Below, one piece after another: positions 1 through 36,529 of a DNA stretch of 36,529 bases. Within the stretch, counting starts at the first letter, position 1. Every line of letters starts with the position of its first letter. The stretch spans positions 1 through 36,529 of the forward strand of contig JAPORH010000009.1 of assembly GCA_026710325.1 (NCBI GenBank), written 5' to 3'. Both the position numbers and the translations under genes were made by a program. The DNA is from Litoreibacter sp. (GTDB taxonomy: Bacteria > Pseudomonadota > Alphaproteobacteria > Rhodobacterales > Rhodobacteraceae). Below the pieces are notes generated by a model that was not told the origin of the DNA, did no database searches, and saw nothing but the letters and a program-made list of their open reading frames with translations.

Positions 1-159
1 AAGCTTCAATTCGAATCCTTTTCGCTCCTCGTTTCAAGTAGCGTCGTGTACTATGCCAGTAGGGATAAAAAATGTAATAAAAACAAAATTTTACAAATAA
101 TTGAGCCTCAGGTTGTCATTACAATTTGACATCTTGTAAGGAGTAACCGACCATCGAGC
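1..159. other. AT-rich upstream region of aerR
   Basis: No gene is visible. The stretch is AT-rich between about 60 and 110 and carries the PpsR-type operator at 114-131. A GAGGAG on the minus strand near 25-30 could be the ribosome binding site of a divergent gene starting beyond the window edge, but no start codon is seen. The first six bases form a HindIII site, which may reflect clone construction or chance. Confidence 0.4.
114..131. promoter_or_regulatory. PpsR/CrtJ operator upstream of aerR
   Basis: The sequence TGTCATTACAATTTGACA is a perfect match to the published PpsR/CrtJ consensus TGT-N12-ACA, including the extended TGTC-N10-GACA form. Its right half contains TTGACA (126-131), which could be the -35 element of the aerR promoter, so bound repressor would block polymerase. 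It lies about 95 bp before the favoured aerR start. Since ppsR follows aerR closely, this suggests autoregulation. The match is seen; binding is inferred. Confidence 0.65.
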
Positions 160-225
160 TTGATACGGGTTACAGCACGGCATCCTAGAGCCGTTTATAG
201 AACTGACTTTGAAGGGAGGAAGTCT

Positions 226-1017
226 TTGACACAGCGCTCCCCAAAAAGCGCACCCGAAACGGGCATCGATTGGAATAGATTCGCTTTCAGAGCGCTGTCA
301 ATTCTGGCAAAAGACTTGCGTATGACAGGGAAACTGCAACCTCGACGCCTTGAGCTTTTCGTTGAAAAGCTACGGGTCGCCGTATCATCGCGCGACCCTG
401 AAGCTGCGCCTGCTGTCATCTCGAAAATGCGTGAAGCGCAGATCAGCAGTTTTGTAATTGCGGACCATTATATCCCTGAGGTCGCGCGTAGGCTCGGGGA
501 GGCTTGGTGCTCCGACGAGATGGATTTCGCCACGGTCACGATCGGTTCGGCGCGCTTGCAAGGCATTCTGCGCAGCCTCGGTCCGGAATGGAGCGCTGAA
601 GATCAGCACATTAACCCGACCGCGCCCCGTTGCATGGTCATCGTGCCGGCGGGTGCGCAGCATACTTTGGGCGCGACGATCTTGGCGGGTCAGCTGCGCC
701 GATCTGGAATTTCGGTCTCCCTCGTTGTTGGGGCTCAGCCTGCAACTTTGAGCGCGAGATGTGAGGGCGCAAGCTACGACGCCTTCTTGATCTCCGCCTC
801 CGAGCATGAGAAGTTGAACGATATCAAACGTATCGTAGAAGCGGTGCGGTCAGCCGGGGAGAAAACGCCGGTGATAGTTGGGGGCAATGTACTGGCATTG
901 GCAGCAGATGTGGAAACGCAAACCGGGGCAGACCTCGCGACCAGTGATGTAGAGGCAGCCATTCGCTTCTGCGGCTTCGATGCGCGCTTGCTTCACCTTG
1001 TGGGCGAAGAGTCATGA
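226..1017 (+). CDS. aerR: Cobalamin-binding AerR/PpaA-type antirepressor
   Basis: A 263-residue protein of the AerR/PpaA family: cobalamin-binding antirepressors that oppose PpsR/CrtJ at photosynthesis promoters. An N-terminal helical part includes the stretch F-A-T-V-T-x-G-S-A-R-x-x-x-I-L-R-S-L, and a B12-binding Rossmann-like half follows with H-T-L-G, the axial-histidine motif HxxG. With the start chosen here that histidine is residue 146, close to His145 of R. capsulatus AerR. TTG at 226 is preferred because GGAGGA (215-220) lies five bases before it. An in-frame TTG at 160 would give 285 residues, but AAGGAG (138-143) is too far from it. R. capsulatus AerR has long and short forms, so both starts could matter. 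ppsR begins 34 bp downstream. The family is clear; regulation of photosynthesis genes is inferred from context. Confidence 0.85.
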   Translation: MTQRSPKSAPETGIDWNRFAFRALSILAKDLRMTGKLQPRRLELFVEKLRVAVSSRDPEAAPAVISKMREAQISSFVIADHYIPEVARRLGEAWCSDEMDFATVTIGSARLQGILRSLGPEWSAEDQHINPTAPRCMVIVPAGAQHTLGATILAGQLRRSGISVSLVVGAQPATLSARCEGASYDAFLISASEHEKLNDIKRIVEAVRSAGEKTPVIVGGNVLALAADVETQTGADLATSDVEAAIRFCGFDARLLHLVGEES

Positions 1018-1051
1018 TTGCGGCCAATACGCAACTCTCGGGCGGCCGTGC

Positions 1052-2455
1052 ATGATGACTAACGCGGATCATAACTGGACATCCGGGCTCGTCCCGCTGA
1101 TTGAGCCGCATCAATTGGCCGATATTCTCGCGCAAGTCTCGGATCTTGCATTGTTCATATCACCAACTGGCGACGTGAGTGGTGCCATGAGCAATCCGAG
1201 CTTCATGTCGAGCACTGATTTTTCCAGCTGGGTCGGGCAAAACCTGTCCGAACAGTTGACCGTTGAAAGCATACCGAAGTTCAAAATGCGGCTTGGTGAC
1301 ATTGCCGCAAAAGGGGGCGCGACCCACGCCGTGGAGTTGAACCATTCGACGCGTGGCAGTTCGCCGGAGTTCCCGATGCGCTACAGCTTCCACCCGGTCG
1401 ATGGTGGGAACAGCATCCTTATGCTGGGCCGAGACCTGCGCCCGGTCGCCGAAATGCAGCAACAGCTGGTGGCCGCGCAGATTGCGCTCGAGAAAGACTA
1501 CGAAGCGCAGCGCGAATATGACACGCGGTTCCGCGTTTTGATGACCTCCAGCAATGAAGTCATTTTATTTGCCGGCGCCAACAATGGTGAAATCGCTGAT
1601 TGCAACACTGCAGCGGCCAATTTCTTTGATAGTACGCGGGACGAATTGATCGGTACCAATATCGCCAAACTCTTTGAGCCAAAGCGTAATAACGGTCTGG
1701 TGCGCGAGCTTGTCGAAGCGGACACTTCAGACAGCAGCAGTGACGTATCCGTTTTTCTCAAAGGGACTGAGACCGAGGCCGTCATTCACCCAACCTTGTT
1801 TCGGTCCTCCGGGGAACGGGTTATGCTCTGTCGCATAAATCCAGGCGGCTCTGCCCCTGCGCGTTCCAATGAACTTCAGCAAAACCTGAATGCGCTCTAT
1901 AAAGACGGCGTAGATGCCGTCGTATTCGTCAATGGGACAGGCGGTATCCTGAGCGCGAATCCGGCGTTTTTTGCATTGGCGGATGTCACGCATGAACAGT
2001 CTATTCGTGGCCGGTCCATCTCGGATTTCATGAGCCGTGGAAGCGTCGATTTAAACGTGCTTTTGGAAAATACGGCGCGCTCGGGCTCAATGCGGCTTTA
2101 TGCGACACGTCTTGTGGGGGAGCACGGCACGGAGCGTCCGATTGAGGTGTCTACGACCCGGCTTGGTGCGAGTGGGGAACATGTGTTCGCCCTGATCATA
2201 CGCGACGCCAGCCGAGTCGAAGCACTGCGCACTCCAGCCTCTCAATTGACCGAAGCCGATATGCGGTCTGTCATTGAGTTGATTGGCAGCCAGACCTTGA
2301 AAGACATTGTGGCTCGGACTACTGACGTGGTCGAGAAAATGTGCATCGAGACAGCGGTAGAGCTGACGTCGAACAACCGTGTCGCGGCCGCCGAAATGCT
2401 GGGTCTGTCCCGCCAGTCGCTTTACGTCAAACTGCGCAAATACGACCTCCTCTAG
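1052..2455 (+). CDS. ppsR: PpsR/CrtJ redox-responsive transcriptional repressor
   Basis: A 467-residue protein, matching the usual 464-469 residues of PpsR/CrtJ, the repressor of bacteriochlorophyll, carotenoid and light-harvesting genes under oxygen or light. Seen: an N-terminal domain (about 20-130), a Q-rich helical linker (about 134-155), PAS-like domains (about 160-265 and 285-385), and a C-terminal Fis-type helix-turn-helix ending in S-R-Q-S-L-Y-V-K-L-R-K-Y. Cys260 and Cys431 sit where R. sphaeroides PpsR has its redox cysteines Cys251 and Cys424; Cys184 is an extra one. The start is ATG 1052 (or 1055). Longer reading frames back to 980 would overlap aerR and exceed the family length. 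The ribosome binding site is weak, so translation may be coupled to aerR. An aerR-like gene also follows, so the repressor is flanked by two potential cobalamin-binding partners. Confidence 0.9.
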   Translation: MMTNADHNWTSGLVPLIEPHQLADILAQVSDLALFISPTGDVSGAMSNPSFMSSTDFSSWVGQNLSEQLTVESIPKFKMRLGDIAAKGGATHAVELNHSTRGSSPEFPMRYSFHPVDGGNSILMLGRDLRPVAEMQQQLVAAQIALEKDYEAQREYDTRFRVLMTSSNEVILFAGANNGEIADCNTAAANFFDSTRDELIGTNIAKLFEPKRNNGLVRELVEADTSDSSSDVSVFLKGTETEAVIHPTLFRSSGERVMLCRINPGGSAPARSNELQQNLNALYKDGVDAVVFVNGTGGILSANPAFFALADVTHEQSIRGRSISDFMSRGSVDLNVLLENTARSGSMRLYATRLVGEHGTERPIEVSTTRLGASGEHVFALIIRDASRVEALRTPASQLTEADMRSVIELIGSQTLKDIVARTTDVVEKMCIETAVELTSNNRVAAAEMLGLSRQSLYVKLRKYDLL

Positions 2456-2486
2456 ACCGCGCCCTTTTGGTACCGCAACGCAGGTA

Positions 2487-2504
2487 AGCAAAGCCGCGCT
2501 TGCT
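2487..2504 (+). terminator. Weak hairpin after ppsR
   Basis: AGCAAAGC and GCTTGCT pair with one bulged A around a three-base loop, 32 bp after the ppsR stop. No T-run follows, so at most it is an attenuator or mRNA-stabilising hairpin between ppsR and the second aerR-like gene. Confidence 0.25.
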
Positions 2505-2527
2505 ACTATTGGCGTTTCGTCTACAAT
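2500..2527 (+). promoter_or_regulatory. Possible promoter of the second aerR-like gene
   Basis: TTGCTA (2500-2505) and TACAAT (2522-2527) are separated by 16 bp, a reasonable sigma-70-like pair 64 bp before the GTG start at 2591. No TGT-N12-ACA operator is present in this gap, so this gene may be expressed independently of the PpsR-controlled aerR promoter. Alphaproteobacterial promoters are loose, so this is tentative. Confidence 0.3.
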
Positions 2528-2590
2528 ATGAGCACTAATACTTCGAATTGACGTGAACGTGCACTTAGTTTTGTCGAGAGGACTAAGTCA

Positions 2591-3418
2591 GTGGCGAACG
2601 ACGATGACGACCTTTTCGAACCAGTTGTGTTCGAAAAAAGCTACTCTGAGATTAGAGATCTCAAGGCACGTTTTCCGGAAGAAATCGTGGCAGCTTTGGC
2701 GCGTGAAGTGCTGGCAAGGCTGGCGCAACACAGATCTGCCTTTGGTGCCACCCGTGCTCCCGTAGCCGACGAAACAATTGAAGACCTCGCCTATGCCCTG
2801 ATTGATTCCGATCAGGACGCGGCTAAACGCATGATCCTTAAAATGCGCTCCGAGGGGACCCGCGACGAGCTGCTTTATTTGCTCTTTCTTGCGAGTGCGG
2901 CGCGCAAACTGGGCGAGTGGTGGACTGAGGACAAGATCACCTTTGCGCAAGTAACCACTGGAAGTGGCCGGGTCTACGCGATTTTGCGCAGCTTAAAGCC
3001 TGTCCATTCTGCTCGCTTTGTTAAGGGTCCGCACCGCAATGCGCTCTTTGCGCAGACACCGGGCGATGACCACTCGCTCGGAATCAAGATGGCCGCAGAT
3101 TTGATGCGCGTCGACGGTTGGGACATAGACCTTGTGTTCGACCTCGATCACGATACGCTTTTGCAACGCATTGCGATGACTGATCCGCCGATTATCGGGA
3201 TATCGGCGGCTGGTGCACATGCGTTGCCCAGCCTTGCCAAACTTGTTCTTGCGATCAGGGTTTGGTCGCCCAGCACACTTATCCTTGTCAGCGGGAACGT
3301 TGTCGAAACATCGCGCGAGACAGTTGCGCTTATGGGTGTTGACGCGATGACTTCTAATATTGATACCGCCCGGGAAGAGCTCGAACGGCTCTGGTCCGTC
3401 GTAGAAAGCAAGTCATAA
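2591..3418 (+). CDS. Second cobalamin-binding AerR/PpaA-like regulator
   Basis: A 275-residue paralogue of the first gene. It shares the central signature (F-A-Q-V-T-x-G-S-G-R, then I-L-R-S-L-K-P) and a B12-binding half with D-D-H-S-L-G, a complete DxHxxG motif with the candidate axial His at residue 161, followed by S-G-N-V near 238 where cobalamin domains usually have a glycine pair. The GTG start is supported by GAGAGGA (2576-2582) eight bases upstream. Unlike the first paralogue it has an acidic N-terminus and a full DxHxxG rather than A-Q-H-x-x-G, so the two may differ in cobalamin affinity or light response. It probably modulates PpsR, but it could serve another regulator. Overall identity to the first protein looks low outside the signature. 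Confidence 0.8.
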   Translation: MANDDDDLFEPVVFEKSYSEIRDLKARFPEEIVAALAREVLARLAQHRSAFGATRAPVADETIEDLAYALIDSDQDAAKRMILKMRSEGTRDELLYLLFLASAARKLGEWWTEDKITFAQVTTGSGRVYAILRSLKPVHSARFVKGPHRNALFAQTPGDDHSLGIKMAADLMRVDGWDIDLVFDLDHDTLLQRIAMTDPPIIGISAAGAHALPSLAKLVLAIRVWSPSTLILVSGNVVETSRETVALMGVDAMTSNIDTAREELERLWSVVESKS

Positions 3419-3422
3419 AAAA

Positions 3423-3447
3423 GCGGCCCCGAAAATGTCGGAGCCGC
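3423..3447 (-). terminator. Terminator of the cytochrome c2 gene, possibly bidirectional
   Basis: GCGGC and GCCGC plus CCGA and TCGG form a stem of about ten pairs with one mismatch, between the convergent aerR-like and cytochrome genes. Read on the minus strand it is followed by TTTTTT, a standard intrinsic terminator for the cytochrome. On the plus strand an A/T-rich tail follows, so it may also work weakly for the regulator gene. Confidence 0.8.
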
Positions 3448-3468
3448 AAAATTTTCGTTTTACCTAAA

Positions 3469-3915
3469 TTAGCTGGATGGGCCGACAGAGACCAAATAGG
3501 CCCAAAGGTTCTTCGCGTCGTCTTCATCACGCAGGCGGAACTGCATCTTGGAACGCGCTTTGTCGTCTAGCACGCGCTCGAGCCATTTCTTGGGATCAGC
3601 GACGTATTCGACGAAGTTTGCTTCGTCCCAGCCATCAGGCACTGCGCCGGTTTCGGCCACAGCCGCCAAGGAGTCACCGTACTTGTCGAAACCCTCATAG
3701 CCGCCTGGTGTACGCTGGTAGATGCCATACAGGTTCGGGCCGGTTTTGCCGCCTTTTTGAATCGCGTCGCCGTCAGCGGTTTCGATCATGTGGCAGGATT
3801 TGCACTTTCTGAAGACCTTTTCACCCTCTGCCGCATCGCCAGTGGCATGGCCATCGGCAAAAACTGGGGCTGCCGCCACAGACAAGGCGAAGGTCGCTAC
3901 AGTCATGAATTTCAT
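3469..3915 (-). CDS. cycA: Periplasmic cytochrome c2-type electron carrier
   Basis: A 148-residue secreted class I c-type cytochrome. The signal peptide is about residues 1-20, with A-x-A-type cleavage after VFA. The heme site C-K-S-C-H is at residues 38-42, T-G-P-N-L-Y-G follows, and the likely sixth ligand is the Met in S-K-M-Q-F near the C-terminus. Size and layout match R. sphaeroides cytochrome c2, which carries electrons from bc1 to the reaction centre and cytochrome c oxidase. ATG at 3915 is chosen because AGGAG lies eight bases upstream; an in-frame GTG three codons earlier would overlap that site. It faces the photosynthesis-type regulators, consistent with a phototrophic role, but roseobacters also use such cytochromes in respiration. 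No PpsR-type site lies in its promoter region. A c-550/c-551 relative cannot be excluded. Confidence 0.85.
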   Translation of the reverse strand: MKFMTVATFALSVAAAPVFADGHATGDAAEGEKVFRKCKSCHMIETADGDAIQKGGKTGPNLYGIYQRTPGGYEGFDKYGDSLAAVAETGAVPDGWDEANFVEYVADPKKWLERVLDDKARSKMQFRLRDEDDAKNLWAYLVSVGPSS

Positions 3916-4033
3916 TGGAATCACTCCTCTCCGTATCGCGCTCTAACCTAGTCTGCTGACAGTTAGGGTAAAGGGGCGTCTCAGTATTTCTCCAAAAATT
4001 GACCATGACGGATATCATTGGGTGCTCTAAACG

Positions 4034-4062
4034 TTGAGATTGGTCGAAAAACTTGTTATTTT
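4034..4062 (+). promoter_or_regulatory. Putative promoter of rsfS-rlmH
   Basis: TTGAGA (4034-4039) and TATTTT (4057-4062) are separated by 17 bp. A transcript starting near 4069 would exclude the upstream TTG at 4018 and lead into GGAGG at 4104-4108 and the proposed rsfS start at 4117. Based on spacing and sequence only. Confidence 0.4.
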
Positions 4063-4116
4063 GAGACTATCCCAGGTGCCGGGATTGCCAGGCATCGCTG
4101 TACGGAGGTTCGAGCA

Positions 4117-4539
4117 CTGTCTCACCAAACTGATCTGGGCGCAGTTACCGCCCCGAAAACGACCAACCCGGTCGAAACCGAACACCAAGTCTCCAGCGAA
4201 GCGCTGCTAGATTGGGTCATGTCCAACCTCAACGACGAAAAAGCCGAAGAGATCGTGCAGATTGACCTGCGCGGGCGCTCTGAGATTGCCGACTACATGG
4301 TGATCTGTTCTGGCCGCTCGACCCGGCAAGTGACCGCGCTGGCCGACAAGCTGACTGCGAAACTGAAGGAAGAATTTGGCCGTGTCGCTAAGGTCGAGGG
4401 CAAAAGCGCGGGCGATTGGGTCTTGATCGATACAGGCGATGTTGTTGTGCATGTCTTCCGCCCCGAAGTGCGGGAGTTCTATCAGCTCGAAAAAATGTGG
4501 CTGCCTGCAAGCGGCGAAGCTGAAGCCAGCAAAAGCTGA
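4117..4539 (+). CDS. rsfS: Ribosomal silencing factor RsfS
   Basis: RsfS (Iojap/YbeB family) binds ribosomal protein uL14 and blocks subunit joining when nutrients are scarce. The core E-I-V-Q-I-D-L-R-G, A-D-Y-M-V-I-C-S-G-R-S-T-R-Q, G-D-W-V-L-I-D and V-H-V-F-R-P-E-V-R-E-F-Y-Q-L-E is diagnostic. The start is uncertain. The frame stays open back to TTG 4018 (173 residues, longer than the family norm), and the only ATG, near 4219, would remove conserved sequence. CTG at 4117 has GGAGG (4104-4108) eight bases before it and a promoter-like pair upstream, giving 140 residues, so it is used here as an unusual start. The stop overlaps the rlmH ATG by one base, so the two are co-translated. The usual upstream partner nadD is absent. 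Confidence 0.88.
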   Translation: MSHQTDLGAVTAPKTTNPVETEHQVSSEALLDWVMSNLNDEKAEEIVQIDLRGRSEIADYMVICSGRSTRQVTALADKLTAKLKEEFGRVAKVEGKSAGDWVLIDTGDVVVHVFRPEVREFYQLEKMWLPASGEAEASKS

Positions 4540-5009
4540 TGCGCGTCCATGTTTGCGCTGTTGGCCGTCTCAGGGCGGGGCCGGAGCGCGAGCTGATCGA
4601 TGATTATTTGACCCGGTTTGACCGCACAGGCAGAAACCTTGGATTGGGGCCTACCAACATCATTGAGGTCGAGGATAAAAACGGCGGAAAGCAATCGACC
4701 GAGGCCGACCTGCTGCGCCGCTCTATTCCAAAAGGCTCGGTGACATGCGCTTTGGATGAGCGTGGAAAAACACTGTCCAGTCCTGATTTTGCCAATCTGC
4801 TCGCCCGCTGGCGCGACGAAGGACGGCAGGACCTCGCATTTATCATTGGCGGCGCCGACGGAATTGCCCCTGATCTGCGCGCCGAGGTTGATCAGACCCT
4901 GTCCTTCGGGAAGATGGTTTGGCCCCATATGCTCGCCCGCGTCATGCTCGCTGAACAGCTTTACCGTGCGGCCTCGATCCTTGCGGGCGCGCCCTACCAT
5001 AGGGTTTGA
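4539..5009 (+). CDS. rlmH: 23S rRNA pseudouridine-1915 N3-methyltransferase RlmH
   Basis: A SPOUT-class methyltransferase of 156 residues, the usual length, that uses S-adenosylmethionine to methylate pseudouridine 1915 in helix 69 of 23S rRNA. The C-terminal trefoil-knot motifs are present: F-I-I-G-G-A-D-G near residue 103, the conserved M-L-A-E-Q-L-Y-R-A helix, and the terminal Y-H-R. The ATG overlaps the rsfS stop by one base, showing tight coupling. In other alphaproteobacteria rsfS-rlmH is commonly followed by the gpmI/envC/ctpA/rppH series. Here that series resumes only at 19.6 kb, after a polysaccharide island that begins four bases downstream. Confidence 0.95.
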   Translation: MRVHVCAVGRLRAGPERELIDDYLTRFDRTGRNLGLGPTNIIEVEDKNGGKQSTEADLLRRSIPKGSVTCALDERGKTLSSPDFANLLARWRDEGRQDLAFIIGGADGIAPDLRAEVDQTLSFGKMVWPHMLARVMLAEQLYRAASILAGAPYHRV

Positions 5010-5012
5010 GCG

Positions 5013-5798
5013 ATGCGCCTGCTGATATTGGGCGCAAACGGGAAGCTCGCGCGGCTTTTGCGCGCGTCATGGCCGAAGTCTAAAGAGCCTGAACCAGTTT
5101 GGCTGGACACACCCAACATAGACCTGCGCAGCGCAAGCCAAGCTTTGAGCGATGCCATGAAAGGGGTGGACGCGGTTTTGAACCTGGCAGGTGTGACGCG
5201 CGAAACCGGCACGCGCGCATTTTCAGACAACGTGGCCATCGCGCACACAGTCTTGTCCAGCGCTGCGGGCCTTCCGGTGATTTTATGTTCTAGCGCCGCT
5301 GTCTATGGCGATCGCAACGAGGTCTGCCACGAAGACATGCCGGCCAAACCGCTATCGCCCTATGGCAGATCAAAGCTGGAGATGGAGCAGGTCGCTGCAG
5401 ATTTCGAAGGGGCGACATGCCTGAGGATTAGCAATGTCGCTGGCGCAGACGCGTTGTTCGGGCATGTGAGGGAGCACTACCAATTGGATCGGTTTCCCGG
5501 CGGCGGATTTCCCGTGCGCAGCTATATCGGTCCGCACCACCTTGCCTCCGTGATAGCAAAGCTCGCCCTTTTGGCTGGCGCGGGGCGTTCGTTGCCCAAA
5601 ATTCTCAATGTTGCGGCAGAAACACCGGTTCGAATGGACGCGCTTCTGGATGAGGCTGGTAAGGATTGGACGCCCGTTCCGGCGCCACTTGGTGCCATTG
5701 AATCCGTTCATCTCGATATTTCGCGCTTAGCTAAGCTTCTGGCAACCAATTCGCCTTACCCTTCTGTGTTAGAGGATTTACGCGCTGTCAGAAGGTAG
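5013..5798 (+). CDS. NAD-dependent epimerase/dehydratase (extended SDR)
   Basis: A 261-residue nucleotide-sugar-type epimerase/dehydratase. The N-terminal dinucleotide site G-A-N-G-K-L-A is at residues 7-13, the active-site Ser region C-S-S-A-A-V-Y-G at 92-99, and the catalytic Y-x-x-x-K pair is Tyr117 and Lys121. It is shorter than GalE-type enzymes, with a reduced C-terminal substrate domain, so the sugar substrate cannot be named. It starts four bases after rlmH and ends three bases before a phosphoglycosyl transferase gene. In such pairs the epimerase often makes the sugar loaded first onto the lipid carrier (known for PglC/WcaJ-type loci; inferred here). It marks the left end of the polysaccharide island. 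Confidence 0.82.
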   Translation: MRLLILGANGKLARLLRASWPKSKEPEPVWLDTPNIDLRSASQALSDAMKGVDAVLNLAGVTRETGTRAFSDNVAIAHTVLSSAAGLPVILCSSAAVYGDRNEVCHEDMPAKPLSPYGRSKLEMEQVAADFEGATCLRISNVAGADALFGHVREHYQLDRFPGGGFPVRSYIGPHHLASVIAKLALLAGAGRSLPKILNVAAETPVRMDALLDEAGKDWTPVPAPLGAIESVHLDISRLAKLLATNSPYPSVLEDLRAVRR

Positions 5799-5801
5799 AA
5801 G

Positions 5802-6485
5802 ATGCGCCTGGGAAAACGGATTTTTGACTGTGTCTGCGCGACTGCGTTGGCGCTTTTGATCCTTCCCTGGATTGGCTGGATCGCATTTCGTGTCTGGCGG
5901 CAAGGCGACGGACCAATCTTGTATCGCGCGGAGCGGATGCGCGGGCTGGACCGGCCTTTTACACTCTATAAATTCCGAACCATGAGCCATCACTCGCGTG
6001 AAGAAATTGGTGTGACGGGCGGTGACAAGATCGACCGTATCACCCCCTATGGGGCAAAGCTTCGCAGGCGCCATCTTGATGAATTGCCGCAGCTATGGAA
6101 CGTCATCAGGGGTGACATTAGCTTCGTGGGCCCGCGCCCGCCGTTACGCGAATTTACAGAGCGCTTTCCGGAGGTTTATGGCCAAATTTTGAATGACCGC
6201 CCCGGCGTTACAGGACTTGCCACTTTGCTCTACAACAACACTGAAGAAACGCTGCTTGCACAATGTGGCACACCTGAGCAGACTGACGAGACTTATTGCA
6301 CGCGTTGCATTCCTGCCAAAGCGCGGCTTGATCTGTTTTACCAACAAAAAGCCAGCTTCGGACTCGATCTCTGGATCATCGGTACCACCTTGCGACAGAT
6401 TTTCAGCAAAGAGCCCTCATCTCGCCAGGTGCAAAAGCGCAAAAGCAGCGCACGCGCTCCTGTCCCTTTGTTAACCTCCAGCTGA
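5802..6485 (+). CDS. PglC-like undecaprenyl-phosphate phosphoglycosyl transferase
   Basis: A 227-residue monotopic phosphoglycosyl transferase (bacterial sugar transferase family). It moves a sugar-1-phosphate from a UDP-sugar to undecaprenyl phosphate, the first membrane step of repeat-unit assembly. Seen: an N-terminal hydrophobic segment (about 10-30) of the re-entrant type, K-F-R-T-M at 57-61, the catalytic Asp-Glu dyad D93-E94 in L-D-E-L-P-Q-L-W-N, and G-P-R-P-P at 110-114. It is the minimal PglC-like form without the extra N-terminal helices of WbaP/WcaJ. It follows the epimerase gene by three bases. It is probably the committed initiating transferase for the polymer made by this locus. 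Confidence 0.9.
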   Translation: MRLGKRIFDCVCATALALLILPWIGWIAFRVWRQGDGPILYRAERMRGLDRPFTLYKFRTMSHHSREEIGVTGGDKIDRITPYGAKLRRRHLDELPQLWNVIRGDISFVGPRPPLREFTERFPEVYGQILNDRPGVTGLATLLYNNTEETLLAQCGTPEQTDETYCTRCIPAKARLDLFYQQKASFGLDLWIIGTTLRQIFSKEPSSRQVQKRKSSARAPVPLLTSS

Positions 6486-6497
6486 GAAAAACCTGCC

Positions 6498-6519
6498 CGC
6501 GCGCCGCGTTTTCCGCGCG
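6498..6519 (+). terminator. GC hairpin after the sugar transferase gene
   Basis: Two copies of the self-complementary CGCGCG (6498-6503 and 6514-6519) can pair around a ten-base loop, 13 bp after the sugar transferase stop. No T-run follows. It may be a weak terminator separating the rsfS-to-sugar-transferase unit from the spike base gene. Confidence 0.3.
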
Positions 6520-6573
6520 TCGCAGATTCCGGCGTCAACCCATGGCGCCTTCACATGGATTGGCAGGATTTTT

Positions 6574-6834
6574 ATGGATAAATTTTCAAACTTCCCCACG
6601 ACCCCGATCTCTCCGGCGCGTAACGGGGAGCAGGTTTCCCCGAGCGACAGCACTGATTTGAGCCAAGTCAGCCGCGCTTTGTACATCGGCCAAGGCGGCG
6701 ATCTGAATGTGGTCATGGCCGACGGCGCGACCATCTTGTTCGAGGCCGTTCCCGGCGGCTCGCTGCTGCCGGTGCGCGCCGAACGTGTAACGGCGTCGGG
6801 GACATCGGCCAGCGGCATCGTCGCGCTCTGGTAG
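6574..6834 (+). CDS. ghsA: GTA head-spike base protein (RcGTA Rcc01079 family)
   Basis: An 86-residue protein resembling the spike base protein family typified by rcc01079 of the R. capsulatus gene transfer agent. There the spike base joins the capsid vertex to a fibre that binds the cell capsule. The diagnostic core is R-A-L-Y-I-G-x-G-G-D-L-x-V-V-M-A-D-G near residues 34-52, then G-S-L-L-P-V-R-A-x-R-V and the C-terminal I-V-A-L-W. The ATG has AGGA (6565-6568) at good spacing. A strong plus-strand terminator follows at 6866-6897, so this is probably a single-gene unit. The likely fibre partner is 3.8 kb away on the other strand (10626-12857). Similar small proteins occur in prophages, but no other phage gene is present here. 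The family call is from remembered sequence features. Confidence 0.75.
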   Translation: MDKFSNFPTTPISPARNGEQVSPSDSTDLSQVSRALYIGQGGDLNVVMADGATILFEAVPGGSLLPVRAERVTASGTSASGIVALW

Positions 6835-6840
6835 CAGGTG

Positions 6841-8061
6841 CTACTTCACCGCTAAGCTTTCTTTCAAACCTGCCGCCTGACCCGTGGCAGGTTTTTTCTG
6901 ATCCGCAACGACATCCCGGAACAATCGTTCGAGAGACTTTTCATAGAGTTGCAGCCGCGCAAGCCCGTTGAGCTGCGCCTCTCGTGTCTGAGCTGCAAGA
7001 CTGTCGCGTTGTTCAAAGCCATCCATCACCCGCGCGACGATTTCGTCATGGCTGTCAGCGCAGCAATCCGCGACGTGTCCATATCCCAAGGCCCCAAACA
7101 GTCCTGAAAATTTCCGGCTATAGGCCAGGGGAACAACCGCCACGCCGCTGGAAAACGCCGCGATGCAGGAATGCATGCGCGCGCCGGTAAAGAAGGACAT
7201 TTCCGCTATATAGCCTTTTGCCTCGGACGGTGTTCCGAATGCTGGCGCGCAAATCACATCACGATATTTTGATGCGAAGTGCCGTATCGCCGCAACATCA
7301 TCCTCGATAGGCATTTGTGGGCTTATGACATGTGGGATCAGGTGCAGCTCCGGCCGCTCCGGATGGGCAAGGAAGCGTTCGATAAGCTCGCAGCACATCG
7401 CTTCGTAGTCGATATCCATGCCAAATTGATTGCGCCCGTTATACCCGCCCGACTTCAAGAGGCCTGAGATGTTCAATCCGACACGCGGCCTATCACCATC
7501 CATCAGACAGGGCTCGCTAGGCAGCCTTAGCGCGACATCGCTGGCGACCAAAACCTCTCTTTTCAAACCGAGCCCGTGGAGGTGTTTCGCCGAAGCCTCG
7601 TCGCGCGCGAAGATCAGTTCGGATCTGTCCAAAATCCGCTTTGCAAAGAACTTGCTCACCGTGCTGGAAAACGGCCCATAGGTCTGCGGTGCGTGGACCA
7701 AAGACGTTCCAGCCGCGAGGCAAGCCAGTTTCATCCAAAGCATACGACGCAGGCGCTTCGGCCCGTAAATATCGGCAAAACTATCACCGGCACCGATATC
7801 CAGCACGACATCAGCCGCGCGCATATGGCGAAAAATCCCGTTCGGGTGCAGAAGGTCACGGCCCGTGATTGTGACGATGTCCAAATCATCGCCTGAAACG
7901 CAAGGCGTTCCGCGATCGGCCCAATCCAAAATAGTAATCTTGAGCTTTTGGCGGAGCTGTTTGGCGATGGTGCGTAATGTATCGATCTGTGCGGCCGTGA
8001 GCGCGCCGACGCCGAGGTTGTTGGAGCGGGTCGCGTGCATGATGAGACAAATTTTAAGCAT
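6841..8061 (-). CDS. Polysaccharide pyruvyl transferase family protein
   Basis: A 406-residue member of the polysaccharide pyruvyl transferase family (CsaB/WcaK-like), which adds pyruvate ketals from phosphoenolpyruvate to sugars of surface polymers. Typical elements are N-N-L-G-V-G-A-L near residue 15, D-I-G-A-G-D-S-F-A-D in the N-terminal half, H-A-P-Q-T-Y-G-P-F near 143, F-A-R-D-E-A-S, and T-G-A-R-M-H-S-C-I-A-A-F in the C-terminal domain, where the Arg and His are the conserved pair. It starts 42 bp after an FrhB-like gene, so the two form one minus-strand unit. Its 3' coding end contains the terminator of the convergent spike base gene. The chemistry on this polymer is inferred from family. 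Confidence 0.85.
   Translation of the reverse strand: MLKICLIMHATRSNNLGVGALTAAQIDTLRTIAKQLRQKLKITILDWADRGTPCVSGDDLDIVTITGRDLLHPNGIFRHMRAADVVLDIGAGDSFADIYGPKRLRRMLWMKLACLAAGTSLVHAPQTYGPFSSTVSKFFAKRILDRSELIFARDEASAKHLHGLGLKREVLVASDVALRLPSEPCLMDGDRPRVGLNISGLLKSGGYNGRNQFGMDIDYEAMCCELIERFLAHPERPELHLIPHVISPQMPIEDDVAAIRHFASKYRDVICAPAFGTPSEAKGYIAEMSFFTGARMHSCIAAFSSGVAVVPLAYSRKFSGLFGALGYGHVADCCADSHDEIVARVMDGFEQRDSLAAQTREAQLNGLARLQLYEKSLERLFRDVVADQKKPATGQAAGLKESLAVK
6866..6897 (+). terminator. Rho-independent terminator of ghsA inside a convergent gene
   Basis: AAACCTGCC (6866-6874) and GGCAGGTTT (6886-6894) form a perfect nine-pair stem with an 11-base loop, followed on the plus strand by TTTTTT (6892-6897). 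It lies 31 bp after the spike base stop and within the last codons of the convergent pyruvyl transferase gene. It should end the ghsA transcript; the minus-strand reading has no T-run. Confidence 0.85.
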
Positions 8062-8103
8062 CTCTTACACTGTCGCGATTCCGGTTAATGCACAGTTACC
8101 GGC

Positions 8104-9330
8104 TTATGCCTTACCTGAGCGTCGTTGCGCAGCACGCCGCATTGAAACTGCTATCACGCGCAGCATACGTGGCAGCCCAAGTGCACGCGAATTTTGCCAA
8201 ATGCCGAGCTGCCGATATCGCGGTGCGGGAAGCCCGCCAAGAACGCGCCCGATCAGTCGTGCGAGCAGTTCTTGGCGGCGTCGCAACTGACCTGGCTGCA
8301 TAGCCGCCACCGCATCAATATCGCTTGTGCGCAGAACCAACGCGCCCCCCTCAGCCGCCCCATGCGCGATCCGAAGGCCCAGCCGGGACCGCGCCAAAAT
8401 CAAGCTGCGCCCGTCGCGTTCTTCAAACTCGGGATAGCCTTCAGAATTGACCGCCCAACTGTCGGCGAAGACAATATCCGCCTCCAATCCGATCCCATCT
8501 GCGCAGATCCGACAGCGGGGCTGGACGTGTTTGGACAGCACATCGCCCCAGCTTTCCGAATAGCTGAGGCTACGGGACGCGCCCTGTTTCGTTCTGGCCT
8601 CGCTTCGCCCGGGCCAGCCACGTCCGCGATACCGAAACTCGGAGACGTCTTCAGGCCGCGTACCGAGCACGCGCAACAAAGTCTCCGCGCCTCGTTGGGA
8701 GGGCACGCCTGCGCAGAAAAACGCCAGTTTCACTGGAAATATGTCATCTACGCGCTTGTCGACCCGAGCCCAATTCCTCAGACCTGCCACATCACAGGGC
8801 TTTCCCACGAAGGCTAGGCGCTCCCCTTTTTCCAACAAACCAGGAACCTGCAAAAGCGGCGCCGATGGCGCGTAACGGGACGCGGCTTGCGCCAGCAAGT
8901 CCTCCTTTGTTCTGCTAATCACGGTGCGATTGCCGATCGGGTTGTCCGGGTCGGCAGACGTGCTAAGCACGCCATCCACTTCGCCTGTCTCCAAAAGCCA
9001 AGCCAAGACACCGGTCAGTGCCCCGCCTGACGCGCCTTCGAAGCGGATCGCCGGGTCGCTGGCCCAACCCTCGTAAAGCTTTCGGTAGGACCCCCAGACC
9101 GGGTGGTTTTGGTCTCCAAATTGGGTGGGGATTTGTTGCTGCCCGGGGCAAATCGCAGCGATGTTTTTCTGCGCGCGTCGCTGCAAGCGGGCGCGCGTCG
9201 TGGGTCGCAGGAAGCCATCCTCACCTAGGCCAAAAGACAGCGATTTTGGCGCAAGCGCCGCACAAGCACCGCAGCCTGCGCAAAGGTCGGCGGCAACAAT
9301 TTTTTCAGTGATTTCCCTCATGTGGGTCAC
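8104..9330 (-). CDS. FrhB/FdhB-like Fe-S flavoprotein, polysaccharide-locus type
   Basis: A 408-residue protein of the coenzyme F420 hydrogenase/dehydrogenase beta-subunit family. The N-terminus has a ferredoxin-like cluster motif, C17-x2-C20-x2-C23 with C60 in C-P-G. The catalytic-type domain includes F-E-G-A-S-G-G-A-L-T near residue 98, G-K-P-C-D-V-A-G-L and the C-terminal family region. Such proteins recur beside pyruvyl transferases and glycosyltransferases in bacteria not known to make F420, so hydrogenase activity is unlikely; a redox or sugar-modifying step is possible. The GTG start is backed by AGGAGG five bases upstream on the minus strand. It lies directly upstream of the pyruvyl transferase gene. 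Domain family is clear; function is not. Confidence 0.8.
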   Translation of the reverse strand: MTHMREITEKIVAADLCAGCGACAALAPKSLSFGLGEDGFLRPTTRARLQRRAQKNIAAICPGQQQIPTQFGDQNHPVWGSYRKLYEGWASDPAIRFEGASGGALTGVLAWLLETGEVDGVLSTSADPDNPIGNRTVISRTKEDLLAQAASRYAPSAPLLQVPGLLEKGERLAFVGKPCDVAGLRNWARVDKRVDDIFPVKLAFFCAGVPSQRGAETLLRVLGTRPEDVSEFRYRGRGWPGRSEARTKQGASRSLSYSESWGDVLSKHVQPRCRICADGIGLEADIVFADSWAVNSEGYPEFEERDGRSLILARSRLGLRIAHGAAEGGALVLRTSDIDAVAAMQPGQLRRRQELLARLIGRVLGGLPAPRYRQLGIWQNSRALGLPRMLRVIAVSMRRAAQRRSGKA

Positions 9331-9387
9331 GCATCCCTCCTGCTCTGTTCACATGTCGTTAAGGGAAAACTGGTTAAGCCCCGGTAA

Positions 9388-10629
9388 ATGGTCATGGTCT
9401 CAGACACCTCGCTCGACCAGCGCGCCAAGCTGCAACAGCTTGCGACCCTGCTTTCGGGCAACAGCGCGATTGCCGCGCTCACCTTGCTGCGCAACATTTT
9501 CGCGGCGCGCATGATTGGCGTTGAACAATTCGGTATCGCGGCTGCGCTCGCAATTGTTGCAACCGGGATCGAGATGGCCACAAATTTGGGATTGCCACAG
9601 ATGCTGGTGCGTGACGCTCGTGGCGCCACCCCGCGTTTCCAAGCCTCACTGCATTTCGTTCAGCTGATACGCGGAGCTCTCGCCGCAGGCATGCTTTACC
9701 TTTTGGCACCGTATATCGCGGCTTTTTTTCAGATGGAGGAGGTGGCTTGGGCATTCCGCGTGCTCGCCTTCATGCCTCTGGCCAATAGTCTCCTGCACCT
9801 TGACGCATTTCGATTTCAACGTTCGGGTCGTTTTGGGCCGTCTATCGTGATTGGTCTGGGGCCGGCGCTGCTTGCGCTGATGCTCATATGGCCGCTCTTC
9901 GAGACTTATGGCGATTTCAGGGTGCTACTCTTTGCCAGCTTCGTTCAATGCATCGGCACCGTCATCCTGTCCCATCTCATAGCCGAGCAAAGGTTCAAGC
10001 TTGTGGTGGCGCGCAGGCATTGGCCCGATGTCTGGACATTTGGTGGTCCTATGGCCTTGAACGGCTTGCTGCTTCTATTTGTGTTTCATGGCGAGAAAAT
10101 CCTTGTGGCCCATCTGAGCGGGCCCGCTGATTTGGCCGTCATCGCAATGGGATTCACTCTCACACTGACGCCTGCGCTTATCCTTGGTCGAAGCTTGCAG
10201 ACCTACGCCTTGCCAAAGCTTTCGCAGACGACGGATCAGACGGCGTTCGAGATTGCGGCCAACCGGCTGATGAAGCTGTGTCTCGCAGTCGCCATCCTCG
10301 CGACCTCGGCCTTATGCGCTTTCAGCCCTTTGGTAACCGTTTTGCTCGGATCAGATTTTTCGGCGCTTCAGGGCCTGTTTCCGCTGCTCGCTATTCTACA
10401 CGGTCTGCGCATAGCACGCTCGGGGCCGACCATTGCCGCATTGGCTAAGGGTCACAGCCTGAACGCAGTCTGGGGCAACCTTCCCCGGATCGCGGCCTTG
10501 CCTTTGGGCTATCTCTGGTTGTCGAGCAGCGGCGGCCTAACAGGGTTAATCTGGATTGCACTTGCCGCGGAAGCGGCGGGTCTGGCGCTGTCCTATGTGC
10601 GACTGCGCCAGACCATGAGAGTCCTTTAG
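9388..10629 (+). CDS. Wzx-like polysaccharide/oligosaccharide flippase
   Basis: A 413-residue integral membrane protein with about 12 hydrophobic segments and the N-terminal pattern of the oligosaccharide flippase family (L-L-S-G-N-S-A-I-A-A-L-T-L-L-R-N, then A-R-M-I-G-V-E-Q-F-G-I-A-A-A). Such proteins move lipid-linked repeat units across the inner membrane. ATG 9388 or 9394 could be the start; neither has a strong ribosome binding site. It is transcribed away from the FrhB-like gene, from which 57 bp separate it. Its stop codon overlaps the stop of the convergent spike-fibre gene by two bases (10627-10628). With the polymerase-like gene at 13.6 kb it suggests a Wzx/Wzy-type assembly route. 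Confidence 0.88.
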   Translation: MVMVSDTSLDQRAKLQQLATLLSGNSAIAALTLLRNIFAARMIGVEQFGIAAALAIVATGIEMATNLGLPQMLVRDARGATPRFQASLHFVQLIRGALAAGMLYLLAPYIAAFFQMEEVAWAFRVLAFMPLANSLLHLDAFRFQRSGRFGPSIVIGLGPALLALMLIWPLFETYGDFRVLLFASFVQCIGTVILSHLIAEQRFKLVVARRHWPDVWTFGGPMALNGLLLLFVFHGEKILVAHLSGPADLAVIAMGFTLTLTPALILGRSLQTYALPKLSQTTDQTAFEIAANRLMKLCLAVAILATSALCAFSPLVTVLLGSDFSALQGLFPLLAILHGLRIARSGPTIAALAKGHSLNAVWGNLPRIAALPLGYLWLSSSGGLTGLIWIALAAEAAGLALSYVRLRQTMRVL

Positions 10630-12857
10630 GTCGCGTCAGATCCAAGTTTCCAAGGATCGGCATTCACAATTTCTGCTGGGCCGACATACTCTTTGTAAGG
10701 CGTGCTGCCCGGCAGGGTGCCATCGCCAAGCGCTTCCTTCCATACTGCGATACGGGTCACATTTGCCACCACCTGATTTGCGCCGTTGAAGGTTGCCATC
10801 AGGTTGAGCGCACGGTTGCTCGGCAAGGTGGGGGCGGCAGAGGTAAAGCTTTCGTCCAGCACAAGGCTGCCATCAACCCAGATCCGCGCAAATCCCGCAG
10901 GCAGGTCTATTGCCAGGCGTATGTCTGCCTGAACCCCGGTGATGATTGTCCCGGACCCCGTCTGCGCATTGTCGACATGAACGACCCCGCCAGTATCGCG
11001 CACGCGCAGCCGCAAGCGCCCATTTGGCAGGATTTCAAGTCGAATGTAGTTACCCGTGGTCGTCGCTAAAATGACCGATCCAGAGCTCGGCAAGCTGGGT
11101 TGCAGGTCGAACTGGAATTGCATCGCGTCGACACCTACGCCCAAGGTGTCCGGGTCATAGAAATAGGGCCCGGTTGCGCTGGTGGTGAACCCGCCCGAGG
11201 GCGCGGTCAGGGTATTGGCCAGAACAGCCGCGTCGGGCAGTGGTCGAACAGGAACGCCGTCAATGCCCGGCAATCCGTGATCTACAATGGGAAGGTTCAG
11301 ATAGGTCCCTGCAAAATGATCTTCGGGGAATTTGATCATACCCGTGGCACCACCTTCCCCAAATCGGATCACGTCGCTGGAAACGAAGCTACCTGCATTT
11401 GGAAAAATGCGAACGCGACCTGACACGATCTCCACCCGCTCCGCAGGCTGTCCGTTGATCTGCCACCCCATTACATCCGTCCAATGGGGCTGCGCACCTC
11501 CCAAAGCGGATAAACCCCGTTTCAGGCGTGGTGTGGTGATCTCACCAGCGTCGGACCAAACTTCGACGAAAGCACCGCTGGGCTCCCAGAAGGCTTGGTC
11601 GAAGACTGGCATCTCCCAGCTTGTGAGTCCGCTCGATTGCAAGATCGCATGCGCCATCAAACGTCCCCACATAGGCGAGCCATCGTCTGAGTTGCCGGAC
11701 GGGTGGGTCACATCCGTCCAACTGCCCGCGCCATCGTCAAACCCGTTCTGATAAGTGAGCGGCTCCAATCCAAGCGGTAGAAACAGCCCATCCGCATTTG
11801 GGTTCACCACCATCTGCCGCCAGCTTTCGCGGGCGCGTTCCTTGTTGAGCAGGTTGTTCTCGGTCGTCCCTCCCAGAAGAACCGTCGCGTTCTGCATGTC
11901 CGCGCCGATGTCAAATTTATGGGGGCCGAAGGCGACCCAACGGGTATGGGCCGGATCGTAGAGTTCGCCGAACCAGTGGTCGGCCTGATAGCTGGAGCTC
12001 GTCCCAAAACTGATCGTCGTCGGGAATGAGACGGGCGTGCCATCAGCCTCTTTGCCGGTGAAGAGGGGAAACAAACCCTCCTCATAGTTGCTCGAAAAGC
12101 TGCCCGGTGTTGCGAACCAAGACACTGATGGCATCCCCACGTGTTGGCCATCGGCGGTCGCGAAAGCATGCAACGCGGCGTCATTGGTCCAAAGGCGTGA
12201 GGGCTCGCTATCATCAACCAAGTCGCGAAACCCGGTACCAGAGACAGCTTGGAACACGAGCGCAAACTTCTCCCCAGGGCGCTCCGCCATGAATACATTG
12301 GCCATCGCCGCGAGGGCTGCAGTATGCGGGTCAGCATTGCTCAGATGCTTCAACTGGGGTCCGCCATCAAACCACATGGCCTGCACGGAGTCGTCGCCCA
12401 ACAAAGGCTCAGCCGGAATTTGATCGTAGAAGGTGGAGAAAATCCGCACGACCTCCGACTGGCCCCAAAGGGCGATCACATGGCTGACGCCAAAGCGGTT
12501 GGGGGTGGTCGCGCGCGTGACATGCTCGGACTGGATGCGAGCCTCAATGCGCAGCCAACGCGTGTCGCGCGCAACCGTTAAGCTGCCGGACCAATTGCCG
12601 CCCCCATCAATCACGCCGAAACCGCTCCAATCCTGTGGCGCGCCGCCCTCAGGCAGAAGCCGGATTTCAACGGTTTCGCCGGGCGTGCCTGTACCACTAA
12701 CATTGACCACGGCCTCCGCCCGCCCAAAGGCTGCGCCGCTGTCAAACAACGTCATATCGCGGGAAAAGTCGTTGATCGTGATCTCGGTCAGTGGAACGAA
12801 AATTCCGCCCGTTGGGCGGTTCGTCGCGGCCAACGGCAGGCCAAGCATTGTGATCAT
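10626..12857 (-). CDS. ghsB: GTA head-spike fibre-like protein with SGNH-esterase features
   Basis: A 743-residue protein without a signal peptide, resembling GhsB (rcc01080), the RcGTA head-spike fibre needed to bind the polysaccharide capsule. An N-terminal beta-rich module (about 25-120) is followed by a hydrolase-like domain. It has the nucleophile-type motif G132-Q133-S134 after a hydrophobic strand, as in sialate O-acetylesterase/CE6 enzymes, and D382-x-x-H385-P followed by a helix M-W-G-R-L-M-A-H-A, as in block V of SGNH hydrolases. The C-terminal region (about 560-715) looks like a concanavalin/LamG-type carbohydrate-binding sandwich. AAGGTGA lies five bases before the ATG. The gene is monocistronic, between flippase and acyltransferase genes, in the same locus as the spike base gene. 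The GhsB assignment rests on remembered family features and context; esterase activity is inferred. Confidence 0.65.
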   Translation of the reverse strand: MITMLGLPLAATNRPTGGIFVPLTEITINDFSRDMTLFDSGAAFGRAEAVVNVSGTGTPGETVEIRLLPEGGAPQDWSGFGVIDGGGNWSGSLTVARDTRWLRIEARIQSEHVTRATTPNRFGVSHVIALWGQSEVVRIFSTFYDQIPAEPLLGDDSVQAMWFDGGPQLKHLSNADPHTAALAAMANVFMAERPGEKFALVFQAVSGTGFRDLVDDSEPSRLWTNDAALHAFATADGQHVGMPSVSWFATPGSFSSNYEEGLFPLFTGKEADGTPVSFPTTISFGTSSSYQADHWFGELYDPAHTRWVAFGPHKFDIGADMQNATVLLGGTTENNLLNKERARESWRQMVVNPNADGLFLPLGLEPLTYQNGFDDGAGSWTDVTHPSGNSDDGSPMWGRLMAHAILQSSGLTSWEMPVFDQAFWEPSGAFVEVWSDAGEITTPRLKRGLSALGGAQPHWTDVMGWQINGQPAERVEIVSGRVRIFPNAGSFVSSDVIRFGEGGATGMIKFPEDHFAGTYLNLPIVDHGLPGIDGVPVRPLPDAAVLANTLTAPSGGFTTSATGPYFYDPDTLGVGVDAMQFQFDLQPSLPSSGSVILATTTGNYIRLEILPNGRLRLRVRDTGGVVHVDNAQTGSGTIITGVQADIRLAIDLPAGFARIWVDGSLVLDESFTSAAPTLPSNRALNLMATFNGANQVVANVTRIAVWKEALGDGTLPGSTPYKEYVGPAEIVNADPWKLGSDAT

Positions 12858-12955
12858 CTAGGTCACCTTGTGTTGGCTCGGGCCGTGGAAGGGTGGGCGA
12901 GCGATTAGGAGGCGGGCCTCTTAGCGCTCCGTTCGGCAGGAACGAGCGGGCTCAA

Positions 12956-13048
12956 ATGAATTTGGGTGCGCTGCGGCGCGCGAAGGCTCTGGTATCACAG
13001 GGTAAAACCGCGTTGCGCAGGGCGCGCACCCGTCGCGCTATGCATTAA
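12956..13048 (+). other. Short Arg/Ala-rich reading frame in the ghsB - acyltransferase gap
   Basis: The 194 bp between the spike-fibre and acyltransferase genes contains a 30-codon frame rich in Arg and Ala with only a weak upstream GAGCGGG. It also holds an imperfect hairpin at 12925-12948 (CGCT-C-CGTTC pairing with GAACG-AGCG). There is no convincing gene. The hairpin may lie in the ghsB leader or act as a weak terminator for the acyltransferase transcript. Confidence 0.2.
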
Positions 13049-13051
13049 CGC

Positions 13052-13564
13052 TTAGGTCAGTCCTGCTGCGGCCAGCTCGTGTTCGCGCAGATCGGCGTCC
13101 GGAAGCCTGCCAAAAGGACCGGCTGAAATCCCTTGGCGCACGACCTTTGCCGGGTTGCCCGCGACAATGCAATCGGGTGGCACGTCTTTAGTCACGACGG
13201 CGCCCGCGGCCACAATAGAGCCGTCGCCAATGCGCACCCCCGGCAAGATCATGCTGCGCGCGCCGATAAAACAATTTCGCCCGATCCAGGTATGCACATA
13301 AAGCCCGCGGGTCCGGTCGTGGGTCAGCACCATGGACTGCAACGCGACATAGCTCTGCGCGCCGATATGCACGCCAATTGGAAAGGTGCGGTCAAGCCGG
13401 GCCGACATCGAAATCTGGGAGGTGGGGGCGATATCCATGCCGTAAACGCCGCTCAACCAAAGCCGACGGGCTTGTACCAAAACCTCGCGTAGCAGACGCA
13501 GGCGGTTTAAGCCGCGCCTGCGCGCTTTGCGAAAGGGTTGGGTGTCCAAGGGCAGGTCGGTCAT
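13052..13564 (-). CDS. Left-handed beta-helix O-acetyltransferase (WcaF/NodL type)
   Basis: A 170-residue hexapeptide-repeat acyltransferase, a trimeric acetyl-CoA enzyme class that O-acetylates sugars. A basic helical N-terminus precedes the repeats (about 50-140). The catalytic-type histidine region is V-L-T-H-D-R, and the C-terminal end is [22 protein letters not shown], the hallmark of the maltose/galactoside/WcaF acetyltransferase group. ATG 13564 is used; an in-frame TTG lies three codons earlier, and neither has a clear ribosome binding site. It diverges from the polymerase-like gene across a region with inverted repeats. It is one of two such enzymes in the island and may acetylate the polymer bound by the spike protein (inference). 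Confidence 0.85.
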
Positions 13565-13599
13565 GCGCGTCAAGGCTCAGCAGTTTCAATAGCCCCTGA

Positions 13600-13638
13600 T
13601 AACCGTTGATTTCTTTACAGAATGATAACGGTTAACCG
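13600..13638. promoter_or_regulatory. Inverted repeats between divergent acyltransferase and polymerase genes
   Basis: TAACCGTT (13600-13607) is the exact inverse of AACGGTTA (13627-13634), and the right half belongs to a perfect 10-bp palindrome CGGTTAACCG (13629-13638). These overlap the first codons of the polymerase frame if it starts at 13622, but lie upstream of the alternative ATG at 13652. They could form an operator for a dimeric regulator of the divergent pair. TTAACC is also a CtrA half-site. Confidence 0.4.
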
Positions 13639-14920
13639 CCAATTTACCGATATGTTCGCCCGTTTTGCCTTGCCCGTTCCGGTTCTTTTCTACTTGTTGG
13701 TAGTCATCCTCCCCGTGCGTTTCATGGCTGGGCCACTGCAAATGACCAGTGTCCGGCTGTATATGGCGCTCCTTTTGGTGCCGCTTCTGATCTCGCTCTT
13801 CCGGCATCGCCCCAATGCGACTGATCTTCTGTTACTGCTCTTCGTGCCTTGGGCCGGGATCGCAATGTGGGTGAATACACCGGGTCAGGCGATCGAGCAT
13901 GCTGGCGTGATGATGCTTGAGATGTTTTGCGGCTATATGCTCGCTCGGCGCTACATCACAAATGCCGCGCAATTTGTTGCGCTCATAAAAGCGGTGTTGC
14001 TTCTTGTGCTGCTCTGCTTTCCGCTCGCGATCTACGAGACCCTGACCGGCGCGCCAATTGCCATCAATGCAATCCGCGCTATTCCCGGCATCAGCAGCGT
14101 CGAGGTCGCCGATATCGAAAAGCGGCTTGGCTTTGAAAGGGTTCAGGGCCTCTTCGCGCATCCAATTCATTTTGGCCTGTTCTGCGCCTCTGCCGTCGCA
14201 CTTGGGTTTGTGGGGTTGTCAAAAGCGATGTCCCCGATGGTACGTTGGACTGCGACCGCGCTGGCTGTCGCAACGGCGTTTCTGGCCCTGTCCAGCGGTG
14301 CCATTCTGTCGGTCATGATCCAACTTTTTCTCATTCTCTGGGCGGCGCTATTTGCCGCACATAAGCAGAGATGGTGGTGGCTCATGGCCGCAATCGCTGC
14401 AGCTTACATCTTCATAGATTTTGTTTCTAATCGCGGCCCGTTTCAGGTCTTCCTCAGCTACGCGACCTATTCCGCCCATAATGCCTACTGGCGCACGCTT
14501 ATTTTCGAATGGGGCATGGTAAATGTATGGGCTAATCCGGTATTTGGCCTCGGACTTGAGGACTGGGTTCGCCCGCATTTCATGTATTCTGGCAGTATGG
14601 ACAATTTCTGGCTGGCGCAGGCAGTGCGCTACGGGCTGCCCGGTTTTGCCATTCTCGCTTCAGCATGGTGTCTCGCGGTGTACCGGGTGGCTGCATCGCA
14701 GGCACCGCAACACCTGAAAATGGCGTGGCTCTATTGCATGATCGGGCTCACATTCACGCTCTGTACCGTACATGTCTGGACGGCCATTTTTTCCTATTGC
14801 TTCTTCCTGCTGGGCGCGGGCCAATGGATGGCCGCCGGTCGCGGCGCGCGCTCTAAACCCGCGCAACTGGGCTTTTCGCGTGGGCTTCAGCCTCGATTCC
14901 AACGTCCCGCCTTCGCATGA
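13622..14920 (+). CDS. Wzy/WaaL-like polysaccharide polymerase or ligase
   Basis: A polytopic membrane protein of up to 432 residues with about 10-12 hydrophobic segments and a long soluble loop (about 300-340) containing F-G-L-G-L-E-D-W. This is the pattern of the O-antigen polymerase/ligase superfamily (Wzy_C-type), which joins repeat units in the periplasm. Sequence is too divergent to tell polymerase from ligase; with a flippase and a Wzz-like protein nearby, polymerase is more likely. The start is uncertain: ATG 13622 lacks a ribosome binding site and overlaps inverted repeats, and ATG 13652, just before the first membrane segment, is an alternative. Its stop overlaps the start of the GT2 gene (ATGA), so the two are coupled. 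Confidence 0.8.
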   Translation: MITVNRQFTDMFARFALPVPVLFYLLVVILPVRFMAGPLQMTSVRLYMALLLVPLLISLFRHRPNATDLLLLLFVPWAGIAMWVNTPGQAIEHAGVMMLEMFCGYMLARRYITNAAQFVALIKAVLLLVLLCFPLAIYETLTGAPIAINAIRAIPGISSVEVADIEKRLGFERVQGLFAHPIHFGLFCASAVALGFVGLSKAMSPMVRWTATALAVATAFLALSSGAILSVMIQLFLILWAALFAAHKQRWWWLMAAIAAAYIFIDFVSNRGPFQVFLSYATYSAHNAYWRTLIFEWGMVNVWANPVFGLGLEDWVRPHFMYSGSMDNFWLAQAVRYGLPGFAILASAWCLAVYRVAASQAPQHLKMAWLYCMIGLTFTLCTVHVWTAIFSYCFFLLGAGQWMAAGRGARSKPAQLGFSRGLQPRFQRPAFA

Positions 14921-15891
14921 CTCTCGGTGTGGTCATCGTCACCTATGCGGCCGAGGAGGTCATCGCGTCTTGTCTGGAAACGCTCGTTTGTAGTCCCCAG
15001 GCCATGCGCGTGGTGGTGGTCGATAACGCCTCGCCGGATGGCACGGTTGCGGCCATTCGCGACTGGCAGCGTGCCGGGGCAACACTCAATAATTTGCCAT
15101 TCGCGACCCGGGTTAAGAGCACGCGTGAGGCGCGCTCCCAGGTCGAGCTGCTCCTTTCACTGCAAAACGGTGGCTTCGCCGCAGGTGTCAATCTGGGTTT
15201 AGGCGCGTTGTTGAAGGACAAATCAATAGATCGTTTCTGGATCCTTAATCCGGACACGCTGGTACCACCGCAAACACCTGTCTCCATTGCAAATGCGCCG
15301 GGCGGGTTCGCGCTTATGGGGTGCCGGTTGCTTTATGCAGACCCGCCGCACAGTATCCAGATCGACGCTGGCACCGTGAACAGATGGACAGGGGTCACGG
15401 GTAACCTAAACCTCGGGGCTGCGTCCTCTGCGCCGCTTCCATCCGCGGAGGAGGCTGATTTTATCTCTGGGGCCAGCATGGTGGCCTCCCGCGCTTTCAT
15501 TGAGACCGCAGGCCTAATGCCGGAGGAATATTTTTTGTATTATGAGGAGGTTGCCTGGGCCATGCGCCGCGGGCCGTTGCCTTTGGCGCTGTGCCCGGCG
15601 GCTTCGGTTTTCCATCGCGCGGGCACCGCCATAGGCTCCCCAACTCTGGACAGCGTGGCATCGCCTTTTTCGGTCTATTACAAACACAGATCCCGGATGA
15701 TGTATTTGCAGCGCCATCATCCCGCCGCGATGATCGCGGGCCTTTTCTATGGTTTGGCGAAGGCAGCGCAATTTGCGATGTCAGGTCATTCACCCCAAGC
15801 AAGCGCCCTGATGCGGGCGATCTTGGGGCGAGAACTTTCACCCGATATAGCTGCGCAAAGTCGTGACCAAACCCTCGAGCGCCGGGCCTGA
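14917..15891 (+). CDS. Family 2 glycosyltransferase
   Basis: A 324-residue GT-A-fold glycosyltransferase of the rhamnosyltransferase-like GT2 group, extending lipid-linked repeat units on the cytoplasmic face. Seen: G-V-V-I-V-T-Y at the N-terminus, V-V-V-D-N-A-S-P-D-G-T near 33-43, N-G-G-F-A-A-G-V-N-L-G near 85-95, the metal-site-like L-N-P-D-T-L near 112, and F-L-Y-Y-E-E-V-A-W-A-M-R-R-G near 205, where the acidic pair fits the catalytic base region. The donor sugar cannot be read from the sequence. The start overlaps the polymerase stop by four bases. The 3' end overlaps the convergent pssE-like gene by 54 bp, so the two transcripts have complementary tails. Confidence 0.88.
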   Translation: MTLGVVIVTYAAEEVIASCLETLVCSPQAMRVVVVDNASPDGTVAAIRDWQRAGATLNNLPFATRVKSTREARSQVELLLSLQNGGFAAGVNLGLGALLKDKSIDRFWILNPDTLVPPQTPVSIANAPGGFALMGCRLLYADPPHSIQIDAGTVNRWTGVTGNLNLGAASSAPLPSAEEADFISGASMVASRAFIETAGLMPEEYFLYYEEVAWAMRRGPLPLALCPAASVFHRAGTAIGSPTLDSVASPFSVYYKHRSRMMYLQRHHPAAMIAGLFYGLAKAAQFAMSGHSPQASALMRAILGRELSPDIAAQSRDQTLERRA

Positions 15892-16308
15892 CACCGAATG
15901 TGTGTCCGGCGCAGGCAAATCGCTTTTCACCAACTCCGCAAGTTTGGCCGTGTCCCAAACACCCGTGATCCCGGGGCGGCCCAATAGCTGGCGCACGGTT
16001 CCCTCTTGGTGATCATTGCGGTGTTCGCCAAGGTTGGCCCGTCGCGGTACCAAAATAACGGGCACCTGCGCCTGCCGGGCCGCCAGAACGGTCCCGATCC
16101 CGGCATGGGCCACCACGACGCGCGCCTGCTCGATGACGTCGCTATAGCGTTCGCTGTTCATATAGGGTTCGACAATCAGATTTTGGTAATCCGCCAGATC
16201 GTCGCAGGTCTGAGCAATGACAGGTTCGCAAATTTGCCCTGCGATCCGGTTCATCTCGCGCACAAGTCTCGGGAAGGGCAGCTGCGTGCCAACGGTCACG
16301 AAGATCAC
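15838..16308 (-). CDS. PssE/Alg13-like glycosyltransferase catalytic subunit
   Basis: A 156-residue C-terminal half of a split GT28-type glycosyltransferase. Alg13/PssE-like proteins bind the nucleotide sugar and work with a membrane-anchored Alg14/PssD partner. Evidence: F-V-T-V-G-T at the start, V-A-H-A-G-I-G-T-V-L, and P-R-R-A-N-L-G-E-H-R-N-D-H-Q, all strongly conserved. The frame is open further upstream, but GTG 16308 is the start: it overlaps the pssD-like stop by four bases (GTGA), AGGAG lies seven bases upstream, and the protein then begins at the conserved strand. In rhizobia PssD/PssE add glucuronic acid to the exopolysaccharide precursor; the sugar here is not known. The 3' end overlaps the GT2 gene on the other strand. 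Confidence 0.88.
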   Translation of the reverse strand: MIFVTVGTQLPFPRLVREMNRIAGQICEPVIAQTCDDLADYQNLIVEPYMNSERYSDVIEQARVVVAHAGIGTVLAARQAQVPVILVPRRANLGEHRNDHQEGTVRQLLGRPGITGVWDTAKLAELVKSDLPAPDTHSVSGPALEGLVTTLRSYIG

Positions 16309-16736
16309 AGCACGGCTCCTGCGTAGATCGCGCCGGTTTTCCGCGATACGTCGGGCCATTGGGTCAGCCATAGACCGGCAAAGGGGCGCGACAAACGGCC
16401 CGACAGGGACATGCTTTCTGTGTTGGCGATGGAGTCGATCCAGACTGTCCGCGCACGGAAGAGCCGCGCAATCACCAAAGCGACAAGCCCCGGCAGCGCG
16501 CCGGTCGAAACCACAACATCCGGACGCAAACGCCACATGATCATGATCATCTGAAACGCCACCACGAAGCCGCGCCACCATTCTGTTCGGCTACACTCGC
16601 TTATGCAAAATTCGGCAAGTTCGGGATCAGTGGACACGAAGCGCACGTCATATTGCGAAAAGGCACCGGCCATAGCGTTGAGCTGGCGCCAATGGCCGCC
16701 TTTTGAGGCGACCGCGAGCACGGTAGGCGTGGTCAT
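16305..16736 (-). CDS. PssD/Alg14-like membrane anchor of a split glycosyltransferase
   Basis: A 143-residue Alg14/PssD-type subunit that recruits the catalytic PssE/Alg13-like partner to the membrane and helps bind the lipid acceptor. Diagnostic: S-K-G-G-H-W-R-Q-L near residue 11, a hydrophobic segment about 58-68, P-D-V-V-V-S-T-G-A-L-P-G near 72-83, and I-D-S-I-A-N-T-E-S near 99, as in family members. GGAGGAG precedes the ATG at good spacing on the minus strand. Its stop overlaps the pssE-like start by four bases. It is transcribed divergently from the Wzz-like unit, across a 250-bp region containing a CtrA-type box. Confidence 0.88.
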   Translation of the reverse strand: MTTPTVLAVASKGGHWRQLNAMAGAFSQYDVRFVSTDPELAEFCISECSRTEWWRGFVVAFQMIMIMWRLRPDVVVSTGALPGLVALVIARLFRARTVWIDSIANTESMSLSGRLSRPFAGLWLTQWPDVSRKTGAIYAGAVL

Positions 16737-16856
16737 GGATAGGGCTCCTCCAGACTATCATGGTTGCCATCCAGGACCTTCTGAAAAGTGACCTGAATGC
16801 CCCCGTTGCCGCCTTCGCGACCGCACCCTATCGCCCTGAAAAAGAAACGATTTGGA

Positions 16857-16871
16857 TTAATTATGTCTTAA
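16857..16871. promoter_or_regulatory. Perfect CtrA-type box TTAA-N7-TTAA
   Basis: TTAATTATGTCTTAA matches the full alphaproteobacterial CtrA consensus TTAA-N7-TTAA. It lies in the 250-bp divergent gap, about 120 bp from the pssD-like start and 52 bp before a small frame that leads into the Wzz-like gene, so it could control both directions. CtrA influences GTA production in R. capsulatus and spike genes are in this island, so the site is of interest. The exact match is seen; a chance match in a long window is possible. Confidence 0.5.
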
Positions 16872-16922
16872 GTTTTCAAGGTTCTTTTGGGCCTCAATCC
16901 AGTTTGTGAACGAGGACCAGAA

Positions 16923-16991
16923 ATGCTGACAAACAGCGACGCGGAGAAAGGCATCGAAGCCATGATCAAGCCAAAATGGAGCGCGGAATGA
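16923..16991 (+). CDS. Possible 22-residue leader peptide coupled to the Wzz-like gene
   Basis: A 22-codon frame begins at ATG 16923, six bases after GAGGA (16912-16916), and its TGA overlaps the ATG of the Wzz-like gene (ATGA at 16988-16991). This is the geometry of translational coupling. The peptide is hydrophilic, with charged residues and one Trp near the end, and no recognisable family. It could be an upstream control frame of the chain-length/kinase operon. An artefact is possible given its small size, but the ribosome binding site and the exact overlap are better than expected by chance. Confidence 0.4.
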   Translation: MLTNSDAEKGIEAMIKPKWSAE

Positions 16992-18172
16992 GCGCATCGT
17001 TTCGGTATTGGCGCTGGAGAGTTTTGCGACAGGTGCCGCTCGCGGTATTTGTGGCGGTGCTCGGCGGCGCCGCGACCTATTATGGTAATGACCTGCTGCC
17101 GGATCGCTATACCGCCTCAACGCATCTCTTGGTCGAAACACCTTCCGTCGCAAATGACACCGCCCTCGCCGCAGGGCCCTTTCATCATACCGCGCAGCTG
17201 CAAAGCATCGAGGCGCGGTTGATGACGAATGATCGGCTGACATCCCTGGCAAATCAGTTGGGGCGCGGCGCTGAACCCAAAGAGCTGCGGGACGCCATTT
17301 CGTTTGACACTTCAAGCGGTCGCGGGAAACCCACGAGCCTCGTGGTATCCGTGACCGATGCCGACAGCGCTTTTGCTGCGGCAGCTGCCAATACACTCGC
17401 GGAACAAGTTCTTGCCGAGCATAATCTATCCAAGACAAACAGGGCCGAAAGCGCGTTGATCTTTTTCCGCGAAGAGGTCGCGGAACAGAAAAGCCGCCTT
17501 GATCAGGCCTTTGCGGCCCTTCTTCAGTTCAAAGATGAAAATGCAGGCGCCTTGCCTGAGGATGCATCCCGCTACCATGATCAACGCAGGGCGCTTTTGC
17601 TTCAACGCGCCTCCAAAGGGTTGTCCGTTGCCAGCGACCCGTTTCGCGAACAGCTCGAATTGGAGCTGCGGACGGCATCGACGCTATATTCCGCTGACCA
17701 TCCGCGCATTCGTGGATTGGAGGCTCAATTGGCCCAATCAGAGCCGCTTGCGCAATCTGACGAACCCGCGCAACAAATCTCGGGTGACATCACGCAGATC
17801 GATGCGGCGCTTGCCCTGATTCCAGCAAATGGGCTGCGATTGAATGCGCTGCAGGATGCCCATGAGCTGGAACGCAAACTCTACGAAGAGGCCGTCTCCC
17901 GCCTAGAGGATGCTGCAATTGCGGAACGGATCGCTCTTACCGCGCGCGGGGACCGTATCACTATTGTCGAAGCCGCGATCCCGCCCGAACTGCCCTCCGG
18001 CCCGCGCGACAAGATTATTCTGGCGCTCGGTGCTTTGGTCTCAGTAGCGCTTGGTTTGAGCGTTGCGATTTTGCGCATGCGCGCCGATGCGGTTCTGCGC
18101 CGCCCGCAGGATTTGATGAACAGCCTCAAAATACAGCCCTACGCCGTAATCCCGCGCCCCAGATACGCCTAA
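16988..18172 (+). CDS. Wzz/GNVR-type polysaccharide chain-length regulator
   Basis: A 394-residue polysaccharide co-polymerase. A transmembrane segment lies near residues 15-32, a long periplasmic region with coiled-coil helices spans about 140-310, and a proline-containing second membrane segment (P-S-G-P-R-D-K, then a hydrophobic run) lies near 335-360, leaving a short cytoplasmic tail. Wzz proteins set the chain length of polymer made by Wzy. ATG 16988 is used: GGAG (16978-16981) lies six bases upstream, whereas ATG 16976 has no site. The kinase-like gene follows by 13 bp, like CpsC/CpsD or Wzc-split pairs. No outer-membrane exporter (Wza) or ABC exporter is seen in the window. Confidence 0.85.
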   Translation: MSASFRYWRWRVLRQVPLAVFVAVLGGAATYYGNDLLPDRYTASTHLLVETPSVANDTALAAGPFHHTAQLQSIEARLMTNDRLTSLANQLGRGAEPKELRDAISFDTSSGRGKPTSLVVSVTDADSAFAAAAANTLAEQVLAEHNLSKTNRAESALIFFREEVAEQKSRLDQAFAALLQFKDENAGALPEDASRYHDQRRALLLQRASKGLSVASDPFREQLELELRTASTLYSADHPRIRGLEAQLAQSEPLAQSDEPAQQISGDITQIDAALALIPANGLRLNALQDAHELERKLYEEAVSRLEDAAIAERIALTARGDRITIVEAAIPPELPSGPRDKIILALGALVSVALGLSVAILRMRADAVLRRPQDLMNSLKIQPYAVIPRPRYA

Positions 18173-18185
18173 AATTGGATATCAA

Positions 18186-18968
18186 ATGAGCCAACTTGCC
18201 GAAAAACCAACCATCGACAACGCCCGCCCTGTCGAATTCACCTATAGCCCCGACGACTACGAAGTCGCGATGGACCCTGAGCGGGCCTGGATGCGTCTCA
18301 ATCAGGTGTCGATCCCGGACCACGCCGCAATCAATGATGCGCAAGACCCGTCCGTGGCGCGTGCTGTCAGCCTGCTCAAAAGCCGCTTGCTGCGTCAGAC
18401 ACGTCAAAGCGCCATCAAGCGGCTGGCCATCACCGCGCCCACGCAGGAGTGCTCCGCGCAGGAGCTTTGCGCGCATTTGGCCTTGAGCCTTGCCCGTCAA
18501 CCCGACCTGAAAATCATGCTGTTCGATTTCGACCTCCGGGACCCGAAGCTTTCAAGCTATTTCGGGCTGGCCTCCGTGTCGCCGATCTGGAGCGCGCTTG
18601 CGGGCACGCGGCGCGAATTCGACAGCTCCTGCCTAAAAGTCGGCCACAACCTTGGGTTAAGCCTGTCGACCCAGCCAAGTGAAAACCCGGCTGAAAGCTT
18701 GGCCACGCTGCGCGCCCTCAACTTGATAGATGAAATCGACCGCGATTTCGCGCCGGACCTCATGCTGTTCAATCTTCCGCCGGTGCTCAGCACCGAGGAC
18801 GCTGTCAGCGCGGCCGGGCTCTACGATGCAGCGCTTCTTGTGGCGCGCGCGGATCATACGACGCGCAGCCAGATCGACCGAACCGAAACTCTGATCGCTG
18901 AACAAAAGCCCTGTATCGGGGTGGTTTTGACTCATTGCCGCTTCGTAGATGACCATGCAACTGGTTGA
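18186..18968 (+). CDS. BY-kinase/CpsD-like protein with degenerate ATP site
   Basis: A 260-residue protein with the layout of the cytoplasmic half of bacterial tyrosine kinases (CpsD/CapB/Wzc group) but altered nucleotide motifs. The Walker A position, normally S-P-x-x-G-E-G-K-S/T, reads A-P-T-Q-E-C-S-A-Q (residues 84-92) with no Gly-Lys-Thr. Walker A' is kept as L-F-D-F-D-L-R-D-P (112-120). The Walker B region, normally D-T-P-P, reads L-F-N-L-P-P (194-199), so the Asp is Asn. The C-terminus lacks a tyrosine cluster. It is therefore probably a non-catalytic partner of the Wzz-like protein rather than a kinase. It lies 13 bp after wzz, and its end overlaps the next gene by 20 bp. Family assignment is by fold pattern and position. 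Confidence 0.75.
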   Translation: MSQLAEKPTIDNARPVEFTYSPDDYEVAMDPERAWMRLNQVSIPDHAAINDAQDPSVARAVSLLKSRLLRQTRQSAIKRLAITAPTQECSAQELCAHLALSLARQPDLKIMLFDFDLRDPKLSSYFGLASVSPIWSALAGTRREFDSSCLKVGHNLGLSLSTQPSENPAESLATLRALNLIDEIDRDFAPDLMLFNLPPVLSTEDAVSAAGLYDAALLVARADHTTRSQIDRTETLIAEQKPCIGVVLTHCRFVDDHATG

Positions 18969-19539
18969 AGCAAGGGCAACCTTACCCGAACGCCCGAAGA
19001 CAATGCGTGGGAAGCCCGCACGGGTCTTGCGCGCCGCCGTGTCTGTCTGCGACCCACGGGCCTGGCTTCATCTGTTTCGGATCGTGAACTACTACAATCA
19101 CACTCATGTCGCGCCGCGCCGAGCGCTGAGCCATGGTGCTGGAACCGCCATCAGCCCTACAGCCTCCTTCGCCAACGCCAAGAATATCCGGCTCGGGCAG
19201 GGCTCGCATATCGGCGCCCATTGCGCGCTTTGGGCGGGCGAAAACAGCGGAAAAATTATCGCGGGCGACAATCTGCTGCTTGGACCAAATGTGATGATCA
19301 CCGCGGCAAGTTACCGGTTCAACGCAGGCAGCCCCGTAACCAAGCAACCCATGAAAGAAGCGACCGTCTTCATCGGTCGCGATGTTTGGATTGGCACAAA
19401 CGCCGTTATCCTCGCCGGCGCTCGGATCGGCGATGGCGCAATCATTGGGGCAGGCTCTGTCATCCGTGGGTCTGTCGCGTCCAATGCGGTGATCGCGGGT
19501 CCGGCCTCTGAGCAGATAAACACCCGCGAAACTCCCTAG
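18949..19539 (+). CDS. Second hexapeptide-repeat acyltransferase of the island
   Basis: A 196-residue left-handed beta-helix acyltransferase. After a basic N-terminal region, hexapeptide repeats run from about residue 65 to 185, with A-H-C-A-L-W, G-P-N-V-M-I-T-A-A-S-Y-R-F, I-G-R-D-V-W-I-G-T-N-A-V-I-L-A-G and G-A-G-S-V-I. The usual active-site H (as in L-T-H-D of the other paralogue) is not evident at the same place, where A-S-Y-R is found, so activity is less certain. The start overlaps the kinase-like gene by 20 bp; ATG 18955 is an alternative. It closes the wzz unit; gpmI follows after 69 bp. Acetylation of the polysaccharide is inferred from family and location. Confidence 0.8.
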   Translation: MTMQLVEARATLPERPKTMRGKPARVLRAAVSVCDPRAWLHLFRIVNYYNHTHVAPRRALSHGAGTAISPTASFANAKNIRLGQGSHIGAHCALWAGENSGKIIAGDNLLLGPNVMITAASYRFNAGSPVTKQPMKEATVFIGRDVWIGTNAVILAGARIGDGAIIGAGSVIRGSVASNAVIAGPASEQINTRETP

Positions 19540-19608
19540 ATTTTGTCCCTTTTGGTTGAAGGCCTGCGCCGTGCGGCGTAGCGTGCGCACAACTCAAAGG
19601 ACACGACT

Positions 19609-21126
19609 ATGGCCACCAAGAAACCTGTAGTTCTGTGCATTCTCGATGGCTGGGGACTGTCGGAAAGCGCAGAGGGGAACGCCCCGCTTCTGGCGAAGAC
19701 GCCCAACATGGACCGCATCACCGCGGACTGCCCGAGCGCGACTTTAGTAACGTTCGGTCCAGATGCAGGCCTCCCCAAAGGCCAGATGGGAAACTCCGAG
19801 GTGGGTCATACCAACATCGGCGCGGGCCGAGTGGTCGCCATGGATTTGGGTCAGATCGACCTCGCAATTGAGGACGGAAGCTTTTTCGAACAAAAAGCGC
19901 TGCTCAGCTTTATCGATACGCTCAAATCAAGTGGCGGCACGGCGCATTTGTTGGGGCTCGTCTCCGATGGTGGGGTGCATGGCCATACCAACCATCTGCT
20001 CGCCGCGGCCAAAGCCATAACAGAGGCAGGTGTTCGCGTTGCGGTGCATGCCATCACCGATGGCCGTGATGTACCGCCCAAATCGGCCAAGACCTTCCTG
20101 CGCGACCTCAAGGCAAACCTTCCTGAGGGTGCTACCATCGTCTCAGTCAGCGGGCGTTATTTTGCCATGGATCGAGACAACCGATGGGACAGGGTCGAAA
20201 AGGCCTATCAAGCGATGGTTCACGCCGAAGGTGCTGGTTACGCGGACCCACAATCCGTTGTCCGCGATGCTTATGCTCACGACAAAACAGATGAGTTCAT
20301 CGAGCCGGCTATCATTTCGGGCTACAAGGGCATGAAAGATGGCGACGGTATATTCTGCCTCAACTTCCGCGCCGACCGCGCCCGCGAAATCCTCTCCGCC
20401 TTGGGCGATATCCGGTTCGAAGGGTTTTCAACCGCCGGGCTACCAAAGCTTGCGGCGCGGCTTGGCATGGTGGACTACTCCACGCGCCATAACGAGTTCA
20501 TGACCACCGTCTTTCCTAAACAGACGATTAAGAACACGCTTGGCGCATGGGTCGCTGCGCAAGGCTTGCGCCAGTTCCGCCTCGCAGAAACGGAAAAATA
20601 TCCGCACGTCACCTTCTTCCTCAATGGCGGCAAGGAGGAGCCCGAACCGGGCGAAGATCGCTACATGGCACAAAGCCCCAAAGTGGCGACTTACGATCTG
20701 CAACCTGAAATGTCGGCGCCAGAGGTGACCGACAAGCTCGTTGACGCCATCTACGAGCGCTACGACCTGATCGTCGTCAATTACGCGAACCCGGATATGG
20801 TCGGTCATACCGGCGATCTCGACGCGGCAATCAAGGCCTGCGAGGTTGTGGATCAAGGCTTGGGCCGCGCGCTCAAAGCTCTCGATGTGACCGGCGGGGC
20901 CATGATTGTGACCGCAGATCATGGCAATTGCGATGTCATGATCGATCCGGAAACAGGGAATCCGCACACGGCACATACGCTCAATCTGGTTCCTGTTGTA
21001 TTGGTCGGTGGCCCGGACGGCGTGCAGCTCAGTGAAGGTCGTCTCGCCGATCTTGCGCCAACGGTTTTGCAGCTCATGGGGATTGAACAGCCTGCGGAGA
21101 TGACCGGAAAGTCGCTCATCTCGTGA
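19609..21126 (+). CDS. gpmI: 2,3-bisphosphoglycerate-independent phosphoglycerate mutase
   Basis: A 505-residue enzyme interconverting 3- and 2-phosphoglycerate, a metal-dependent (Mn) alkaline-phosphatase-superfamily mutase of glycolysis and gluconeogenesis. Motifs: L-D-G-W-G near residue 12, the phosphoserine loop M-G-N-S-E-V-G-H-T-N-I-G-A-G-R at 60-74 with Ser63, D-G-R-D-V-P-P, F-R-A-D-R-A-R-E, and C-terminal metal ligands in V-T-A-D-H-G-N-C-D and N-P-H-T-A-H-T. The length is normal. AAAGGA lies before the ATG. Its stop overlaps the envC GTG start by three bases, so translation is coupled. The gene resumes the housekeeping series that was left at rlmH. Confidence 0.97.
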   Translation: MATKKPVVLCILDGWGLSESAEGNAPLLAKTPNMDRITADCPSATLVTFGPDAGLPKGQMGNSEVGHTNIGAGRVVAMDLGQIDLAIEDGSFFEQKALLSFIDTLKSSGGTAHLLGLVSDGGVHGHTNHLLAAAKAITEAGVRVAVHAITDGRDVPPKSAKTFLRDLKANLPEGATIVSVSGRYFAMDRDNRWDRVEKAYQAMVHAEGAGYADPQSVVRDAYAHDKTDEFIEPAIISGYKGMKDGDGIFCLNFRADRAREILSALGDIRFEGFSTAGLPKLAARLGMVDYSTRHNEFMTTVFPKQTIKNTLGAWVAAQGLRQFRLAETEKYPHVTFFLNGGKEEPEPGEDRYMAQSPKVATYDLQPEMSAPEVTDKLVDAIYERYDLIVVNYANPDMVGHTGDLDAAIKACEVVDQGLGRALKALDVTGGAMIVTADHGNCDVMIDPETGNPHTAHTLNLVPVVLVGGPDGVQLSEGRLADLAPTVLQLMGIEQPAEMTGKSLIS

Positions 21127-22244
21127 TCCGGGCTGCGCTGACTGCGATCCTTCTCTGCGCGGGCACTGCCGCAATTGCGCAGTCAGATCCAGTGATCACG
21201 GCCAAACGCGCAATACAGATGCTGCAATCCGCTGCCACCCAGCTGGGGGAGGCACAAAAGTCCTCGACCCGCGTTTCCGCGTTGACAGATACTTTGCGGG
21301 CATATGAGGAAGGCCTCTCCGCTCTGCGCGAAGGCTTGCGTCGGGTGGCCATCCGGGAACGCGCTATATTGCTGGAGTTTGAGGCCAAGGAGGATCAGTT
21401 GTCGCGCCTTCTGGGCGTCCTGCAAACAATCGAACGCTCGCCCGCGCCATTGCTGATGATGCATCCAAGTGGACCAATTGGAACCGCGCGCTCTGGCATG
21501 ATCCTGTCGGAGGTCACGCCCGCGCTGCAAGCAGAGGCACAGGCGCTCAAGGCGCAGCTGGAAGAGCTCTCCGTTCTGCGTCTGCTGCAACAAGATGCGG
21601 CCGATCAGATCACGCAGGCGCTGGACTCGATGCAGGTTGCGCGCACCACACTGTCCAAGGCCGTGGCTGACAGGACCGAGTTGCCTGCACGCGTCGCCGG
21701 CGACAGTGCACGTATGGCGCAACTTGTGGCTGCAGCTGATACCCTGCAAGGTTTTGCCGATAGCCTCGCAACACTCGGCATCAAAGAGACAGCTGATACG
21801 GCCGATTTTTCGGCTGCCAAAGGCGCGCTGTCCCTTCCGATCAGCGGTCCGGTCGTCACAGGCTTCAATGAGACCGATGCGCAAGGGATCAGCCGTCCCG
21901 GATGGATCGTCGCAGCTGAGGCCCGCACGCTTGTCTTGAGCCCATGGCCTGCTACGGTACGCTACGCCGGTCCGCTTCTGGATTACGGAGCTGTCGTGAT
22001 TTTGGAGCCAGGGCCAGGTTATCTTATGATCCTCGCAGGTCTTGGGCAGCCCTTGGTTCAGAACGGGCAGGTTGTCGCCATAGGGGAAGCGGTTGGCATA
22101 ATGGGCGGCATTTCCCCCACTGCTGACAGTTTTTTGATGACGGCGCGCAAAGGTGGTGGCGGTAACATGCAAGAGTCGCTTTATATAGAGATAAGACAAG
22201 ACAACGCGCCCCGTGACCCCGCAGACTGGTTTGAGGCGGAATAA
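21123..22244 (+). CDS. envC: Murein hydrolase activator EnvC family protein
   Basis: A 373-residue periplasmic EnvC-like protein. A signal peptide (about 1-20, cleavage near A-I-A-Q) is followed by a long coiled-coil region (about 25-230) and a C-terminal LytM/M23-type domain (about 250-365). The HxxxD and HxH zinc ligands of true M23 peptidases are absent: the places read R-P-G-W-I-V-A-A-E and P-G-Y-L-M-I-L-A. This fits EnvC proteins, which do not cut peptidoglycan but activate amidases during division. The start is GTG overlapping the gpmI stop. ctpA begins ten bases after the stop, a conserved alphaproteobacterial pairing. Confidence 0.9.
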   Translation: MIRAALTAILLCAGTAAIAQSDPVITAKRAIQMLQSAATQLGEAQKSSTRVSALTDTLRAYEEGLSALREGLRRVAIRERAILLEFEAKEDQLSRLLGVLQTIERSPAPLLMMHPSGPIGTARSGMILSEVTPALQAEAQALKAQLEELSVLRLLQQDAADQITQALDSMQVARTTLSKAVADRTELPARVAGDSARMAQLVAAADTLQGFADSLATLGIKETADTADFSAAKGALSLPISGPVVTGFNETDAQGISRPGWIVAAEARTLVLSPWPATVRYAGPLLDYGAVVILEPGPGYLMILAGLGQPLVQNGQVVAIGEAVGIMGGISPTADSFLMTARKGGGGNMQESLYIEIRQDNAPRDPADWFEAE

Positions 22245-22254
22245 GGAAGAACAA

Positions 22255-23589
22255 ATGAAAAAGTTTTTGCTGGCAGCACTTCTCGGGACCGCCGCAGGCG
22301 TGGCCGTCACGACGCAGGTCACGGGCCCCCTTCTCGCACAAGAAGCGGAGAAGAAATCCAACGTCTATGAGCAGCTCGATCTATTTGGCGATATTTTTGA
22401 ACGCATCCGCGCACAATATGTCGAGGATGTGGATGAAGCTGATCTGATCGAGGCCGCGATCAACGGCATGCTCACCTCTCTCGACCCGCATTCCTCATAC
22501 CTTTCTGCCAGCGATTTTGAGGATATGCGCACGCAAACCTCCGGCGAATTTGGCGGCCTCGGGATCGAGGTCACCCAGGAAGAGGGCTACGTCAAAGTCG
22601 TCACGCCAATGGACGACACGCCTGCAGACAAGGCCGGTATGGAAGCCGGCGATTTCATCACTGCCGTCGATGGCGACAGCATCCTGGGCTACACGCTTGA
22701 ACAAGCGGTGGAGCTGATGCGCGGCCCCGTGGGCTCCGAGATCATTCTGACCGTGGTGCGTGAGGGCGTGGATGAGCCTTTCGACGTCTCCATCATCCGC
22801 GACACGATCAAGCTGACCGCCGTGCGCTCCCGCATTGAGGGTGACAGCGTCGTGCTGCGCGTCTCCACCTTCAACCGCCAGACCTATCCAAACCTTGAAG
22901 ATGGGCTGAAAAAGCAGTTCGAGGAAGCAGGCGGCGCGGACAAGGTCAACGGCATCGTGCTTGATCTGCGCAATAACCCCGGCGGCCTTTTGAACCAGGC
23001 GATTGCCGTCTCCGACGCGTTCCTCGAGCAGGGCGAAATCGTTTCTACCCGTGGCCGCAACCCGCGTGACAGCGAGCGCTACAATGCAACCGCGGGCGAT
23101 CTTTCGGGCGGCAAGCCAATCGTGGTCCTAATCAATGGTGGCTCCGCCTCCGCGTCTGAGATCGTTGCGGGCGCGCTGCAAGATCACGGCCGCGCGGTGG
23201 TGATCGGGGAGAAAAGCTTCGGCAAAGGCTCGGTGCAAACCGTTGTACCAGTGCGCGGCGATGGCGCAATGCGCCTGACCACCTCGCGCTACTACACGCC
23301 GTCAGGTCGTTCGATCCAGGCGCTTGGTGTGGCCCCTGACATTATCGTCGTCCAGCCGCGCAGGCGCCCGGCCGAGGAGATTGAGGAGGAGGAAAACCGT
23401 CCATCCCGCTCCGAGGCCGATCTGCGCGGCTCCCTCAGCAATGACATCTCCGACGACGAGCGTGCCATTATTGAGGCAGAGCAAGAGAAAGCCGAAGCCA
23501 CTGCCCGCCTGCGGGAGGAAGACTACCAACTTGCTTACGCACTCGACATTCTCAAAGGCCTCGAAGCAATGTCTAACGCCACAGAGTAA
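22255..23589 (+). CDS. ctpA: Carboxyl-terminal processing protease, S41 family
   Basis: A 444-residue secreted serine protease of the CtpA/Prc group. A signal peptide or membrane anchor (about 1-28) is followed by a PDZ domain (about 80-165, with G-L-G-I-E-V and D-K-A-G-M-E-A-G-D) and the S41 catalytic domain, with a Ser-rich [10 protein letters not shown] at 294-303 and the partner Lys in G-E-K-S-F-G-K-G. A charged, Glu-rich C-terminal tail follows. Such enzymes trim C-termini of periplasmic and peptidoglycan-associated proteins. ATG 22255 is preferred over the upstream in-frame start because AAGGAAG precedes it and the protein then begins with a good signal peptide. The stop overlaps the rppH ATG by one base. 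Confidence 0.95.
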
Positions 23590-24071
23590 TGACGCCTGAA
23601 GAGATCGAGAAGCTGCCATACCGACCCTGCGTCGGTCTGATGGTGGTTAATGCTGAGAATAAGGTGTTCGCTGCACAGCGCATCGACAACCCCGGCCCCG
23701 CATGGCAAATGCCGCAGGGCGGGGTGGATGCGGGGGAGGCCCCGCGCGACGCGGCCCTGCGCGAGCTGGAAGAAGAAACCGGCCTGACGCCTGATAAGGT
23801 GACAGTGTTGGCCGAAACCGAAGACTGGCTGCCTTATGAGCTGCCGCATGAGCTGGTGCCAAAGCTCTGGAAAGGCAAGTTTCGCGGGCAGGAGCAAAAA
23901 TACTTCTTGATGCGATTTATTGGCGATGACGGCGACATCAATATCGAGACGGAAGAGCCCGAATTCTCCCGCTGGACCTGGATGGATATGGACGCGCTTT
24001 TGGAAAATATCGTCCCGTTCAAACGCGACACCTATGCCCGCGTGATTGAAGAATTTCGTCAAAAACTGTGA
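23589..24071 (+). CDS. rppH: RNA pyrophosphohydrolase (Nudix)
   Basis: A 160-residue Nudix hydrolase that removes pyrophosphate from the 5' end of mRNA and so starts decay. The complete Nudix box G-x5-E-x7-R-E-x2-E-E-x-G occupies residues 44-66, and the family N-terminus Y-R-P-C-V-G and the W-Q-M-P-Q-G-G motif are present, as in RppH/IalA proteins of alphaproteobacteria. Length is normal. It overlaps ctpA by one base and ends the gpmI-envC-ctpA-rppH unit. No clear terminator is seen in the 188 bp before the convergent GST gene. Confidence 0.95.
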
Positions 24072-24259
24072 CTGGGCCTAGTTCGACAGGGCTTCGCATC
24101 GGTACAGAGGAGACTGCGGCAATGCAGAACCCGCGCCACTGTGTTCTTGCTTGCGTACCTTTCGGATTTAGCTGGTTTCGTGCCAATTCGCATTAGCTGA
24201 CCAATCCTGCGTGCCGCTAAGTTGCGCTACGCCAATGATCAGAACGCGTTTTAATGCAA

Positions 24260-24901
24260 TCAAGCGACCATCGCGACATTGTCCTTGCCGAGATCGGAAA
24301 GCGGCACGAAGTTTTCGGTCTGCGAGACGTCTTCGATCCATCGCTCCACGTGCGGATAGTGTCCTAATGACAACCCGGCCTCTTCCAGCACATGTGTGTA
24401 GCCGAAAACTGCGATGTCAGTGATTGTATAGGTCTCGCCCAACAGAAAGCTGTTATTCGTCAAATGCCCATCAAGATAGGCGAGGCCAGGACGCGCTTGT
24501 TCTTGCCAAAGGTGGATCTCATCACGCTTTTCTTCCGCTAGATCGGGCAAGATCGTCGTGAAGAAACGCGCCGGAGAAATGAAGGGCTCAAGCTTAGACT
24601 GTTCAAAGAACATCCATTGCAACGCTTTTGCGCGTTGCTCCGTGGTTTCAGGCATAAGTTTGCTGCCTTCACAAAGATACCAGAGCATCGCGTTGCTTTC
24701 TCCGATACCCTCTCCCGTGGGCGTGCGCATATACGGCACGACGCCTAAGGGGTTCACTTTTAAGAAATCCGGTTCTTTTTGTTCTCCTTTAAGGACATCA
24801 ACAAGATGTAAGTCGAAGGGCACACCGATTTGGTTCATTGCCAGCCACGGTTTGTAGCAGTTTCCCGAACCAAGGCATGCATATAGTTGGACGTTTGACA
24901 T
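24260..24901 (-). CDS. Glutathione S-transferase family protein
   Basis: A 213-residue GST with an N-terminal thioredoxin-like domain (about 1-80) and an all-helical C-terminal domain. Seen: the cis-proline motif N-P-L-G-V-V-P-Y near 50-57, the glutathione-binding E-S-N-A-M-L-W-Y-L near 68, and the C-terminal helix I-T-D-I-A-V-F-G-Y-T near 160, matching the conserved N-capping box of GSTs. The active-site region near residues 9-14 has Ser and Cys (C-L-G-S-G-N-C), so it could be a beta/theta-like enzyme; the substrate cannot be told. AAGGAG precedes the ATG. It stands alone between the rppH unit and gltB. Confidence 0.9.
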   Translation of the reverse strand: MSNVQLYACLGSGNCYKPWLAMNQIGVPFDLHLVDVLKGEQKEPDFLKVNPLGVVPYMRTPTGEGIGESNAMLWYLCEGSKLMPETTEQRAKALQWMFFEQSKLEPFISPARFFTTILPDLAEEKRDEIHLWQEQARPGLAYLDGHLTNNSFLLGETYTITDIAVFGYTHVLEEAGLSLGHYPHVERWIEDVSQTENFVPLSDLGKDNVAMVA

Positions 24902-25213
24902 TGAAGCGATCTCCTTAAATCAGGCAGATTGCATGGCTTGATTCTGATTAACTGCTGGTGTCTTGCAGATTCCAAACCTGTTGGGTTTTTAGTAAAATTG
25001 ACGGACGATCGCAGCTTTGTTTGGGCAACTGGTTTGAAGCGGTGTCCTAAGCGATCGCTCTTGTCACTCTTGGGCCGCAAACTGGTCCACTCTAAAATCT
25101 GCAGGCCTACGCAGCGCAGAAATTTGTGAAGCTCGAAAAAAATGCACCCGATGCGACAGAAAAACGTAGGGCGCAGGTGTCCGAAAGCTCGATATAACAT
25201 CTCTACGGAGCAC

Positions 25214-25243
25214 CTTTCCAAAGTCTTAACGATCTTTGGAAAG
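25214..25243. repeat. Perfect 10-bp inverted repeat downstream of gltB
   Basis: CTTTCCAAAG (25214-25223) and CTTTGGAAAG (25234-25243) are exact inverse copies around a ten-base spacer, giving a stable but AT-rich hairpin. On the plus strand it is followed by ATGTTTTATTT. No plus-strand gene ends here, so it may be a secondary minus-strand 3' structure of the gltB transcript or an operator. Confidence 0.55.
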
Positions 25244-25271
25244 ATGTTTTATTTCAGAGGTTTGCATGAAT

Positions 25272-25285
25272 CCCCGCATGCGGGG
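25272..25285 (-). terminator. GC-rich palindrome after gltB
   Basis: CCCCGCATGCGGGG is a perfect 14-bp palindrome (TCCCCG-CATG-CGGGGA as a hairpin) seven bases beyond the gltB stop. No T-run follows on the minus strand, so termination may be weak or this may protect the mRNA 3' end together with the hairpin at 25214-25243. Confidence 0.5.
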
Positions 25286-25291
25286 ACCCCC

Positions 25292-28200
25292 TTATTCGGC
25301 TGGAATAGCTTCCTCGTTGATCCCCAATGGGGCCGGGATGTGCTTGAGCATCTCGATCGGACAAACCTGCAGGAAATGCCTCTTTTCCAAGTCCCAGTCA
25401 CGCAGCAGATCGGTGGCTTTCCGGCTACCAGTTTCCCGTGCATGCTCTTCGATCAGGCCTTTCAGCTGCGCCTCCCAATGATCGACCGTGACCGGGCAAG
25501 TCACCAGCGTCTCCATATTCATTAGCTCAGCCGCCTTGCCCTCCGGATCATAGAGATAGGCCATTCCGCCGGTCATCCCGGCGCCGAAATTGGCCCCGAT
25601 CTCCCCCAAGATGACCGCAACACCGCCCGTCATGTATTCGCAACCATTGGTCCCACACCCCTCGATCACCACATGCGCGCCGGAATTTCGCACTGCAAAC
25701 CGCTCCCCCGCGCGACCTGCCGCGAAGAGCTGTCCGGCTGTGGCGCCGTATAGGACGGTGTTACCAATGATTGTATTGTCCTCAGCCTTGAGCGGGCTTT
25801 CCTGAGCGGGCCGCACAACGATCCGACCACCAGATAGACCTTTTCCAACGTAGTCATTGGCGTCGCCAAAGACTTCCAGTTTGAGCCCCGGCGCTGCGAA
25901 GGCTCCTAAGGATTGGCCAGCCGAGCCCGTGAGCTTCACTGTCAGATGGTCGGGTTGAAGCTCATTGCGCATCCCAAATCGTCCAACGATGTGGGAGGAG
26001 GTCCGCGTTCCGATCGTGCGCAGCGTATTTTGTACTGCGTATGACAACTGCATTTTCTCGCCTTCCTTCAAGAAGGGCTGCGCATCCTTGACGATCTCAG
26101 CATCCAGCGTGTCCGGCACCTCGTTGCGCGGTTTGTTGCGGTCATATTGGATCGCATGAGCGCCATCGACGGTGATGAGCAGCGGGTTGAGGTCAAGATC
26201 ATCAAGATGGGCCGAGCCGCGCGAGACCTGCGTTAGCAAATCAGCACGCCCGATCACCTCATCCAGGCTGCGCGCACCGATCGAGGCAAGGATTTCTCGC
26301 ACCTCTTGCGCATAGAATGTGATCAAGTTCACGACCTTATCCGCATTGCCGGTAAACTTTTCTCTGAGATCTTCGCGCTGTGTGCAGACACCGACCGGGC
26401 AGGTGTTGGATTGGCACTGACGCACCATGATGCAGCCCATGGCAATCAAAGCCGCCGTGCCGATCCCATATTCCTCAGCCCCCATCATCGCGGCCATCAC
26501 GATGTCACGCCCGGTGCGCAGGCCGCCATCCGTGCGCAGCGTGATACGCTCGCGCAGGTTGTTCATGGCGAGCACCTGATGCGCCTCGGTCAGGCCCATC
26601 TCCCACGGAAGGCCCGCATATTTGATCGACGTTGCAGGCGACGCACCTGTCCCGCCATTGTGGCCGGATATAAGGATAACGTCGGCCTTCGCTTTTGCCA
26701 CGCCTGCGGCGATCGTGCCGACGCCGGAGGCAGCAACGAGTTTCACCGTGACTTTGCAACGTGGATTGATCTGCTTAAGGTCGTAGATCAACTGCGCCAA
26801 GTCTTCGATTGAGTAGATGTCATGGTGCGGTGGCGGCGAGATGAGCGTCACGCCTTTGGTCGAGTGCCGCAGCCGCGCGATCAGGTCGGTGACCTTCATT
26901 CCGGGCAGCTGCCCGCCTTCGCCTGGCTTGGCGCCTTGGGCAACCTTGATCTCAAGCTCTTCGCAATGGTTCAGGTATTCGGCAGTCACACCAAACCGGC
27001 CAGAGGCCACCTGCTTGATCTTTGCAGAGGGGTTGTCACCATTTGGTTCGGGTACGAAATGCGCCGGGTCCTCGCCGCCTTCGCCGGAGTCCGACTTCGC
27101 ACCGATCCTGTTCATTGCGACATTCAGCGTCTTGTGCGCCTCAGGGCTGAGCGCGCCGAGCGACATGCCTGGCGTGACGAAGCGCTTTCGGATGGAGGTG
27201 ATGCTCTCCACCTCCTCGATCGCGATAGCTTCACCCATTGGCTTGATATCCAACAGGTCGCGCAGATGGATTGGCGGGTTGGATTTCATCGTCTGGCTAT
27301 ATTGCTTCCACAGGTCATAGCTGGCTCGCGTACAAGCTGCCTGCAGCATGTGCATGGTCTGCGCTTCCCAGGCGTGTTTCTCACCCGAGCGGCGCGCCTT
27401 GTAGAAACCGCCAATAGGCAGCACGTCTTGGCCACCACGCCAGCCCAGTTGGTGAACCTCCATCGCCTTGGACTGGATGCCGGTCACGCCGATCCCAGAA
27501 ATCCGGGACTGCATGCCCGGGAAATACTCATTGACCATCGCACGGGAGAGGCCAACCGCCTCGAAGTTCAGACCGCCGCGGTAGGAGGAGATCACAGAAA
27601 TCCCCATCTTCGCCATGATCTTCAACAGACCCTGGTCGATCGCATTGCGATAACGCGCTACGGCTTCGGTCAGGGTGCATTCGAGCAATCCGCGTTCGAT
27701 CCGGTCGGCCAGTGAGTCCTCTGCGAGATAGGCGTTTACGGTTGTTGCCCCGCAGCCGATCAGGACAGCGAAGTAATGCGGATCAACACATTCAGCGGAC
27801 CGTACATTGAGCGAACAGAAGGTTCGAAGGCCTTTTTTAGTCAGCCAAGAATGGACAGCGGACGTGGCCAAGATCATCGGCATCCCGACGTTCTCCACGC
27901 TTTGGTTCTGGTCGGTCAAAACGATATGGCCTGCACCAGAACGCACAGCATCTTCCGCTTCATCCCTCACGCGATCCAGTGCCTCACGAAGATTGCCGCC
28001 ATCGACCGGGAAGGTGCAATCAATCGTGACCATGTCGGATTTGAATTGTTGGCATACTTTGTCGAACTGCGCGTTACCGACAAATGGGCTTTTCAGCACT
28101 AGGATCTCGGTTTGGGAGCTGTCTTCATCCAGCACATTTTTCAGGTTGCCGAACCGCGTTTTCAAGCTCATCACGCGATATTCGCGCAGGCTATCAATGG

Positions 28201-29815
28201 GTGGGTTCGTCACCTGACTGAAGGCCTGACGGAAATAATGGCTCAGCGGGCGGTATTTTTTGGAAAGCACAGCCGACGGTGTGTCGTCACCCATAGAGGC
28301 GAGCGTCTCTTTCCCGTCTTCCGCCATCGGGGCCAATATCTGTTCCAGTTCCTCAATCGAGTAACCGGCAGCAATTTGGCGTTTACGCAGCTCAGAGCCT
28401 TCGAAAAGTGGAGCTTCTTCTTCGCCGAGCGTGATCTCATCAAGATGGGTAATTTTCTGGCACCATTCCCCGAACGGCAGGGCGGCAGACATCTTGTCCT
28501 TTAGCTCCTCGTCATGGAACAATTTGCCTTTGCCCATATGCACGCCGATCATTTGACCAGGGCCCAATGCGCCTTTTTCGCGTACCGTTGCCTCATCAGT
28601 TGGGACCATGCCGGCCTCGGATCCCGCAATGAGCAGGCCGTCACCCGTCACGACATAGCGCATGGGGCGCAATCCATTGCGGTCAAGCCCGGCGACGACC
28701 CAACGACCATCGGTCATCGCAAGCGCGGCGGGGCCATCCCAAGGCTCCATCACTGCATTGCAATAGGCATACATATCCTGCCATTTCTTCGGCATCTCTG
28801 CTTGCTGTGACCAGGCCTCTGGAACGAGCATCGTTTTCGCCATCGGAGCGGAGCGACCAGCGCGCACCAGCACCTCGAAAACAGAATCGAGGGCCGCTGA
28901 GTCTGAAGATCCTGAGGCCACGATCGGTTTGATGTCCCCGGCCATGTCACCAAAAGCGCCGGAGGTCATACGGATCTCGTGGCTTTTCATCCAGTTCAGG
29001 TTGCCTTTGAGCGTGTTGATCTCCCCGTTATGGGCCAGCATGCGGAAGGGCTGAGCCAGCCACCATTGCGGGAAAGTGTTGGTGGAATAGCGCTGGTGAT
29101 AAAGCGCGAAGGCGCTTTCAAACCGCTCATCCATCAGGTCGGGATAAAAATCGGCAACCTGCTCGGCCAGCATCATACCCTTGTAGATGATCGAGCGGCA
29201 AGACAGCGAGCAGATGTAAAGGTCTTTAATGTGAGAGGCAGATTTCTCAATCCGGCGGCGGATCACGTAAAGCTCCCGCTCGAACGCTTCCTCATCCAGA
29301 CCTTTGCTGTTGGAGATCAGGATTTGCTCAATCTCGGGGCGGGTCGCGTTGGCCTTTTCGCCAAGGCAGGCAACATTCACCGGGACATGGCGCCAGCCGT
29401 AGATGCGATACCCCATGCGCAGCACTTCGGTTTCAACGATGGTACGGCACTCTTCCTGAGCGCCAAAATCGACGCGCGGCAAGAAGACTTGGCCGACGGC
29501 AATCATCTCGTCCTTGTTCGGGGTGTGGCCGGTGCGTTCGATCTGGTCATAAAAGAATGGAACCGGAATTTGGACATGAATGCCGGCACCATCGCCAGTC
29601 TTACCGTCGGCATCGACCGCGCCACGGTGCCAGATCGCCTTCAGTGCGTTGATGCCGTTCTCAACCACTTTGCGCGACTTTTTCCCATCGATAGACACAA
29701 CAAGACCCACCCCACAGGAGGAGTGCTCATCTTCCGCGCGGTACAGCCCGTTTTCGGCGAGCCATGCGCGTTTTGCTTCTTCCTGAGCTGCCCAGTTTTC
29801 GTCGAACTTGGTCAT
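25292..29815 (-). CDS. gltB: Glutamate synthase (NADPH) large subunit
   Basis: A 1507-residue large subunit, normal length, making two glutamates from glutamine and 2-oxoglutarate with electrons from GltD. The class II amidotransferase domain begins at Cys34 (S-C-G-V-G-L-V) after a short propeptide. It is followed by a central domain, an FMN/2-oxoglutarate domain with S-G-E-G-G-E-D-P near residue 900 and H-N-G-G-T-G-A-S-P, a 3Fe-4S cysteine motif C-I-M-V-R-Q-C-Q-S-N-T-C near 1126-1137, and a C-terminal GXGXG beta-helix. AGAGGAG precedes the ATG on the minus strand. It is the last gene of a gltD - hydrolase - gltB unit, the reverse of the common gltB-gltD order. Several long open frames on the opposite strand are codon-bias shadows. 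Confidence 0.97.
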   Translation of the reverse strand: MTKFDENWAAQEEAKRAWLAENGLYRAEDEHSSCGVGLVVSIDGKKSRKVVENGINALKAIWHRGAVDADGKTGDGAGIHVQIPVPFFYDQIERTGHTPNKDEMIAVGQVFLPRVDFGAQEECRTIVETEVLRMGYRIYGWRHVPVNVACLGEKANATRPEIEQILISNSKGLDEEAFERELYVIRRRIEKSASHIKDLYICSLSCRSIIYKGMMLAEQVADFYPDLMDERFESAFALYHQRYSTNTFPQWWLAQPFRMLAHNGEINTLKGNLNWMKSHEIRMTSGAFGDMAGDIKPIVASGSSDSAALDSVFEVLVRAGRSAPMAKTMLVPEAWSQQAEMPKKWQDMYAYCNAVMEPWDGPAALAMTDGRWVVAGLDRNGLRPMRYVVTGDGLLIAGSEAGMVPTDEATVREKGALGPGQMIGVHMGKGKLFHDEELKDKMSAALPFGEWCQKITHLDEITLGEEEAPLFEGSELRKRQIAAGYSIEELEQILAPMAEDGKETLASMGDDTPSAVLSKKYRPLSHYFRQAFSQVTNPPIDSLREYRVMSLKTRFGNLKNVLDEDSSQTEILVLKSPFVGNAQFDKVCQQFKSDMVTIDCTFPVDGGNLREALDRVRDEAEDAVRSGAGHIVLTDQNQSVENVGMPMILATSAVHSWLTKKGLRTFCSLNVRSAECVDPHYFAVLIGCGATTVNAYLAEDSLADRIERGLLECTLTEAVARYRNAIDQGLLKIMAKMGISVISSYRGGLNFEAVGLSRAMVNEYFPGMQSRISGIGVTGIQSKAMEVHQLGWRGGQDVLPIGGFYKARRSGEKHAWEAQTMHMLQAACTRASYDLWKQYSQTMKSNPPIHLRDLLDIKPMGEAIAIEEVESITSIRKRFVTPGMSLGALSPEAHKTLNVAMNRIGAKSDSGEGGEDPAHFVPEPNGDNPSAKIKQVASGRFGVTAEYLNHCEELEIKVAQGAKPGEGGQLPGMKVTDLIARLRHSTKGVTLISPPPHHDIYSIEDLAQLIYDLKQINPRCKVTVKLVAASGVGTIAAGVAKAKADVILISGHNGGTGASPATSIKYAGLPWEMGLTEAHQVLAMNNLRERITLRTDGGLRTGRDIVMAAMMGAEEYGIGTAALIAMGCIMVRQCQSNTCPVGVCTQREDLREKFTGNADKVVNLITFYAQEVREILASIGARSLDEVIGRADLLTQVSRGSAHLDDLDLNPLLITVDGAHAIQYDRNKPRNEVPDTLDAEIVKDAQPFLKEGEKMQLSYAVQNTLRTIGTRTSSHIVGRFGMRNELQPDHLTVKLTGSAGQSLGAFAAPGLKLEVFGDANDYVGKGLSGGRIVVRPAQESPLKAEDNTIIGNTVLYGATAGQLFAAGRAGERFAVRNSGAHVVIEGCGTNGCEYMTGGVAVILGEIGANFGAGMTGGMAYLYDPEGKAAELMNMETLVTCPVTVDHWEAQLKGLIEEHARETGSRKATDLLRDWDLEKRHFLQVCPIEMLKHIPAPLGINEEAIPAE

Positions 29816-29909
29816 GTCTCGTCTCCTCTTCGTCTCGCCGGGCTCTTGTTGAGCATAGCTGTGTTTGTCTGGGCCTTGCCCAATCGTCGGATCACTGCGC
29901 AGCTCTGTG

Positions 29910-30680
29910 CTACGGATATGATCCAGATTTAAATTCGGTGTTCTCGGCTTCGAATTGCGCGCGCGTTACGCCGCCGCACCAGCCGACCAGCTTATTGACC
30001 CGCCACGGGTTGTCGTGAATGGCCGCGCGCACCAGTTTGTGCAGCGCTGAAGCCTCTTTCAGACGGGCCACAAAATCGTGGTCCTGATCCTTGAAGATGT
30101 AATGTGTCAGATTGTCTGCCCGGCCAATGCGGCGCCAATGGCGTTGCTCATCCTCGGAATCCCCATGGAACATGAAAATCTTGGCGGGTGCTTGGGGCAG
30201 CGTATCGAGTGCAGGGTGGGGCCAGTCTGCAATATCTTTGCGGAACCAGTTCCAGCGCGTTTCCTCCGGCAAGATATCAGGATGAACTGAATATTGCGGC
30301 GCAAAGGCAATGATCCGGGTCAGGGGGATCATCTGGCCAAAGATGAGCGCGCAATAGGCCCCCATACTAGACCCGATTGCCATCACCTTGGTGATCCCAT
30401 TCGCCAAGATGTAGTCGCTGATCACGGTTTTGATCCGTGCGGCGACGCCCGTGCCATTCATCCAGGACCGGCTGATATCGGTGACCGTTATGACGTGGTT
30501 TTTGCCCTCTTGAGACGCCATTTTCACAAACTCTTTTGGCGGCCACTTCAGACGGTGGTTTCCGACCGAGGTGAAGCTCACCATTAAAGACCGCGTCAAA
30601 CCACGCGCGGCTTCAATGCGCAACGGATGCGCATCGTGGAGCATCGAAAACTCCAATTGGGCGGGAGCAGCGGTCTGCAT
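29910..30680 (-). CDS. Alpha/beta-hydrolase-like protein within the glt operon
   Basis: A 256-residue protein with an alpha/beta-hydrolase core. The nucleophile elbow G-S-S-M-G at 103-107 gives Ser105 as the likely nucleophile. A later strand F-M-F-H-G-D-S-E-D offers the acid, and D-H-D-F near residue 215 offers the histidine. There is no signal peptide or membrane segment, and no assignable substrate. It begins three bases after the gltD stop, and gltB starts 94 bp after its end, so it is probably co-transcribed with glutamate synthase genes. ATG 30644 is an alternative start. Whether it serves nitrogen metabolism or is just lodged there is unknown. Confidence 0.7.
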   Translation of the reverse strand: MQTAAPAQLEFSMLHDAHPLRIEAARGLTRSLMVSFTSVGNHRLKWPPKEFVKMASQEGKNHVITVTDISRSWMNGTGVAARIKTVISDYILANGITKVMAIGSSMGAYCALIFGQMIPLTRIIAFAPQYSVHPDILPEETRWNWFRKDIADWPHPALDTLPQAPAKIFMFHGDSEDEQRHWRRIGRADNLTHYIFKDQDHDFVARLKEASALHKLVRAAIHDNPWRVNKLVGWCGGVTRAQFEAENTEFKSGSYP

Positions 30681-30683
30681 GGT

Positions 30684-32117
30684 TTACTCGGCCGCCACCT
30701 GAGCCGCGGCGTTGAACTGTGCAAGCATAGCATCTGCGGCTTCTCGCCCATCACGGATCGCCCAAACGACGAGACTGGCTCCGCGTTGGATGTCGCCGCA
30801 GGCATAGACACCCGGCAGGTTCGTTTCATGCGTTGCAAAGTCAGCTTTTACGGTGCCCCAACGCGTGACGGCCAGTTCGGGCACGCCCCAAAGCGTTGGC
30901 AGTTCTTCAGGCTCAAAGCCGAGGGCCTTGATGACTAGGTCAGCGTCTTCAACGTAGTCAGCGCCTTCAATGACTTCTGGCATTTGGCGGCCCGTCGCGT
31001 CGGCGGCGCCAAGGCGCATCTTCGAGACCATCACGCCCTCAACAGCATCGCCGGTAAACCCTTTTGGTGCCGAAAGCCAAAGAAACTCTACCCCTTCTTC
31101 TTCGGCGTTTGCGACCTCCCGTTGGGAGCCAGGCATATTTGCCTTGTCGCGGCGGTAGAGACATTTGACTGAAGTGGCACCTTGTCGGATCGCAGTGCGA
31201 ACGCAATCCATGGCGGTGTCGCCGCCGCCAATGACAACAACGCGTTTTCCTTCGGCGTTTAGCTCGCCGGAGTCGAACTCCGGTACCGCATCGCCGAAGC
31301 TTTTGCGGTTGGATGCGGTCAGATAGTCAATGGCGCGCACAATTCCGCTTGCGCCTGCGCCCGGTCCTTGAAGTTCACGTGACTTGTAGACGCCAGTTGC
31401 AATCAGGATCGCGTCGTGTTTCGCCTGCAACTCTGCGAACGATACGTCCTCGCCCACGTTGCAATTCATCTTGAAGGTAACGCCGCCTTGCTCGAGCTGG
31501 TCGATCCGCTTCATGACGGCATCTTTCTCGAGCTTGAAGCCCGGGATGCCGTAGGTCAGTAGGCCACCAGCGCGGTCGTAGCGGTCATAAACCACCACTT
31601 GAACACCAGCGCGACGCAACCTGTCTGCAGCGGCAAGACCACCGGGCCCAGCACCGATGATGCCAACGCTTTCTTTGCGCTCTATTGAAGGTGCCGCGGG
31701 CTTGACCCAACCGTTTTCCCAGGCCGTATCAGTGATGTATTTTTCGACCGAGCCGATGGTGACCGTGCCGTGGCCCGACTGCTCGATCACGCAATTCCCC
31801 TCGCAAAGGCGGTCCTGGGGACAGATGCGGCCGCAAATCTCCGGAAAGGTATTCGTTGCCTGACTGATCTCATAGGCTTCCTGCAGGCGGCCTTGAGCGG
31901 TCAGGCGTAGCCAATCTGGGATATTGTTGTGAAGCGGGCAATGAGACTGGCAATAGGGTACGCCGCATTGGCTGCAGCGGCTGGCTTGTTCCTCTGCTTT
32001 TGTCTCGGCATATTCGGCATAGATCTCTTGAAAATCTTTCGCGCGAAGGTCTGGGGGGCGCTTCTCTGGCATGTCGCGTTCGACAGACACAAATTTCAGC
32101 ATTGGGTCTTGGGCCAT
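30684..32117 (-). CDS. gltD: Glutamate synthase (NADPH) small subunit
   Basis: A 477-residue flavoprotein that passes electrons from NADPH through FAD and 4Fe-4S clusters to GltB. The N-terminal cluster-binding region has C-S-Q-C-G-V-P-Y-C and H-C-P-L-H-N near 42-60 and a second set C-G-R-I-C-P-Q-D-R-L-C-E-G-N-C near 94-108. The FAD site is G-A-G-P-G-G-L-A-A-A near 156, the NADPH site is G-G-G-D-T-A-M-D-C near 277, and the final FAD motif is Y-A-C-G-D near 440. GGAG precedes the ATG. It is the first gene of the unit, divergent from uppP across 212 bp. Confidence 0.97.
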   Translation of the reverse strand: MAQDPMLKFVSVERDMPEKRPPDLRAKDFQEIYAEYAETKAEEQASRCSQCGVPYCQSHCPLHNNIPDWLRLTAQGRLQEAYEISQATNTFPEICGRICPQDRLCEGNCVIEQSGHGTVTIGSVEKYITDTAWENGWVKPAAPSIERKESVGIIGAGPGGLAAADRLRRAGVQVVVYDRYDRAGGLLTYGIPGFKLEKDAVMKRIDQLEQGGVTFKMNCNVGEDVSFAELQAKHDAILIATGVYKSRELQGPGAGASGIVRAIDYLTASNRKSFGDAVPEFDSGELNAEGKRVVVIGGGDTAMDCVRTAIRQGATSVKCLYRRDKANMPGSQREVANAEEEGVEFLWLSAPKGFTGDAVEGVMVSKMRLGAADATGRQMPEVIEGADYVEDADLVIKALGFEPEELPTLWGVPELAVTRWGTVKADFATHETNLPGVYACGDIQRGASLVVWAIRDGREAADAMLAQFNAAAQVAAE

Positions 32118-32241
32118 GGGTCACTCCTCAGTTCAGACATGCTTCCTACTGCGCGTCAGCGGTAATTAAAAGTCAAAAAGACTGACCTTTTTTGAGATTT
32201 TTAGGCCCTCTGGGCGGAAAAGTGACATATCCTTGCGAAAT

Positions 32242-32273
32242 AAAGTACCGAAACGGATCTAAATCAGTACTTT
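32242..32273. promoter_or_regulatory. Inverted repeat between divergent gltD and uppP
   Basis: AAAGTAC (32242-32248) and GTACTTT (32267-32273) are perfect inverse copies separated by 18 bp, in the 212-bp AT-rich gap between gltD and uppP. The spacing suits a dimeric regulator. No known consensus is recognised, so it is recorded as a candidate operator only. Confidence 0.3.
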
Positions 32274-32329
32274 CCAAATGATTCCAATTCTCTAGGTTGG
32301 CGGCTGATCTCGAATGCTCAGGACGCAAA

Positions 32330-33133
32330 ATGTCTTTGTTCCATCTCGTTCTGGTCGCTCTCATCCAAGGGCTGACCGAGTTTTTGCCAGTAAGCTCGTC
32401 CGGGCACCTGATTCTTCTCCCAGCTTTGACGGAGTTTGAGGATCAGGGTCAGATGATCGACATTGCTGTTCACGTGGGCACCCTTTTCGCCGTTATGCTC
32501 TATTTTCGCGAGGATGTGCGTTTTGCCGCAAATGGCGTGCCGCGTCTTTTGCGCGGCAAAGTCGACACGCAGGGTGCTTGGTTGGCGATGCTTCTGATTA
32601 TTGCGACGGTGCCAGTTCTTCTTTTTGGGCTTTTTCTGAAGCTGACGGGTCTTGATGCTTACTTGCGATCAGTGGCGTTGATTGGCTGGACCATGCTGGT
32701 TTTCGGTTTGGTTCTCTACTGGACAGATCAGAAAGGTGCGACCACTAAACAGGCGCGACAATGGTCGATGAAAGACGCAGCGATCATGGGACTTTGGCAA
32801 GCCATTGCTCTGATCCCCGGGACCTCGCGGTCTGGTGCAACAATCTCGGGCGCGCGGGCTTTAGGCTATGCGCGGGAGGATGCCGCCAAGCTCGCTATGC
32901 TCATGTCCATCCCGACGATCATTGCCTCAGGTCTGCTTTTAAGTTTCGAGGTGATTGGTGATGCGAATATGGCGCTTGCCCGCGATGCCGGGATAGCGGC
33001 GATCCTATCCTTTGTAGCTGCGCTCTTTGCTTTGACGTTGATGATGCGGCTACTGAAATCCGTAAGTTTTACCCCTTACGTGATCTACAGGGTTTTTTTG
33101 GGAATTGTTTTGCTGGTCTACGCTTATAGCTAG
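32330..33133 (+). CDS. uppP: Undecaprenyl-diphosphate phosphatase
   Basis: A 267-residue polytopic membrane enzyme (BacA/UppP) that recycles undecaprenyl diphosphate to the monophosphate carrier used for peptidoglycan and for polymers such as the one made by the island at 5-19.5 kb. Motif 1 is Q-G-L-T-E-F-L-P-V-S-S-S-G-H-L near residues 13-27, and motif 2 is P-G-T-S-R-S-G-A-T-I near 164. About eight membrane segments are visible. ATG 32330 is chosen over the in-frame ATG 33 bases upstream because AGGA lies at good spacing and the family N-terminus (S-L-F-H-L) starts there. The stop overlaps that of the convergent NDUFA9-family gene by two bases. Confidence 0.96.
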   Translation: MSLFHLVLVALIQGLTEFLPVSSSGHLILLPALTEFEDQGQMIDIAVHVGTLFAVMLYFREDVRFAANGVPRLLRGKVDTQGAWLAMLLIIATVPVLLFGLFLKLTGLDAYLRSVALIGWTMLVFGLVLYWTDQKGATTKQARQWSMKDAAIMGLWQAIALIPGTSRSGATISGARALGYAREDAAKLAMLMSIPTIIASGLLLSFEVIGDANMALARDAGIAAILSFVAALFALTLMMRLLKSVSFTPYVIYRVFLGIVLLVYAYS

Positions 33134-34110
33134 TCTGACCGAAGGTTTTCCGCCGAATTTTTGATTGCGGCGTATTGGCCTGACGGGCGGAACCGCCACA
33201 GATACTCGGGGAGCACGGCCTCGAGTGACGTTGGTTTTATGCCCAAATCCGCCAGCGTCTTGGCGTCGTCCGCAACGACATTGTCGGACCGAAGGCTTTT
33301 CACTTGATCTGAGGTTACTGGCCCACTGACGAGTCCGCCCGACAGAGCCTTAAGAATATCGAAAGACGCGCCCATGATCCGTCCGACAAAAAATGGGATG
33401 TTGAGCACAAGCCGGCGGCGCTGGATCACATCCAACATGTGATGCATCAATTCCCCAAAACTGCTGACATCGGGGCCGCCAAGCTCATAGATGCCGGTCG
33501 CATCGCCTTCGATACCCGCCATAGCCGCTTTTGCGACGTCATCCACGTAAACGGGTTGAAATTTTGTACCTGCACCGATGACTGGCAAGGCTGGGCCAAA
33601 CTTCGTCATTGCAGCGAAACGATTGAAGAATTCATCCTCGGGGCCAAACACGACAGAGGGACGCAAGATCAAAGCCTTAGGGAAGTGCTGCAATACGCCT
33701 TCTTCACCGAGGCCCTTTGATTGGCCGTAAAGTGTTGGGGCCTCAGTATCCGCCCCTATGGCCGAGATGTGCACCATACGAGACACGCCTTGGCTGGCCG
33801 CGATGCGGGCAATGCGTTCAGCCCCTTCGTGCTGGATCGCCTCGAAGTTGTTTTTACCGCCCTTGTCAAACGTTCCCACGCAATTAACGACCGCGTCCGC
33901 GCCAGCCATGACCGCGGAAACAGATGCATCGTCGCGGATATTGCAAAAGACCGGTTCAACCTGGCCGACTACGCCGTAAGGTTTGACGAAAATCGCCTCG
34001 TTTGGACGCCGCACTGCTACGCGCACACGCCAACCCGCCTTTGCGAGCCTGCGCACGATATACCTTCCGACAAAACCTGATCCGCCGTAAACAGTTGCGA
34101 GCTTGGACAT
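33130..34110 (-). CDS. Complex I NDUFA9-family SDR protein
   Basis: A 326-residue atypical SDR of the group annotated as complex I NDUFA9 subunit family in alphaproteobacteria. The N-terminal site is G-G-S-G-F-V-G-R-Y near residues 9-17, followed by V-N-C-V-G, H-I-S-A-I-G-A near 114-120 and Y-G-Q-S-K near 128-132, a Y-x-x-x-K-like pair. The hydrophobic C-terminal half has no membrane anchor. In mitochondria the relative stabilises complex I; in bacteria the role is not settled, and a quinone or NADPH-related function is possible. AAAGGGG precedes the ATG. It stands alone between uppP and tRNA-Leu. Confidence 0.88.
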   Translation of the reverse strand: MSKLATVYGGSGFVGRYIVRRLAKAGWRVRVAVRRPNEAIFVKPYGVVGQVEPVFCNIRDDASVSAVMAGADAVVNCVGTFDKGGKNNFEAIQHEGAERIARIAASQGVSRMVHISAIGADTEAPTLYGQSKGLGEEGVLQHFPKALILRPSVVFGPEDEFFNRFAAMTKFGPALPVIGAGTKFQPVYVDDVAKAAMAGIEGDATGIYELGGPDVSSFGELMHHMLDVIQRRRLVLNIPFFVGRIMGASFDILKALSGGLVSGPVTSDQVKSLRSDNVVADDAKTLADLGIKPTSLEAVLPEYLWRFRPSGQYAAIKNSAENLRSD

Positions 34111-34249
34111 GGAAGAACCCCTTTAGCTTGGCTAAACTGGGTTTACCCATCCATCCATGCGCAAACAAGTTGGATTTGTGTCGCATTGTGCGCGCGAATC
34201 CCGTTGACACGCCCGCGATGCGCTTTTAATCACCGCGCTCACGACACCT

Positions 34250-34335
34250 GCCCAGGTGGCGGAATGGTAGACGCGCCAGCTTCAGGTGCTGGTGTCCGTA
34301 TGGACGTGGAGGTTCGAGTCCTCTCCTGGGCACCA
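34250..34335 (+). tRNA. tRNA-Leu (anticodon CAG)
   Basis: An 86-nt class II tRNA. The acceptor stem GCCCAGG (34250-34256) pairs with CCTGGGC (34325-34331), with discriminator A and encoded CCA. The anticodon stem CCAGC/GCTGG encloses the loop TTCAGGT, giving anticodon CAG, which reads the leucine codon CUG, abundant in this GC-rich genome. The long variable arm (G-T-C-C near 34293) and T-arm GGTTCGAGTCC are typical of tRNA-Leu. No duplicated 3' end is seen downstream within the window. Confidence 0.97.
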
Positions 34336-35085
34336 ATCATCCAGAACATAGTAACTCAAAAGCGCTGAAAAACAGGGGCTCTTGGGTTTTGCAGGCTGAG
34401 CATATCTGAACGCCGTTACGCAACAATTCACGCCTTTTTCTGGCTAATGGGTTGGGTAACGCTTTCGATTTTCTATGTTCGGTGTTTCGCTGCCCAAGAT
34501 GACACTGTCAGACCTAAAGATTCGCAAAACAAAACAAATGGATAAGGCACTCAACATGCGTCCGTCCGTTCCAGAAACCATTTTTAGAGAAAACCCAAAT
34601 CAGAGACCAATTCTCAGCCCGTGCTGTCTCGCGTTGGAGTGGCCGTAGAACATCCAGTCGCCCTTAAGGTTCGCTTTCTTGGAAAAGCTCTATGGAGGCG
34701 CCTGCCGGGAGCTTTAAACGCATGTTGATTTGATTGGGATATCTGCCTGTATAGCCATGACGCCTGACCCTGGTATCCGCGCAAGCGCTGCGCGTACAAA
34801 GTTGAAGCCGAAGGGAGGCGCGCTTTTCAGACCGAACAGGTGTGATCCTCTGATATTCATCGATCTAAGCGCTCTTAATTTTCGAGAGTTTTCCGGTATC
34901 CGTTAACCAAGCTTAGGAGCCACCAAAGAAATAGTTTATGTTTTTCAATTTCTTAATCTGACCTCCCCGTAGAAATTCTGCAGTTTTTGCGTTAACCAAC
35001 CAGTCGATTTGAAGCTGAATTGGCCAATTTTCGACACATTCGGAACTCACCTAACGATCGCAGGTTTTTCAAAGGTTGTTCAGGT
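34336..35085. other. 750-bp non-coding stretch between tRNA-Leu and the cadherin/RTX gene
   Basis: No convincing gene. All frames are broken by stops, and a plus-strand frame around 34620-34720 reads plausibly for about 30 codons before a stop, so a decayed relic is possible but unidentified. The right part (34860-35060) is AT-rich and contains the repeated decamer at 34901 and 34990; it is probably the long leader or promoter region of the secreted-protein gene. Confidence 0.45.
34901..34999 (+). repeat. Direct repeat CGTTAACCAA upstream of the cadherin/RTX gene
   Basis: CGTTAACCAA occurs at 34901-34910 and 34990-34999, 89 bp apart, both in the AT-rich region before the ATG at 35086. Each contains TTAACC, a CtrA half-site in alphaproteobacteria, so they may be regulatory. 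Only two copies were found. Confidence 0.45.
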
Positions 35086-36529
35086 ATGGCGAAAGACGAA
35101 ATAGCAAGTCGTGGCGAAGCTGCAAACCCGGCTAAGACGGCGGATAAAAAGCTTGAAAAGGCGGGGCCCGAACGGTTTGATCAATCAGCCGACCTGAATG
35201 CCGCGGCATCTGCCGTAGCAGGTATGGGGGCCGCGACAGGTTTCGAGCAAGATGAAGGAGGGCTGTCCAGCCCGGCCCCGAAGCAGGGTGCGGATGGCGC
35301 GGGTTCGTCCGTTCCCGCTACTGATGCTTTGCCCGAATATGATGTCACCGCGGCCGCCGCGTCCCCTGTTGAGGCAACGCGGTCGGAAACAAACCCTCAA
35401 GACCCCCCAGCTATTGACCAAGCCCCGGTTTCAGCGGGGCCACTTGCTGATTTGTCAGACGCTGCGACTGGTTCTGCAGACGCGGTATCAGAACCTATTT
35501 CAGTGGTTGATGCTACCTCAGCTCCGCCTTTGCCGCGAGAAACCGGGACCATGAATGCTACTGCCGCGCCCGAAACGCGCAAGGTTGATGTTTCTGATGC
35601 CGATGACGGCTCGAACGAGCAGCCAAGGCCCGATGTGACGTTTGGTGACTATGAAACATTTTTAGCCCCCGAGAACAGCGAGGGTGGTTTTGTCGTCGCT
35701 TCCTTTGATGGGACTGATCATATAGGTACGCCGCTTACTTACACGCTCACCGACGCGAACGGCGCCCCGATTACAGATGCCAATTTCATGGTCGTGGGCT
35801 CCGAAATTCATGTCCGCCCCGACGCTGAGCTCGATTTCGAGACTCTGGAAAGTCATGAGATTTTTGTTGTCGCATCGGACGGTGTCCAAACGACGCAACC
35901 AGAGTCTTTGACAATTGTCATCTCTGATGTCGCTGAGGACTTGGTGTTGGGAGATGAGGGCGTCGCGTTTGCGGACCTGGGTGTCACCGAGACAAGCATC
36001 ACGGGCGGGTCAAGTAATGACACGATAACAGGTACGGCAGAAAACGACGACTTTGCCGGGGCGGACGGAAATGACGCACTCGCCACGGGTGCTGGCGATG
36101 ATTTGCTTGATGGCGGGGCTGGAAACGACTTCTTAACCGCTGGCACTGGCCAGGACACGCTCGTCGGCGGTGGGGGTAATGATGCCCTGGATGGCAGCGA
36201 TGGCTCTGACGTTGCCGTCTACACGGGCTCCTGGTTCGACTACACGATAACCGAAAGCGATGGCGTTTACACGATCGTCGACAACCGGCCTGGATCTCCA
36301 GACGGCACCGACACTGTCACTGATGTCGAAACCTTCAGCTTTGCCGATGGCGATAAGGCCGTCGCCGATTTGCTGAATGTCGGCCCGACCGATCTGGAGG
36401 CCGACAACACGACCATAGCCGAAAACAGCGCGGCGGGCACGGTCGTCGCAACGCTCTCGACGACCGACGCGAATGCGGGCGACAGCCATTCTTACGCGAT
36501 CACGTCCGACCCCAGCGGGTTCTTTGAGA
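35086..36529 (+). CDS. Cadherin/RTX-repeat secreted giant protein, 5' part
   Basis: An open frame of 481 codons runs off the window end. Residues 1 to about 185 are Ala/Asp/Glu/Pro-rich, low-complexity and without a signal peptide, as in type I secreted proteins whose signal is C-terminal. A cadherin-like module follows (about 190-285; P-E-N-S-E-G-G, L-D-F-E, V-V-A-S-D-G). Next is a block of calcium-binding RTX nonapeptides of the G-G-x-G-N-D-x-L type (about 306-375), a Y-x-G-x-x-x-D-Y-T-I module with V-E-x-F-x-F-A-D-G (about 378-425), and the start of another cadherin-like repeat (A-E-N-S-A-A-G-T-V-V) near 446. It is probably a giant adhesin or surface-layer-like protein. ATG 35086 has a weak AAAGG site. 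True length, secretion genes and C-terminus lie outside. Confidence 0.8.
   Translation, partial: MAKDEIASRGEAANPAKTADKKLEKAGPERFDQSADLNAAASAVAGMGAATGFEQDEGGLSSPAPKQGADGAGSSVPATDALPEYDVTAAAASPVEATRSETNPQDPPAIDQAPVSAGPLADLSDAATGSADAVSEPISVVDATSAPPLPRETGTMNATAAPETRKVDVSDADDGSNEQPRPDVTFGDYETFLAPENSEGGFVVASFDGTDHIGTPLTYTLTDANGAPITDANFMVVGSEIHVRPDAELDFETLESHEIFVVASDGVQTTQPESLTIVISDVAEDLVLGDEGVAFADLGVTETSITGGSSNDTITGTAENDDFAGADGNDALATGAGDDLLDGGAGNDFLTAGTGQDTLVGGGGNDALDGSDGSDVAVYTGSWFDYTITESDGVYTIVDNRPGSPDGTDTVTDVETFSFADGDKAVADLLNVGPTDLEADNTTIAENSAAGTVVATLSTTDANAGDSHSYAITSDPSGFFE

Follow-up and report, generated by a model that had tools for sequence, protein, structure and literature searches.

The locus raises the question of whether a GTA-type head-spike fibre may be an enzyme as well as a binder of the polysaccharide coat. 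The window (the whole 36,529-nucleotide stretch of Litoreibacter sp. DNA that was analysed) contains a fibre-sized gene, for which an earlier note had proposed a GTA-type spike that is also a carbohydrate esterase, with an SGNH-like catalytic set and a lectin-like C-terminal region. The ORF is real, lies on the minus strand and encodes 743 aa, and re-reading of its codons found Ser134 in G132-Q133-S134 and the second motif in D382-V-T-H385, as had been claimed. The answer favoured here, with a probability of about 0.64, is a GTA head-spike fibre that carries a divergent SASA-type SGNH hydrolase and a lectin domain and would deacetylate the cell's own coat. The gene and its parts are as follows.

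10626..12857, minus strand: spike fibre protein with SGNH-like domain, 743 aa (ORF and homologues)
12828..12857, minus strand: putative anchor peptide to the spike-base pentamer, residues 1-10, MITMLGLPLA (comparison with orthologues and the RcGTA anchor)
12522..12785, minus strand: N-terminal beta-sandwich, residues about 25-112 (strands in the model; aligns with the domain preceding GQSN in a SASA protein)
11622..12506, minus strand: SGNH-like catalytic domain, residues about 118-412, boundaries inferred (block order and conservation)
12456..12461, minus strand: Gln133-Ser134, putative oxyanion Gln and nucleophile, block I (both 22/22)
12237..12239, minus strand: Gly207, block II (22/22)
11964..11978, minus strand: His294 and Glu298 motif (His 22/22; position 298 is E in 19, D in 3)
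11703..11714, minus strand: Asp382-x-x-His385, block V (His 22/22, Asp 20/22)
10629..11192, minus strand: C-terminal concanavalin-like lectin domain, residues about 556-743 (Pfam profile, model and Foldseek)

The lectin-like C-terminus is borne out by profile and model. Pfam Laminin_G_3 matches residues 589-711 (E 0.0012, below Pfam's cut-off) and was found in 6 of the 22 members of the fibre family, at best with 1.9e-7. Residues about 560-743 are the best-modelled part of the protein (10-residue pLDDT means mostly 86-96), and the whole-protein model matched pentraxin, LamG and CBM40 in Foldseek.

The catalytic residues are carried by conservation. Of the 413 proteins with 400 aa or more that the fetched loci encode, members of the fibre family included, 28 have GQS followed by DxxH 100-500 residues further on. 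The motif alone is not above chance and was rejected as informative; its significance rests on conservation among homologues. The alignment comprises 22 sequences, the query and 21 relatives, and omits the partial matches L022, L023, L025, L026 and L027 (L025-L027 are one stretch of G010:C5). Gln133, Ser134, Gly207, His294 and His385 are invariant in all 22, at identities down to 25%, and are among 25 invariant columns; S134, H294 and H385 are the only invariant residues out of 53 Ser and 15 His. At position 382, L019 and L021 have Ser, and the other 20 sequences have Asp. Q133 is kept throughout although Gly132 is replaced by Glu in two sequences. The invariance of Ser134 and His385 among homologues, a test set beforehand, agrees with the earlier note, and the SGNH blocks stand in order and are conserved (block I S134, block II G207, block V H385). 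The catalytic set as first proposed was incomplete, since Gln133, Gly207 and His294 are equally invariant and Asp382 is less conserved. No block III Asn stands among the invariant or nearly invariant columns of the alignment, nor could the (H)QGE that forms block III in SASA be made out in it; H294 and E/D298 are conserved instead, and this motif is a possible stand-in for block III. For SASA enzymes, a Gln next to the catalytic Ser is described as part of the oxyanion hole, the canonical block III Asn as missing and the block V Asp as sometimes absent (PMC9487903). The invariant Gln133 and the two Asp-less members suit an SGNH domain of this type, and the conservation pattern as a whole fits SASA-type SGNH acetylesterases.

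A rival reading is an SGNH-like fold kept only as a carbohydrate-binding scaffold, with a spike that binds capsule and performs no chemistry. Published accounts present the RcGTA head spike as a binder (PMC10218006, PMC7296036), a lectin domain is present, no block III is recognisable, and Asp382 is lost in two distant relatives. Loss of the nucleophile in some lines would then be expected, but Ser134 and His385 are kept in all 22 sequences, even at 25% identity, Ser134 being the one invariant serine of 53; a pure scaffold is considered unlikely.

Profile and structure comparisons speak less clearly than conservation. No Pfam SGNH family matched the query or its 21 aligned relatives, SASA (PF03629) gave no match for the query or any of 22 members at E 0.1, no NCBIfam SGNH family matched the fibre protein, and searches of NCBIfam and PHROGs with the fibre found nothing. 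Solved structures searched with the single protein or with a profile gave unrelated best matches (E 0.25-0.37). Aligned to the SASA profile, the fibre family reached an hhalign score of 32.5, against at most 21.1 in 60 column shuffles, with probabilities of 19-22%; block shuffles that kept GQS together reached 32.3. A full-length SASA protein (L114) aligned over the beta-sandwich, GQS and block II with a score of 37.7, which only 1 of 240 other proteins attained, and that one through the lectin part. Of seven distinct SASA proteins aligned one at a time, five stayed at background level (14.6-24.7). Profile evidence points weakly to the sialate-O-acetylesterase branch. The AlphaFold2 model of the fibre from alignment A1 (13 sequences) had a mean pLDDT of 60, falling to about 30 over residues 204-418, and that of the SGNH domain by itself (A4, 14 sequences) had 36.5. 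Foldseek returned low-confidence matches of the fibre model to the CE20 structures 7kmm and 9ega and to SIAE 8f9o (TM 0.15-0.17 by query), weak because the catalytic core is poorly predicted in both models (pLDDT near 30). A viral Foldseek search gave mostly lectin-domain matches; a match at rank 35 (rmsd 25), named as a phage protein with an SGNH esterase domain, was not counted. The SGNH identity of the fibre is supported by conservation and weakly by profile.

Whether the protein belongs to a GTA particle was judged from its N-terminus and its genome context. The gene stands among the following neighbours.

5802..6485, plus strand: initiating sugar-phosphate transferase (PF02397)
6574..6834, plus strand: spike base protein, Rcc01079 family, 86 aa (NF048002, E 3.8e-31; PDB 6tb9, E 8.9e-11)
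6841..8061, minus strand: polysaccharide pyruvyl transferase (PF04230)
8104..9330, minus strand: FrhB/FdhB-like protein (PF04432, PF04422)
9388..10629, plus strand: polysaccharide flippase (Wzx-like), convergent with the fibre gene (PF13440)
13052..13573, minus strand: hexapeptide-repeat (left-handed beta-helix) acetyltransferase, same strand as the fibre gene and 194 bp upstream of it (Pfam Hexapep)
13622..14920, plus strand: O-antigen ligase/polymerase-like (Wzy_C) protein (PF04932, just over cut-off)
14917..15891, plus strand: glycosyltransferase family 2 (PF00535)
15838..16581, minus strand: glycosyltransferase, PssE/WelK-like (PF04101)
16976..18172, plus strand: polysaccharide chain-length determinant (profile match)
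18186..18968, plus strand: polysaccharide tyrosine autokinase (profile match)
18949..19539, plus strand: second hexapeptide-type acetyltransferase (profile match)

The fibre begins with MITMLGLPLA and its orthologues with MITALGLGLA or MITLLGLGLG; residues 2-10 of the RcGTA fibre, IALGLGLGL, are described as its anchor (PMC7296036). The anchor pattern is enriched in ORFs adjacent to a base gene (20 of 153, vs 41 of 1184), and the next gene encodes an anchor-like peptide at 3 of the 5 phage base loci examined. The base gene of the window is the only copy found in the genome and lies 3.8 kb from the fibre gene, with unrelated genes between. A base was found in 20 of the 21 other genomes with fibre relatives, vs 45 of 148 sampled genomes of the family (the window's own left out), and GTA_TIM likewise in 20 of 21; G258, with neither, has its fibre relative in a 1445-residue frame. 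Of the 18 pairs measured, 7 have fibre and base no more than 250 bp apart and 10 have them 1.6-6.1 kb apart, while in the remaining one, G219, the distance is 91 kb. GTA_TIM of the source genome was found on contigs C17 and C189, and C17 bears an RcGTA-like cluster with terminase, portal, protease, capsid, adaptor, tape measure and tail proteins. A position of the fibre gene within the GTA cluster was rejected, the surrounding locus being a polysaccharide cluster. The head-spike fibre of R. capsulatus is described as binding capsule, its gene adjoins capsule genes, and the RcGTA spike genes are likewise split from the core cluster (PMC10218006). The earlier assignment is supported by the N-terminal anchor, by the nearby Rcc01079-family base gene and by the presence of a GTA cluster in the genome, and the protein is probably a head-spike fibre of the RcGTA type.

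The acetyltransferase encoded next door, which the earlier note did not mention, is the best hint about the substrate; it probably adds acetyl groups to the coat. This enzyme matched sugar and other O-acetyltransferases in NCBIfam below cut-offs and maltose acetyltransferase in the PDB (7e-16). Close homologues were found at 14 of the 22 fibre loci and were missing at the other 8; none of 48 other base loci had one. Weak hexapeptide matches were seen in the non-fibre loci L043 and L049, and in L094 an acetyltransferase lies on a contig with a partial fibre match, on the opposite strand. CysE1 of R. capsulatus, encoded next to the RcGTA core cluster and reported to be a serine acetyltransferase (PMC9552610), was rejected as a counterpart, by description only.

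The same neighbourhood could suit a secreted or cell-bound enzyme of polysaccharide maturation (an esterase, or a transacylase with the acetyltransferase) that is no part of a particle. The fibre gene lies in a polysaccharide cluster directly downstream of the acetyltransferase gene, the base is distant or on another contig in G219 and some others, and stand-alone GDSL genes adjoin the fibre gene in G010 and G107. This is improbable: the N-terminus, as read by eye, is the anchor-like LGLGL peptide with no evident signal peptide, and the base accompanies the fibre in nearly every genome, often at close range (see the distances above). Also improbable is a fibre that belongs to a prophage, or to what is left of a phage, in the capsule locus: 90 phage records contain the spike base, and fibre relatives occur in one viral contig (L099) and in L012, from a genome without base and GTA_TIM, but no phage structural genes were found among the 18 of 35 listed window ORFs scanned with at least one profile library, base and fibre stand alone in polysaccharide loci, and a single base and an RcGTA-like cluster are present in the genome, split as in RcGTA. 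The fibre (P0001), L020, L016 and the L055 fibre found no match in 50,697 phage records, and P0001 and L020 found none in viral contigs.

The deacetylating head spike would work as follows. The first ten residues, to judge from their sequence, would insert into the pentamer formed by the spike-base protein, whose gene lies 3.8 kb away. The body would consist of the beta-sandwich, a divergent SGNH hydrolase of the sialate-O-acetylesterase type and the concanavalin-like lectin domain, whose ligand may be the cell's own capsule or exopolysaccharide, a product of the surrounding genes. Ser134 and His385 with Asp382 would cleave O-acetyl esters, Gln133 and Gly207 forming the oxyanion hole, and the esters were probably placed by the acetyltransferase encoded just upstream; both activity and O-acetyl substrate are inferred. 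With the acetyl groups removed, the particle might be able to bind the coat, let go of it and travel through it toward the outer membrane; gene transfer may be affected as well. Independent base-adjacent fibres with recognisable SASA (L055, L061) or GDSL_2 (L048, L079) domains also exist. A broader and doubtful extension is that the head spikes of Rhodobacterales GTAs are a family of exchangeable polysaccharide esterases, in which one anchor is combined with SGNH modules of several kinds (this family, SASA, GDSL) and every module shares its locus with polysaccharide genes and often with the acetyltransferase writing the mark that is erased; particle and coat would stay matched, and kin whose coat carries the same acetylation would be the favoured recipients of DNA. 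Should some head spikes prove to be esterases whose genes adjoin that of a coat-acetylating enzyme, particle and receptor would be passed on together as matching partners. Gene exchange directed to kin would then have a simple molecular basis, and coat acetylation would become a testable control of GTA uptake.

Like the SASA/SIAE branch (PF03629; CE6, CE20, SIAE), the fibre has a beta-sandwich followed by GQS, a block II Gly-Thr, DxxH-Pro and an invariant Gln adjoining the Ser; it differs in having no Pfam match or recognisable (H)QGE, with the His294/Glu298 motif instead, and in the fusion of its SGNH-like domain to a particle anchor and a lectin domain. With the RcGTA head spike (Rcc01079 base pentamer and Rcc01080 fibre; GhsA/GhsB) it shares a base homologue (6tb9), an anchor-like N-terminus and a position beside capsule genes with the GTA cluster elsewhere in the genome. 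However, Rcc01080 is described as a lectin-like binder of 325 aa (PMC7296036), whereas this fibre has 743 aa and an SGNH-like domain. The RcGTA tailspike TspA is likewise a GTA surface enzyme that acts on extracellular matrix and aids transfer, but it is a biofilm-degrading baseplate tailspike rather than a head spike, and the passages describing it mention no esterase or SGNH (PMC13420450). SGNH receptor-binding esterases are known in phages, and a literature search found none reported for GTA head spikes. In coliphage G7C gp63.1 and Klebsiella prophage tail fibres an SGNH domain is likewise part of a receptor-binding protein, and for such phage proteins O-acetyl removal from surface polysaccharide has been proposed or shown (PMC13123978). 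Those are tail fibres of phages; the present protein would be a GTA head spike encoded in the host's own polysaccharide locus, and would, if the reading is true, extend the acetyl-shaving strategy of phage tail fibres to GTA heads.

The window is contig C154 in a genome of 4.19 Mb, and the fibre protein encoded there is, as judged from its sequence, a putative and likely esterase. The genes concerned are:

6574-6834, spike-base protein (NF048002, 3.8e-31; PDB 6tb9, Rcc01079, 8.9e-11)
10626-12857, minus strand, fibre ORF, 743 residues
13052-13573, minus strand (that of the fibre), hexapeptide acetyltransferase, 194 bp upstream of the fibre gene
18949-19539, plus strand, second hexapeptide-type acetyltransferase, at the end of the polysaccharide locus

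Re-reading of the codons placed Ser134 in GQS and Asp382 and His385 in DVTH, as claimed in the earlier note, and the C-terminal lectin-like domain described there is real. The GQS and DxxH motif alone is of little weight, because GQS followed by DxxH 100-500 residues on occurs in 28 of the 413 proteins that the fetched loci encode with a length of 400 residues or more. Fibre homologues were drawn from the contigs of 84,980 species genomes (12 loci) and from a set of 248 family genomes, of which 11 gave a match, counting the one that holds the window; the query was aligned with 21 relatives at identities down to 25%, five partial matches being excluded. The 25 invariant columns include Gln133, Ser134, Gly207, His294 and His385; conservation of the proposed catalytic residues was thus complete for Ser134 and His385 (22/22) and nearly so for position 382 (Asp in 20/22). 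Gln133 is unchanged even in the two sequences with Glu at Gly132. The candidate blocks I (134), II (207) and V (382-385) follow the order of SGNH hydrolases. No block III Asn is conserved in the 22-sequence alignment, and no (H)QGE motif of the SASA enzymes was seen in the family. Passages of a review (PMC9487903) describe SASA enzymes as likewise devoid of the block III Asn, with the Gln beside the catalytic Ser serving the oxyanion hole, and EcNanS as lacking the block V Asp. SASA enzymes have (H)QGE, described as holding the oxyanion-hole Gln, whereas the fibre family has conserved His294 and Glu/Asp298, which might at a guess replace it.

SGNH identity is likely for the fibre. None of the 22 family sequences gave a Pfam match to an SGNH family. 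Set against 11 SASA domains, the family profile reached a score of 32.5 (probability 19%); all 60 column shuffles stayed below this (maximum 21.1), and so did the reversed profile (14.5), but block shuffles with the GQS block kept whole reached 32.3 in 60 tries. With a score of 37.7, the alignment of the full-length SASA protein L114 covers the beta-sandwich, GQS and block II; one of 240 other proteins exceeded this score, by way of the lectin region. Among single SASA proteins, L118 scored 34.2 and five other distinct ones 14.6 to 24.7. AlphaFold2 modelled the whole fibre at a mean pLDDT of 60 (near 30 at residues 204-418) and the SGNH-like domain alone at 36.5. Foldseek matches of the first model in the PDB include the CE20 acetylesterases 7kmm and 9ega and the SIAE 8f9o, at E about 1e-6, with TM by query of 0.15-0.17 and a low-confidence model core.

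The earlier claim of a GTA-type spike is backed, at the level of predicted genes, by the nearby base, an anchor-like N-terminus and an RcGTA-like cluster in the genome (GTA_TIM on contigs C17 and C189, head and tail genes on C17). The base gene is the sole copy found in this genome. In the part of the RcGTA structure report concerned (PMC7296036), each base pentamer holds one fibre via residues 2-10, IALGLGLGL; the N-terminus here, MITMLGLPLA (MITALGLGLA or MITLLGLGLG in close relatives), resembles this anchor by sequence alone. A fibre relative is present in 21 other genomes, of which 20 have the base and 20 have GTA_TIM; G258 has neither, and its relative sits in a 1445-residue frame. In the sample of 149 family genomes, 46 carry a base gene. 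Among 18 pairs with both genes on one contig, the fibre-base gap is 18-213 bp in seven (81, 81, 85, 86, 93 and 121 among the values) and mostly 1.6-6.1 kb in the others, with one of 91 kb. Placement of the fibre gene within the GTA cluster was rejected, its surroundings being a polysaccharide locus.

Base loci were fetched for 49 of 53 places, plus the window. ORFs next to the base begin with an anchor-like peptide more often (20/153) than other ORFs do (41/1184; p 4.4e-6). Of five base loci from phages, three (RcapNL, Pben1, P8625) have such a start in the gene that follows, and two do not; in the phage collection the base was present in 90 records, 72 of them Flavobacterium phages. A Pfam scan of 16 base-adjacent candidate fibres detected SASA in two (L055, 2e-12; L061, 8.8e-7), GDSL_2 in two (L079, 2.3e-9; L048, 1e-6, under the cut-off there), LamG in one and a Gly-rich match in one; the rest had no match above the E 0.01 level, bar a weak beta-helix match. 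In L086 (G074) a SASA frame begins at the end of the base gene. SGNH-type fibres are present in nine of 46 base-bearing genomes: four with the family studied here (G000, G010, G103, G107), three with SASA (G050, G053, G074) and two with GDSL (G001, G067). Besides its intact copy, G010 has another fibre-like region, which is diverged and split into several pieces (C5:255328-258977; L025-L027). A relative on the Rhodobacteraceae SC52 plasmid pSC52_6 (CP049034.1, L127, 6007-8406), near a mannose-1-phosphate guanylyltransferase gene, starts MLIGLGLGM and has GQSE and DWSHP. Phages and GTAs may exchange the SGNH module of their fibres, since it was found joined to different N-termini in a viral contig (L099, 2917-3975) and in L012, from a genome without base and GTA_TIM.

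The polysaccharide locus encodes an initiating transferase, a pyruvyl transferase, two glycosyltransferases, the two hexapeptide acetyltransferases, an FrhB-like protein, a flippase, a Wzy-like protein, a chain-length determinant and a tyrosine autokinase. At the start of the contig lie a PpsR/CrtJ-type photosynthesis regulator gene (980-2455, plus strand) and, as its neighbour, a weak CarH/corrinoid-like match (2591-3418, plus strand). At a phmmer E of 6.7e-48 or better, 14 of 22 fibre-relative loci contain a close homologue of the acetyltransferase beside the fibre, against none of 48 other base loci (Fisher's exact test, 1.7e-9). With the window and its five relatives from Litoreibacter excluded, the counts are 8/16 against 0/48 (2.9e-6); both values overstate independence, the loci being related and of unequal length. 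In 13 of the 14 loci the homologue sits upstream of the fibre and on its strand, and that of L094 is on the opposite strand. Weaker hexapeptide matches occur in two non-fibre base loci (L043, L049) and one fibre locus (L044). A stand-alone SGNH-type gene seemingly lies between the acetyltransferase and spike genes in G010 (C11:87443-87922) and G107 (C20:37933-38394), both with GDSL_2 matches, and in L010 (6558-7796) and L011 (6280-7239), both with DGVHPDP endings.

The sequence observation of the earlier note stands, and its esterase reading is likely and now extends to the acetyltransferase gene and the other SGNH-type fibres. A full-text literature search found no paper in which head spikes, esterases and gene transfer agents come up together, and none of the 20 papers listed, out of 221, by a wider search mentions gene transfer agents. 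PMC13420450 reports an enzyme, TspA, as a tailspike of a GTA, and SGNH receptor-binding esterases are described as established in phages (G7C gp63.1, Klebsiella prophage fibres) in a portion of PMC13123978. The head-spike genes of R. capsulatus were also described, in a section of PMC10218006, as adjoining capsule genes, as the fibre gene here adjoins polysaccharide genes.
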